From IMG/VR virus record IMGVR_UViG_3300035698_021011, positions 1 to 46,257 of that record: a DNA stretch of 46,257 nucleotides. One strand, given 5' to 3'. The notes under the pieces were generated by a model. It worked only from the letters and a program-made list of their open reading frames with translations, made no database searches and was not told the DNA's origin. This document shows positions 1-46,257 of this stretch, piece after piece (positions within the stretch are counted from its first letter, which is position 1; every line of letters begins with the position of its first letter). The translations under genes were made by a program, and so were the position numbers. The DNA is from a virus.

Positions 1-89
1 GGATGCTGTTTCATTGAATCATCTTTTCTCAAAAGCATTAAAGCTCTACGTCTATTAGGATTCATTTCTTTAAGTTTTGACTTCTTCAT
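1..89 (-). CDS. Partial small hypothetical protein (3' end outside window)
   Basis: An open frame starts with ATG at 89 and runs off the left edge, giving about 29 lysine- and arginine-rich residues (it begins MKKSKLKEMNPNRRR). The start is supported by a strong AAGGAG ribosome binding site just upstream and by a consensus promoter at 109-137. The family is not recognisable from this fragment. Confidence 0.6.
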   Translation of the reverse strand, partial: MKKSKLKEMNPNRRRALMLLRKDDSMKQH

Positions 90-108
90 CTATCTTTCTC
101 CTTACATT

Positions 109-137
109 ATTATACTTTATTTTATTTGTTTAGTCAA
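109..137 (-). promoter_or_regulatory. Host-type sigma70/sigmaA promoter
   Basis: Read on the minus strand: TTGACT, a 17-nt spacer, then TATAAT. The -35 lies at 132-137 and the -10 at 109-114. It fires leftward into the gene starting at 89, leaving a short leader that contains an AAGGAG site. Confidence 0.75.
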
Positions 138-143
138 TTACTT

Positions 144-578
144 TTATATAATTATTCTATAATCTGTTGGTTTTTTATTTAATGACTTTGACGCACTTTT
201 AAAATTAATAACTCCACATTCTAATAAGTTCAATAAATGTTCTGAATTAAATTTAATTCCAACAAATTCAGATATTTGCTGTACAGTTAGAAAAGCATTC
301 TGACAAATCAGTTCATTATATACAAGCTTTGTTTTATCACAGTTAAGATTATGCATTTTTTTGTAAAATTTTTTATCAAATTTATTTTCTTTAAAATCTT
401 TCATCATTACAATTTTTAATGCTTTCCTATTCATTTTAAAAATTAAGTTGGCATTAAAATAATTTTTAACAATAAACCACTCAGCTTTAATATTATCATT
501 TAATGATATGCTATTTAATAGACTACAGACAAGTTCAACATTTGTATTTTCAAGCCCAATTATAAGTATCTTTTTCAT
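144..578 (-). CDS. Hypothetical protein, 144 aa
   Basis: Not recognised. The product opens with a hydrophobic strand followed by GLENTN (residues 8-13), loosely like the start of a nucleotide-binding or sulfotransferase fold. Its C-terminal half contains FVGIKFNSEHLLNLL, which resembles the short C-terminal motif of P-loop sulfotransferases. The similarity is weak and I do not assign a function. The start codon is 1 bp from the stop of the upstream DUF115 gene, so the two are probably co-transcribed. Confidence 0.6.
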   Translation of the reverse strand: MKKILIIGLENTNVELVCSLLNSISLNDNIKAEWFIVKNYFNANLIFKMNRKALKIVMMKDFKENKFDKKFYKKMHNLNCDKTKLVYNELICQNAFLTVQQISEFVGIKFNSEHLLNLLECGVINFKSASKSLNKKPTDYRIII

Positions 579-579
579 A

Positions 580-1599
580 TTACTCCTGTTTAACTAAATA
601 AATTCCTTCTTTCATTTGTTTATGAAAATCCGCTACATTACTAGTAAGTTTTTCATTAGACATATCATAATTAATATATCCTTGTTTTTTTATTACATTT
701 TCTATATTATCTTTTTGTAGTTCGTCCAACATTCCATCAGAACAATCTACTATAGAAGCATTTTTGTATGACTTAGAAATATTAAGTAGTTCTGCTTTAA
801 AAGATACGTTAGACATAGAACTTCTTACACCATTTACTGTTGTTATAGTTGTTTTTTTATCTTCTTCTGTAAGTGGCCCTAAACTTTCTAGTTCATATTT
901 TCCCTTATTTTGTGTCCAAGTTTCTGCAGCTCTTTTAGAATCATCCTTCCAACCAAGATCAACTCCAACAAGATATATTGGATTATATCCTAAGAATAAC
1001 GCTAATGTTAAAGCATTATTTGCTACACATCCAGTAAATCTTATACCTATTTTAATCCAAGGAAACATTAACGGAAATGTATTTTCAAAAAATTCATGTT
1101 GTGGAAATACGCGTCTATAATAATACTTATTCCACTTCCAAGCCTTTATCATTTTTGGTTCAGCATTAGGATGCGTCAATAGAGTAGAACCTTTCCAAGA
1201 GGTTGTTTTTTGATCTAATTTTAATTGTAAATTATATAAGCTCCATAAGGAATCAAAGGCACAAATATATTCTGGTTGGTGTTCATATTTCTTTAATGCA
1301 AAAGCTGTGGATGCAGATGAAAATATAGGATGTTGCCATTTATTTAATAGCGGTAAAGCTTTATTTAAACTTGGTCCCCTACCAGTAATTATACAAGGTC
1401 TACTCATTGGTCTTGGAATACTTGATATACACTTATTACTAGTTTTAAATTCTTCTTTTATTGTTGCATAATTCTCCATAGCATTTTGTATCCAAATAGG
1501 ATACCATCTACCAAAATAACCATCCTTCATAAACTCATCATGACGAGCCATTTTTTGCTGTGGTTTTTTTGGTGCTGTTTCTTTTACTTTTTCGCCCAC
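580..1599 (-). CDS. DUF115 / MptE-like (6-hydroxymethylpterin diphosphokinase-like fold) protein
   Basis: A 339-aa protein with the pattern of the DUF115/MptE-like family (PF01973): a glycine-rich nucleotide-binding strand CIITGRGPSLNKALPLL near residue 70, a second strand with IFSSASTAFALKKY, PEYICAFDS near residue 110, and NALTLALFLGYNPIYLVGVDLGW near residue 195. Members include archaeal MptE and the Maf proteins that glycosylate flagellin. In a phage it might modify a nucleotide or glycan, but the substrate is unknown. It starts with GTG behind AAGGAG and overlaps the upstream methyltransferase by 16 bp, suggesting a joint pathway. Confidence 0.7.
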   Translation of the reverse strand: MGEKVKETAPKKPQQKMARHDEFMKDGYFGRWYPIWIQNAMENYATIKEEFKTSNKCISSIPRPMSRPCIITGRGPSLNKALPLLNKWQHPIFSSASTAFALKKYEHQPEYICAFDSLWSLYNLQLKLDQKTTSWKGSTLLTHPNAEPKMIKAWKWNKYYYRRVFPQHEFFENTFPLMFPWIKIGIRFTGCVANNALTLALFLGYNPIYLVGVDLGWKDDSKRAAETWTQNKGKYELESLGPLTEEDKKTTITTVNGVRSSMSNVSFKAELLNISKSYKNASIVDCSDGMLDELQKDNIENVIKKQGYINYDMSNEKLTSNVADFHKQMKEGIYLVKQE

Positions 1600-2324
1600 T
1601 TTATCTCCTTTTCAAAACATAAACACATTACATCTCCAATATTGAAGAAAGCAAATATAGTGTTAATTATATTTTTAATTATATTTCTTGGTGCTGAAAA
1701 TCCACCATAAGTAAATTGTTCATATACTTTAAATCCATTTTGTTTAGCAATTTTAATAACAGTTTTTTTATCTGGTAACCATCTATGACTTTCGATTGCA
1801 TGTCTACTTTTAAAAAATTTTGGAATAAAACCACCATCATTAGGACAAGTAAGTATTAATTTACCATTACTTTTTAATAACTTTGCAGATTTAGAAAACA
1901 TTATAGTAGGATCTATCATGTGCTCTAAAACAAAAAAAGAATGAATATAATCAAACTTAACATCTATTTCAAAATTTTCATAATCTGTATTATAAACATT
2001 TACAGTATTTCCTGCCCAAGTGGTATTAAATTTATCAAATATTGATTTAATAGGTTCTATTCCATAACAACGTCTTCCATCACTATGTAATGCCATGCTA
2101 GTTAATAATCTTCCAGTTCCAAATCCTATATCCAATACGGTAGAAAAAGTACTAAAAATCATAGATCTTGAAACACCAAGCTTTGCAATATTTTTAAACA
2201 TTATCATAATATCATCATCATCTCTTTTTTCTCTATTTTCATCATAATATGATATATTTAGTTCCTCTGTATCTGTAGTATTAAATGGTAGCTGTGCTTT
2301 CATAAAAATTAAATCTTTTTTCAT
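1584..2324 (-). CDS. Class I SAM-dependent methyltransferase
   Basis: A 246-aa protein with the Rossmann methyltransferase motifs in order: motif I VLDIGFGTGRLL near residue 65, the acidic end of the second strand YGIEPIK, FDYIHSFFVLEHMIDP near residue 127 (motif IV), and LLKSNGKLILTCPNDGG (motif V/VI) near residue 150. The layout is that of UbiG/Methyltransf_23 small-molecule or glycan methylases rather than DNA methylases, because no DPPY-type motif is present. It overlaps the tubulin-like gene upstream by 4 bp and the DUF115 gene downstream by 16 bp, so it belongs to a tight operon. The substrate is unknown. Confidence 0.85.
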   Translation of the reverse strand: MKKDLIFMKAQLPFNTTDTEELNISYYDENREKRDDDDIMIMFKNIAKLGVSRSMIFSTFSTVLDIGFGTGRLLTSMALHSDGRRCYGIEPIKSIFDKFNTTWAGNTVNVYNTDYENFEIDVKFDYIHSFFVLEHMIDPTIMFSKSAKLLKSNGKLILTCPNDGGFIPKFFKSRHAIESHRWLPDKKTVIKIAKQNGFKVYEQFTYGGFSAPRNIIKNIINTIFAFFNIGDVMCLCFEKEIKWAKK

Positions 2325-3346
2325 ATATCTAATACCTTATTATCTGACTTATCGATAAACTTACTTCCCCTATAATCTTCTGCGTAAGCAGTAGCTTTTT
2401 TAACTGCAAGATCTCTTATCTTTTCTATTTTTTGTATGTACTTTTCTATATTCAATCCACTTGCTATTGTAATATATGCTCTATCTTTTATCTCTCCTTC
2501 TTTAGCATTAGAATAATTAACACTACCTCTTAATATTCCAGGTATCATTCTTGCATTAGATATTTTTGATGAAACTCTATCTACAACATTAGTAATAACA
2601 TTATGATATTTTGACATTTCTTCATCTTCAATATCAGTATCTACAAACATAGCTATTAAACAATTTTTAGTTTCCTTGTCTATCTTACCATATTCTAGTT
2701 TAGGCATTTTCTCTTCTATGAAGTCATTACTAAAATCAATAAAGCCTCCACCAAATACAACGCTGTCAAGTTCTGATTGATCAAGAGTTAATGGTGAATA
2801 TTGATCTGTTGAGAATTTATCTAATAAATTTACTATATAATCAACTCTTTTGATTATATAATCATTTATATCATTCCAGTTATTTTTAAATTCTTTTTTT
2901 AATTTTTCATTATCAAAAATTAGTACTGATATGTGCTGTATCAATGTCATTAAACTATTAATTGATTGTACTGAATTAGCTAGCGGAGGATTTATCTCTT
3001 TCTTAAATGGTAAAACTCCTACTATGAGAACTTTATTATTATTACTCAAAAGAATTCTTGATAATGGATTTAAACTAGAACTTCCACTACCTCCACCAAA
3101 GGAAGAGAATATTACCACTTTCTCATCCCTAACATCTTCAAAGATATCCTTTAATTTTGCTATATTATTTTCCCAAATTTTAACACCAGTTCTAAAACGT
3201 TTTGAAGCCCCTTCTTTTGAAAAGGAGTAAACTTCTTTATCTTCAAAATTTACAGTATCCTGATGAGCTGTAGAAATTAATATAGGATCTGTAGAAAACT
3301 TGGAAGCTAAAACCATTCCACAATTTCCTACACCTATAATTATCAT
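2321..3346 (-). CDS. Tubulin/FtsZ-superfamily GTPase (phage tubulin)
   Basis: The 341-aa product carries the tubulin/FtsZ hallmarks in order: an N-terminal nucleotide strand-turn GVGNCG (residues 5-10), the glycine-rich phosphate loop GGGSGSSS (84-91; consensus GGGTGSG), a VLPFKKE strand (residues 111-117; cf. the TxPF segment of FtsZ), a DNEKL helix start near 145 (PNDRL in FtsZ), and the catalytic T7 loop TLDQSE (187-192; NxDxxD/E in the family). Phage and plasmid relatives (PhuZ, TubZ) form filaments that centre the phage nucleus or segregate DNA. The length suits a GTPase core plus C-terminal domain, with a charged tail. It is translated with an 81-aa gene that ends directly at its ATG. 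Family assignment is by motif only. Confidence 0.8.
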   Translation of the reverse strand: MIIIGVGNCGMVLASKFSTDPILISTAHQDTVNFEDKEVYSFSKEGASKRFRTGVKIWENNIAKLKDIFEDVRDEKVVIFSSFGGGSGSSSLNPLSRILLSNNNKVLIVGVLPFKKEINPPLANSVQSINSLMTLIQHISVLIFDNEKLKKEFKNNWNDINDYIIKRVDYIVNLLDKFSTDQYSPLTLDQSELDSVVFGGGFIDFSNDFIEEKMPKLEYGKIDKETKNCLIAMFVDTDIEDEEMSKYHNVITNVVDRVSSKISNARMIPGILRGSVNYSNAKEGEIKDRAYITIASGLNIEKYIQKIEKIRDLAVKKATAYAEDYRGSKFIDKSDNKVLDI

Positions 3347-3592
3347 TTAATACCCCGCATCTTTCTTAATTCTTGTTAATTCGTTATTATATGAATCATA
3401 TACCATTTTAGCTCTTTTAGCAAGTGTCTTTTTCAAAATACTATTAATTTTTTCATTAACAGCTTCTAACTTTTCTGTTGTGTCGACGTCTTTATCTTCT
3501 ACATCCATTTGAAAAGAACAGTTAATATCTAAAGACTCATACTGCCTTCCTCCCATTTTAACTCCAACATTTCCACCCATAGTTACTAGCAT
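3347..3592 (-). CDS. Hypothetical protein, 81 aa, upstream of the tubulin gene
   Basis: A small protein with an N-terminal glycine-rich segment (MGGNVGVKMGGRQYESLDI), an acidic middle and a C-terminal helix rich in lysine. The ATG follows an AAGGAGA site at proper distance. Its stop codon directly abuts the ATG of the tubulin-like gene, which suggests translational coupling. It has no evident helix-turn-helix, so it does not look like TubR. Function unknown. Confidence 0.7.
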   Translation of the reverse strand: MLVTMGGNVGVKMGGRQYESLDINCSFQMDVEDKDVDTTEKLEAVNEKINSILKKTLAKRAKMVYDSYNNELTRIKKDAGY

Positions 3593-3610
3593 CTTCTTCT
3601 CCTTTTATTT

Positions 3611-3865
3611 TTATAACTCTTCTAATGATTTAATTAGAAGTTTAATAAATTTATCTGCTTCTTTTCTATCTGAATTTTTTTCATCTGCAGATAAATCTTC
3701 GTACATTGTATTCATTTGTTTTTGCCACCTATCAACTGCCAATTTCGGAATAACTAATGCTCCATTACTACTACAATCGCATCTATTAAATAGATATCCC
3801 ATCCAATCTGACCATTGATTATGACATAATTCAGCTATAGCTTCTTTAAGATTATCATTTTTCAC
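3611..3865 (-). CDS. Conserved phage protein with a HNQWSDWMGYLF-type motif, 84 aa
   Basis: The product contains LCHNQWSDWMGYLFNRC followed by VIPKLAVDRWQKQMNT and SDRKEADKF, a pattern I recognise from small conserved proteins of many tailed phages with no assigned function. The start is a GTG at 3865 inside the end of the upstream gene (11-bp overlap). Translation is likely coupled, as no strong ribosome binding site is present. Confidence 0.7.
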   Translation of the reverse strand: MKNDNLKEAIAELCHNQWSDWMGYLFNRCDCSSNGALVIPKLAVDRWQKQMNTMYEDLSADEKNSDRKEADKFIKLLIKSLEEL

Positions 3866-4202
3866 TTGGATATTCCATTAATTGATTCCAGTGAGTAACA
3901 CATAATGTTTTATTATTATCACTCCATACTTTTGTATCAACATTATATGCAACATTCCATTGAAATTTTGAAACGCCTAAACTGTTTATTTCTTTTACGA
4001 CACACCAATATCTACCAGTTTCTTCAGGTAGCTCAACATTTACATCTTTCCATTTAATTTTTTTATTATTTTCTTTAATTCGTTCTGATATAAGAGTACC
4101 AACTATATTTAAATTATTAGATGATTCTTTCATTAATTTGTCAATATTTCTTATTTCTAATCCTTTTAAAAATAATTCAAGTTTTTTTTCCCATTTGTTC
4201 AT
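3855..4202 (-). CDS. DUF551-like protein, 115 aa
   Basis: The C-terminal half reads WKDVNVELPEETGRYWCVV and ends CVTHWNQLMEYP. This matches the outline of DUF551 (WISVxDRLPE...VLV ... VTHWMPLPEPP), a domain common in phage and prophage proteins of unknown role. The N-terminal 45 residues are helical and lysine-rich. It overlaps both neighbours (4 and 11 bp), so it sits within one operon. Confidence 0.65.
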   Translation of the reverse strand: MNKWEKKLELFLKGLEIRNIDKLMKESSNNLNIVGTLISERIKENNKKIKWKDVNVELPEETGRYWCVVKEINSLGVSKFQWNVAYNVDTKVWSDNNKTLCVTHWNQLMEYPSEK

Positions 4203-4795
4203 ATAAATTTATCCTTTAAGATTCTAATTAAAATCTTTTTAATTTTTTCACTATTCATAATCATAATTCTTTTAGCTGCTATTTCACCTTCTGTCATTAT
4301 ACTATTTTTTATTTTATCATCAATATTATAGAAATCTTTTACTACAACAAATGCATCACAATTTATATTTCCTCTAACCATTTTAAACAAATTGTTTTTA
4401 TTTTTTAAAAAGCTGCTTATATCAAAGTTAACTGAAGTATTTTCTTTAGACCATTCTTCAATTAATCTTAATGTAGATACTACATTTTTTGTTAATATTT
4501 CTTCATTGTTTGTTTGGAATATGTGTTTATACTCTTCAAAAGTTTTAAATGCTTCATTAGAACATAGCTGAGTAGGAAATATCTTACCGTATTTCTCAAA
4601 TTGACAGGATACCCATATATATGAGTTCCAATCTTTTAAATAAGAATAATTATCTACTGTCTTTATAAAAAATGGCCACCATTTTGTTTTCTTTACATTT
4701 TTAATAGAGAATGTTTTAACAGAATACTTTCTATAAAATCCTAAGTAAGCTCTTGCTAAAATAAGAGCTTCGCTTTCAATATTAAAATTATCCAT
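4199..4795 (-). CDS. Hypothetical protein, 198 aa
   Basis: Not recognised. The protein is tryptophan-rich in its first half (KTKWWPFFIK, DWNSYIWVSCQFEKYG) and ends in a basic helix with isoleucine and lysine repeats. It has no signal peptide or transmembrane stretch. Its ATG lies within the last codons of the preceding gene, indicating coupled translation in the leftward operon that starts at 5020. Confidence 0.6.
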   Translation of the reverse strand: MDNFNIESEALILARAYLGFYRKYSVKTFSIKNVKKTKWWPFFIKTVDNYSYLKDWNSYIWVSCQFEKYGKIFPTQLCSNEAFKTFEEYKHIFQTNNEEILTKNVVSTLRLIEEWSKENTSVNFDISSFLKNKNNLFKMVRGNINCDAFVVVKDFYNIDDKIKNSIMTEGEIAAKRIMIMNSEKIKKILIRILKDKFI

Positions 4796-4985
4796 TTGTT
4801 TTTTTCTTATAATCTAAAATTAAAGATTTCCAATCTATCATTTCTTTATATATACAAAAAATATTATCATTTTCAGCTATAGATGGACATTCAAGTTTGT
4901 TTCTAAAATATATTTCAATAATCGCATTTCTATTTTTTTTTGTTAGCTCTAATGCCTTACAACCTACGCAATTTTTATTTATCAT
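4788..4985 (-). CDS. Small cysteine-containing hypothetical protein, possibly from a leaderless mRNA
   Basis: About 65 residues with CVGCKALE near the start and two later cysteines (LECPSIAE, IFCIYKE), spaced so that metal binding is possible. An ATG at 4991 is also in frame, but it directly touches the -10 box of the promoter at 4992-5020. The expected transcription start falls on the A of the ATG at 4985, so I chose that start. No ribosome binding site is present. It is the first gene of a leftward operon. Confidence 0.55.
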   Translation of the reverse strand: MINKNCVGCKALELTKKNRNAIIEIYFRNKLECPSIAENDNIFCIYKEMIDWKSLILDYKKKTNG

Positions 4986-4991
4986 ATACAT

Positions 4992-5020
4992 ATAATATAT
5001 CTTTTTATAGTTTTTGTCAA
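4992..5020 (-). promoter_or_regulatory. Host-type sigma70/sigmaA promoter abutting a start codon
   Basis: Minus strand: TTGACA (5015-5020), 17-nt spacer, TATTAT (4992-4997). The -10 is followed at once by the in-frame ATG codons of the first operon gene, so the transcript should have no leader. Confidence 0.75.
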
Positions 5021-5029
5021 AAAATATCA

Positions 5030-5040
5030 GTAAAGATAAT
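5030..5040 (+). promoter_or_regulatory. GTAAAGATAA motif (candidate late-gene signal)
   Basis: GTAAAGATAAT begins 35 nt before the ATG at 5065, exactly as the copy at 13864 lies 35 nt before the ATG at 13899. The AGGAGG-type ribosome binding site follows it, so it is better explained as a transcription element than a translation element. Confidence 0.4.
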
Positions 5041-5064
5041 AGTAAGATTTTAACGGAGGAAAAA

Positions 5065-5601
5065 ATGAAGCTTCAAGAATTTATTGAAAATTTAAAGAAC
5101 TCAAAAAAAGAGATAACTGATATGCCAGCCCTTAACCCACAGAAACTTGGTACTTGTGCATTATGCGGAAAAAAATTTACTAATGAAAAAGACATAAAAT
5201 CAGATGTTAGTGGAAAATTATTTCATCAAGAATGTTTTGATAAAGCAACTGGTAATGATATATTAAAAATAAGAAGAACTGATAATCAGTTGCCAGAAGG
5301 TTTTGATTTTAAAGAATTTATCGCTAAGAAACAAGCCGAAAAAGCAAAAAAAGAAGGTAAAGAAGTAACTGATGAAAGTGAAAGCAAATCACCAAAGAAA
5401 AAGCTTTCAAAGAAAGAATGGGGCGCAAAGATGCAAGAGTTAAGAAACAAGGGAAACAAAGGTAAAAAGTCAAAAGATGATGACGAAGAAGAAAAAGAAA
5501 ATAAAGCTCCCAAGGAAAAACTTTCAAAGAAAGAATGGGGAGCTAGAATGCAAGAGTTAAGAAGCAAAAGTAAAAAAGGAAAAAAGAAAAAAAAGAAATA
5601 A
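5065..5601 (+). CDS. Lysine-rich zinc-finger protein with a T4 capsid-targeting-like N-terminus
   Basis: 178 residues from the ATG at 5065, chosen because CGGAGGA lies just upstream; a TTG at 5014 has no such site. The N-terminus MKLQEFIENLK resembles the T4 internal-protein targeting leader MKTYQEFIAEA. Next comes a possible zinc finger, CALCGKKF with HQEC (residues about 33-58). The C-terminal half is very basic and contains two copies of LSKKEWGAKMQELR (about residues 114 and 154) separated by an acidic linker, ending in a run of lysines. I infer a DNA-associated internal head protein. The next gene converges, with stop codons almost touching. Confidence 0.65.
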   Translation: MKLQEFIENLKNSKKEITDMPALNPQKLGTCALCGKKFTNEKDIKSDVSGKLFHQECFDKATGNDILKIRRTDNQLPEGFDFKEFIAKKQAEKAKKEGKEVTDESESKSPKKKLSKKEWGAKMQELRNKGNKGKKSKDDDEEEKENKAPKEKLSKKEWGARMQELRSKSKKGKKKKKK

Positions 5602-5602
5602 C

Positions 5603-5851
5603 TTATATCTGAGAAGTTGTTCTATTAACAGGTGTTCTAATATCTCTTCTGGTTCCAATACCAACTTTAGGCTGTGCCAATTTTGGCACGGCTGATTTTG
5701 TCATACGCGCTTTTAATTCTTGAATAGCCTTATCCTTATCTGCAATAATTTTATCTTTTTCAGCAAGATTAACTTCAAGAGCTTTAATCTGTCCTTTAAT
5801 TGCATCCATGTCTGTTGTTAATGCTTCATTTACTATATCATTAAAATTCAT
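5603..5851 (-). CDS. Small coiled-coil protein with head-targeting-like leader, 82 aa
   Basis: The product starts MNFNDIVNEALTTD, a leader with V-N-E followed by A, as in the other candidate head-packaged proteins here. A predicted coiled coil follows (repeated KDKIIADKDKAIQEL), then a basic, proline- and glycine-containing tail. An AGGAG site precedes the ATG. It ends the leftward gene group 7700-5603. Function unknown; internal virion protein inferred. Confidence 0.6.
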   Translation of the reverse strand: MNFNDIVNEALTTDMDAIKGQIKALEVNLAEKDKIIADKDKAIQELKARMTKSAVPKLAQPKVGIGTRRDIRTPVNRTTSQI

Positions 5852-5860
5852 ATTTATCTC

Positions 5861-6340
5861 CTAAATGTATTCTTCATCTTCAATATAACTATCGAAAACT
5901 GATTCTGTTTCATTTGTTATTTCTTCTGTAGTTGCTTTTCTTACGCCACCTGTTTGAATAACTCCATCTGTTACATCATCATCTATTGCTGGCTCAACTC
6001 TAACAAAAACTGGTTCTACTTTTATTGGCTCTATTATCTTTTCAGTAACTTGTTCTTCAGTTGTTACTTCTTTATTTGGAATTAATGATGGTTTAGATAC
6101 ACTAGCAGTTATACTTTCTACTTCTACTTTTTTTCTTGCTAGCGGAGAAATTGGTTTTATAGACGGAGTAGCAAATATTTTTTCTTGTTCATTTAACTCT
6201 GTAGTCATATTAAAATCTGAAATTTCTCTTACAGTTGTTTTACTATTACTGTTCCAACAATATACAAACTTATTTTCTACTAAATAAGGAGTTAATACTT
6301 CGCCATCTAATGTAGTTGTTTCTTTATTTAACCTGAACAT
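5861..6340 (-). CDS. Hypothetical protein, largely disordered, 159 aa
   Basis: The first 55 residues look like a small folded domain (FRLNKETTTLDGEVLTPYLV). The remainder is acidic and rich in V, E, T and P, typical of a disordered tail. It overlaps the upstream gene by 17 bp, with GGAAGT as the likely ribosome binding site. Its position among virion-type genes suggests a structural or assembly role, but no family is recognised. Confidence 0.55.
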   Translation of the reverse strand: MFRLNKETTTLDGEVLTPYLVENKFVYCWNSNSKTTVREISDFNMTTELNEQEKIFATPSIKPISPLARKKVEVESITASVSKPSLIPNKEVTTEEQVTEKIIEPIKVEPVFVRVEPAIDDDVTDGVIQTGGVRKATTEEITNETESVFDSYIEDEEYI

Positions 6341-7511
6341 TTTTTACTTCCGTAGATATTTTTTTTATACCATTTTCAACTTTCTTCTTTTTAGGTCCAG
6401 GTTTTACTATACCTTCAAAATAGCTAAGAGGATAAGAAGCATCTTCGCTTTGTGCAAATGGATTCTCACCCTTAACTGTTAAACTCATTGTTGGATTTAC
6501 GGCTTTTGTTTTAGATAGCATAAAATAAGGAACATTATTAAAAAAATAATAAATATTTTTTTCTTCTTTACTTCTAGTTCCTTTAGCTTTATAATGTATT
6601 TCTTTACCACCTGTTTTAAATTTTCCTTGATGTATATATGGTGTTTTCATTTTTTTAAAATAAACCCTATTAGTATCAAGTCTCATAAAATATAAAGCTT
6701 TAACATCAGTTCCCTTTGGATAGCCAAATCCTAAATCCATCATTGTTTTTGCAACATCTTTATTTAACTTTGCCAAAGAAAAATTTCCATTTTGGTCTAA
6801 ATAGTCCTTTGCTGTTTTTTTTGAGCTTTGAGCCATACCACCAGTTTTAGCTTCTATCCAAATGTTATCTTGACCTCCAAGAAAATTTTTATATCCAGAT
6901 GGTATCTTACTTTTTCTTCCAGAAACATAAAAATCTGGAAACCTATTCATTCCTGAAGGCTGTGATTTTACGTTATTATATATAATATCTAAAAAAGCCT
7001 TAAATACAACTTCTACTTCTTTTCCGAAATATCTAGTCGCAGCTAAAGCCTCTCCTCTAAATCCACCTTTTATAATTTCTTTTGATGGCTCTGATAGTTC
7101 TGGTATACTAACTTTTTTTCCTGTTATTAAAGTATCAAAAATAGCTTTAACTAACATATCATAAACTTCTTTTTTACTATTACCTATTTTGTTTTCTGTA
7201 TGCAAAACTACTGCGTATCTATTTAACTTTTTCTCTGTAGATTCTATAGCTAATATAGAATTTTCTATAAGTTCAGGCGTTATAACAAGATCTTTATATC
7301 TCTTTAAAGCTAACCTACTTCTTAAAATTTTAACTATATCATCTCTACTTGCATATTGACTCTGAAGTTTTAATTTTTCAATTTGTTCTCTTCTTCTTAT
7401 TATGCTACGTGATACAGATTTTATTTCTCTAGTTACAATTTCTTCAAATATACTGAATCCTTTTGCTTTAGATCCTTCCATTAAAACACTAACAAAGTTT
7501 TTAATTAACAT
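6324..7511 (-). CDS. Possible PD-(D/E)XK nuclease-like virion protein, 395 aa
   Basis: The N-terminus MLIKNFVSVLMEGS has the L-x-E-G form of a prohead-protease site. A helical region follows (residues 20-130). In the middle, FPDFYVSGR (about 198) and then IWIEAKTGG (about 218) reproduce the PD ... (D/E)xK arrangement of restriction-type nucleases, with GFRGEALAATRYFGKE upstream as a possible first acidic helix. The C-terminal third is basic. If the motif is real, the protein may be a DNA-cutting or DNA-repair enzyme carried in the head. It could instead be a purely structural protein, since the motif is short. Confidence 0.5.
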   Translation of the reverse strand: MLIKNFVSVLMEGSKAKGFSIFEEIVTREIKSVSRSIIRRREQIEKLKLQSQYASRDDIVKILRSRLALKRYKDLVITPELIENSILAIESTEKKLNRYAVVLHTENKIGNSKKEVYDMLVKAIFDTLITGKKVSIPELSEPSKEIIKGGFRGEALAATRYFGKEVEVVFKAFLDIIYNNVKSQPSGMNRFPDFYVSGRKSKIPSGYKNFLGGQDNIWIEAKTGGMAQSSKKTAKDYLDQNGNFSLAKLNKDVAKTMMDLGFGYPKGTDVKALYFMRLDTNRVYFKKMKTPYIHQGKFKTGGKEIHYKAKGTRSKEEKNIYYFFNNVPYFMLSKTKAVNPTMSLTVKGENPFAQSEDASYPLSYFEGIVKPGPKKKKVENGIKKISTEVKNVQVK

Positions 7512-7700
7512 TTAGTCTTCCTCTAAGTTGTTTATTTCATCATAAGAAGCTGCTAATTTTACCTCATTATTATTTTTTGATGTGGTTTTTTTATTAATAT
7601 TATTAGATAATTTTGTGGCTAAGTCATTAATAAACGTATCGGAAATGTCTTTAACGGCACTTTGAAATGCCTTATTCTTATCGATTTTTTTATTTTTCAT
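7512..7700 (-). CDS. Small hypothetical protein, 62 aa
   Basis: A charged, helical protein rich in K and N (KDISDTFINDLATKLSNNIN) with an acidic end. It is the first gene of the leftward group ending at 5603. Its ATG is preceded directly by AGTAAAGGTAAGGAT, the same arrangement as before the gene at 34906. Function unknown. Confidence 0.55.
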   Translation of the reverse strand: MKNKKIDKNKAFQSAVKDISDTFINDLATKLSNNINKKTTSKNNNEVKLAASYDEINNLEED

Positions 7701-7714
7701 ATCCTTACCTTTAC
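7701..7714 (-). promoter_or_regulatory. GTAAAGGTAAGGAT element touching the start codon
   Basis: The minus-strand sequence GTAAAGGTAAGGAT ends directly at the ATG at 7700. It is nearly identical to GTAAAGGTAACGAT before the ATG at 34906, extending to AAACA upstream in both. It could serve as a weak ribosome binding site (AAAGG), a promoter element, or both. Confidence 0.4.
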
Positions 7715-7721
7715 TGTTTAT

Positions 7722-10046
7722 TTATCCTATTTGCTTAGCCATCCTCTTAATTACATTCTCGCTAGTAGTCCATTCACTTTGTCCAAATAAAATACTATCA
7801 TCATTTTTATATACACTCATTAAAAATAATTTATCTATTTTTAATAAATCTTTTACATGCTTCCAATAAGAAGAAAACACTGGAACAGATTTTGTATTTT
7901 CATTTACATCTTCTATTAAAAGAAATGCCATTTCGTTTCCATTTTTATCATTAAAAGATCTTATGCTATTTATTGTAACTAATATTCTTTTAGATCTTTC
8001 TTTAACATCTTTAATATTGACATAAATAAGTTTCATCTTTTTTAATTTTTCTATGCTATTCAATATTTTTTCTGTAAATAAACTAGAGAATACTTTAACA
8101 CCAAAAAATTCTTTTTCATAACCAACTAAATCTTCTTCAGTTGTTTCTAATCCAGGAATAGATAAGGCTGCAGATTCGCAAGTATCATATATTGCTTTAA
8201 GTTTTTCTGATATTTTAATCGATTTCTTCTGAACCCAAAATGAAGTAAATGTATTTAAAAGTCTCTTTCTTTCTGTTGTAAAAGAATCAAATGCTCCAAT
8301 GCTAATTAATGATTGAATTACTTTACTTGTAACAGCTCTATTTCTAGTTCTAATCATAAAATCAAAGAAACTCTTAAATGAACCTTTTCCTTGTTCTTCC
8401 ATTATTATAGCTACTGCTTTATCTCCAACAAATTTAACATCATTCAATCCAAATCTAATTCCATCTTCATCTGGAGAAAAATGTAATTTAGATTTATTAA
8501 TGTCTGGTGGTAATATTGTCAATCCTTGTCTTCTAACTGAATTAATTTTACTTAATAAATCATCACCTTTTTGTGCTTCGTAACTTAATGTAGCTGAATA
8601 AAAGTATTTTCTAAAATAGAAAGATAAATATAATGTTATTAAAGCTATGTAAGAATAACTTGTTGCGTGGGAATTGGAAGCAATTATATTATTTACACAA
8701 ACAGTATGAAATGGACTTTTCATCTCAACATTATAAGTATCTTCTTTTCCTACCTTTTCTATTGAAAATATTTTAAATATTTTAACGGGCAACCCTTTTT
8801 CATTTTTTTTTCTTCTACCTAACTTATAATCTAATTTTTTATGGCAACTACTACAGCAAATAACAAGATTATCTATTTCATTATTTTTTCTATTACCATC
8901 TTTATGATGACATTCTAACCTGTTAGATTTTTTAGAACATATTTTACATATACCATTTGCTTCTTCTAAAAGAATCATTCTATTTTTTTTAAATTTTAAA
9001 AATTCCCCATCTATAAAACCAGAATTTTCCTCTCCACTTAAAAATCCCTCATTATTATATTTCTTAAATTCTCTAGTTTTAGATGTCTTATCTGTAAAAT
9101 TATATTTTATATCTTGTTTATATATATCTTTTATAAAAAGCTCATCTCCGCATTTTAATCCAGAGTCTATACTTAAATTTTTTTCTTTTGTTGGAAATTT
9201 ATGATTAGATGTTACTGTTATGTGCTCTCCAGTTTCTATTGTAATCTTATATACGTCTCTTTTTCCTTCATAGGTAATATCAACTATTTCATTCATTATA
9301 AGCTTGTCTTTATTTAACGAATAGGCAAATCCATATCCATTCTTATTATACTTTTTCCATAATGAATAATGTCCATTGTTTTTAGCCCAATTTCTATCAT
9401 TTTTTGTTAAAAACATTTCTTTAATAGTTGGTTCCCAGCGAGCTTTATTATCTCTATTTATTTTACAATTACCAGAAAAACATTTGTTAAAACTATAACC
9501 TGAAAATGCTTGTAAGTCTTGCGATATTTTAACTGCCATTTGTTCGTCAATGCCTAATTTTGTGGCTCCTTTAACAAACTTTTTTACAATTTTTTCCCAT
9601 TTCTTTAAATCTTCATCTGATTTGTCAGCCTTACCTAACTTCTTCATTAAGCCACGAACTGTATCAGCTTCCTCTAATGTAAATCCACCAATCTCATTAA
9701 ATGTTTTCATGATTTGTTCTTGATAAAGAAACGTATAATGGCTATCATCAAGTATTTTTTCTACTGATTCTGGATAAGGAGAAGTTCCTGATTTTTTTCT
9801 TTCTACATAAAAAGGAGCACAAGTTTCCAAAGGTCCTGGTCTAGCCATTGCGTTAATAGCTATTACTTCATCAAAATTCTCTGGTTTAACCTCTTCTACT
9901 AATCTTTTTGCAGTATTTCCATTTAATTGAAATATTCCAATACTATTATCATTATTAACTTCTTTATAAAGATTCTTATCATTCTCAGCTATAGTATAAA
10001 GCCAATTAGTTAAATCATCCTTATTTACTTCTTTTATAATTTTCAC
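7722..10046 (-). CDS. dnaE: DNA polymerase III alpha, C-terminal piece (fingers, OB fold) with intein
   Basis: 774-aa precursor. Residues 35-72 match the DnaE region IGIFQLNGNTAKRLVEEVKP ... MARPGPLE; FLYQEQIM (about 106) and FTLEEADTVR (about 122) are fingers motifs. At GYSFNK / SHATSYSYIA (188/459), a conserved DnaE site, a 270-residue intein interrupts the protein. An OB-fold region lies near residue 690 (RILVTINSIRSF). The piece lacks the PHP domain and all three catalytic aspartates, which lie in the genes at 12228-13478 and 11025-11900. It must therefore assemble with them to make an active polymerase. It starts with GTG directly after the stop of the sigma-like gene. Confidence 0.85.
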   Translation of the reverse strand: MKIIKEVNKDDLTNWLYTIAENDKNLYKEVNNDNSIGIFQLNGNTAKRLVEEVKPENFDEVIAINAMARPGPLETCAPFYVERKKSGTSPYPESVEKILDDSHYTFLYQEQIMKTFNEIGGFTLEEADTVRGLMKKLGKADKSDEDLKKWEKIVKKFVKGATKLGIDEQMAVKISQDLQAFSGYSFNKCFSGNCKINRDNKARWEPTIKEMFLTKNDRNWAKNNGHYSLWKKYNKNGYGFAYSLNKDKLIMNEIVDITYEGKRDVYKITIETGEHITVTSNHKFPTKEKNLSIDSGLKCGDELFIKDIYKQDIKYNFTDKTSKTREFKKYNNEGFLSGEENSGFIDGEFLKFKKNRMILLEEANGICKICSKKSNRLECHHKDGNRKNNEIDNLVICCSSCHKKLDYKLGRRKKNEKGLPVKIFKIFSIEKVGKEDTYNVEMKSPFHTVCVNNIIASNSHATSYSYIALITLYLSFYFRKYFYSATLSYEAQKGDDLLSKINSVRRQGLTILPPDINKSKLHFSPDEDGIRFGLNDVKFVGDKAVAIIMEEQGKGSFKSFFDFMIRTRNRAVTSKVIQSLISIGAFDSFTTERKRLLNTFTSFWVQKKSIKISEKLKAIYDTCESAALSIPGLETTEEDLVGYEKEFFGVKVFSSLFTEKILNSIEKLKKMKLIYVNIKDVKERSKRILVTINSIRSFNDKNGNEMAFLLIEDVNENTKSVPVFSSYWKHVKDLLKIDKLFLMSVYKNDDSILFGQSEWTTSENVIKRMAKQIG
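8673..9482 (-). mobile_element. Intein with HNH endonuclease domain inside DNA polymerase III alpha
   Basis: Residues 189-458 of the precursor. It begins C1-FSGNCKI (block A), has GEHITVTSNHKF (block B) and ends NNIIASN followed by Ser+1. An HNH homing endonuclease with zinc-type cysteines lies at about 367-405 (CKICSK, LECHHKDGNRKNN, CCSSCHKK). Boundaries are exact to the codon because both flanks continue the DnaE consensus. The residue before the terminal Asn is Ser instead of the usual His. Confidence 0.85.
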
Positions 10047-10448
10047 CTACGCCCCTTCAACTTTCTCCACATATTTATATGTAACATCATCGTCTTTGAA
10101 TACCTCAAAATCTACTAAGTCATATGGTAAAAACCTAGCTATTCTATTTCTATTATTCTCTTTTCTCAATATTTCTAATATTCTATAGGTTGAATTTTTC
10201 CATATAAAACTAAATACATTATTTGTTCCATCAACTTTTCCTTGATTAATTTTTTTTAAAAAGTTTTCGGCACATTCTTGTTTCATATCTTCTGCTCTAT
10301 CTAAATCTCTTATCTTAAAATTTCTTGATATAATAAAATCTGAAATTCTATAAACCTTATCGAATACATAATTCCAATCTTCTTTTTGAAACCTTTCCTT
10401 TAACTCTTCTTTGTTAATATCTAACAATCTATAAATCCTCCAAAACAT
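10047..10448 (-). CDS. Sigma-factor-like protein, T4 gp55 type (late sigma)
   Basis: About 133 residues. The central part DRAEDMKQECAENFLKKI, then NVFSFIWKNSTYRILEILRK, then ENNRNRIARFLPYD parallels sigma region 2. It closely follows the layout of T4 gp55 (WKQEMIADGIEASIKGL, then [21 protein letters not shown], then KKYSYF). gp55 directs host RNA polymerase to late promoters with only a TATAAATA -10 element. Here a TATAAATA occurs before the tail-tube gene. In-frame TTG at 10460 lies upstream of the expected transcription start, so ATG 10448 is preferred; neither has a good ribosome binding site. The gene sits between two polymerase pieces. Family call is by motif and moderately sure. Confidence 0.55.
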   Translation of the reverse strand: MFWRIYRLLDINKEELKERFQKEDWNYVFDKVYRISDFIISRNFKIRDLDRAEDMKQECAENFLKKINQGKVDGTNNVFSFIWKNSTYRILEILRKENNRNRIARFLPYDLVDFEVFKDDDVTYKYVEKVEGA

Positions 10449-10463
10449 ATTTTTAATCAAGTA

Positions 10464-10492
10464 AGTATATCTTATAGGTAATTGTTTGTCAA
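10464..10492 (-). promoter_or_regulatory. Host-type sigma70/sigmaA promoter
   Basis: Minus strand: TTGACA (10487-10492), 17-nt spacer, TATACT (10464-10469). It overlaps the stop codon of the upstream 64-aa gene. It drives the sigma-like gene and the polymerase piece after it. The leader to ATG 10448 would be about 9 nt, without a ribosome binding site. Confidence 0.7.
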
Positions 10493-10683
10493 ATCTGTGG
10501 AAATTTTATCTCCATTAAAAGAACAATATTTTTATAATTCTCTTGAATTTTTCCTAGATAAAAACCTATCATAGATGAATTTATATCTGTTTCTTTAATT
10601 AAATCTTCTAATTGATTTATAGAATTTTCCATAGTTATAAATTGTTCTACAACTCTTGCTTGTATTACTTCATTAGTAATCAT
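10489..10683 (-). CDS. Small helical hypothetical protein, 64 aa
   Basis: An all-helical small protein (VEQFITMENSINQLEDLIKE) preceded by a very strong AAGGAGG site, so probably well translated. It lies between the second and third polymerase pieces. No family recognised. Confidence 0.65.
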   Translation of the reverse strand: MITNEVIQARVVEQFITMENSINQLEDLIKETDINSSMIGFYLGKIQENYKNIVLLMEIKFPQI

Positions 10684-10692
10684 ACTACCTCC

Positions 10693-11025
10693 TTATATTT
10701 TAACAATTTGAAATTTTCTTTTGGCGTATCTTTTCTCTATAAATACAGAGTGCCTTCTATCTCCTTCACTAAAAATTATGTTTATATATTCAATTAAATA
10801 ATTTCCTTTATAATCTTTACTTTTTTCGTCCATAAATCTTAAAAATATTCTCATTTTTTTATAATTAGTTGTAGGAGAACTATAATAATAACCATTTCTT
10901 GTTTTAAATTTTTCTTTATTAATATTAATTCTATCATTAGCAACAAATATTAATCCAAGTTTAACTAACTTATCATTATATCTTCTATTTTGATCTGATG
11001 CTTTTAGTCTAAATGTATTATTCAT
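10693..11025 (-). CDS. Hypothetical protein, 110 aa
   Basis: A basic protein with YKKMRIFLRFMDEKSK and a C-terminal RRHSVFIEKRYAKRKF segment. Its ATG overlaps the stop of the catalytic polymerase piece (TAATG arrangement), so translation is coupled. The basic strand-rich C-terminus recalls that of the 115-aa protein at 11888-12235, but I cannot show homology. Function unknown. Confidence 0.6.
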   Translation of the reverse strand: MNNTFRLKASDQNRRYNDKLVKLGLIFVANDRININKEKFKTRNGYYYSSPTTNYKKMRIFLRFMDEKSKDYKGNYLIEYINIIFSEGDRRHSVFIEKRYAKRKFQIVKI

Positions 11026-11900
11026 TAGAATTTTCCTATCTCTTTGTTTACATAACTTTCAGGAACAATCTTTTGGATACCATCTTCTTCAATTAAAAAT
11101 AACTTTTCATCTATCATATCAATAGCTTCTTTTATTACATCTAAAATAGTTATTGCCAATATATCAAATTTTACTACACCTATTTCATCTAATACTTGTT
11201 CAGATCCACTTTCTGGAAATGCAGTTACTAATTCTTTATTAACTCTATCTACTGGAATTCTATCCCATACTGGTTCATCTAATATTACTATTCCACCTGC
11301 ATGTTTTCCACCTTGTCTTATTTTATTAATAAAGAACTTAGTTAAATCAAGAACATTTTTATGTGCTTCATAAAATTGATATTGATCTGGAGCATTCTCT
11401 TTTAAGTTATTTATGTTGTCATCCCAAGACATATTTGCATCTAATGCCTTAGTAAATTTATTAGATTTTTCAAAATCTACCTTGTATACTCTTAATAAAT
11501 CTTTAGCTGCTGCTTTAACACCTAATCTATTAAAAGTTCCTACATGCATAACTCTTTCTTTGCCATATTTTTCTATAAGATAATCTTGTATCTTTTGTTT
11601 TCCAGCAGGATTAAAATCAAGATCAATATCAACTCCACCAGAACTACCAGATTTTACAAATTTATATTCTGCTTCTTCATCTTGTACGAAGCTTGTCAAT
11701 CCCAATAATAAAGGTATTGTATATTTTGGAGATAATTTATCTTTGTTTATCATTAAATCTTCAGCAAGATTTATTCCATTATCATAATATCTTTTTGCAA
11801 ATATTAATTCTTTCTTATATTTCTTTTCTAATTCTGGATGCTCTTTTATTTTTTCATCACAAAATGTCTTTAATTTTCTAAATGTGTCTAAACATACCAT
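11025..11900 (-). CDS. dnaE: DNA polymerase III alpha, middle piece with the catalytic palm
   Basis: 291 aa. Residues 83-95 (KSGSSGGVDIDLDF) hold the paired catalytic aspartates equivalent to the PDFDVDF motif of DnaE. VMHVGTFNRLGVKAAAKDLLRVY follows the pattern of [20 protein letters not shown] in two short blocks. GKHAGGIVI and VVKFDILAITILDVI (third catalytic Asp) come later. The piece ends before the IFQL fingers motif, which is in the gene at 7722-10046. Residues 1-80 have no clear DnaE match. It probably forms the active site together with the other two products. Confidence 0.8.
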   Translation of the reverse strand: MVCLDTFRKLKTFCDEKIKEHPELEKKYKKELIFAKRYYDNGINLAEDLMINKDKLSPKYTIPLLLGLTSFVQDEEAEYKFVKSGSSGGVDIDLDFNPAGKQKIQDYLIEKYGKERVMHVGTFNRLGVKAAAKDLLRVYKVDFEKSNKFTKALDANMSWDDNINNLKENAPDQYQFYEAHKNVLDLTKFFINKIRQGGKHAGGIVILDEPVWDRIPVDRVNKELVTAFPESGSEQVLDEIGVVKFDILAITILDVIKEAIDMIDEKLFLIEEDGIQKIVPESYVNKEIGKF

Positions 11901-12235
11901 GTTGATAAACCTTCCTCAAAAGAACTTGAAAATTTGCGCCTTAATAAAACATTTTTAAAACTTACCGTTACTGTTGAATAATTTAGAAGAAATATCATAT
12001 TTTTATCACATGTGATATGAGAACTACCAACATAAAAATTAGAATTATTTATACATCTATGAAACATTCTAAATTTAAGAGCAAGTCTTTTATCATCTTT
12101 ATAATATTCTTCAAATTTTATAAACTTTACTTTAATATTACTTCTGTTATTATAACGAAAATATCTATAAATATGTAATAAAATATTATTTTTAAATTCA
12201 TTAAACTCTATTGTTTTTAAACTATTATCATTCAT
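11888..12235 (-). CDS. Hypothetical protein, 115 aa, between polymerase pieces
   Basis: Not recognised. It is rich in aromatic and basic residues (HIYRYFRYNNRSNIKVKFIKFEEYY) and strand-rich. It overlaps the end of the PHP piece by 8 bp and the start of the catalytic piece by 13 bp, so all three are translated together. Its place at the break in the polymerase suggests either an inserted gene or a protein that helps the pieces join. This is inference only. Confidence 0.6.
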   Translation of the reverse strand: MNDNSLKTIEFNEFKNNILLHIYRYFRYNNRSNIKVKFIKFEEYYKDDKRLALKFRMFHRCINNSNFYVGSSHITCDKNMIFLLNYSTVTVSFKNVLLRRKFSSSFEEGLSTWYV

Positions 12236-13478
12236 AATATTTTATTACCAAATCTGGACTTCTTGAATCGCTCATAAATCTCTCAAACAATAAATTTCTT
12301 TTTATTGGATCTAAATTATGAATCCCTAAAGCATAAGCTAACAAACTTCCACCAACGCTTCCTCTACCAAATCTTCCATAAATTTTCTCTCTTATAGAAA
12401 ATTGTGTAATATCTTCTACTATTAAAAAGTAAGAACTAAATCCTTTTCTTATTATAACTTCTAGTTCTCTTTCTAATCTCTTTCTATATTCAGCTGGAAC
12501 ATCTTTATAATTATCTACGTTGAACTTTTCCATTATTCCACGTTTTCCTTTTTTAATCAAATCTCCATCATCATTATCAGTTAGTGTAGGCAAATATATT
12601 TTGTTTCTTTCTGGAATAACAAAATTACATTTATCTGCTACTTTCATAGTATTATTACACCAATTTAATATATCACTCTCTTTATAATTATACCCAAACT
12701 CTTTATTAAAATCTATATAATCTTTTATATCATGATAATATAAATTTTTACTTTCGAGTTCAAATTTAAGATTATCTATAGTTGTTTTATCTCTTATTGC
12801 TATTGCTAATGTTTGTATTTGATTTTGACCTTTTTCTAAATAATGAACATCACCTGTAATTACAAGCATTATTCCCATTTTATTAGCCATTCTTATCATA
12901 AATTCATTTACAATTTTTTGTTCTGCTAATTCATTTAGCTGTATTTCTGTATAAAAGTCATCGCCAAATTGTACTGTCATCTCTTTATAAAGAGTTTCAG
13001 CTTCTTCTATTTTTCCGTCAAGAACTAGTCTACTTACTGGATTAGCAATACAAGCAGTTCCTATCATTAAACCTTCTTTATTCTTATAAAGTTCTTGTAA
13101 TGATATTCTTGGCGAATAATAAAAATGATCTGTATCTGACATGCTTAAATAGTTTAATTTAAGCAAATTTTTATATCCTATTTCATTCTTAACTAATAAT
13201 ACTAAATGATTATTTTTAGTTCTAACTCTTTTCCCTAAATCATTCATTGTAACTAATTTTTTAGTTACGTAAGCTTCTAAACCAAAAATAGGTTTAATCC
13301 CATGTTGAATACATTCAACTTGATGTTCGTACAAACCACTTATTCTTCCATGATCTGTAGAAGCTAATGCTTTATGACCATAATCAACTGCTTTTTTAGC
13401 ATATTCTCCAGAAGAACCTATTGCATCCAATCTAGACCCAATATGTTCGTGAAGATGAAGTTGGCAAAAGTTGCCCAT
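12228..13478 (-). CDS. dnaE: DNA polymerase III alpha, N-terminal piece (PHP domain and palm start)
   Basis: 416 aa. PHP motifs: CQLHLHEHIGSRLDAIG at the N-terminus, LASTDHGRISG (about 38), PIFGLEAYVT (about 62), TGDVHYL (about 209). The palm begins with GRFGRGSVGGSLLAYALG (about 367), then LDPIKRNLLFERFM. The homology then stops: after SRSPDL, where DnaE continues into DIDF, the frame reads VIKYYE and ends. An AAGGAG ribosome binding site precedes the ATG. The PHP metal ligands look largely intact, so it may supply proofreading, as no separate epsilon exonuclease is visible here. Confidence 0.85.
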   Translation of the reverse strand: MGNFCQLHLHEHIGSRLDAIGSSGEYAKKAVDYGHKALASTDHGRISGLYEHQVECIQHGIKPIFGLEAYVTKKLVTMNDLGKRVRTKNNHLVLLVKNEIGYKNLLKLNYLSMSDTDHFYYSPRISLQELYKNKEGLMIGTACIANPVSRLVLDGKIEEAETLYKEMTVQFGDDFYTEIQLNELAEQKIVNEFMIRMANKMGIMLVITGDVHYLEKGQNQIQTLAIAIRDKTTIDNLKFELESKNLYYHDIKDYIDFNKEFGYNYKESDILNWCNNTMKVADKCNFVIPERNKIYLPTLTDNDDGDLIKKGKRGIMEKFNVDNYKDVPAEYRKRLERELEVIIRKGFSSYFLIVEDITQFSIREKIYGRFGRGSVGGSLLAYALGIHNLDPIKRNLLFERFMSDSRSPDLVIKYYE

Positions 13479-13490
13479 TAATAAATCTCC

Positions 13491-13820
13491 TTATTTTAAT
13501 TTCTTATGATAAATTTCTTGATCAGTTATACTCCATAAATAATCAATCTGTTTATCTTCTATGTCGATTTTATTTTCTTTACAAAATAATTTTATTTTCA
13601 TCAAAATTTTACTTCTAATATCTAAATCTTTAATTTCGTGCAGAAACTCTATAGTAGAAACTTTCTTTACGCTAGCAAAAAAACCATGTATACAATCTAA
13701 TTTTTTAAACCTTGTATCACATTTATCTATATTATTACAAAATTTATTAAATCTTATAGTTAAAGCTGTATTACCTCTTTGGGTAAGCATATTCCAGTTA
13801 TTATCCATAGTTTTTTTCAT
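13491..13820 (-). CDS. Hypothetical protein, 109 aa, possibly leaderless
   Basis: A basic helical protein (IRFNKFCNNIDKCDTRFKKL) with no recognised family. The frame is open to 13898, but the start at 13820 is chosen because a perfect promoter has its -10 only 4 nt upstream of this ATG. ATG 13808 is another option. No ribosome binding site is present for either. It is the first gene of the leftward polymerase group. Confidence 0.55.
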   Translation of the reverse strand: MKKTMDNNWNMLTQRGNTALTIRFNKFCNNIDKCDTRFKKLDCIHGFFASVKKVSTIEFLHEIKDLDIRSKILMKIKLFCKENKIDIEDKQIDYLWSITDQEIYHKKLK

Positions 13821-13824
13821 TATT

Positions 13825-13853
13825 ATAATACAATATTTCAGTATTTTTGTCAA
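13825..13853 (-). promoter_or_regulatory. Host-type sigma70/sigmaA promoter abutting a start codon
   Basis: Minus strand: TTGACA (13848-13853), 17-nt spacer, TATTAT (13825-13830), then AATA and ATG. The transcript should start at or next to the ATG. It likely drives the operon containing the PHP piece of the polymerase. Confidence 0.75.
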
Positions 13854-13863
13854 TAACTTTATT

Positions 13864-13874
13864 GTAAAGTTAAG
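13864..13874 (+). promoter_or_regulatory. GTAAAG-type motif before a virion-type gene
   Basis: GTAAAGTTAAG, 35 nt upstream of the ATG at 13899, with the TTAGGAG ribosome binding site in between. It shares position and sequence with the copy at 5030. Confidence 0.35.
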
Positions 13875-13898
13875 TGTAACAATTAGGAGAATTAACAC

Positions 13899-15161
13899 AT
13901 GAATATAAACTTGCTATTAGAAGCTGGATTTAAACTACAAGGATTAAATACAGGTGCTGCTATTACTAAAAATCTTGGCACAGCAAATGCTTGGTTAAGG
14001 CCAAAAGATACAATAAAAAAAATAGATCTCATGAAATCAGGAAAAACTAATGAAATAGCTGATGGTGATCTTGAAGGTTATTATAATGCATTACATGTTT
14101 TACGTAAAACAGCTAGTTATAAAAGAAATCAAGAAAAGAAAGATCAAGCAGTAGAAATGTTAAAAAGCGTAGGAGTAGACTTAACATCTTTATCTGATAA
14201 AGATCAAAAGCTTCTTGATACAGCTAAAACTAAATTTTACAATAAATACAATGAGCTAAACAAAACAGCAGAAGAAAAAGGTGTTGAAAATAAAACAGAA
14301 ACTAAACCTGTTAAAGCTGAACCAGAACAATCAACTGATGATAATGAACCAGACAATACCGAAGAACCAACGAAAGATGAGCCAGAAGAAAAAACGTTAA
14401 GGGACAAATCACCTAAAGAAATTCAAGATGAAATAGAAGCATTAAGGAAACAAGGTGCAGAAAAAATTAAAGAAATAAGAGCAAAGCATCAAACAGAAGA
14501 AGGTGATAAACAAAAAATTCTTGTAAGTAAATCAGCAATAAGACATTTGGATAATATTGGTAAAAAATTTGAAAATAAGATGAAAGGTAACTATCAAAAA
14601 GCTAGTTACGGACCAAAAAATGCCCCAAATGCTTATTTTGATGCTAAAAGAGATTATGGAATAGCCGTAAGTCAAGCTAGAGCAACACTTGCAAAAGGAG
14701 CTTTAGGAAGAACTAGTGATGCTACAAAAGAAAATATAGTAAAAGGTGCTACTGCAATTAAAAAAGCTGTAGAAAAGGGTTCTGCTAGCTGGAAAGGAAG
14801 CGAAAATAGAAAAAAAGCAGTTAATACATTTGATAAAGTAAAAGAAAAAATTGGACCTAAAGTAAAAACAGGAAAAGAAAAACTTAGTTCAAAAATAGCA
14901 ACAAGTAAAGAAACTATTAATAAGAATAAAGCAGCAAGAAATACCCCAGAAGCGAAAGCGTATAAAGAATTAAATCAAATGAAAAGACAGCAAAAAGTAT
15001 CTGACGTAAAAACTGGAATTAAAAATGTCGCACAGGGAGCGACAAATGCAATTAAGAAAGTAGATATAAAAGGAATGATTCCAAAAAAGAAAAAGAAAAT
15101 AGGTTTAAAGAAACCACTCCCAACAATTAAAGATATACCAAGTGTAAAAAGGGTAGGATAG
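13899..15161 (+). CDS. Basic, low-complexity candidate internal virion protein, 420 aa
   Basis: The N-terminus MNINLLLEAGFKLQG contains L-L-E followed by A, a typical prohead-protease type site. Residues 120-165 are acidic and disordered (many E, P, T). The C-terminal half is strongly basic, with lysine-rich amphipathic repeats (VEKGSASWKGSENRKKAV, TGKEKLSSKIATSKETI). The composition resembles DNA-condensing internal head or scaffold-core proteins. A TTAGGAG site precedes the start. No enzyme motif is visible. The downstream SbcC gene converges with touching stop codons. Confidence 0.6.
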   Translation: MNINLLLEAGFKLQGLNTGAAITKNLGTANAWLRPKDTIKKIDLMKSGKTNEIADGDLEGYYNALHVLRKTASYKRNQEKKDQAVEMLKSVGVDLTSLSDKDQKLLDTAKTKFYNKYNELNKTAEEKGVENKTETKPVKAEPEQSTDDNEPDNTEEPTKDEPEEKTLRDKSPKEIQDEIEALRKQGAEKIKEIRAKHQTEEGDKQKILVSKSAIRHLDNIGKKFENKMKGNYQKASYGPKNAPNAYFDAKRDYGIAVSQARATLAKGALGRTSDATKENIVKGATAIKKAVEKGSASWKGSENRKKAVNTFDKVKEKIGPKVKTGKEKLSSKIATSKETINKNKAARNTPEAKAYKELNQMKRQQKVSDVKTGIKNVAQGATNAIKKVDIKGMIPKKKKKIGLKKPLPTIKDIPSVKRVG

Positions 15162-15175
15162 TTAAACTATCCTAC
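15153..15175. terminator. Perfect 11-bp inverted repeat over two convergent stop codons
   Basis: Both arms are GTAGGATAGTT and its complement around a single central base, covering the last codons of the rightward gene (stop 15159-15161) and of the leftward SbcC gene. It would fold into a strong hairpin in either transcript. No long U tract follows directly, so it may block or protect converging transcripts rather than act as a standard terminator. Confidence 0.5.
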
Positions 15176-17366
15176 TGAATCCATTTTCATCTTTTTTTAA
15201 AGTAATTTGATTAGCAAAATTTTCTTTATATTCATCTCTATGAGATATTACGATTATAGAATTTTCTTTAGATAAGCCATTAATAATATTAAGAACTGAC
15301 TTAACCCCTTCATTATCTAAATTCATATCTAGTATCTCATCAAATACTAATAAATTAACTGTAGATGAAAAAAATGTTTTCACTAGCATAAACAATGAAA
15401 ATGCTATTGCTAATTCTAACCTAGTTTTTTCTCCAGAAGAAAATGTACTAAATGATACTACTTGTTTGTTAAGTATAATTTCTTCTGTTAAATCTTTACT
15501 AAAAGTAATCGTAATATCTTTATCAAAAAACAATGGAATATAAAAATTAACCTTATCATTAAATACCTCTAGCATTTTTCCTATAATATATTTTTTAATT
15601 CCAACACTTTCATTAGAAAATAATGACTGAAGAACACTCATATGGGCTTCTTCTATTTGTTCTTTTTTCATTTTCTTAAGAACTTTTTCTTTTACCTTAG
15701 ATACTTTATCAATTTTATCCTGTAATTTGCCTACAAAACTTTTATCATAAACACTAGATGCTTTACCATTAATTACATTAATTTCATTCTCTATTTCAAT
15801 AATTCTATCATCAGCATTATTGGCAGCTTCAAGGATACTATTAAGATACTCTCTACTATATTTTGATATCTCTATTTCATCTGTAATTAACGTTTCTTTA
15901 AATGTCCTAACATCATTATTAATATCGCTGTTTGCCTTTTCATAAACACCAACTGTTTCAATCTTAGAATTAATTAAAGTTTTTAATGAACTAATTTTTT
16001 CTTCTATACTATTAAGAAATGCTACTTCGTATATTATTCCACCTAACAATTTTAAACTAATTTTTTCAGCAGAGACTTTTTCAAGTTTAATTTTATTACT
16101 TTCAAGTAGTTCTCTAAATTCTTTTTGTTTAGTTTCCAGTTCACAGACTTCGTCAACTTTTAACTCGTAACTTTCTTGTAATTCATCTAATTCTTTTGTA
16201 TTTTCTTCAATCAAATGTTTTGTTAATTCTTTTGTTACTTTTTGATGGCAAGTTGGGCAAACTTCCGAATTAATTTCTAAATCAGCTGTAGCACCTTTTA
16301 ATTTAATAATCTTCTTACCAATAATTACTATCTCTGGTGTTTTATTAAAAAGATTACTAGTGATAATACTCATTTCATGAAGATACTCTACGTTTTTAGA
16401 TGTAATTGTTTCTTCTGAAGAAATAATTAAACTATACTTTTTTTCCCTTTCTCTTTCTTCTTTTACGTCAATAATTAATAAAGCATCCAAATCATTTTTA
16501 AGTTTGACTATTTCATTAGCAATAACTGTTATATTATTATTTAATTGTAGTTCTTTTTCTGCTATCTTTTTTTCTATTTTTAAATTATGCTCTTCTTTAT
16601 TTTCTTTTTTATCTAAATTAGCAATTTCACTTTCTATATCTATAAAAGAAATTGTTTTCTTATCACTTTCAATTCCATCTTTTTCTTTAGACAAAATGTT
16701 TCTTTCTTCTTTTAATTCCAATAAAGTATTTTTAACCTTAGTTTTATATTCTGTTATATTGATATTGGTTATATCTATTTCTTGAGAACATCTATCTGCT
16801 TGTCCAGTAAAATCAGAAATCTTTTCTAATATTGGCTTTCTTAATTTCTTAACTACTTCATAATATTCTTTAATCTGTTTAAGAGACAAAATATTTTCAA
16901 ATATTTTTAATCTAATTGAAGGAGTAGCTCTTAAAAATGAGATATACAATTCACTTGAGAAAATAATACTGGAAACCATAGCATCATAATTAATTTCGAT
17001 AATCTCTAGAATCATTGCCTGAGCTTCATTAGCGGTTCTTGGTGAAACATTATTCCTTTCTTTAAAGACAAGTATATTATTTTTAAACTCTTCATGATTT
17101 CTATATCTTATTATAGAATAATCAACTCCATTTTTAGTAAAACACACTTCCACCTTACAATTTTTTTTAGTTTCTCTATTTACTATGTCATTAACGTTAG
17201 ACATACTTTTTCCATATAAACCCCAAATGATAGCATCAATGAATGTTGTTTTACCCATTCCATTTGTTCCTAATAATAATTGAGATTCATTTATATCTAA
17301 ATTTAATCTTGTTGTATAGTCACCGTAAGATTTAAAATTTTTAAGCTCTATGTATTTAAATATCAT
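15162..17366 (-). CDS. SbcC/Rad50-type recombination ATPase (T4 gp46-like)
   Basis: 734 aa. N-terminal Walker A GTNGMGKTT (residues 33-41) after FKSYGDYTTRLNL, long coiled-coil arms (about 190-360 and 380-600), and a zinc hook CPTCH near residue 368. The C-terminal ABC signature FSSGEKTRLELAIAFSL lies near 640, Walker B NLLVFDEILD near 677, and the SHRDE switch near 712. With SbcD it forms the nuclease complex that resects double-strand ends and, in T4, supports recombination-dependent replication and host DNA breakdown. It overlaps the SbcD gene by 4 bp. Length and motif order are normal for phage members. Confidence 0.93.
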   Translation of the reverse strand: MIFKYIELKNFKSYGDYTTRLNLDINESQLLLGTNGMGKTTFIDAIIWGLYGKSMSNVNDIVNRETKKNCKVEVCFTKNGVDYSIIRYRNHEEFKNNILVFKERNNVSPRTANEAQAMILEIIEINYDAMVSSIIFSSELYISFLRATPSIRLKIFENILSLKQIKEYYEVVKKLRKPILEKISDFTGQADRCSQEIDITNINITEYKTKVKNTLLELKEERNILSKEKDGIESDKKTISFIDIESEIANLDKKENKEEHNLKIEKKIAEKELQLNNNITVIANEIVKLKNDLDALLIIDVKEEREREKKYSLIISSEETITSKNVEYLHEMSIITSNLFNKTPEIVIIGKKIIKLKGATADLEINSEVCPTCHQKVTKELTKHLIEENTKELDELQESYELKVDEVCELETKQKEFRELLESNKIKLEKVSAEKISLKLLGGIIYEVAFLNSIEEKISSLKTLINSKIETVGVYEKANSDINNDVRTFKETLITDEIEISKYSREYLNSILEAANNADDRIIEIENEINVINGKASSVYDKSFVGKLQDKIDKVSKVKEKVLKKMKKEQIEEAHMSVLQSLFSNESVGIKKYIIGKMLEVFNDKVNFYIPLFFDKDITITFSKDLTEEIILNKQVVSFSTFSSGEKTRLELAIAFSLFMLVKTFFSSTVNLLVFDEILDMNLDNEGVKSVLNIINGLSKENSIIVISHRDEYKENFANQITLKKDENGFSRIV

Positions 17367-18349
17367 TCTCCAAGCTCCTTTTTTATATTTTCAAAAATGC
17401 TAAGAAGTTTAGAAGTATCTATATTATCCAATTTAACTTTTGATATATATTCTTTTGTCATATCTTTTATGGAAGAATTTTCTAAAAAGCTTGTATTATC
17501 AAGAACTATATCATCATTATCATTTTTCTTAAATTCTGGTCTTACTTCAATAGCGCCTTTGTCTAAAAGAATTTTCCTTAACTTAATAAAATTTTCTATC
17601 TTCTTATCTATTATAACACTAACGAATTTATTAGTAGGATCAAAATCCTGAAAATCATTAATATCTATTTTAATATAAGTAGGTGCTTTATTATATTCTA
17701 TAAACTCCCAAGATTTATTTCCACTTGTATCAAGAACTATAAAACCCTTCTTTTGTCCTGTTTCTCCAAAATTCAATTGAATTGGAGAGCCAGGATAAAT
17801 AATATTACCTTGAACTTGATGCCTATGAAAATGACCCGTAAATACTAGATCAAAATCAGAAAAAAACGCTTTACCAAAAGCATGCTTCTCTGTTGCATGA
17901 TATGAGTTATCAAAACTAAAATCAGCTATTGGAAGGTGAGTAAATAATATTCCGTTAAATTTATTATATGGTATAAGCTCTTCTTTTTTTGTATATGGCA
18001 AAAAGAAATAATTGTTAAACTTATCTTCAATACCTTCTTTTATTACTGTTCCAATAGTCATAAAAGTTTCTACTATACTATCATTATTAACATTATAAAT
18101 ATCATGATTTCCAAGAATAAAAGTTAATTTTATTCCAGAGTTTTTTATTTGATAAAGCTTCATAAATAGTGGAACAAATGCTTCGTTTTTTATACTAGAA
18201 GATTTATCAAAGATATCTCCAAGAATAAACATATCTTTAATCTCATTATCAATACAATAAGTTAATAAATAATCTAAATAATTTAAAATTATATTAGTTG
18301 TTATACCTTTTTTGACATGCCAGTCGCCAGTAATTAAAATTTTACTCAT
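17363..18349 (-). CDS. SbcD/Mre11-type nuclease (T4 gp47-like)
   Basis: Calcineurin-like phosphoesterase with all motifs: ILITGDWHVKKG (start), MFILGDIFDKS, LTFILGNHDIY, GILFTHLPIAD, and LVFTGHFHRHQ followed by YPGSPIQLNFGE. ATG 18349 is chosen because family members begin a few residues before the first DxH motif; an upstream in-frame ATG at 18367 would add MIWILI. The ATG overlaps the ThyX stop (ATGAGTAA). It partners with the following SbcC-like gene. Confidence 0.92.
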   Translation of the reverse strand: MSKILITGDWHVKKGITTNIILNYLDYLLTYCIDNEIKDMFILGDIFDKSSSIKNEAFVPLFMKLYQIKNSGIKLTFILGNHDIYNVNNDSIVETFMTIGTVIKEGIEDKFNNYFFLPYTKKEELIPYNKFNGILFTHLPIADFSFDNSYHATEKHAFGKAFFSDFDLVFTGHFHRHQVQGNIIYPGSPIQLNFGETGQKKGFIVLDTSGNKSWEFIEYNKAPTYIKIDINDFQDFDPTNKFVSVIIDKKIENFIKLRKILLDKGAIEVRPEFKKNDNDDIVLDNTSFLENSSIKDMTKEYISKVKLDNIDTSKLLSIFENIKKELGE

Positions 18350-19118
18350 TATCAATATCCAAATCATTTGTAAGTTTATCTGATATAAACTCCATACTAC
18401 TTTTATTAACAGCTTTTTTTATAATATTATTAAAATTTCTAATTCTTTTATAGACATCCATTGAATATTTTAAATCCTCCATACTATTTAACATTTCTAA
18501 AATAGCTTCTGCATATAATTGAATTTCTTTTTGAGCATGAGCATCTGCTCTTAAATCAATAAAGTGAAGTAAATTTCTTAAATTAACCGTCCAGTAAAAT
18601 TCAGTATATTGACCAACAGGCATTACAATTCTAGCTTGTTCTCTAACAATTTCATCTTCTAAAAAAGTTTCATATCTATTTTCTGCTCCCATATAAGTAT
18701 CTAATAGATCTACTTTAAATTCTTTATTGTCATGCCTATCGAATTCTCCAAAACTTCCTTGAATATTTTCTGTATCTTGTTTTCTAAATTCTTCTGGAAC
18801 ATAGCATTCCCATTCAAATTTTTTATACCTTGCTGATGCTTCATTAAAGCTACTAGTTCTATGTCTAAACCATTGTCTTGCTACAAAAATAGGACACTTA
18901 ACATGAAATTCAAATACAACTTTTTCAAACGGAGACCAATGCTGATTCATCATCAAATAGTTAATCAATCCTTGATCTCTCTTTGTATTACCTGAACTTC
19001 CACTTCCAGTGGAAACTCTAGCTGCTTGAAGAACTCGTTCATCATTTCCCATTTTATCTACAAATCTTACAAAACCTTTATCTAAAACTTTTACTTTAAT
19101 AGTCTTACTTTCTATCAT
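18342..19118 (-). CDS. thyX: Flavin-dependent thymidylate synthase ThyX
   Basis: 258 aa with the ThyX signature RHRTSSFNEASARY at residues 85-98 (consensus RHRxxSxNExSxRY), GNTKRDQGLINYLM before it and a C-terminal LRADAHAQKEIQLYAEA substrate region. It makes dTMP from dUMP using FAD, NADPH and methylene-tetrahydrofolate, raising thymidine supply for AT-rich phage DNA. It has its own consensus promoter (19142-19170) and an AGGAG ribosome binding site. It is followed with overlap by SbcD. Confidence 0.95.
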   Translation of the reverse strand: MIESKTIKVKVLDKGFVRFVDKMGNDERVLQAARVSTGSGSSGNTKRDQGLINYLMMNQHWSPFEKVVFEFHVKCPIFVARQWFRHRTSSFNEASARYKKFEWECYVPEEFRKQDTENIQGSFGEFDRHDNKEFKVDLLDTYMGAENRYETFLEDEIVREQARIVMPVGQYTEFYWTVNLRNLLHFIDLRADAHAQKEIQLYAEAILEMLNSMEDLKYSMDVYKRIRNFNNIIKKAVNKSSMEFISDKLTNDLDIDNE

Positions 19119-19141
19119 TTTTTCTCCTATTATTTTTCTAA

Positions 19142-19170
19142 ATAATACTATAAATGTTTATTTTTGTCAA
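19142..19170 (-). promoter_or_regulatory. Host-type promoter for thyX-sbcD-sbcC
   Basis: Minus strand: TTGACA (19165-19170), 17-nt spacer, TATTAT (19142-19147). The -35 and spacer lie inside the last codons of the upstream HNH endonuclease gene (stop 19148-19150). A 23-nt leader with AGGAG leads to the thyX ATG. Confidence 0.75.
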
Positions 19171-19666
19171 TATGAATTGCACCTATAGGAAGTATGTCAA
19201 AAAGCTTGTACTCAGTAATTAATTCTAAATTTATTTTATTTCTTTTTTTTATGCAATCATTTTTATAAAGAGGTCTTAAATTCTTTAAAGACCAACAGTT
19301 AAAAAGTTCATCATTCATATTGCTATATTTATACATTGATTTAGGAATTATATGATCTATCCACCAATAAGATCCATAGTTTTCCCAAGTCATATTATTA
19401 TCAAAAAGAAACTCAATATGATGGCGCAATTCATATAAATTGCACTTAACTATTTTTTCCCAAGCAGCACCATTTCTATTATTTTTTATTGCTCTATAGA
19501 TAGAATTAGACACATTTCTATCAAATATTTTTCTTTCTTTACTATGAGTATCTTTTTTTATACTTCTACATTTTTTGCAAATAGATTTGCGTCCATATTT
19601 TCCTAGTTTATCTATGTGAAAATTAGATAATTCTAACACATGCTGACACTTCGTACATTTTTTCAT
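19148..19666 (-). CDS. Free-standing HNH homing endonuclease
   Basis: 172 aa. An N-terminal zinc ribbon (KKCTKCQHVLELSNFH and SICKKCRS) is followed by a helical linker and the HNH core: WWIDHIIPKSMY (about 117), CWSLKNLRPLYKNDCIKK (about 138). This is a mobile DNA-cleaving enzyme common between phage genes. Its 3' end contains the thyX promoter. The ATG is 6 nt from the -10 of its own promoter, with no ribosome binding site. Confidence 0.88.
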   Translation of the reverse strand: MKKCTKCQHVLELSNFHIDKLGKYGRKSICKKCRSIKKDTHSKERKIFDRNVSNSIYRAIKNNRNGAAWEKIVKCNLYELRHHIEFLFDNNMTWENYGSYWWIDHIIPKSMYKYSNMNDELFNCWSLKNLRPLYKNDCIKKRNKINLELITEYKLFDILPIGAIHIDKNKHL

Positions 19667-19672
19667 AACTTT

Positions 19673-19702
19673 ATCTTACCAAATTAGACAAAAAGTAGTC
19701 AA
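19673..19702 (-). promoter_or_regulatory. Probable promoter of the HNH gene, leaderless
   Basis: Minus strand: TTGACT (19697-19702), 18-nt spacer, TAAGAT (19673-19678), then AAAGTT and the ATG at 19666. The expected +1 is the A of ATG. Weaker than the other promoters here. Confidence 0.5.
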
Positions 19703-19738
19703 TCCAATTTACAATTTCTTTTATCATATAATATTTAT

Positions 19739-19758
19739 TAAAGATAATAGTATAAATA
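19739..19758 (+). promoter_or_regulatory. Candidate late promoter of the tail-tube gene (TATAAATA)
   Basis: TAAAGATAAT (19739-19748) is followed closely by TATAAATA (19751-19758), the exact -10 octamer of T4 late promoters recognised with gp55. AAAGGAGG and the ATG at 19777 follow. A gp55-like protein is encoded at 10047-10448. Only this copy of the motif is followed by a perfect TATAAATA. Confidence 0.5.
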
Positions 19759-19776
19759 AAAAGGAGGAATAAAAAT

Positions 19777-20316
19777 ATGGCTTTAGCTTTAAGCTCAACA
19801 AAATCAAGTACTTATGAACCATTAAGAAAAAATAGATGGGTTATGCAATTTACTGATGTTCCTAATGCAACGGGAGATGCAGAAGATCTAGCTTTTGCTG
19901 CACACACAGCAAATAGACCAAGTCTTGCATATACATCAATTGAAACTGCAAGATTAAATGAAAGGTTTTATGTTGCAGGAAAACCAACATGGACAGAAAT
20001 TTCAATGTCTTTCTATGACTTTATATCAACTACAGCAGGACAGTCAGTTTCAGATATACTATGGGAATGGTCAAAATCAGTTTATGATCCGGTTACTGGT
20101 GCTATGGGTTTTAAGAGTACTTATTCAACATCAGGAACATTGGCAATGTTAGATCCTAGCGGTGGAGTTGTTCAAGTTTGGAATTTATTCAAAATTTGGC
20201 CAATGAGTGTAACTTGGGGAGATTTATCAGCAGATGATGATGGTATAGCAGAAGTAGCTGCAGTATTCAGATATGACTATGCAGTAAAAGGTATAGATAC
20301 AGCTTCAACTACTTAA
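19777..20316 (+). CDS. Phage tail tube protein (T4 gp19-like)
   Basis: 179 aa, matching the gp19/tail-tube outline: EPLRKNRWVMQF at the N-terminus, LNERFYVAGKPTWTEISMSF in the middle, ILWEWSKSVYDPVTGAMG, VVQVWNLFKIWPMSVTWGDLS and a C-terminal FRYDYAVKG. Such proteins stack as hexameric rings inside a contractile sheath and guide DNA. A strong AAAGGAGG site and a TATAAATA element precede it, consistent with high late expression. A terminator follows, so it is probably expressed alone. Confidence 0.88.
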   Translation: MALALSSTKSSTYEPLRKNRWVMQFTDVPNATGDAEDLAFAAHTANRPSLAYTSIETARLNERFYVAGKPTWTEISMSFYDFISTTAGQSVSDILWEWSKSVYDPVTGAMGFKSTYSTSGTLAMLDPSGGVVQVWNLFKIWPMSVTWGDLSADDDGIAEVAAVFRYDYAVKGIDTASTT

Positions 20317-20382
20317 TGTAGTTATCTACATACTGTAAAGATACTATTAACACCATTGTCAATGGTTTAATATATATCGCTA

Positions 20383-20413
20383 GGCTGCTCCGAAAGGAGC
20401 AAGCCTTTTTTTT
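20383..20413 (+). terminator. Intrinsic terminator after the tail-tube gene
   Basis: GGCTGCTCC-GAAA-GGAGCAAGCC hairpin (one mismatch) with a GAAA tetraloop, followed by eight T residues. Confidence 0.9.
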
Positions 20414-20417
20414 GCAT

Positions 20418-20452
20418 AAAAAAAGTCATTTGGCAGGGGGATACCAAATGAC
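20418..20452 (-). terminator. Intrinsic terminator after the hsp20 gene
   Basis: On the minus strand a perfect 9-bp stem GTCATTTGG / CCAAATGAC closes a 10-nt loop and is followed by seven T residues. It faces the tail-tube terminator, insulating the convergent genes. Confidence 0.88.
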
Positions 20453-20484
20453 TAATATAAAACGTACTTAATACAGGAACAAAC

Positions 20485-20928
20485 CTATCCTATATTAACT
20501 TTAATTGTTTCTTTTTCTTTTGCTGGAATTTCAATAGATAAAAGACCATCTTTAAAAGTTGCCTTAGTACTCTTTCTATCATATTTAGCTACAGGAACAA
20601 CAAATCTATTTGTTGCTTTTCTATCAGCAATTCCTCTGTGCAAAAATTTAACTTTATCGTGTAAATCTTTTTTTGTTGGTTTGGTTGTTAGCAACATATA
20701 ATTATCTTCGAAAGATATCTCTATATTACTCATTTTGTAGCCAGCAAGTGCTACTGTGATATGCATGTTTTTGTTTTCATCTATATAAACATTAGATGGC
20801 GGAAAAGTACATGCAGGTTTAATATTAAACTCTGGACTTACGCTATTAAACATTTTCATCAAATCCGGTTCTGTTAATTTAAACAACTCTTCCAATACTT
20901 CAAACATATCTACATTCTCTTTACTCAT
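20485..20928 (-). CDS. Small heat-shock protein (Hsp20/alpha-crystallin)
   Basis: 147 aa from ATG 20928, chosen for the GGAGGT site 6 nt upstream; an upstream ATG at 20949 lacks one. The alpha-crystallin domain spans about residues 43-140: PPSNVYIDENKNMHITVALAGY, then EDNYMLLTT, FLHRGIADRKATNRFVVP and the typical end FKDGLLSIEIPAKE. It holds unfolded proteins in solution. Phage Hsp20 genes are known in T4-like cyanophages. It has its own consensus promoter, a structured leader and its own terminator, so it is a single-gene unit. Confidence 0.9.
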   Translation of the reverse strand: MSKENVDMFEVLEELFKLTEPDLMKMFNSVSPEFNIKPACTFPPSNVYIDENKNMHITVALAGYKMSNIEISFEDNYMLLTTKPTKKDLHDKVKFLHRGIADRKATNRFVVPVAKYDRKSTKATFKDGLLSIEIPAKEKETIKVNIG

Positions 20929-20946
20929 AATAATACCTCCTATGAG
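20924..20946 (-). promoter_or_regulatory. Possible RNA-thermometer-like hairpin over the hsp20 start
   Basis: In the mRNA, CUCAUA pairs with UAUGAG, where the second arm contains the AUG start. The GGAGG ribosome binding site lies in the 11-nt loop. The 6-bp AU-rich stem is weak, which would suit melting near growth temperature. No experiment supports this. Confidence 0.35.
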
Positions 20947-20996
20947 CATATTAGTTTTTTTAAGTCCCGCATACGCAGCGACTTTTTCTTAATTTA

Positions 20997-21025
20997 ATTA
21001 TACCAGAATTTACAATTTTTGTCAA
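20997..21025 (-). promoter_or_regulatory. Host-type sigma70/sigmaA promoter of hsp20
   Basis: Minus strand: TTGACA (21020-21025), 17-nt spacer, TATAAT (20997-21002). A leader of about 60 nt follows with a hairpin based on AAGTC / GACTT. Confidence 0.82.
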
Positions 21026-21028
21026 ATT

Positions 21029-21229
21029 CTAAATAATTCTATATTTTTCAATCTTTATATCATTAGGATCTGCTCCCAAATCTATAAGTTCATCTCTTTT
21101 TGGAGTTAATGTTTCTTTACTAAAAGAAACTCCTTCAATATTATTATGAATACCATCTACTAATATATATACATTTTTAGTTGTTGAGCTTGGAATACTT
21201 GCTTCTATTATTTCTTTTTTAAGATCCAT
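21029..21229 (-). CDS. Small hypothetical protein, 66 aa
   Basis: An acidic/basic alternating protein with a TKNVYILVDGIHNNIEG strand-turn and a C-terminal DELIDLGADPNDIKIEKY. Its ATG overlaps the stop of the upstream gene (TAATG). It is probably a minor virion or assembly protein by context. Not recognised. Confidence 0.55.
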   Translation of the reverse strand: MDLKKEIIEASIPSSTTKNVYILVDGIHNNIEGVSFSKETLTPKRDELIDLGADPNDIKIEKYRII

Positions 21230-22026
21230 TATAAAAATCCTTTTCTTTTTGAATACTTATCAAATTTACCATAGTCAAATTTGCTTATGTTATGCTTTAC
21301 ACGATCAGTAAAAAGTTGCTGATTTCTAGTGTTTTTCACATCATTACTATTTATGCGTTTAGTCATTTGACCAACAGCATAAATTATAGCCATTATATAA
21401 ATAGTTTTAAGAACAGCAGTAATTGTATTATAAGTAAAATCATATTCCCAATCAAACATCGTTCTTATTTTACCACGCATTTTAGATCTTAAAACATCTG
21501 GTAATAAATACTTAAAATAAGCATTTTCTTTATTTTTAGTTACCATATATTCTTTAAATTTTCTTATAATGAACTTACCAAAAAAATCTCTCATAGGATC
21601 ATTCAAGATCATATCAGGAATACTTACTTTCATTTTAAAAACTCTTGCAAACCTAGTTAATTTAGTAATACTTGAATTTTCACTAACTGAATCTTTAATC
21701 CAAGCTTCATAATCAAATCTAAACTCCGCTCGTCTTGTGTCATAATTATACAATTTCATATATTTTTTGTCAATTCTATTTAATCCATCAACCAATGCTT
21801 TTCCAAGAGATTTCATATCTACTGTAGTTGGTGTTAGTGGTTTTGATGGATCTCTCTCTCTTATTGGTGAAACTATATTTAGTAGAAATACTACCTTATA
21901 ATATCTACCCATATCAGAAGATAGCAAGAATTGTTTTGATATATCACTCTTTTTTAATACAATCTTCTTAAATATAGGTTGAGGTATATTAGGTTGTCTA
22001 AAAACTGGGTTTATAAAGTTAGGCAT
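21229..22026 (-). CDS. Hypothetical protein with one membrane-like segment, 265 aa
   Basis: Not recognised. A basic protein with one hydrophobic stretch TAVLKTIYIMAIIYAVGQM near residue 210 and otherwise soluble helices and strands. It lies directly after the 622-aa candidate virion protein, within the same leftward group. A virion protein that meets the membrane on DNA entry is possible, but this is context inference. Confidence 0.5.
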   Translation of the reverse strand: MPNFINPVFRQPNIPQPIFKKIVLKKSDISKQFLLSSDMGRYYKVVFLLNIVSPIRERDPSKPLTPTTVDMKSLGKALVDGLNRIDKKYMKLYNYDTRRAEFRFDYEAWIKDSVSENSSITKLTRFARVFKMKVSIPDMILNDPMRDFFGKFIIRKFKEYMVTKNKENAYFKYLLPDVLRSKMRGKIRTMFDWEYDFTYNTITAVLKTIYIMAIIYAVGQMTKRINSNDVKNTRNQQLFTDRVKHNISKFDYGKFDKYSKRKGFL

Positions 22027-22034
22027 TTATTAGA

Positions 22035-23903
22035 TTACTCCAATTTATCTTTTTGCGTAGCGATTTTTCTATCAACTCTTGCGAATAAGAATCCGATTTC
22101 TTTAAGATTCTTTTCTGCATCTTCTGGGGATTGCTTTTTATATTTCTCCATCACTGTATTTAATCTTTGTTTATCTTGTTTAAGCTTATCCATAGAAGTA
22201 TAGTCTCTTTGTAATATCTCTTTAATCAGATTTTCAATATCATCTACATCAAGAGTATTTTCTGCATCATATTTATGACCAGTTATATTTTTTGTTTCAG
22301 TAGTTCTTCTTATTTTAATTTGTCTTAATAAATCTTTATTATCAGTTACTGCTTTGGCATCGCCTTGATCTCTCATTTTTTTTGCCAATGATATAGCTTC
22401 TTTCTTAGCATTTTCTAATTCTGATATTTTATCGTACTCTATTGTTGCTATTTCCTTAAGTCTTTTCTTATATTCTTCGATGCTCATGTAAGTTTCTTTC
22501 TTTGAATCACCTTCGACATTTTTAATTTCTTCTGCTGATTTGAATAATGTTTTAGGATCTCTTAATTCACTTATAGAAATAAGGTTTCCAATTAATCTTA
22601 ATCTTTTTAGTTCAGTATAATCTTTTGCATCAACAACATTTTTTAATCTTCTTTCAAATCTTCTAACTGCATTTTCAATCTTTTGTTCTGCGTCAACTAG
22701 TTCTTCAGATCTTTGTACTTTAATACTTCCTTCAGGAAAGTCTCCATCTTTTAATTTTTGATAATAATCTTCTAAATTTCCAGAAAGGTTTTTTACTGTA
22801 CTTAATTTGCCCCAAACTTTTTTTTCCTTATCTGTAAAATTTATATTTTTTCTTAACGAAATTAATTTTTGCAAATTTCCTTTATTTCTTTTTTTAGATC
22901 TTTCTATCATTTCATCAATAATAGATAAATAAGTCTTTTTAAATATTCCTTTAGTTCCTGGTTGAGTTAACTGACTCATTATATCTCTAGAAAAAAAGTA
23001 TTTTCCAAGAGCAGCGTTAAAATTACCTTGATTATAAAATTTACTTTTTTCTGCTTGGGTTAAATCAATTGTCTTTCCCTTCCATAAATCTCTACTCTTT
23101 TTTAGTAATGCTTTATTCTTTTCATAATCTATTTTTCCAGTAGATAAATCTTCTGATGCTTTAACAAGAGATTTATAATTTTTCATTATATCATCATAAA
23201 TTTTTCTTAATTCTTCTCTTGAATAATCTCCAAAATCATCCCCAACATCAAATTTTCTAAATACTTTATTAGCTACATTATAATTTATTTTACCTGCTGC
23301 AATATTTTTCTTTAATTTATTTAAATCATCTAATTGTGTAGATGTTTCACCTACTGAATTTTGAATTGATCCTGACTTATCGGTAAAATTTACTCCACGA
23401 TTTTGTATTTTCTTCCTGCCACTTTCAAGAGCAGATCTATATTCTTCTTTTGATAACCCAGTTATTTCTTTACCAGATACTCTTGAGCTTCTATTAATTT
23501 TTCTTTTAATTAATTGATATGGAGCTAATACATTTCTCCTAAAATCTAATATTTCGTCTACAAGATCTTTTCCATACTTACTATAAACATCACCCATAAC
23601 ATCCATCTGTTCTTTTGTAAGTTTATATACTGTAGTTCCTGATTGTATTCCTAATGTAGCTCTTGTTTTTTCTACACCGAGTTCCGCTTTAGCTTTTACT
23701 TTACTAGGAACTTCTTTAATTTTTTTAGTTGTTTTAAATGCCTTACTTCTTCGTAAAGAATTTATTGCTTTTTTCTTAAATGCTGAAAAAGCTACAAATG
23801 GAGTTATTGAAATAACTCCTTCTTCTAATATTACTTTTTCTTCTTCAAATATGTTTAATAACATATCATTAAAGTTTCCAGTCAGTTTCTTTTTACGTGG
23901 CAT
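22035..23903 (-). CDS. Large helical, basic candidate virion protein, 622 aa
   Basis: The N-terminus is basic, then FNDMLLNIFEEE and VILEEGVIS, the latter matching the L-x-E-G prohead-cleavage pattern at E28. The rest is almost entirely helical and charged (KKIKEVPSKVKAKAEL, AVRRFERRLKNVVDAKDY), with no enzyme motifs seen. An AGAGG site and a GTAAAGATATA motif 36 nt upstream of the ATG mark the start of this leftward group (23903-21029). It could be an internal core or portal-associated protein. Confidence 0.55.
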   Translation of the reverse strand: MPRKKKLTGNFNDMLLNIFEEEKVILEEGVISITPFVAFSAFKKKAINSLRRSKAFKTTKKIKEVPSKVKAKAELGVEKTRATLGIQSGTTVYKLTKEQMDVMGDVYSKYGKDLVDEILDFRRNVLAPYQLIKRKINRSSRVSGKEITGLSKEEYRSALESGRKKIQNRGVNFTDKSGSIQNSVGETSTQLDDLNKLKKNIAAGKINYNVANKVFRKFDVGDDFGDYSREELRKIYDDIMKNYKSLVKASEDLSTGKIDYEKNKALLKKSRDLWKGKTIDLTQAEKSKFYNQGNFNAALGKYFFSRDIMSQLTQPGTKGIFKKTYLSIIDEMIERSKKRNKGNLQKLISLRKNINFTDKEKKVWGKLSTVKNLSGNLEDYYQKLKDGDFPEGSIKVQRSEELVDAEQKIENAVRRFERRLKNVVDAKDYTELKRLRLIGNLISISELRDPKTLFKSAEEIKNVEGDSKKETYMSIEEYKKRLKEIATIEYDKISELENAKKEAISLAKKMRDQGDAKAVTDNKDLLRQIKIRRTTETKNITGHKYDAENTLDVDDIENLIKEILQRDYTSMDKLKQDKQRLNTVMEKYKKQSPEDAEKNLKEIGFLFARVDRKIATQKDKLE

Positions 23904-23928
23904 ATTTTTTCCTCTTGCTATATTTAAC

Positions 23929-23939
23929 TATATCTTTAC
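23929..23939 (-). promoter_or_regulatory. GTAAAGATATA motif upstream of the 622-aa gene
   Basis: A minus-strand copy of the shared motif, starting 36 nt before the ATG at 23903, preceded by TTTT. Confidence 0.35.
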
Positions 23940-23948
23940 AAAAGAAAA

Positions 23949-24080
23949 CTACCTTACTACTTGAAAGCCTGCCTTCTCATATATCTTTCTTCTTAGTCCT
24001 GAATGTCTTTTAGTGAACTTGTTTCCAGTATCTGTAAAATCAAATACATGTACCTTATTCTTTCCTTCCTTAGATCTTAA
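23949..24080 (-). pseudogene. Leftover 3' end of a UvsW-like helicase gene
   Basis: A 43-codon frame without its own start, ending in TAG. It reads LRSKEGKNKVHVFDFTDTGN and continues with KFTKRHSGLRRKIYEKAGF. It aligns with the C-terminal part of the intact helicase at 25148-26566 (LRTKDGKIKSIVVDFTDSDN, then NFLEKHSKIRMKIYQRLGF). The two copies flank the endonuclease gene 24070-25185, so the fragment looks like the original gene end displaced by its insertion. Confidence 0.75.
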
Positions 24081-25185
24081 ATTTAGATATATAATTTTCA
24101 ATTATTTCATGAATGTTATTAAAATTTTTATATGATATTCTTAATAAATTGATATTATTTTTTTTACAATAATTATCTTTAATTTTATCAAATATTTTTA
24201 TTTTATAAAAATTTTCTTCTGTATAATATCCAGAAAAAATATAATGCTGTTCTCCATCATATTCAATTAATAAATTATAGTCAGGCAAATAAAAATCAAA
24301 TCTTAGCAAATTATTAGTTTTTGGATTAATACAGTCTTTAAATTTTTTTTGTCTTGAAAAATTAATTATTTTTTTTTTAAGAAAATATTGTATTTTATTT
24401 TCACCCTTACTTTCGTTACAGTAAGGACATCCTTCTCCTCTTGTGTGTTGTTTTGGTCTTTGAAAAAAAGATCCATGAATTGGACATATAATTTCTACTT
24501 TTACTCTATTATTATAATATTTTACTTTTGAATAATCATATTTATTATAATGAGATTCACTGCTTTCTTTTATAAATTTTTCAATATTTTTACTTTTTTT
24601 ATTCCATGAACAAAAATTACAGCTGTCATAACCTTCTAGCACTGATGAAGCTTTTTTTTCAATTTCTCCATGTATTGGACAAAATAAAATAACCTTATTT
24701 GGCTTTCCTTTTTCATATAAAAACCTTACCATTTTTAAATTTCCTTTGTATTTTTCTACAAAAGAATTTTCTTGTTGTTTTGCTTTTTTATAATAATTTG
24801 TTCCATACGAATATCTAAGAAGGTTATCTGGATAAACTTTTTTAATTTCACCAGATAAATTATTTTTTATTAAAATTTTAGTTTTAGCATTTTTATATTC
24901 TGATAGAAGTTCAATACTGTTGCCGAATTTTTCATTAATTTGTTTTAAAAATTCCTTATTACTTTTTTTATATCTATTAGAAAGTTCTTCATAAGAACAT
25001 TTTGGACATTTAGAATAACTTTTTCCATATATAAAATTTTCAATTTTTTTTGTGAAAATACCATGTTTTGGACATATAATGTCAACACTGCTTCCTTTTT
25101 TAATATCTTCTGTTTTTGTTAGTAATTTATAATTTAATCCACTATATTTATAATGCATCTTTTCTAAAAAAATCTCTCGTTTCAT
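24070..25185 (-). CDS. Homing-type endonuclease, EDxHD (Vsr-like) family
   Basis: 371 aa. Three modules of the form C-P-x-H-G ... C-x2-C (IICPKHGIF with CPKC; LFCPIHGEIE with CNFC; IICPIHGSF with CPYC) are probable zinc-containing DNA-binding units. The C-terminal nuclease domain follows: RFDFYLPDYNLLIEYDGEQHY near residue 290, the pattern of EDxHD homing nucleases such as I-Bth0305I, related to Vsr repair nucleases. The gene overlaps the helicase 3' end by 38 bp and stops where the displaced helicase fragment begins. Mobile element inferred. Confidence 0.8.
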   Translation of the reverse strand: MKREIFLEKMHYKYSGLNYKLLTKTEDIKKGSSVDIICPKHGIFTKKIENFIYGKSYSKCPKCSYEELSNRYKKSNKEFLKQINEKFGNSIELLSEYKNAKTKILIKNNLSGEIKKVYPDNLLRYSYGTNYYKKAKQQENSFVEKYKGNLKMVRFLYEKGKPNKVILFCPIHGEIEKKASSVLEGYDSCNFCSWNKKSKNIEKFIKESSESHYNKYDYSKVKYYNNRVKVEIICPIHGSFFQRPKQHTRGEGCPYCNESKGENKIQYFLKKKIINFSRQKKFKDCINPKTNNLLRFDFYLPDYNLLIEYDGEQHYIFSGYYTEENFYKIKIFDKIKDNYCKKNNINLLRISYKNFNNIHEIIENYISKFKI

Positions 25186-26566
25186 CTAAAAAGGCCTCTA
25201 AATCTAACTTTACAATATTACAAAAACCTAGTCTTTGATATATTTTCATTCTTATTTTTGAATGTTTTTCTAAAAAATTATTATCGCTATCAGTAAAATC
25301 AACAACTATAGACTTTATTTTACCATCCTTTGTTCTTAAAGATCTTCCAATTTTTTGAGCTGTTGATGAAAAACTCTTCTCTCCAGAAGCCATTATTAAC
25401 AAAAAAACATTCTTTATTGAAATTCCTTCATTTAAAATATTTGTTGAAATTAAAACATCTAATTCATTATTTTCTAACATATCTATATATTTATTTCTAT
25501 CATTTGTGTTCCCATGAATAAAGGCCACTCTTTTCCCATTTTTTTCTATTCCATTTAAAATAAATTCACCTTGTTTATTTTTTATGTCTTTAATCAAAAT
25601 TAAGGTTGGCAATTTTAATTCACTTGCTATTTTTATTATTTTTTCATTTCTATCTTTATTATTAATAATAAAATCAGTATAAGAAGAAAACCAATCTTTA
25701 GTATTTTTACAATAGTTATTTATAAAATAAATATTTGGTTTAGCTACTACCTTATTTTTTATTAATGGTTCACTACCTATTTTATATAAAACATTACCAA
25801 AATATTGTTTAATTAAATTCCATTTAAATTCATCTCCTTTATTTGGAGTTCCTGAGAATCCAAATCTAATTGGATATGAAGTCTTTTTTAAAAAATCTTG
25901 AAATGTTTTAGAACTAAAATTATGAATTTCGTCTCCAATAAGACATTCAAATTTATGTAAATTTAATCTTTTAACTGAACCTATTGTAGAAACAACAGTG
26001 CTTCCGTCTATAAATTTTTTACTATTACAAATTCCAATATCTTCAAGCCCAGACTCTTTCAATCTATTAAATATTTGCTCACACAATGTTATCTTATTTA
26101 CTAATATTAGTGCTGGTAATTTAGATAACTTTAAAAATGCTATAAAAATTTCTGTTTTTCCACCACCAGTAATAATATCTATTATACCTATGTTTGTTCT
26201 AGTAAGCGTTCTTAATGCACTTACTTGATGCTCTATATAATCAAAATTTGGCAAGTAAGCTTTTAATTCATCATTTGTGTATTTTTTTTGAAATTTATAT
26301 TTAGTTCTTTTATCAGAAAATTCTGTAACATTAATTCCTTTTGTTTTTATCAAAACAATAAGTTCTTTTAAATATCCAGAAAATAAATAAGAATAAGGCT
26401 TCTTTTTTCCAAGAAATGATCTATACCTTATTTTACTTACATCATAAGATCCACCAACAAAAACACTAGATTTGTCTGGTATGGTAAAACGAGTATTAAC
26501 TAATGAAGACTCCTTCTCTGTATCAAAGAGAAGGAGTATTAGTTTATCATTTACATAAACTTTCAT
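25148..26566 (-). CDS. Superfamily 2 DNA helicase, T4 UvsW-like
   Basis: 472 aa. Helicase motifs: Q-like YIEHQVSALRTL (about 110), Walker A IITGGGKTEI (about 132), GDEIHNF (DExH box, about 212), GFSGTPNKGDE (motif III), VAFIHGNTNDRNKY (about 348), VLISTNILNEGISI (motif V, about 374), AQKIGRSLR (motif VI, about 405). T4 UvsW unwinds branched DNA and R-loops during the switch to recombination-driven replication. The last 60 codons duplicate the fragment at 23949-24080. It is followed with overlap by an endonuclease gene. Confidence 0.9.
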   Translation of the reverse strand: MKVYVNDKLILLLFDTEKESSLVNTRFTIPDKSSVFVGGSYDVSKIRYRSFLGKKKPYSYLFSGYLKELIVLIKTKGINVTEFSDKRTKYKFQKKYTNDELKAYLPNFDYIEHQVSALRTLTRTNIGIIDIITGGGKTEIFIAFLKLSKLPALILVNKITLCEQIFNRLKESGLEDIGICNSKKFIDGSTVVSTIGSVKRLNLHKFECLIGDEIHNFSSKTFQDFLKKTSYPIRFGFSGTPNKGDEFKWNLIKQYFGNVLYKIGSEPLIKNKVVAKPNIYFINNYCKNTKDWFSSYTDFIINNKDRNEKIIKIASELKLPTLILIKDIKNKQGEFILNGIEKNGKRVAFIHGNTNDRNKYIDMLENNELDVLISTNILNEGISIKNVFLLIMASGEKSFSSTAQKIGRSLRTKDGKIKSIVVDFTDSDNNFLEKHSKIRMKIYQRLGFCNIVKLDLEAFLDETRDFFRKDAL

Positions 26567-26570
26567 TAGC

Positions 26571-26918
26571 TTAATTCATTTTTAAAATTTTGTTTGGTGG
26601 CTTTGGTTCAGATACATACGTAGCCATAATACTAGTATATTTACAAAGACCATATCTTTCACTTTCTTCATCACCTTGAATCATCTTCATATCATATTGA
26701 TTAAAGAAAACTTTATCATCTTCTTCAAACTGAATAGATTCTTTTGGTACATCTGGTCCTATACTTAATATAGTTGCATAATGCATTTCTTTTGCTGGTG
26801 TTCCAGGCGGGTCGTCTTCACCCAATAAAACCAATCCACCTTTAGAAATTTTTTCTAACGGCATATCAATTTTATGAAACCTAATTACTACATACTCTCC
26901 CATTGGTACTACTTTCAT
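26571..26918 (-). CDS. GroES-type co-chaperonin (functional analogue of T4 gp31)
   Basis: 115 aa matching the GroES/Cpn10 plan: MKVVPMGEYVVIRF, mobile-loop segment KISKGGLVLLGEDD (about 25-38), YATILSIGPDVP, EDDKVFFNQYDMKMI and a C-terminal CKYTSIMATYV. It would cap host GroEL to fold phage proteins, as gp31 does for the T4 capsid protein. The sequence is closer to a normal GroES than to the divergent gp31. It lies between uvsX and the helicase with touching ends, so it is co-expressed with replication genes. Confidence 0.88.
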   Translation of the reverse strand: MKVVPMGEYVVIRFHKIDMPLEKISKGGLVLLGEDDPPGTPAKEMHYATILSIGPDVPKESIQFEEDDKVFFNQYDMKMIQGDEESERYGLCKYTSIMATYVSEPKPPNKILKMN

Positions 26919-29072
26919 TTATTCCTCCACATCCTTTATCATTTCTTGTAACATAATTGAATTATCTTCTGTATCCATGCTAATTTCGTCATCAATTTCA
27001 TCAGGTTCAATATCACCACTAACCAATGCGGCTCGTTTTTCTTCTAATATTTCCTCTTCTCTTACATTCAATATCTCTTGTAATTTATCTACGTTGTCAG
27101 ATTCATTTTCCTTAAATCTATTAACAAAATCCTTTCTATAAAAAGATTTATCATCAAACATTCCTTTTATTGTATATCTTGTTCCAGATTTTGTCATTAC
27201 TCCAAAATCTCTACAAATATCGAACAGTCCAGAAAACCTTGACGGTCCAACTGCAAAATCAATTAAAAAACTACATCTTCTCATTTCAGTTCCAAATCGA
27301 GATTTTTTAACTAAAGCTTTTACAGCTTTAACCGAACTTCCTAACGCAGTTTTTCTTCTATCTTTTTCTGCTGTCATTTCCTTATCAGTCATTGTATCAG
27401 ATACTTCTGCAGTATCAGTAAGTCTTAAATATAATGAAGGATTATATAATACATTAACTCCACCAGATTCTTTAATAGGATGATATATATCACCTATGTT
27501 TGTATATACTTTATTTGAAAACAAAAACGTACTATTTGTTTTTTCAAATGTTATATCAAACGTTCTAAAAAACCTAGCAATATCTTGTCCTTTCTTTCCC
27601 ATTTCTGCAATTCCTTGCAATTCTCTTATGGTTTGCAAGTTAGCCATAGAATCTAATAGTATTAAAATATTCTTTTCTATTTTATTAAAGATAATAGAAT
27701 TTACTATCTTTTTAACCATTCTTGTTGCACCTTCAACATATAAAAAATCTTTTGTATCTTTAGTTTTTGGAAACTTTCCATCTGGAACTTCTTTTATTTC
27801 AGAGTTCTTTTTAGATATTTTATAATTATCAAAAGTATGAGCTTTAAGCATTCTTACCTTACTCGTATCAACTCCTGCAAAATCTAATAGTTCTTTTCCA
27901 GAGCCTCCACCTTCTGTTTCAATTATAATAATATAATCTACTTGTGGATCATTCATTACAGTAGCTAATAATAAACTCTTTCCAGTATTATGAACTATAA
28001 AATCATTTGCTATAAAATTGCTAAATGGTTCATTCATTCTTATATCATAAGTATGTTTTACTCCAACTGATTGTATTGAAACAATTTTACTATATTCATA
28101 CTCGTTATGACCAAAACCTCTAAATCCTTTTTTACTAGAATGAAATGAATCATGATCTTTTTTAGTGAATACTTTTAAATTATCAATAGAATCATCAGTT
28201 ATGTCCTCATTTTTATGGTGAACTATTAAATCACTAGAAATAAATTTTAACGTCTTAGATTTTTCTTTATCATATTTTACTATGTTTATAAAATCAGATA
28301 TACTTAAATTATTCATTTTTGCTTCTATAACTAATCTTGAAAAATAAATTCTCTTATATAAATATTTTCCTGTTTTTTTATTCCAAGCAAATGGATGATA
28401 ATTTACTCCATTTATTTCTCTTCTTTTATTTTTTCTTCCGCCAAGATTAACTTTTGATGATGCTTCTTTTTTTAGCATAACCACTTCACCAACATTCAAT
28501 TTATTAAGTGGAACAAAATTATCCTTTTCTGCAACTCCTCTATCGTTAATATTTTTATCTGGAACTTTAAATGGATGTTCTGCGGAAACAATTATAGATT
28601 TTCCATTTTCTACCTTTAATTCAAAACATTCTTTTTCTCCAGAATCTATTACATCTAAAATTTCATTATATCCTATGTAATCATCTTTTAATGAAAATGT
28701 TTTTGTAGGAGAATTGTTCCAAAATTTTTCCCCTATATTTTTTGGTTCTAATTTATGAAATTTTCTATATAACTCTTTTATAGAATATTCTCTATAACTT
28801 GTTCGTTTTCCTCTATTGATTTTAATTATTGTATCATCACATAAACATCCACTAAGTCCATCTACACAACTAACTCTTCCTACCGGAATGCAACCTCTTA
28901 AATTTTTTGCTCCTATATAATTAAGAGAATATACACCTATATCTAACCAATTTTTTACACCCATATCTACTTTTGAAAAATCAATAATATCTTCAAATTG
29001 TGATGAGATAATAGAATCTATATCTTCAAAAGATGTTTTTTCTTTTACTTTTATCGGCAATTCTTTCTCCAT
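26919..29072 (-). CDS. uvsX: UvsX/RecA-type recombinase precursor with intein
   Basis: 717-aa precursor, 430 aa after splicing. The RecA-like core shows Walker A split by the intein (CVDGLSG at 69-75 and TGKSLLLATV from 363), the catalytic-glutamate strand IIIIETEGGGSG, Walker B NILILLDSMANLQT, the L2-side TFLFSNKVYTNIGDIYHP, and an acidic C-terminal tail. It makes filaments on single-stranded DNA and drives strand exchange. With gp32-like SSB, SbcCD and UvsW it makes up a T4-style recombination system. Without splicing the ATP site would be destroyed. A hairpin terminator separates it from the SSB gene upstream. Confidence 0.92.
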   Translation of the reverse strand: MEKELPIKVKEKTSFEDIDSIISSQFEDIIDFSKVDMGVKNWLDIGVYSLNYIGAKNLRGCIPVGRVSCVDGLSGCLCDDTIIKINRGKRTSYREYSIKELYRKFHKLEPKNIGEKFWNNSPTKTFSLKDDYIGYNEILDVIDSGEKECFELKVENGKSIIVSAEHPFKVPDKNINDRGVAEKDNFVPLNKLNVGEVVMLKKEASSKVNLGGRKNKRREINGVNYHPFAWNKKTGKYLYKRIYFSRLVIEAKMNNLSISDFINIVKYDKEKSKTLKFISSDLIVHHKNEDITDDSIDNLKVFTKKDHDSFHSSKKGFRGFGHNEYEYSKIVSIQSVGVKHTYDIRMNEPFSNFIANDFIVHNTGKSLLLATVMNDPQVDYIIIIETEGGGSGKELLDFAGVDTSKVRMLKAHTFDNYKISKKNSEIKEVPDGKFPKTKDTKDFLYVEGATRMVKKIVNSIIFNKIEKNILILLDSMANLQTIRELQGIAEMGKKGQDIARFFRTFDITFEKTNSTFLFSNKVYTNIGDIYHPIKESGGVNVLYNPSLYLRLTDTAEVSDTMTDKEMTAEKDRRKTALGSSVKAVKALVKKSRFGTEMRRCSFLIDFAVGPSRFSGLFDICRDFGVMTKSGTRYTIKGMFDDKSFYRKDFVNRFKENESDNVDKLQEILNVREEEILEEKRAALVSGDIEPDEIDDEISMDTEDNSIMLQEMIKDVEE
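27987..28847 (-). mobile_element. Intein with HNH endonuclease domain inside the UvsX Walker A motif
   Basis: Residues 76-362 (287 aa). Block A is C-LCDDTIIKINRG, block B is IIVSAEHPF and the end is FSNFIANDFIVHN, with Thr+1 as the splice nucleophile. An HNH domain is visible at IVHHKNEDITDDSIDNLKVF (about 283). The insertion splits GLSG / TGKS, so excision restores the P-loop. Codon positions of both junctions were checked. Confidence 0.9.
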
Positions 29073-29084
29073 TTTATCTTAATA

Positions 29085-29115
29085 TATAAAAAAGAATAAG
29101 GAGCCTAAGCTCCTT
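29085..29115 (-). terminator. Hairpin terminator between SSB and uvsX genes
   Basis: Minus strand: 7-bp stem AAGGAGC / GCTCCTT with a TTAG loop, then ATTCTTTTTTATA. Probably partial, reducing uvsX expression relative to SSB. The AAGGAG in the stem is not a ribosome binding site for uvsX because the distance is too great. Confidence 0.7.
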
Positions 29116-29124
29116 AAACTTATT

Positions 29125-30003
29125 TTACATATCCCCAAATTCTGATAAAATATCATCTAAATCATCAGATGAGCTATTATCGCTAGGCTCTTTTTCTTCT
29201 TCTACTTTAGGAGGTGTACTTGCAGGCACATTGGTATTAGAATTAACATTGTCAATAGGTGGTTTTTTAATGATTGGAATACTTGATCCAGGAGAAATAA
29301 GCTCTTCTATAGCAGCTTTCATTTCTTCTAATGTTGAAAATTCAACAAGACTTGAATAATCCATTTTTTTAGCATATGCTAAACATTTAACAAGTTCTTC
29401 TTTATTATCAAAAATTGGACTAACGTTAGCCGCTGGTAATGATTGATCATAATTAGAATTTCTTCCAGTTCCAACCTTTTTAATATTAAAGTCTCTTCCT
29501 TTTTTCGGATCTACAATAATACCATAATCTGAATCTGTTAGGATATGAACAAGCATATCATAAATCTTTACTCCAGATTCATAAAATTCAGGTTTAGTCT
29601 CTTCTTGACTTCCTCTTACGATTACTCTATACACATAACGTACTCTACCGTTAAGTGATCCAGCAGTTTTCCATTCATCAGATTGTCTGTTTTCATCAGC
29701 TGCTTTATAAAGTTTTCTTGAAATTGCGCAAGCCGGACAAGGCTGTGCTGTGTGCTCTACACCATTAGAATCAACTAAATTTTGATCTAGGCATTCATAA
29801 GGTCTTCCATTAATCCAATGAACTTTGTGACTAAAATAAAACTTTCTTTCTCCGAGCGGTTTTAGTGGTGGTAGGAATCTGATAGGGAATGTTCCTTCAG
29901 ATTTTGAATCGGGTGTCCATGTTTTCCTAACAAAGCTAGTTTTTTCATGGTCTTGTTTGATTGCGCTGATCATATCAGCCCATTCGTTGTTTGCGTCAGA
30001 CAT
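29125..30003 (-). CDS. Single-stranded DNA-binding protein, T4 gp32-like
   Basis: 292 aa from ATG 30003, chosen for the AAGGAG site 9 nt upstream; the frame is open to 30042. Features: N-terminal ANNEWADMI, GTFPIRFLPPL, a zinc site made from KVHWINGRPYEC and PCPAC (H...C...C-x2-C, as in gp32), a middle OB-like core, then a disordered proline/serine segment and an acidic tail DDLDDILSEFGDM, typical of gp32 C-termini that bind partner proteins. It coats single-stranded DNA in replication and recombination. A perfect promoter and a structured leader precede it. Confidence 0.88.
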   Translation of the reverse strand: MSDANNEWADMISAIKQDHEKTSFVRKTWTPDSKSEGTFPIRFLPPLKPLGERKFYFSHKVHWINGRPYECLDQNLVDSNGVEHTAQPCPACAISRKLYKAADENRQSDEWKTAGSLNGRVRYVYRVIVRGSQEETKPEFYESGVKIYDMLVHILTDSDYGIIVDPKKGRDFNIKKVGTGRNSNYDQSLPAANVSPIFDNKEELVKCLAYAKKMDYSSLVEFSTLEEMKAAIEELISPGSSIPIIKKPPIDNVNSNTNVPASTPPKVEEEKEPSDNSSSDDLDDILSEFGDM

Positions 30004-30100
30004 ATAACGTCTCCTTGGCCAAACCTTTTTTAAAATTGCCATACTGGGCTATTGTTTATATTGGGCTTGACGTTAAATTAAACTCCCATACGGGAATCTT
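30004..30100 (-). promoter_or_regulatory. Structured 5' leader of the SSB gene
   Basis: In the mRNA a hairpin TCCC-GTAT-GGGA (30084-30095) is followed by TAACGTC (30069-30075), whose complement GACGTTA (30005-30011) lies between the AAGGAG site and the ATG. TTGGCCAA is a self-complementary octamer beside the ribosome binding site. Long-range pairing would hide the translation start. T4 gene 32 mRNA is autoregulated through a leader pseudoknot; this could be a counterpart, by inference. Confidence 0.45.
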
Positions 30101-30107
30101 TTGTCTT

Positions 30108-30136
30108 ATTATAATATTATATATGTGTTTTGTCAA
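30108..30136 (-). promoter_or_regulatory. Perfect consensus sigma70/sigmaA promoter of the SSB gene
   Basis: Minus strand: TTGACA (30131-30136), 17-nt spacer, TATAAT (30108-30113). A GTAAAGGTAAA motif lies just upstream (30139-30149), possibly a second, later start signal. Confidence 0.85.
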
Positions 30137-30205
30137 CATTTACCTTTACTATTTATTAAAAATCTGCACATATTTAAAAACAATATAATACTTGTTCTTT
30201 TCTTT

Positions 30206-30216
30206 GTAAAGATAAA
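30206..30216 (+). promoter_or_regulatory. GTAAAGATAAA motif before the rightward tail genes
   Basis: Shared motif 44 nt before the ATG at 30250, with an AGAGG ribosome binding site in between. It faces away from the SSB promoter. Confidence 0.35.
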
Positions 30217-30249
30217 TTAGACATTAAAATTTCAAGAGAGGTACGAAAA

Positions 30250-30651
30250 ATGTTAAGAGCATGGATAGAAATAAAATTAGATAATGGAGAAAGATTTAAA
30301 TATGTTAGAGATGTAGTAGGAGATTCTGCTGGAGTTGATAGTAAATATTATGGTTATGGAGATACAGTAGGTGATACTTTTATAGCGCAATCATTAGCAG
30401 GACAAGTAAAGTCAGATTTTGACTCACTTGTTACTAGCCTTGGTGATTCAAGATTATCATTTCCAGAATCAGCAGGAGACACATATATACTAACTAGAGT
30501 GAATTATGATATGCCACTGCAACAACAGCCAGGAAGCACTGGAGATGTATTAACAATACCAAATATATATTGGACAGTTACAACAGATTCTGTTTCAACT
30601 ATTGCTGTTGTAGAAGAATGGATTCCACCTACTGACGTAACAATTCCGTAA
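30250..30651 (+). CDS. Hypothetical virion protein, 133 aa
   Basis: A strand-rich acidic protein (WIEIKLDNGERFKYVRDVVGD, YGYGDTVGDTFIAQ). A GDTxGDT motif also appears near the end of the partial structural gene at 45310-46257 (GDTIGDT). It overlaps the next gene by one base (TAATG). Its place before an M23 peptidase suggests a tail or baseplate component. Family not recognised. Confidence 0.55.
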   Translation: MLRAWIEIKLDNGERFKYVRDVVGDSAGVDSKYYGYGDTVGDTFIAQSLAGQVKSDFDSLVTSLGDSRLSFPESAGDTYILTRVNYDMPLQQQPGSTGDVLTIPNIYWTVTTDSVSTIAVVEEWIPPTDVTIP

Positions 30652-31445
30652 TGATAATTTTAGATCCAGAAAAATATAGAGGAAAAGCAATTATGAGATC
30701 AGAATATTTACTAAAAGAATTTTTAAAAAGATACGATATAAATGAAGACCTTGGATTTAATTCTATAAATTATAGAAAAGGTGCAGCTATTACTGGAAAG
30801 TTTGGATTAGACGATGGATATAAAAAACTTTCAAATGGTTCAATAGAATGGGGTTATGTTCGAATACATACTGGAGTTGATAGAGCTAGTGGTAATAAAT
30901 ATAAAGATATTGAAGATCCTATTATATCTCCATTTCATTTTGAATCTTCTAAGTTTCAAGATTTTCATGGAGTTTCTTATGGAACTCTTGTATCTCTTAT
31001 TAGTGAAAGATATGATTTTGAATTAAGAATTGCTCATATGAATAAAAATGATATTCTTATTCTTGGAGATTTAAGAAATGAGAAACCAATAGAAAAGAAT
31101 ACTATAATAGGACAGACTGGAAATAATGGACTTGGAACTGGAGCACATACTCATACAGAAGTTAAATCATTAAGTGAAAAATCAGATACGCTTGAATTAT
31201 TGTTAGTTAAAAAATATGGTTCAAATAAAATATATCAAAGTTACTCTAATTTAGATATTATTGATTATTATATATCAACTGTTAAGTTTAAAGATGCTTC
31301 TCAAGAAGAAATAATGGAAGATTGGGAAAAGGTTATAGAACATAGAAAGTGTAATTTTATAAATAGATATTTATATAGATACACAGATTTTGATGGAACA
31401 GAAAAAACTAGATATTCCTCACAACTATTGTGGAATAACTTATAA
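30651..31445 (+). CDS. M23-family (lysostaphin-type) peptidase, tail lysin
   Basis: 264 aa. The zinc-peptidase ligands fit M23: IHTGVDRASG (HxxxD, about residue 74), a central strand pair TLVSLISERYDFELRIAHMN, and IGQTGNNGLGTGAHTHTEV (GxTG ... HxH, about residue 160). M23 enzymes cut peptidoglycan peptide cross-links. With no signal peptide and with tail genes around it, the enzyme most likely opens the cell wall during DNA entry, rather than acting as the lysis enzyme. The C-terminal 80 residues are of unknown fold. Confidence 0.8.
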   Translation: MIILDPEKYRGKAIMRSEYLLKEFLKRYDINEDLGFNSINYRKGAAITGKFGLDDGYKKLSNGSIEWGYVRIHTGVDRASGNKYKDIEDPIISPFHFESSKFQDFHGVSYGTLVSLISERYDFELRIAHMNKNDILILGDLRNEKPIEKNTIIGQTGNNGLGTGAHTHTEVKSLSEKSDTLELLLVKKYGSNKIYQSYSNLDIIDYYISTVKFKDASQEEIMEDWEKVIEHRKCNFINRYLYRYTDFDGTEKTRYSSQLLWNNL

Positions 31446-31467
31446 AATTTAAGGTGGAGGTAGAACA

Positions 31468-31620
31468 GTGACAGAAAGAATTAGTTCTCTTTTAAGCATA
31501 CTTGCTGGAATGAAAGATACATTCGTTAGAGACAAAAATGAAAAAGATGAAATCGTTGACATGGTTGTTAAGCTTATCAAAAAAGAGTTAGAAGCTATGG
31601 AGCGCGAAATTACATCATAG
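31468..31620 (+). CDS. Small helical protein with GTG start, 50 aa
   Basis: The frame begins GTG after a very strong GGTGGAGG site and ends TAG just before a terminator. The product is helical and charged (ERISSLLSILAGMKDTF, then MVVKLIKKELEAMERE). The ribosome binding site, operon position and terminator support a real gene. Function unknown. Confidence 0.65.
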   Translation: MTERISSLLSILAGMKDTFVRDKNEKDEIVDMVVKLIKKELEAMEREITS

Positions 31621-31623
31621 CAT

Positions 31624-31655
31624 AAAAAAAACCCACCAATTGGTGGGTTTTTTAT
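31624..31655. terminator. Bidirectional terminator
   Basis: AAACCCACC-AATT-GGTGGGTTT stem flanked by A and T runs on the two sides, so it works for both the rightward 50-aa gene and the leftward baseplate gene. Confidence 0.9.
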
Positions 31656-31822
31656 TCTTCTGTGTCTTCCATTGCATTCTTTTTTCTTTCATTATAATCT
31701 GCAAGTAACTGAATATAATCCATAAATTCATCCATTGGAACTTGCATAAGAGTTTCATAGTTAAATCCCCACTTAACTAAATAAAATACGGCCTCCCGTA
31801 TCTGCCCTATATTCTTAGGACT
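31652..31822 (-). CDS. C-terminal extension of the baseplate/tail assembly protein in the +1 frame
   Basis: 56 codons, SPKNIGQIREAVFYLVKWGF and onward, ending NAMEDTEE. The frame is open up to 31921 but overlaps the gp26-like gene and has no ribosome binding site at its ATG codons. The helical, acidic sequence is like the short second reading frames of tail assembly chaperones. I infer that it is made only as a fusion (about 361 aa) after a +1 slip at 31824-31826. Independent initiation is the less likely alternative. Confidence 0.55.
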   Translation of the reverse strand, partial: SPKNIGQIREAVFYLVKWGFNYETLMQVPMDEFMDYIQLLADYNERKKNAMEDTEE

Positions 31823-31835
31823 AAAAACGAAAAAA
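31821..31835 (-). other. Candidate programmed +1 frameshift site (UUU UUU CGU UUU UAG)
   Basis: The last codons of the gp26-like frame are TTT TTT CGT TTT TAG. A +1 slip of the Phe tRNA on the final UUU (to the overlapping UUU) avoids the UAG and enters the frame of the 56-codon extension. It resembles the CUU UGA site of prfB. No ribosome-binding-like stimulator was found upstream. Confidence 0.45.
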
Positions 31836-32738
31836 TTCAACCCCCATAGGTAATGTCCCATCATATTCTGTTTCACAATATGGACAAATAACGTTTTCAA
31901 GGTCGTCAACACCTGTAGCAAATGAAGTTTCTTTTCTTAGTATAGCTGTATCATTTCCAGGAAGTGCTTCAAAGAATTCTTTCCAATCTCTTTTAGAAAT
32001 TTCTTTTCCTGATTCATCTAATACTTTAACAGTTGTAATTAATAGATTATCTACTAATGATGTATTCCCTGCATCAAATTCTTCATTTGACTTTTTCTTA
32101 TTAGCTCTACTTAATACAATTTCTTCTGACTGTCTCAGTCTAGGAAGTTTTGATAATACAGTATATTTTGATACTGGAAGTTTAACTTCAATTGGTTCCT
32201 CAAAATCTTTTGGAAGCTCTTCGAAAGTAAGTTCAGAAATTTTTACTGTGTGTTTGAATTTCTTTTCACACATCGAGTTTTCGCATGTTAATCCAAAGGT
32301 ATAATCATCTCCATAAGATATACTTCTCAAATAATACATAAGAAAATTACTATCAAACATTAATAGGTCTGATGAATCAATTTCTGATGCTATACATCTA
32401 TCAAGAATTATTCTTGTAGTTGATCCAGATTTAATAAATCTAGTAGTTGAAAGAATCTCTTCTTCTTTCATTCCCATTGGATACATTTTAATAAATCCTT
32501 TAAGAACATCTTCATCTTCTGTAACATCGCTATAAATAGCTCCTCCAGAAGGAAGCGGAATAGTTTCTGCTTCTGTGAAATTAAATTTTCCCTTTCCTTT
32601 CTTTGATTTTTCTGCTACTGCTTTTAGTATAACATCACTTTCAAATGTTTTATCTTTTACATTTACTGCATCCATATTTTTTATCAAACTTAAATCAATA
32701 TCTGCAACTGTTGGTTTCTCACCTGGTTCTTTTGCCAT
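31821..32738 (-). CDS. T4 gp26-like baseplate hub / tail assembly protein
   Basis: 305 aa. The plan resembles the T4_baseplate family (PF12322): IPLPSGGAIYSDV (about 60), FIKMYPMGMKEEEILST, ILDRCIASEIDSSDLLMFDSNFLMYYLRSISYG (seen in pieces), then a zinc-type pair CENSMC and a late CPYC. T4 gp26 and gp51 help assemble the baseplate hub. GGAGGAAT precedes the ATG. The reading frame ends in the probable frameshift site described separately. Confidence 0.65.
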   Translation of the reverse strand: MAKEPGEKPTVADIDLSLIKNMDAVNVKDKTFESDVILKAVAEKSKKGKGKFNFTEAETIPLPSGGAIYSDVTEDEDVLKGFIKMYPMGMKEEEILSTTRFIKSGSTTRIILDRCIASEIDSSDLLMFDSNFLMYYLRSISYGDDYTFGLTCENSMCEKKFKHTVKISELTFEELPKDFEEPIEVKLPVSKYTVLSKLPRLRQSEEIVLSRANKKKSNEEFDAGNTSLVDNLLITTVKVLDESGKEISKRDWKEFFEALPGNDTAILRKETSFATGVDDLENVICPYCETEYDGTLPMGVEFFRF

Positions 32739-32880
32739 CTATTTTATTCCTCCTAAATCATCTAAGTATATATATGCTTTACTATAAAAAAACAAAGCAC
32801 TCTTTTGTATCTAATTAAAGCTGACAATAGTAAATTACTTAAGATTTTTTTATTGTATTATTCATCAGTTTAAAAAAATG

Positions 32881-33066
32881 TAGCGGAGCGTAGCGTAGCT
32901 ACGTGAGTGAGCGTAGCTCACGAACCTATCGTGGAACTCGTTACTTAATATACGATTACTCTTTTTAGAGGACTCCGTGTTTTAAGAACTTCCTCATTAA
33001 GAACTCGCTACGCTCGTTCGAACTTCGCTTCGCTTCGCTACGCTCGTTCAAATTGCTACGCTCGTT
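32881..33066. repeat. Cluster of short direct and inverted repeats (GCTACGCTCGTT family)
   Basis: Three direct copies of GCTACGCTCGTT start at 33007, 33037 and 33055. The inverse GAGCGTAGC appears twice near 32886-32917. Perfect palindromes include CGTAGCTACG (32894-32903) and GTGAGC-GTA-GCTCAC (32907-32921). The block is far richer in G+C than its surroundings. Confidence 0.8.
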
Positions 33067-33105
33067 TTTAATTAATTGAATCAATTTGCTTAACAATTTA
33101 CTTAT

Positions 33106-33114
33106 TGATATAAT
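33106..33114 (+). promoter_or_regulatory. Possible extended -10 promoter
   Basis: TGATATAAT fits the extended -10 form TGnTATAAT. The -35 is poor (TTGCTT, 17 nt upstream). It would start a rightward transcript near 33121 that ends at the terminator at 33252-33284, with no gene between. Confidence 0.35.
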
Positions 33115-33116
33115 AT

Positions 33117-33188
33117 GAGATTACTTGGGATTACTTGGGATTAATTGAGACTAATTGGGATTAATTGAGATCAATTTTGATTAATCTC
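33117..33188. repeat. Six 10-bp iterons plus one inverted copy
   Basis: Consecutive units: GAGATTACTT, GGGATTACTT, GGGATTAATT, GAGACTAATT, GGGATTAATT, GAGATCAATT (33117-33176). An inverted copy follows at 33179-33188 (GAGATTAATC read on the minus strand). The period is exactly one helical turn, so bound proteins would line up on one face. Confidence 0.8.
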
Positions 33189-33284
33189 ACTTGAGATGTT
33201 TTATACTTATTCTGATTAATAACTATAATACTTTTATTTATGCGTTAAGAGCAACTTTATTTCGGGTATAAAGTTGTTTTTTTT
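33121..33284 (+). ncRNA. Candidate small RNA containing the iterons
   Basis: Bounded by an extended -10 element at 33106-33114 and a strong terminator with eight T residues. It is about 164 nt and has no open reading frame of note. A rightward terminator here needs a rightward transcript, since both neighbouring genes are leftward. Speculative. Confidence 0.3.
33252..33284 (+). terminator. Intrinsic terminator with no upstream rightward gene
   Basis: CAACTTTAT / ATAAAGTTG, a perfect 9-bp stem with a 7-nt loop, followed by eight T residues on the plus strand. Confidence 0.8.
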
Positions 33285-33290
33285 GTTAAA

Positions 33291-33316
33291 TTTTCCTTTT
33301 TTTTCCTTTTTTTTCC
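33291..33316. repeat. Phased A-tracts (predicted bent DNA)
   Basis: TTTTCC, TTTTTTTTCC, TTTTTTTTCC: the CC steps fall at 33295, 33305 and 33315, a strict 10-bp period. Phased A-tracts of this kind bend DNA. Confidence 0.7.
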
Positions 33317-33340
33317 TAAAACTACTTAACATTTGTATAG

Positions 33341-34156
33341 TTATAGATAGTTTTCCTCTTTCATTTCATCTTTAATTAGATTTCTAAGCATGGTATAACC
33401 TTTATTTTTTATAAACATGTTATCATTTTTATCTAATATTTCTAATGCTTTCGATACTGGTTTATAGCCAAGGTCTGTATCGTTGTAATTATCTTTTATT
33501 TTTTTTTCTAATATTTCTATTTTCATATATTTTGGATCTAAAGAAATACCTCTTTTTTTCTTTCTCATTACAATTCTTTCTTCACCTTCTCTTCTACCAG
33601 AAGTCCAATCAGCTAAATTTTTAATTGAAAGTGACGTTCCTAACATAACATCATTAATAACACTTCCTTCTGCTTTAGGAAATTCTTTTTTTAAATATTC
33701 TCTATAGGTAGAACTTCTACAAAATATTTTAGCGTTTTTTGCTATATGATTAGCTGCTTTTTTTACTTTTCTTTTTTTTGCATCTTCAAGGTTAGCCATA
33801 TAATATTCTTCATAAAAACTATCAGATAAGTTATCTCTAATTGAACGAACATCTCCTGTTGGATATTCAGCAATTGGTTTTATAGAAACATCATTAATTT
33901 TTTCTGCTTCAATAATAAATCTTACAGCACCAATATTACTACTTAATTTACTTAATGATTGATTATGTATAGCACTTGGTCGTATAGTAGCTATTTCATT
34001 AGGGCTATTAGATTTATCTTTTGATTTTCTTGCTTTAACTGTTTTATTTGGATACCATTGAGCTCTTAATTTTTTTTCTTCTAATATACTGAATAAATTA
34101 TTTATATTAGTATAGTGAAATACTGTTTTAGGTGCTCCTGATTCGTTTAGTTTCAT
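33341..34156 (-). CDS. ART-like (possible ADP-ribosyltransferase) protein with head-targeting leader, copy 2
   Basis: 271 aa, paralogue of the preceding gene. Leader MKLNESG (L-N-E then S). Core: VFHYTNINNLFSILEEKKL (residues 11-29), the H-Y-T opening seen in DarT/ART-like folds; IATIRPSAI (about 55); IGAVRFIIEAEKIND (about 75); and a late RREGEERIV (about 190) followed by LDPKYMKIEIL. The HYT / R-P-S / E-E-R triad is reminiscent of the H/R, S-T and E residues of ADP-ribosyltransferases. T4 packages the ADP-ribosyltransferase Alt in its head, which fits the leader. Catalytic activity is not proven. Confidence 0.55.
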   Translation of the reverse strand: MKLNESGAPKTVFHYTNINNLFSILEEKKLRAQWYPNKTVKARKSKDKSNSPNEIATIRPSAIHNQSLSKLSSNIGAVRFIIEAEKINDVSIKPIAEYPTGDVRSIRDNLSDSFYEEYYMANLEDAKKRKVKKAANHIAKNAKIFCRSSTYREYLKKEFPKAEGSVINDVMLGTSLSIKNLADWTSGRREGEERIVMRKKKRGISLDPKYMKIEILEKKIKDNYNDTDLGYKPVSKALEILDKNDNMFIKNKGYTMLRNLIKDEMKEENYL

Positions 34157-34866
34157 TATTTTCCTTTTGTTATATCATTAAACGTTTTATTTTTAATAAA
34201 AAGATATTTATTTTTTATTATATTTTTTAGTAGTTCTTCTTTATCAAGATTTTTTAAATTTTTTATAAAGTCAGGTAATAGTTCTATTTTTATATATTTT
34301 GGATTTAAGGGAACAGAGTTGGCTATTATTCTTTCTTCACCTTCCCTTCTACCAAGGTTTCCTTTTGAATGCTTATCATAATAAAATTTTTCTTCAATTA
34401 CTCTATCAATATCTCCAGTTTTAATTGATGGAATTTCTTTTTCTAAATTTTTAATAATAAGTTCTTTGTTATTTATATTATTCTTATTTAAGTAAAAAAG
34501 GAATTTTGTAGCTTTTTTATTAGCTTCGATGTTAGACATTTCATAATTATATTTTTTAAAAACGCTTCCTACAGATTCTATCGCTTCTTTTGTATGTTCG
34601 CTCACAGGAGCTATTTTGGCCCTCTGAGAGACTTTTTCAGCATCGATTACAATTCTAACATTTCCAATCGAATGGCTTAATTTCTTAAAATCTTTAGTTA
34701 CAGCACTTGGTCTAACAGTTGCTATTTCAAGTTTATTTTTTTTATTAGTAGCTTTAGTTTTATACCATTGTCCTTTTAATTTTCCACTCTTTAGAATAGA
34801 GTTTAAGTTTTTAGCATTAGTATAATGGAATAAAATTCTTGGTGTTAACGATTCGTGTAGCTTCAT
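34156..34866 (-). CDS. ART-like (possible ADP-ribosyltransferase) protein with head-targeting leader, copy 1
   Basis: 236 aa. Leader MKLHESL (L-H-E then S). ILFHYTNAKNLNSILKSGKL (11-30), IATVRPSAV (about 48), IGNVRIVIDAEKVS (about 65), GRREGEERI (about 175) and LNPKYIKIELL follow in the same order as in the paralogue at 33341-34156, while the middle regions differ. The two genes overlap by one base (TAATG). The start codon touches a GGAAAGATAATGAT element. A tandem duplication with divergence is clear; the ART function is inference. Confidence 0.55.
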   Translation of the reverse strand: MKLHESLTPRILFHYTNAKNLNSILKSGKLKGQWYKTKATNKKNKLEIATVRPSAVTKDFKKLSHSIGNVRIVIDAEKVSQRAKIAPVSEHTKEAIESVGSVFKKYNYEMSNIEANKKATKFLFYLNKNNINNKELIIKNLEKEIPSIKTGDIDRVIEEKFYYDKHSKGNLGRREGEERIIANSVPLNPKYIKIELLPDFIKNLKNLDKEELLKNIIKNKYLFIKNKTFNDITKGK

Positions 34867-34905
34867 ATCATTATCTTTCCAATAGAAAACAGTAAAGGTA
34901 ACGAT
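34867..34905. promoter_or_regulatory. Quasi-palindromic divergent control region
   Basis: Only 39 bp separate two divergent ATG codons. Leftward the sequence GGAAAGATAATGAT touches the ATG at 34866. Rightward GTAAAGGTAACGAT touches the ATG at 34906. The motif thus occurs once in each direction at the same distance, with CAATAGAAAACA between. Confidence 0.5.
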
Positions 34906-35253
34906 ATGAATAATAAATTAATAACAGAGATACATGACTTGTCAGGAATAAAAAATAATAATGATGATAGAGCAAAAAGAATAGCACAAAAACAAATGCT
35001 TGAAACTAAATTATCTGAAAGTTTTTCTAACCTTACTAGTAATCTAGAATCATTAAAGTGGGCGCTGAAAATACAATATTATAGAGATAATAAATCTCCT
35101 GAAAGTTTAATGAAAGAATTGGGTGAAATAAAAGAAATGAAAAGAAAACTATATGTATTTGGAATCGAAAAAATGAATGAAGCTAAAATTGTAATGGATT
35201 CCATTCTTGGAGAAAAACATGAAGAGCCAACAAAAGAAGAAGAGGATTATTAA
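34906..35253 (+). CDS. Helical hypothetical protein, 115 aa
   Basis: A fully helical charged protein (RAKRIAQKQMLETKL, LKWALKIQYYRDNKSPESLMKE) with an acidic end. The N-terminus MNNKLITEIHDL is a weaker version of the leader seen in the neighbours. Its stop codon touches the ATG of the DHH gene, so the two are co-translated. Not recognised. Confidence 0.6.
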   Translation: MNNKLITEIHDLSGIKNNNDDRAKRIAQKQMLETKLSESFSNLTSNLESLKWALKIQYYRDNKSPESLMKELGEIKEMKRKLYVFGIEKMNEAKIVMDSILGEKHEEPTKEEEDY

Positions 35254-37347
35254 ATGAATATGTATGAAGAAATAAAGAGAAACGCTGGTTTATTATTAAA
35301 TGAATCTGGCATAAGAATACCAAAGGGAAGCAAGGCAGCTAAAATTATTTACCATCAAGATTTAGACGGAGTAATGTCAGCAATACTTACACTTAATCAA
35401 CTTGAAAAACAAGGAATACCAAGAAATAGAGTTAAATTAGCAAGTATTCAATATGGTGATAATTCTGATGAGGTAAAACAGAAATTATCAGCTTCAAAAG
35501 GACAGATGGTAGCACTAGTAGATTTTGCTAGATTACCTGAAGGGAAAGATGCTGAAGGATTAAGGATGCCAGATTTCTGGAGTGATCACCACGAACAAGG
35601 TAAATCAAAACCAAACGTACAACAAGCTAATCCAAAACAAAAGAAAAAAAGCGTTCAAGAAAAGAAAAATGATGAAACTAAAAAAATTGATAAAAAATTA
35701 GGAACAACTATTAAAAATACTCGTCCTTCAGAAGTAGTAAAACATAGAATAAGCGCTAATGATAAGAGTATTCATAGAAAAGGAAATATAGGAAAACTTC
35801 TTAAAGCAAACGGAGAAGTAAATAAAGGCAATGATCCTTATGGAGAAGATTTAAAAATTGCTGCCTTTTTAGAAATGCGAAAACCAGGTGCAGATATTAA
35901 TAGAATAAAAGAGATTATTAGAAACGCCAAATTAGATAAAAAAGAATATAACAAAGAAATATTAGATGGTATTGCTAAAATAGCAAAGAAAGAAGGAATT
36001 GCCAATAAGCCTCAATTAGGAAAATATGGTGGAACAGTTTCTACTATGATTAAAGATAAAAAACCTATAACTGAAGCTATAGGTAAAACAGAGTTTCCTT
36101 CTGAAACAGAACATTTAGCCAAAGTACATGCTCAAAACTTAATGACTGGAGAAGATATAAAAGCAATTTCTATGGTTGACTCTGCTGCTTATCCAGATTT
36201 ATCTAAATTGATAGATCTTCCTAAAGGATTTAAAGGAAAAGATAGAAAAGAAAGATTGGTTATTATAGTAAATATATTACTATCTGGATTGCTTAAAGCT
36301 AATCCAAATGCTGTTAATGCTTTGATTAAAAAATCTAATGTATCATTAGTTTCTCTATATAATAATATATCTAAATTAGCTAAACTTAATACAGTACAAC
36401 AAAATGCAATTCATGAACTTTCTAAACCAAGTCCAGATTATGCTAAAGTTGAAAACGCAAGAGCAAAAATGCCTACTAAAGAAATGAAGGGAGATATAAA
36501 GAAAGGTGGAAAAATTGGAAGTCTTGCTTCTATAGATAAACATAGAAAAACTGAAACTACTCAAATGATGAAACAGTTAGATCCAGAAACAACTAGATTT
36601 AAAGAAATGAACAAATATATAATTGTTCAAGATGGAAAGGGAGAAAAATTAAATAGATTTCTAGGATCTTTAATTACCAATAAAGAAGGAAAAGTTTATC
36701 CTGTTAATATGAGAGATTGGGCTACTATGTTTCAAATCTCAATGAATCCAAGTTTAAAAATGTCAGACAAAGGAAAAATAAACTTAGCAAAAGGTGTAGA
36801 CACAATTTTAGATGGTATAATTAGAGATGTAAATAATGGAACAATAAAAGTAAGAGATAAGAAAATGACTAACTGGGCTTTGAAAAAAGTTATTAAACCA
36901 GAAGCAGGCGGACATGCAGGCATAGCAACGATTGGTGGATTGGGAACATTGGGTCTTGCTCCTAAACAAACTAGAGAAGATTTCAAAAAGATTAAAGCAT
37001 TTAAAGATAAGGCTTATAAATCTGGAATGTCTGGAAAAGAATATTCTGCTAAGTTTCCTGAAAAAGAAGCTGAGTTAGAAAGATTACAAGAGCTTAAAGG
37101 TTTTTATGCAAAAGAGAGAACGATGATAATTAACGAAATTAAAAAAAGAATTGCTGATAATATAGAAAAAGCAATAGAAACAAGAAAAATCGAAGTTCCA
37201 AAAGGTGAAGACAGATTTAAAATGAAAGAAAAAAAACCAGCAAAAGTTACGCTTGGTAAAAAAGATGGTCCTATAAGTAAAATTATAAAAAAACCAATGT
37301 CTATTAAAGAAGAAATTTTATATTCAATTAAGTATTGGAGAAACTAA
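35254..37347 (+). CDS. DHH/DHHA1-family phosphoesterase with head-targeting-like leader, 697 aa
   Basis: Leader MNMYEEIKRNAGLLLNESG (L-N-E then S at residue 18). DHH motifs follow: YHQDLDGVMSA (H34, D36, D38), VALVDFA (D90), DFWSDHHEQ (D111-H113), SMVDSAAYPD (D309). The C-terminal DHHA1 motif is EAGGHAGIATIGG (GGH at 552-554). All metal-binding positions of the RecJ/NrnA/GdpP-type fold appear present. Long lysine-rich insertions (residues 115-200 and the C-terminus) are unusual for this family. Possible substrates are short oligonucleotides or cyclic dinucleotides. Head packaging and delivery are inferred from the leader. Confidence 0.8.
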   Translation: MNMYEEIKRNAGLLLNESGIRIPKGSKAAKIIYHQDLDGVMSAILTLNQLEKQGIPRNRVKLASIQYGDNSDEVKQKLSASKGQMVALVDFARLPEGKDAEGLRMPDFWSDHHEQGKSKPNVQQANPKQKKKSVQEKKNDETKKIDKKLGTTIKNTRPSEVVKHRISANDKSIHRKGNIGKLLKANGEVNKGNDPYGEDLKIAAFLEMRKPGADINRIKEIIRNAKLDKKEYNKEILDGIAKIAKKEGIANKPQLGKYGGTVSTMIKDKKPITEAIGKTEFPSETEHLAKVHAQNLMTGEDIKAISMVDSAAYPDLSKLIDLPKGFKGKDRKERLVIIVNILLSGLLKANPNAVNALIKKSNVSLVSLYNNISKLAKLNTVQQNAIHELSKPSPDYAKVENARAKMPTKEMKGDIKKGGKIGSLASIDKHRKTETTQMMKQLDPETTRFKEMNKYIIVQDGKGEKLNRFLGSLITNKEGKVYPVNMRDWATMFQISMNPSLKMSDKGKINLAKGVDTILDGIIRDVNNGTIKVRDKKMTNWALKKVIKPEAGGHAGIATIGGLGTLGLAPKQTREDFKKIKAFKDKAYKSGMSGKEYSAKFPEKEAELERLQELKGFYAKERTMIINEIKKRIADNIEKAIETRKIEVPKGEDRFKMKEKKPAKVTLGKKDGPISKIIKKPMSIKEEILYSIKYWRN

Positions 37348-37349
37348 TA

Positions 37350-37386
37350 AAAAAGCCACTCTTTCGAGTGGCTAATTTTTTTTTAA
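37350..37386. terminator. Bidirectional terminator
   Basis: AGCCACTC-TTTC-GAGTGGCT stem (37354-37373) with A runs on the left and T runs on the right. It serves the rightward DHH gene and the leftward 195-aa gene. Confidence 0.9.
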
Positions 37387-37417
37387 ATAAGTATTATATT
37401 ATTATCTCAGTCAGTTT

Positions 37418-38005
37418 TTATTCTTCAGTTTCTTCACGAATATCTGGTTCGTAACCATTAGCTTCTGCTTTCTTTAAAAGTTTTTGTTCTAAATTACTGC
37501 CATACTTTAAGTAATAAGGAACCATTCTTTTTTGCAATGATGTGGCAACAGTAGTTTCTGCTATTTTTTGTAGCTTTTTTGCTCCAAATAATATAGATCC
37601 AATAGCTTCACCTAACAATACTCCAAGTCCAGATTCAGATACTACATTTTTAATATCTCTACCTTTAAGGTCAACTACTAATTTATCATAAGATTTTTTT
37701 AGAGAAACCATTTTAGCTCTAGCTTGAGCTTTAGTAGGTTGTCTTCCAGTCCACATCATTTTATCAACGCTTTCGAAGATATTAGATGTTTTTCCAATGC
37801 CTCTAATTACAGTAGATAAATTTTTATTAGAACTAGTTTTAGTAGATAATCTATCATGTATTTTGTTTAACCTTCTATTGATTCTAACATATCTTATGCC
37901 TTCTTCAAGAACATCTATGTCTTCTTCAATATCTTCAGCTAATTTAAGTTCTGTATAGTCATCGTCTCCTAACTTTATTTCATTAAGAAGATCGTCTAAT
38001 TTCAT
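37418..38005 (-). CDS. Candidate internal virion protein, 195 aa
   Basis: N-terminus MKLDDLLNEIKLGDDD, then an acidic stretch and DVLEEGIRYV, where L-E-E then G matches a second, better cleavage site at E35. The remainder is basic and helical with a short hydrophobic segment GLGVLLGEAIGSILFG near residue 130. GGGGT precedes the ATG. A GTAAAGATAAA motif is 38 nt upstream. No enzyme motif is visible. Confidence 0.55.
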   Translation of the reverse strand: MKLDDLLNEIKLGDDDYTELKLAEDIEEDIDVLEEGIRYVRINRRLNKIHDRLSTKTSSNKNLSTVIRGIGKTSNIFESVDKMMWTGRQPTKAQARAKMVSLKKSYDKLVVDLKGRDIKNVVSESGLGVLLGEAIGSILFGAKKLQKIAETTVATSLQKRMVPYYLKYGSNLEQKLLKKAEANGYEPDIREETEE

Positions 38006-38032
38006 AATATACCCCGTTTCTTTAGTGTTATC

Positions 38033-38043
38033 TTTATCTTTAC
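38033..38043 (-). promoter_or_regulatory. GTAAAGATAAA motif upstream of the 195-aa gene
   Basis: A minus-strand copy of the shared motif, starting 38 nt before the ATG at 38005, in the short gap after the nucleotidyltransferase gene. Confidence 0.35.
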
Positions 38044-38067
38044 ATTAAGATGACAGTTCTTTTTTTT

Positions 38068-38952
38068 CTATTTTCCCTCGATACCAACAATTTTTTTCCA
38101 TTTATCTGTATCTTTTATTATTAATTTTACTTTATCGAAGTATCCAAGTTTTTCTATATACTTATAAATCAAATTATTAATTGAATTATTAGAGGAATCT
38201 TTAATTTCTATTGTTGTACTTATCTCAAGTGGTTTTCCTTCTTCTCCAAAAGCTTCATTTCTTAATGCCCATAAAATATGTTTGGCGATATAGATACTAT
38301 CTATGTCGGCTAAAACCTCTTGTCCTTTAATATTTAATAAATCATCTAAATCTTCTTTATCTTTTTTATTTAATTCTTTAGTTTTATAATCAGCATAACT
38401 TTCATAGGCAGCCACATCAGCATTATATTCTGAAATTACTAAATCTAGTCCAGCTGTAAAAAATCTTGCAACTTCTGAAACTGCTCTGTAGTTAGATATA
38501 ACGGAATTTTGATCTTCTTTTTTACTTGGTTTAACTAACCAATAATCTTTTATAATATTATATATTGCACCATCTTTCTTCCAAGTATCCCTAAACACAG
38601 GAGTTATATAATAATTTACTGGATGTTTTGTCCCTGGTAGCACTCGCTCATTTAATTCTGTCATCATTTCAGAAATAATAACCTTTAATCTTTCTTCAGG
38701 TATTCCAGGCATTACTACGTTTATATCTATATCTGACATGCTAGTATATTGATACCCAGTCATACTGCCTAATATAAACATTTTAGTAGGTTTTTTAGAT
38801 GTTTTAGATTTAAGCCAAGTTTCAAATGTTTTAATTATATGAACTTTTGCAGTTCTATTAAGTTTATTTTTTGTATCCCATAAGTCTGAACTAAGTTGTT
38901 CTTGAACTGGGTCTAATATGCTTTCATTTAAAAATTCTGTCAAGCTACTCAT
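38068..38952 (-). CDS. Polymerase-beta-type nucleotidyltransferase with head-targeting leader
   Basis: 294 aa from ATG 38952, chosen for the AGGAG site. Leader MSSLTEFLNESIL (L-N-E then S). The nucleotidyltransferase signature is FILGSMTGYQYTSMSDIDIN: a GS pair and then S-D-x-D (about residues 60-79), with a third acidic strand probable in NYYITPVF. A helical C-terminal region includes DIDSIYIAKHILWALRNEAFGEEG. Such enzymes move nucleotides onto RNA, proteins or small molecules. If packaged, it could modify a host target early in infection. Substrate unknown. Confidence 0.7.
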   Translation of the reverse strand: MSSLTEFLNESILDPVQEQLSSDLWDTKNKLNRTAKVHIIKTFETWLKSKTSKKPTKMFILGSMTGYQYTSMSDIDINVVMPGIPEERLKVIISEMMTELNERVLPGTKHPVNYYITPVFRDTWKKDGAIYNIIKDYWLVKPSKKEDQNSVISNYRAVSEVARFFTAGLDLVISEYNADVAAYESYADYKTKELNKKDKEDLDDLLNIKGQEVLADIDSIYIAKHILWALRNEAFGEEGKPLEISTTIEIKDSSNNSINNLIYKYIEKLGYFDKVKLIIKDTDKWKKIVGIEGK

Positions 38953-39239
38953 TATTCTAGCTCCTTTTTTAATTTTATAGAATACATTATGATGATTCTG
39001 TTTTGTAATTTTTTTGGCCAATCTTTAAATGTTAAACTATTAACTGTAAGCATTTTTTTAATAAGAACATTAAGATCTTTTAAATCTAATATGCCTTCTT
39101 TGATTGCTCTTTTATCATTTAATTTATATATGTAGTACTTATTTTTAACTTTTTTTAATTTATATTGAAAGCCTACTTGAGACTTTAGTATATCTCCTGC
39201 TGTTTTACTTTCATATAATAAAATTTCATCTAATGTCAT
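38952..39239 (-). CDS. Small protein with head-targeting-like leader, 95 aa
   Basis: From ATG 39239 the product begins MTLDEILLYESKTAGD (L-Y-E then S). The frame is open to 39281, but this start follows a GTAAAGATAATAAC element directly and gives the common leader. The rest is basic and strand-rich (VGFQYKLKKVKNKYYIYKLN). It overlaps the nucleotidyltransferase ATG by one base, so the two may act together. Not recognised. Confidence 0.55.
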   Translation of the reverse strand: MTLDEILLYESKTAGDILKSQVGFQYKLKKVKNKYYIYKLNDKRAIKEGILDLKDLNVLIKKMLTVNSLTFKDWPKKLQNRIIIMYSIKLKKELE

Positions 39240-39253
39240 GTTATTATCTTTAC
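39240..39253 (-). promoter_or_regulatory. GTAAAGATAATAAC element touching the start codon
   Basis: The minus-strand copy ends directly at the ATG at 39239, as in the elements at 7701, 34867 and 34892. Confidence 0.35.
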
Positions 39254-39302
39254 TCATTTTTTTATGGAAAGGTAATGGCATAAAGAATTATAGGAGAAAC
39301 AA

Positions 39303-39905
39303 TTGGCTGGCTTTTTTTCTTGGATAGTAAATAAAATAAGATATGCACGTTTTGCTCTATCTTCTAGAACAAAAATGCTTACCTTTGGTGCAATTTATTA
39401 TGGCAACTACAGTAATTATAAAAATGATCCAACGCCATTGATATGGATACAGTATAGTGGACCAAAACATACACATGCAATTAATATACATTATTTAAAT
39501 TATGGTGATAAAGCTTGGCTAGCAAGTACTATTTATATGATGAAACGTGCTGGACAAGCAATGGATGGAAGAGTATTTTATAATTTAATGAAACAAAGAA
39601 GACCATCTATGGTTAAAACTGCTTATAGAGTATATTTTACAAGCTTATTAAATGTACGTCTTGTTTCTGCAGGAATAACTCCTCTTGATAAAATGGTTTA
39701 TACAAATTTTTCAGATCCTTGGATAACAGCACTAAATGAAAAAATTAAACCATCTTCTGTAACAAATGAGGTAGTTCCAGTAGCTTATAGTCCTACAGAA
39801 TTAAGAGATAGAATAGTGCAAGCACAAAATTCAGTTAATATACAACAAAGTAAAGTTGTTAGCCGTCCAAGTCCATTTGGAACGGCACCATATATTAGAA
39901 AATAA
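39303..39905 (+). CDS. Conserved phage structural protein, TTG start, 200 aa
   Basis: A TTG start after TAGGAG at a good distance; the first ATG would cut away the conserved N-terminal part. The segment GAIYYGNYSNYKNDPTPLIWIQYSG with HAINIHYL resembles a motif I know from T4-like and cyanophage virion proteins (DPxPL ... GxNxxYL) of uncertain role. It precedes the hub gene in a rightward tail operon. A tail completion or connector role is plausible but not shown. Confidence 0.55.
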   Translation: MAGFFSWIVNKIRYARFALSSRTKMLTFGAIYYGNYSNYKNDPTPLIWIQYSGPKHTHAINIHYLNYGDKAWLASTIYMMKRAGQAMDGRVFYNLMKQRRPSMVKTAYRVYFTSLLNVRLVSAGITPLDKMVYTNFSDPWITALNEKIKPSSVTNEVVPVAYSPTELRDRIVQAQNSVNIQQSKVVSRPSPFGTAPYIRK

Positions 39906-39923
39906 CCAACTCAAAGATTAAAA

Positions 39924-39938
39924 GGAAAGATAAGATTA
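39924..39938 (+). promoter_or_regulatory. GGAAAGATAAGATTA element before the hub gene
   Basis: A variant of the shared motif touching the ATG at 39939. The AAGGA in front also makes it the ribosome binding site. Confidence 0.3.
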
Positions 39939-41558
39939 ATGGCAACTTCATTAGACGGAATAACAAAAATACTACCCGAAGATAGCTTTTTTCAGGTTTC
40001 ACAACCAGATGCTCCAATTGTTCAAATACAAATTAGAGTTGGTGGAGCAAGTGGGCTAAATAAAACTAGTATTATAGATGATGTGTGGGAAGAAATACAT
40101 TTAAAAAATGGTGTTACAAATTATTTTAATTCTATGATAGTAGAAGATAGTGGTGGAATGCAAAGAGTTTCAATGTCATTTTTTGATAAAAACTTTGTTA
40201 ATTTAGAAAGCGCTATAATAAAATCAATAGTATCTACTAAAATAGCAAATTCTTTATCTGCTGCAGATGCTACTAAAGAAACTACTGTTGAAGCAATTTC
40301 AATGAAAATTGATAATACATCGATGATAAATATGAGAGTTAGATTTGGTTATACTGATTATGGAGATGATTTTATAGATGATGGCGATTTTAATGGTACT
40401 TATGAAGGAAGAGTAGATTCAGAACAAACTGTTATAAGAAGTCCTTGGATTTATTTACAAACAATAGGAATAAAATTTAATCTTAAAGCAGAGGGAATGT
40501 ATGCAGATATTACAGCAATTTCTGTTGTTGATTCTGTATTGTCAAAAGCAAAAATATTAAAAAAATATGCTGTACTCAGAGGAACTCCAGAAACTATTAT
40601 AAAAGATATTTTTGATATGCTTGAAGAAAAATCTGATAGTACCATTATTATGGAAACAATTGATGATCCAATATCAATAGTAGCAGAAGATGGAACTACA
40701 GATGCTATGATAGAAATAAATTTAGGAACAGAAGCAAATGAAACATCGCAATCTTGGAGAAGCGTTAGAAGTTTATTGGCAGAAGTAATGCAAAAAATTC
40801 CTACTAAAAAATATGGAGCAGGACAAGATCCAAGCGGAACAACAGGAGATGCAGATAGTACAGAAGTTACTAAAGAAGTTGCATATCAATATACAGTTAC
40901 TCAAGAAAAAGAAGAAAGCGGAAAAATTATTTCTAAATTTACTTTTGGATATCCTAAACCAGGAGCTAACCAAGGTTTTATGCGTTCTTATTTTTGGAAA
41001 CAAAATGCGATGTCAATAGTTAAAAATTTAAATATAAGCAGTGCCGTTGACTTTGCTTCTTTAAATACTCAAATTGTTACAGTAGATAAAAGTGGATCAG
41101 TTTCTTTAAATGTCGCAAGAGAAAGTAACGTTACTTCTGGTAGCACAAAAGATGAAGAATCATCTACTAATCTTACAGGAATACAAGATGCTACTAAAGG
41201 ATTAATAGATTATAGATTTGGTCTTGTTTCAGATGTTCATTTTACTGATGGAAATGGAAGTATGAATGCTGGAGATAGAATAGCTAATGCAGTTATTCAT
41301 AATTTAAATCAAGGTGTATTCAAAGGAACTATAGAAATACCTGGAGATCCATTTTATCTTTTTGATAAAACTCTTCAACCATATGGATATGTTATTTATA
41401 TAGCTGTTCAAAGACCAAGTGGTATGATTAATGAAATATATACAGGAAATGAAAAAAGTTATTTAACTGGTTTTTATTATGTAAAAAAAATAACCCACAA
41501 TATTAATGCAAGCGGCTTTTCAACAACTCTAGAAATTATTAGATGGCCGGTAGAATAA
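39939..41558 (+). CDS. Baseplate hub / tail-spike-base protein (gp27/gpD-like), 539 aa
   Basis: A strand-rich protein. Its C-terminal region GTIEIPGDPFYLFDKTLQPYG, then YLTGFYYVKKITHNINASGFSTTLEIIR is the familiar end of tail hub proteins (low-affinity barrel, ... Y-x-V-xx-V-x-H-x-I ... G-F-x-T-x-L). The N-terminal VQIQIRVGGASGLN and VSMSFFDKNF fit a first barrel. The hub ends the tail tube and anchors the spike. Immediate neighbourhood of the tape measure gene supports the call. An enzyme domain is not visible. Confidence 0.65.
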   Translation: MATSLDGITKILPEDSFFQVSQPDAPIVQIQIRVGGASGLNKTSIIDDVWEEIHLKNGVTNYFNSMIVEDSGGMQRVSMSFFDKNFVNLESAIIKSIVSTKIANSLSAADATKETTVEAISMKIDNTSMINMRVRFGYTDYGDDFIDDGDFNGTYEGRVDSEQTVIRSPWIYLQTIGIKFNLKAEGMYADITAISVVDSVLSKAKILKKYAVLRGTPETIIKDIFDMLEEKSDSTIIMETIDDPISIVAEDGTTDAMIEINLGTEANETSQSWRSVRSLLAEVMQKIPTKKYGAGQDPSGTTGDADSTEVTKEVAYQYTVTQEKEESGKIISKFTFGYPKPGANQGFMRSYFWKQNAMSIVKNLNISSAVDFASLNTQIVTVDKSGSVSLNVARESNVTSGSTKDEESSTNLTGIQDATKGLIDYRFGLVSDVHFTDGNGSMNAGDRIANAVIHNLNQGVFKGTIEIPGDPFYLFDKTLQPYGYVIYIAVQRPSGMINEIYTGNEKSYLTGFYYVKKITHNINASGFSTTLEIIRWPVE

Positions 41559-41567
41559 GGAAATAAT

Positions 41568-44500
41568 ATGGATACATTAACGTTACATTTAGATATACAA
41601 AACTCTTTAAATTCTGCAATAAAAGAATCAACTGAATCAATGAAGAAATTCAATCAAACAGTTGGTATTACAGAAAAAGAATTTGAACAGATATCAAAGA
41701 AAACTGGAACTGTAGGCGATCATTATGATGATATAGAAGAAAGTTCTAAAGAAGTAGCAAAAAATACAAAAAGCATTAGAGATTTTACATCTGGTTGGGG
41801 AACAGCTTTAGGTAAAGTTTCTAACACGATTTCATCAATAATTCCAGGAGTAGGCGCATTATTTAGCATAACAGCATTAACAGATTCAATTAGAAATGTA
41901 TTAGCTTATAATACTACATTAAAAGATGTTAGTTATCAAATGGGATATCAAGGAAAAAATTTAAGAGATTTAGAAGATTCTTATCATAAAGTAACGATGG
42001 CTACTGGAATGTCAAATGAAGAAACAGTAGCAATGACTAAAAACTTTGTTAATATGAGAATTCCAACAGAAGATATTACTCAACTTGGAATAGCTACAGC
42101 TAAATATGGAAAAATAACAGGAGTTACAGCAGATCAATCACAAAGATTAAGTGCAGAATTAATGAGAACTGGTAAATTAAGCGTAGATCAATCGCAAGAT
42201 ATGCTTAAATCAATGGCAAATGTTCAACGATCTGTTGGTATGTCAAGTGCAGAAATGGGAGAACTTGGTGAATCAATTATAGAGAATACTGTTTGGCTAA
42301 AAAATATGGATAAGAGTGCTGATTTTATATCAGGATTTAATAAAGGTGTTACTAAATTAGCTGGTGCATTTGTACAAGTTGGACTTAAGGTAGGAGATGC
42401 TACACAATTAATAGATAGAATGTTAGATCCAAGTAAGATTGAAGATAATGCTTTATTATATGCTAAACTTGGTATCTCTATGCAAGATGCAATATCTGGA
42501 AATATAGATCCAGAACAAATGATTTCAGGATTTAAAGATCTTTCAGCAGAAATGAGCGGAATGTCAAGAATGGCTCAATCTCAATTAGCTGGAGCAATGG
42601 GTGTTCCACTAAAAACTCTTCAACAAATGGGAGATGTTGATTTAAATAAATTAAGTGAAGACGGAAAAGGTTTAGGAGAAATGTTTGACGAACAACTTTC
42701 TGCTGGTGATAAAATACAAATGTCTTTAAATAAGACAATGGGTGTTATGAATAAAACATTCTTAACTATAGGTGAAAGCCTTGGAGATTTATTCGATAAA
42801 ATTAAAATATTTTTTGCAGAGTCTGAATTTGGAAAAAATATGAAAGATATGTTTTCTCCTAAAGGAATTGAAGAGTTTGGTAAAAAGCTAATGGATGGCT
42901 TTGAAAAAGTAACTCCTATAGTTGAAAAACTATTTAATAAAGGTACTTGGATTAAAATAGGACTATTTTTAGTAGCAGGAGTTGTCCTATTTAGAAAAGC
43001 TCTTTTTGGATTAATTGGCTCTTTCGGAAAACGATTTGCTAAATCGACATCCGACGCACTAATTGAAGGCGTAACAGAAGCTTCTAAAATGGGAGTAGAA
43101 AAAAGATCTATTATAAATGAAAAAAGACCAATATCAAATAGAAGAACAGAAAGGTCTGCTATGAGAATAACGTCTGGTGATGATTATAAAAATATGATGA
43201 AAGTAGCAGATGAATTTGATGCGATTAGCGAAAGTAATGTGTTTCCTTCTGTTAAAAAAATGTCTAAAAATACTTCTGAATGGTTGAGATCTATTTCTAT
43301 GGGATCTAAAAAATCTTCATTGCTTGGAGCATTAACACAAGAAAATAATGATGGAATAAAAAAGAGTATTACGTTAAGAGAAAACGAAAGAACAGTTATA
43401 AAACTAATGGGAGAGAATTCATTAGAAGATTCACAAAAAGAACTTGAGGCATTAAAAGAAAGAGAAAAAAAATTAGAAGATATGGGAGAATCTGCAACAG
43501 CAAGACAAAAAAAAGAATTACTTATGATAACAGCAGCTTCTCAAAAAAAATTAAATGAAGTAAATAAACAAGAAAAAACTCTTGAAAAACAAGCAAGAAA
43601 AGATCATAATTCAAGATTAGGTGATTTGAAACTTTTAAGCAGACAACAACAATTTAATTATTTTGAAGAATTAAGTAATACAGTTGATTTAATTAAAAAA
43701 AGACAAGCCGGAGCAAAAGAAAGAATGTCTCATCTTGAGATAGAAAAAAAAGTTGTTGAACAACAACAAGAAATATTAAATTTAGATAAACAAAGTCTTG
43801 GTAAAAAAATAGCAGCAGGAAACGCTACAAAAGAAGAAGCTATTGAATATACAAAAATTAAAAATAGTTTAGAAGAACTTAGTATTGAAAAAGTTAAAAT
43901 TAATAATGAAACTCTTGAACAAAAAGGACTTCTTCAAGAAAATAATGATGAACTAAAAGAATCTAAGCGATTACAACAAGATATTTTAACTGCAACTGGA
44001 TTGACAGTTGATGAATTAGAAAATGTAGATTTTCCATTAAAGAAGAGCAAAATAACAGAAACAATGGGGTATATGGAAAGTAAGTTTAAAAAAGTTGGAA
44101 ATGGAATAAAAGATAGTTGGGATAAAGCAAAAAAATCAGCTTCCGCAATAGGAGAAAATATTTTAGCTAAACTTAATCCAACAAATTGGATGAAAGGAAT
44201 TGTAACTAAAGTAAGAGCATTTACAGATCAAGAAGGTGGAGTAGTAAGAGCATCAATGAAAGGTCTTGGTAAGGTTATGGGTGGAGTTGGTAAAATAATG
44301 GGAAATCTTGGATTGTCTATGGCAATAATGGGAATTTTAATGAAAGCACTTGAACCAATAATAAAAGTATTAAAACCGGTATTTCTTCAACTTGTAAATA
44401 AATTATTGCCACCTATTTTTAAAGTTATACAAGAATTATTTCCGATATTTGCTATGTTAGTAAATTCATTATTACCACCAGTAATTAAATTATTGGGTCA

Positions 44501-45299
44501 CTTAATAAGTGGAATTGCGCAACTTGGTAAATTTATGATGGAATTACCGATAAGATTTACGGCTGCAATACAAGGAAGAGATGAAGAGTGGGTTGCTAAT
44601 GAAATAAAAATAAAAAAAGAAGGCGGTTTTAAAGAAGGCAGAGAATTAACTGTAGCAGAAAAATTTATGCTGAAGCTTAACGAAACAGCGTCAAAAACAG
44701 CAAAATTAGCAAACAAAAAAGGATATAAGGAAGATGCTTTATATATAATAGCTCAAGAAAAAATAGCTAAACTTGAAAAAGTTAAAGAAGGTGGATATTT
44801 TGCAGCTAGCGAAGGATATAAAGAAGTATATGATGCTCTTGGTGTTATAGATGTACTTGGAAAAAAAATAGTAAAAGATCAAATAGATAACCCAATTGAA
44901 TTTATAGGTGCTGATATTATAGCAGCTGTTGAAAATATGGACCCACCTATATTAAAATTAGATGGTAGTGCAGATACTGATACGTCTGGAGCAACAGATC
45001 TTTCAAAAGACATTGATTTAGATTATAATGATAGTTCTACTGGATCAAAAGCAGCGGTAATAATGTCAACAGGTGAAGGATTTAAAGAAACAGACGAAGC
45101 AGTTATAGTAGATCCAGCAGTTCAAACAGCAGAAAATACAGAAGCAGCAGCCGAAGCAAGTCAAAAAAATGCAGATGCAACAGAAGCGTTATTGCAAGAA
45201 ACACAAAATCAAAGTAGTAAAACAGATGTATTAATTTCAAAAATGGATTCATTGATAACAGCAATAACTAGTAACGGCATTGGATTTAAAACTAATTAA
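41568..45299 (+). CDS. Tail tape measure protein, 1243 aa
   Basis: The longest gene of the window. N-terminal helices (MDTLTLHLDIQNSLNSAIKE), hydrophobic segments near 465 (GLFLVAGVVLFRKALFGLIG) and a cluster at about 910-985 (GLSMAIMGILMKALEPIIKV, ALVNSLLPPVIKLL-type stretches), long coiled coils about 600-800, and a low-complexity C-terminus. This is the usual plan of tape measure proteins, which set tail length and enter the membrane on infection. By the rule of about 0.15 nm per residue the tail would be near 185 nm. It lies between hub and structural genes, as expected. Confidence 0.85.
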   Translation: MDTLTLHLDIQNSLNSAIKESTESMKKFNQTVGITEKEFEQISKKTGTVGDHYDDIEESSKEVAKNTKSIRDFTSGWGTALGKVSNTISSIIPGVGALFSITALTDSIRNVLAYNTTLKDVSYQMGYQGKNLRDLEDSYHKVTMATGMSNEETVAMTKNFVNMRIPTEDITQLGIATAKYGKITGVTADQSQRLSAELMRTGKLSVDQSQDMLKSMANVQRSVGMSSAEMGELGESIIENTVWLKNMDKSADFISGFNKGVTKLAGAFVQVGLKVGDATQLIDRMLDPSKIEDNALLYAKLGISMQDAISGNIDPEQMISGFKDLSAEMSGMSRMAQSQLAGAMGVPLKTLQQMGDVDLNKLSEDGKGLGEMFDEQLSAGDKIQMSLNKTMGVMNKTFLTIGESLGDLFDKIKIFFAESEFGKNMKDMFSPKGIEEFGKKLMDGFEKVTPIVEKLFNKGTWIKIGLFLVAGVVLFRKALFGLIGSFGKRFAKSTSDALIEGVTEASKMGVEKRSIINEKRPISNRRTERSAMRITSGDDYKNMMKVADEFDAISESNVFPSVKKMSKNTSEWLRSISMGSKKSSLLGALTQENNDGIKKSITLRENERTVIKLMGENSLEDSQKELEALKEREKKLEDMGESATARQKKELLMITAASQKKLNEVNKQEKTLEKQARKDHNSRLGDLKLLSRQQQFNYFEELSNTVDLIKKRQAGAKERMSHLEIEKKVVEQQQEILNLDKQSLGKKIAAGNATKEEAIEYTKIKNSLEELSIEKVKINNETLEQKGLLQENNDELKESKRLQQDILTATGLTVDELENVDFPLKKSKITETMGYMESKFKKVGNGIKDSWDKAKKSASAIGENILAKLNPTNWMKGIVTKVRAFTDQEGGVVRASMKGLGKVMGGVGKIMGNLGLSMAIMGILMKALEPIIKVLKPVFLQLVNKLLPPIFKVIQELFPIFAMLVNSLLPPVIKLLGHLISGIAQLGKFMMELPIRFTAAIQGRDEEWVANEIKIKKEGGFKEGRELTVAEKFMLKLNETASKTAKLANKKGYKEDALYIIAQEKIAKLEKVKEGGYFAASEGYKEVYDALGVIDVLGKKIVKDQIDNPIEFIGADIIAAVENMDPPILKLDGSADTDTSGATDLSKDIDLDYNDSSTGSKAAVIMSTGEGFKETDEAVIVDPAVQTAENTEAAAEASQKNADATEALLQETQNQSSKTDVLISKMDSLITAITSNGIGFKTN

Positions 45300-45309
45300 G
45301 AGGTAGGAT

Positions 45310-46257
45310 ATGGCAAAAATAGAAATTAATATAATAAAAGAAGACATAAAAAAAGACCTCATAAATTTTTTAATAGGCATTGCTGAAGCTGGAATTTCTG
45401 CAGAATTTTTTCCAGAGATAGCTTCTTTATTTAATAAAGCTAAATCAGAAACTATTGATGTAGAACAATTTAATGTTGATCTGTTAACTATTCTTAAAAA
45501 AGATAATAATATTAAAAATGGAGATGTAGATTTTACTACTTTTGTAGAAACTCGTAAAATAAATGAACCATTTAGATCTGATGGAGATACAATATCTGTT
45601 TCTTCTCTTATAGATAAAACATTAAATAAAAGTTCAAATGAGAAAATTCTTAAAGATCAAAATAAAGAAGATAACGACTTAGTACCTACTGGAGAAGGTG
45701 ATAATAAGGATAGTCAAACTCTTGTTGATAAAGAAGATAACGATTTAGTACCTACTGGAGAAGGTGATAGTAAAACATTTAGAGATATAGAAGATCAATA
45801 TATAGAAGATAATTTTGAAAGAACTTCAGCTTCAGATGAATATTTAAGTGTTAATAATAATTATTATACAGATGGTACAAATATTACCGAACCAACTTTA
45901 GAAGGAAGTAAATTAGTAGGAGACAGTGGTATAGAAATAAGTCCACTTGAAAATAATGCTACGCTAGATGGAACAGTAAGTAGTAAATTTAAAATCTCTA
46001 GAAACGTTAATCCTGATGATAGCGATAGTGTTACTGCTATCGAACAAGCAGCTATAAAATTAAATAATGAAGAACTTATAACACAATCTTATGCTTTAAC
46101 ATCTAATAAAACATTTAGAAATATAGGAAATACTGGAGATACAATAGGTGATACTTATGGTTCTACTGCAATATTTACAATAGGAGATTCTTTTTTAAAA
46201 AATCCAAATAATGAAAAAATAATAATACAAAATAATATTGAAGCATCTAATAAAACA
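45310..46257 (+). CDS. Partial structural protein with internal repeat (3' end outside window)
   Basis: Open from ATG 45310 (AGAGGTAGGAT upstream) to the right edge, at least 316 codons. The start MAKIEINIIKEDIKKDLINF is helical. Around residues 119-155 the acidic unit KEDNDLVPTGEGD occurs twice. Later parts are rich in N, T, S and G, with GDTIGDTYGSTAIFTIGD, like the 133-aa protein at 30250. A baseplate or tail-associated protein is likely from the context. Not recognised. Confidence 0.65.
   Translation, partial: MAKIEINIIKEDIKKDLINFLIGIAEAGISAEFFPEIASLFNKAKSETIDVEQFNVDLLTILKKDNNIKNGDVDFTTFVETRKINEPFRSDGDTISVSSLIDKTLNKSSNEKILKDQNKEDNDLVPTGEGDNKDSQTLVDKEDNDLVPTGEGDSKTFRDIEDQYIEDNFERTSASDEYLSVNNNYYTDGTNITEPTLEGSKLVGDSGIEISPLENNATLDGTVSSKFKISRNVNPDDSDSVTAIEQAAIKLNNEELITQSYALTSNKTFRNIGNTGDTIGDTYGSTAIFTIGDSFLKNPNNEKIIIQNNIEASNKT

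Follow-up and report, generated by a model that had tools for sequence, protein, structure and literature searches.

A candidate third lineage of phage tubulins: a tubulin/FtsZ-like GTPase in the replication block of T4-like phages

We have identified a gene for a tubulin/FtsZ-like GTPase of 341 aa at 2321-3346 (minus strand) of the window, the whole stretch of 46,257 nucleotides analysed here, which is a complete, linear IMG/VR record and represents a genome fragment. The ORF starts with ATG immediately after the stop codon of an 81-aa gene (3347-3592, minus). The nucleotide loop GVGNCG occupies residues 5-10 (3317-3334, minus), the tubulin signature or T4 loop GGGSGSSS residues 84-91 (3074-3097, minus) and the catalytic T7 loop TLDQSE, which aligns with the DxSE of CetZ and TubZ, residues 187-192 (2771-2788, minus). 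A long last helix is followed by the C-terminal tip K-x-LDI (residues 337-341; 2324-2338, minus). The first-pass annotation had called a phage-encoded tubulin/FtsZ-like GTPase with these coordinates and these three loops, and both the call and the positions hold.

PF00091 (Tubulin/FtsZ GTPase) is the sole Pfam family in the protein, scoring 44.9 bits (E=2.2e-11; cut-off 33), which rules out a chance motif match; 2321-3346 is a genuine tubulin/FtsZ-family gene. The same domain exceeds its cut-off in all members of the family described below (the window protein, six relatives and L192). Against PDB, phmmer with the window protein retrieved CetZ, FtsZ and TubZ chains (E 5e-5 to 7e-3), and a profile built from the six relatives retrieved CetZ, TubZ and FtsZ chains at E=1.8e-7 to 4e-6. 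The match to PHROG 4733 (tubulin PhuZ) is partial and weak (E 1.8e-4 to 7e-6, compared with 5e-118 for phiKZ PhuZ). No match of the window protein to the FtsZ equivalog TIGR00065 was found, and one relative scored 19 bits against a cut-off of 295. PF22334 (TubZ_C_2, the PhuZ C-terminal domain) is absent from the family proteins and from the records of five relatives, with a phiKZ control at 6e-39. An FtsZ-type disordered linker and full C-terminal peptide are likewise absent, the protein ending about 18 residues past the last helix in K-x-LDI.

The AlphaFold2 model, computed from six sequences, has a mean pLDDT of 61 and a pTM of 0.57, with a good GTPase domain (pLDDT 82-91 over residues 1-110) and a poor C-terminal half (block means 26-51 over residues 171-300). 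Foldseek matched it to CetZ 3zid, many FtsZs, phiKZ PhuZ 3zbq, PhuZ 3r4v and Bacillus TubZ, and among viral structure models to other phage FtsZ/tubulin proteins at 12-18% identity. The predicted GTPase domain is thus of the CetZ/FtsZ/PhuZ kind. The last helix is predicted at residues 300-323, followed by the short tail that ends in K-x-LDI.

The window protein and seven relatives, 55-72% identical and all from metagenomic phage contigs, make up a family of eight. Six relatives came from IMG/VR scans with the GTPase itself (55-72%) and the seventh, L192 (56%), from a separate scan with the C-terminal part of the DNA polymerase III (Pol III) alpha subunit. Known members are confined to contigs of T4-like phages: tblastn with the protein found none in INPHARED (50,697 phage records) or among PLSDB plasmids, and a genome collection of 84,980 species held no family member, records very near the window having possibly been excluded from these searches. 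The checked nucleotide-contact residues (G5, G7, N8, G10, G84-G86, G88 and N146), the T7 acids D189 and E192 and the tip K-x-LDI are invariant in all eight proteins, as is the stretch GGGSGSS of the signature. Invariant residues are enriched in T4 (p=4e-4) and in T7/H8 (p=5e-4); no enrichment was seen in the C-terminal domain or in H11 as a whole. For the seven members found first, dS ranges over 1.3-2.7 and dN over 0.1-0.4 (Nei-Gojobori with Jukes-Cantor). The resulting dN/dS of about 0.07-0.3 is only a rough value because synonymous sites are near saturation, but amino-acid change in the family is clearly constrained.

The signature loop had been put forward as a diverged glycine loop that would set the protein apart. 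Comparison with eight PhuZs does not bear this out: phiPA3 has GGGSGST, BONAISHI GGGSGSV and phiKZ GGASGST. GGGSGS is common among PhuZ and GGGSGSS is a loop of the PhuZ type, so the main sequence argument of the first-pass annotation falls, and we dropped the loop as an unusual feature.

For the phylogenetic placement, the comparison set comprised eight PhuZs, E. coli FtsZ, haloarchaeal FtsZ1, FtsZ2 and CetZs, three plasmid TubZs, phage G gp138 and one tubulin encoded on a 316-kb contig. Members of the family form a single clade with support of 98/93 in a first tree and 100/100 in a second, which includes L192. It lies outside the PhuZ clade (100/100) and outside the CetZ clade (99/99 and 100/99 in the two trees); FtsZ is strongly supported without the new proteins, and the TubZ group is itself weakly supported. 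In these trees the family is a new clade of phage tubulins, apart from PhuZ, TubZ, FtsZ and CetZ. Its distance from PhuZ, anticipated from the first reading, is borne out by this position and by the missing PF22334 match. The nearest neighbour shifts between the two trees, from the PhuZ side (80/86) to CetZ (89/87), with long branches in play, and topology tests rejected neither a sister relationship with PhuZ (p=0.28) nor a clade with TubZ (p=0.30 and 0.36); a pairing with CetZ was likewise neither demonstrated nor rejected. We therefore dropped any fixed placement beside PhuZ, TubZ, CetZ or FtsZ, as unstable between the trees. The best family-profile scores per group were 39 bits for TubZ, 35 for CetZ, 30 for phage G, 15 for PhuZ and 13.5 for FtsZ; the top-scoring outside protein was the TubZ of a Planococcus plasmid. 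In a profile comparison with phiKZ PhuZ alone, only the T4-T5 region aligned.

The tubulin of the 316-kb contig (L231, IMGVR_UViG_3300025133_009608) is an unusual giant-phage fusion outside the new clade. Its ORF (886-3309, minus; 807 aa) joins a group-1 glycosyltransferase domain at about residues 200-298 to a tubulin/FtsZ GTPase domain at 418-583 with the loop GGGGTGSSS.

What does distinguish the gene is its setting, that of a T4-like phage, as had been proposed from the T4-type replication genes and Pol III. The window encodes UvsX (with an intein), a UvsW-like helicase, a gp32-like SSB, SbcC/SbcD, endonuclease VII, thymidylate synthase, a gp19-like tail tube, a baseplate hub and a tape measure, together with Pol III alpha. 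Two gp23-type capsid genes are present in a relative of 201 kb, and the cultured phages that match its capsid best, T4-like cyanophages and others, do so at no more than about 25% identity. Signs of a phage nucleus were sought in the relatives, all of them fragments. The PHROG model of chimallin, the nucleus shell protein, gave no match in the records of six relatives, including the 201-kb one (no control matched it either), and chimallin PF25677 gave none in the three largest relatives' records, with a matching phiKZ control. RNA polymerase beta' was not found in the fragmentary records searched, its phiKZ control being weak and below the cut-off. No tyrosine integrase was found in the seven records tested, all fragments, which fits a lytic life. 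The window has no Rfam match and no tRNA, so its RNA gives no clue to the host, and promoter-like sites are no more frequent than in shuffled sequence, so that the timing of expression cannot be read from them.

Pol III alpha is divided among separate ORFs within 7722-13478 (minus), namely 12228-13478, 11025-11900 and 7722-10046, of which 7722-10046 contains an HNH intein. Most relatives show this division too, while G004 has the first two parts joined in a single ORF. Rfam revealed no intron, so the parts may work as separate polypeptides. The UvsX-like recombinase (26919-29072, minus) contains an intein with an HNH endonuclease, and its matches in G001, G003 and G004 are shorter and apparently intein-free. 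An Hsp20-type chaperone (20485-20949, minus) and a GroES-like/head-morphogenesis gene (26571-26918, minus) were also found. A 697-aa protein (35254-37347, plus) with a weak DHH phosphoesterase match is kept in relatives near tail genes.

The GTPase gene belongs to a conserved replication block anchored by the C-terminal part of Pol III alpha (7722-10046, minus). In carriers, this part is followed by small genes (including a D12 methyltransferase in four), by a 198-aa gene (4199-4795, minus, in the window), then by a 5'-3' exonuclease (5/8), the 81-aa gene (6/8, so that its linkage is not strict) and the GTPase. After the GTPase comes either a gene for an 80-97-aa protein with a DnaG-type primase, or an MptE/PseD-like gene with sugar genes. 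The 198-aa gene is present in all eight carriers and in two phages without the GTPase (L160 and L161). In the window, 580-2324 (minus), downstream of the GTPase, encodes a SAM methyltransferase and an MptE/PseD-like protein; at this place L001 and L004 carry long operons of sugar-nucleotide genes (epimerases, kinase, nucleotidyltransferase and aminotransferase). In L004 an HNH-homing-endonuclease-like gene (5252-6004) sits exactly at the junction of the 81-aa-type gene and the GTPase.

Independent sampling with Pol III alpha recovered seven close contigs that extend to the site (39-63% in Pol III); apart from L160, all of them carry the GTPase, always downstream of the 198-aa gene. L152, L154 and L156 stop too close to Pol III for the presence of the GTPase to be judged, and it is absent from the short records of L159, L161 and L162. 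The 71-kb contig L160 shows, in this order, Pol III, the 198-aa gene, the exonuclease (12194-13174), the 97-aa-type gene (13186-13410), a primase and a helicase, with no GTPase between them or anywhere else in the record. The view that every related phage has the GTPase was accordingly rejected as an artefact of searching with the GTPase itself. By this comparison the gene is dispensable in the wider phage group, since L160 retains the block in its absence. A weakly supported branch of the Pol III tree (62/76) has all eight carriers on one side, and that tree also contains the two starred branches found in the GTPase tree. This pattern is consistent with one gain of the GTPase followed by vertical descent; under another rooting of the Pol III tree, loss may have occurred instead.

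In the tubulin superfamily, GTP lies at the interface of two subunits, and each subunit triggers hydrolysis in its neighbour through its T7 loop (see also PMC3678025 and PMC7950403). Head-to-tail stacking, in which this loop completes the active site of the adjacent subunit, predicts an intact T7 loop, and the conservation of both the nucleotide and the T7 faces argues for polymerisation. Filament competence is well supported by the sequences, and the protein can probably form filaments. PhuZ and TubZ, the two studied phage tubulins, each transport cargo that contains DNA (PMC7950403, PMC3678025). TubZ partitions DNA. The filaments of PhuZ centre the nucleus, rotate it and transport capsids, yet PhuZ is not essential and is missing from a third of Chimalliviridae (PMC10299810, PMC12908238).

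We give an even chance to the reading that the new family is a third phage-tubulin lineage beside PhuZ and TubZ, a GTP-binding filament former that would move replicating DNA in lytic growth without a nucleus. During lytic infection, GTP-driven dynamic filaments would form and act directly, with no protein nucleus, on the replicating phage DNA or the replication factory, by pushing, centring or separating it. The location of the gene suggests a role in DNA positioning; direct positioning or separation of DNA would be the most likely task, given the replication-block site and given that neither lysogeny genes nor signs of a nucleus were detected. Contact between subunits or the binding of cargo may be the task of the long C-terminal helix and the invariant K-x-LDI tip, as it is for the C-terminal tails in PhuZ and TubZ. 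In phiKZ, c-st and Bacillus TubZs the last helix H11 has been described as flexible and as tailing into a coil (PMC3678025). More tentatively, T4-like phages without a nucleus might place naked replication factories by means of dynamic tubulin filaments of their own, which would constitute a third functional class of phage cytoskeleton.

Two other tasks appear improbable, and about equally so. The first is partition of the TubZ type, in which the GTPase would segregate a plasmid-like prophage, as in phage c-st, with a centromere and the 81-aa product as DNA-binding adaptor. The Planococcus TubZ is the best outside protein for the family profile (39 bits), a clade with TubZ is not rejected (p=0.36), and the small gene upstream in six of eight phages recalls the small gene that precedes plasmid TubZ. 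However, the 81-aa protein is modelled, with moderate confidence (pLDDT 72), as a hairpin and a long helix and not as a winged helix-turn-helix; a structure search with this model gave no significant match. Two carriers lack the 81-aa gene and one non-carrier has it elsewhere, and because each gene occurs without the other we rejected the 81-aa neighbour as a fixed partner, that is, as a dedicated TubR. No iteron array of a centromere (tubC) was found within 5-8 kb around the gene at five loci, where repeats were only scattered, A-rich or part of coding sequence; the lack of an integrase match in the records tested and the T4-like genome type also speak against a plasmid-like prophage.

The second is virion logistics, with filaments that would carry or arrange capsids and virions instead of DNA. 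PhuZ filaments bring capsids to the nucleus by treadmilling (PMC12908238, PMC13282480), and the phages concerned are large, as the 201-kb relative with its two capsid genes illustrates. Nevertheless, the capsid target in PhuZ phages is the nucleus shell, not found here, and the GTPase lies among replication genes and not head genes. Slightly less likely still is a takeover of the host, in which co-assembly with the FtsZ ring or competition for FtsZ partners would block division: the protein is FtsZ-like and its invariant final LDI is similar to the residues with which the FtsZ C-terminal peptide begins (E. coli ...YLDIPAFLRKQAD), but three common residues are weak evidence, the binding part PAFLR of that peptide is missing, the family retains its own full GTPase and T7 loop, and co-assembly is unlikely because the protein is far from FtsZ (only 9 bits for E. 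coli FtsZ with the family profile).

Reviews place phage tubulins in two subgroups, PhuZ and TubZ (PMC7950403, PMC3678025), a survey of 224 jumbo phages noted two distinct FtsZ/tubulin representatives (PMC7824862), and tubulin homologues from metagenomic phages of huge size were recorded as PhuZ and not sorted further (PMC7162821). No earlier description of the clade was found in the literature covered, which was mostly open-access, with few subscription papers and preprints. The studied phage tubulins accompany nucleus-forming jumbo phages (PhuZ) or plasmid-like prophages (TubZ). What we describe is, to judge from the family, more than a single odd gene: it is a clade of phage tubulins in T4-like phages. 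A conserved tubulin in such phages without a detectable nucleus would separate the 'spindle' from the 'nucleus', and one replication block with and without the GTPase gene offers a natural comparison. It would become testable whether phage tubulins serve DNA positioning by themselves, their recruitment to nuclei having taken place in a single lineage. If T4-like phages do place naked replication factories with filaments of their own, phage spindles would not be bound to nucleus formation, and T4-type infection would have a cytoskeletal organisation in some lineages.

Among known systems, PhuZ of Chimalliviridae (phiKZ gp39, 201phi2-1 gp59) is similar as a phage tubulin of 315-344 aa, compared with 338-342 aa in the new family, usually without an N-terminal extension, with a GGGSGS-type T4 loop, acidic T7 residues and a long last helix with a short tail. 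It differs in the DxxD form of T7, which is DxSE in the new family, and in its setting, since the new family occurs in T4-like phages with Pol III alpha, and the 201-kb relative yielded neither chimallin nor RNA polymerase beta'. TubZ of Bacillus-type plasmids and phage c-st, with the TubZ-like gp138 of phage G, shares the DxSE of T7, a last helix with a tail, the best outside profile score (39 bits) and a small gene upstream in most new-family members. TubZ proteins are, however, of 435-446 aa (341 here), the new proteins lie outside the TubZ group in both trees, the upstream protein is not predicted as a winged helix and iterons were not found nearby. Archaeal CetZ has a similar GTPase domain, a DxSE T7 and best scores of about 34-35 bits, and Methanosaeta CetZ 3zid also has Ser-Ser after its signature (GGTGSS); CetZs nevertheless form a separate clade of archaeal cellular cell-shape proteins, sister to the new clade in one of the two trees only. 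FtsZ, of bacterial and archaeal division, shares the superfamily fold and the catalytic motifs, whereas the new family is far below the equivalog cut-off and has neither the linker nor the full C-terminal peptide. The viral models of phage FtsZ/tubulin proteins A0A6J5RW92, A0A8S5UFG9 and A0A8S5USZ9, from uncultured phages, have the same fold and are only 14-16% identical over the model.
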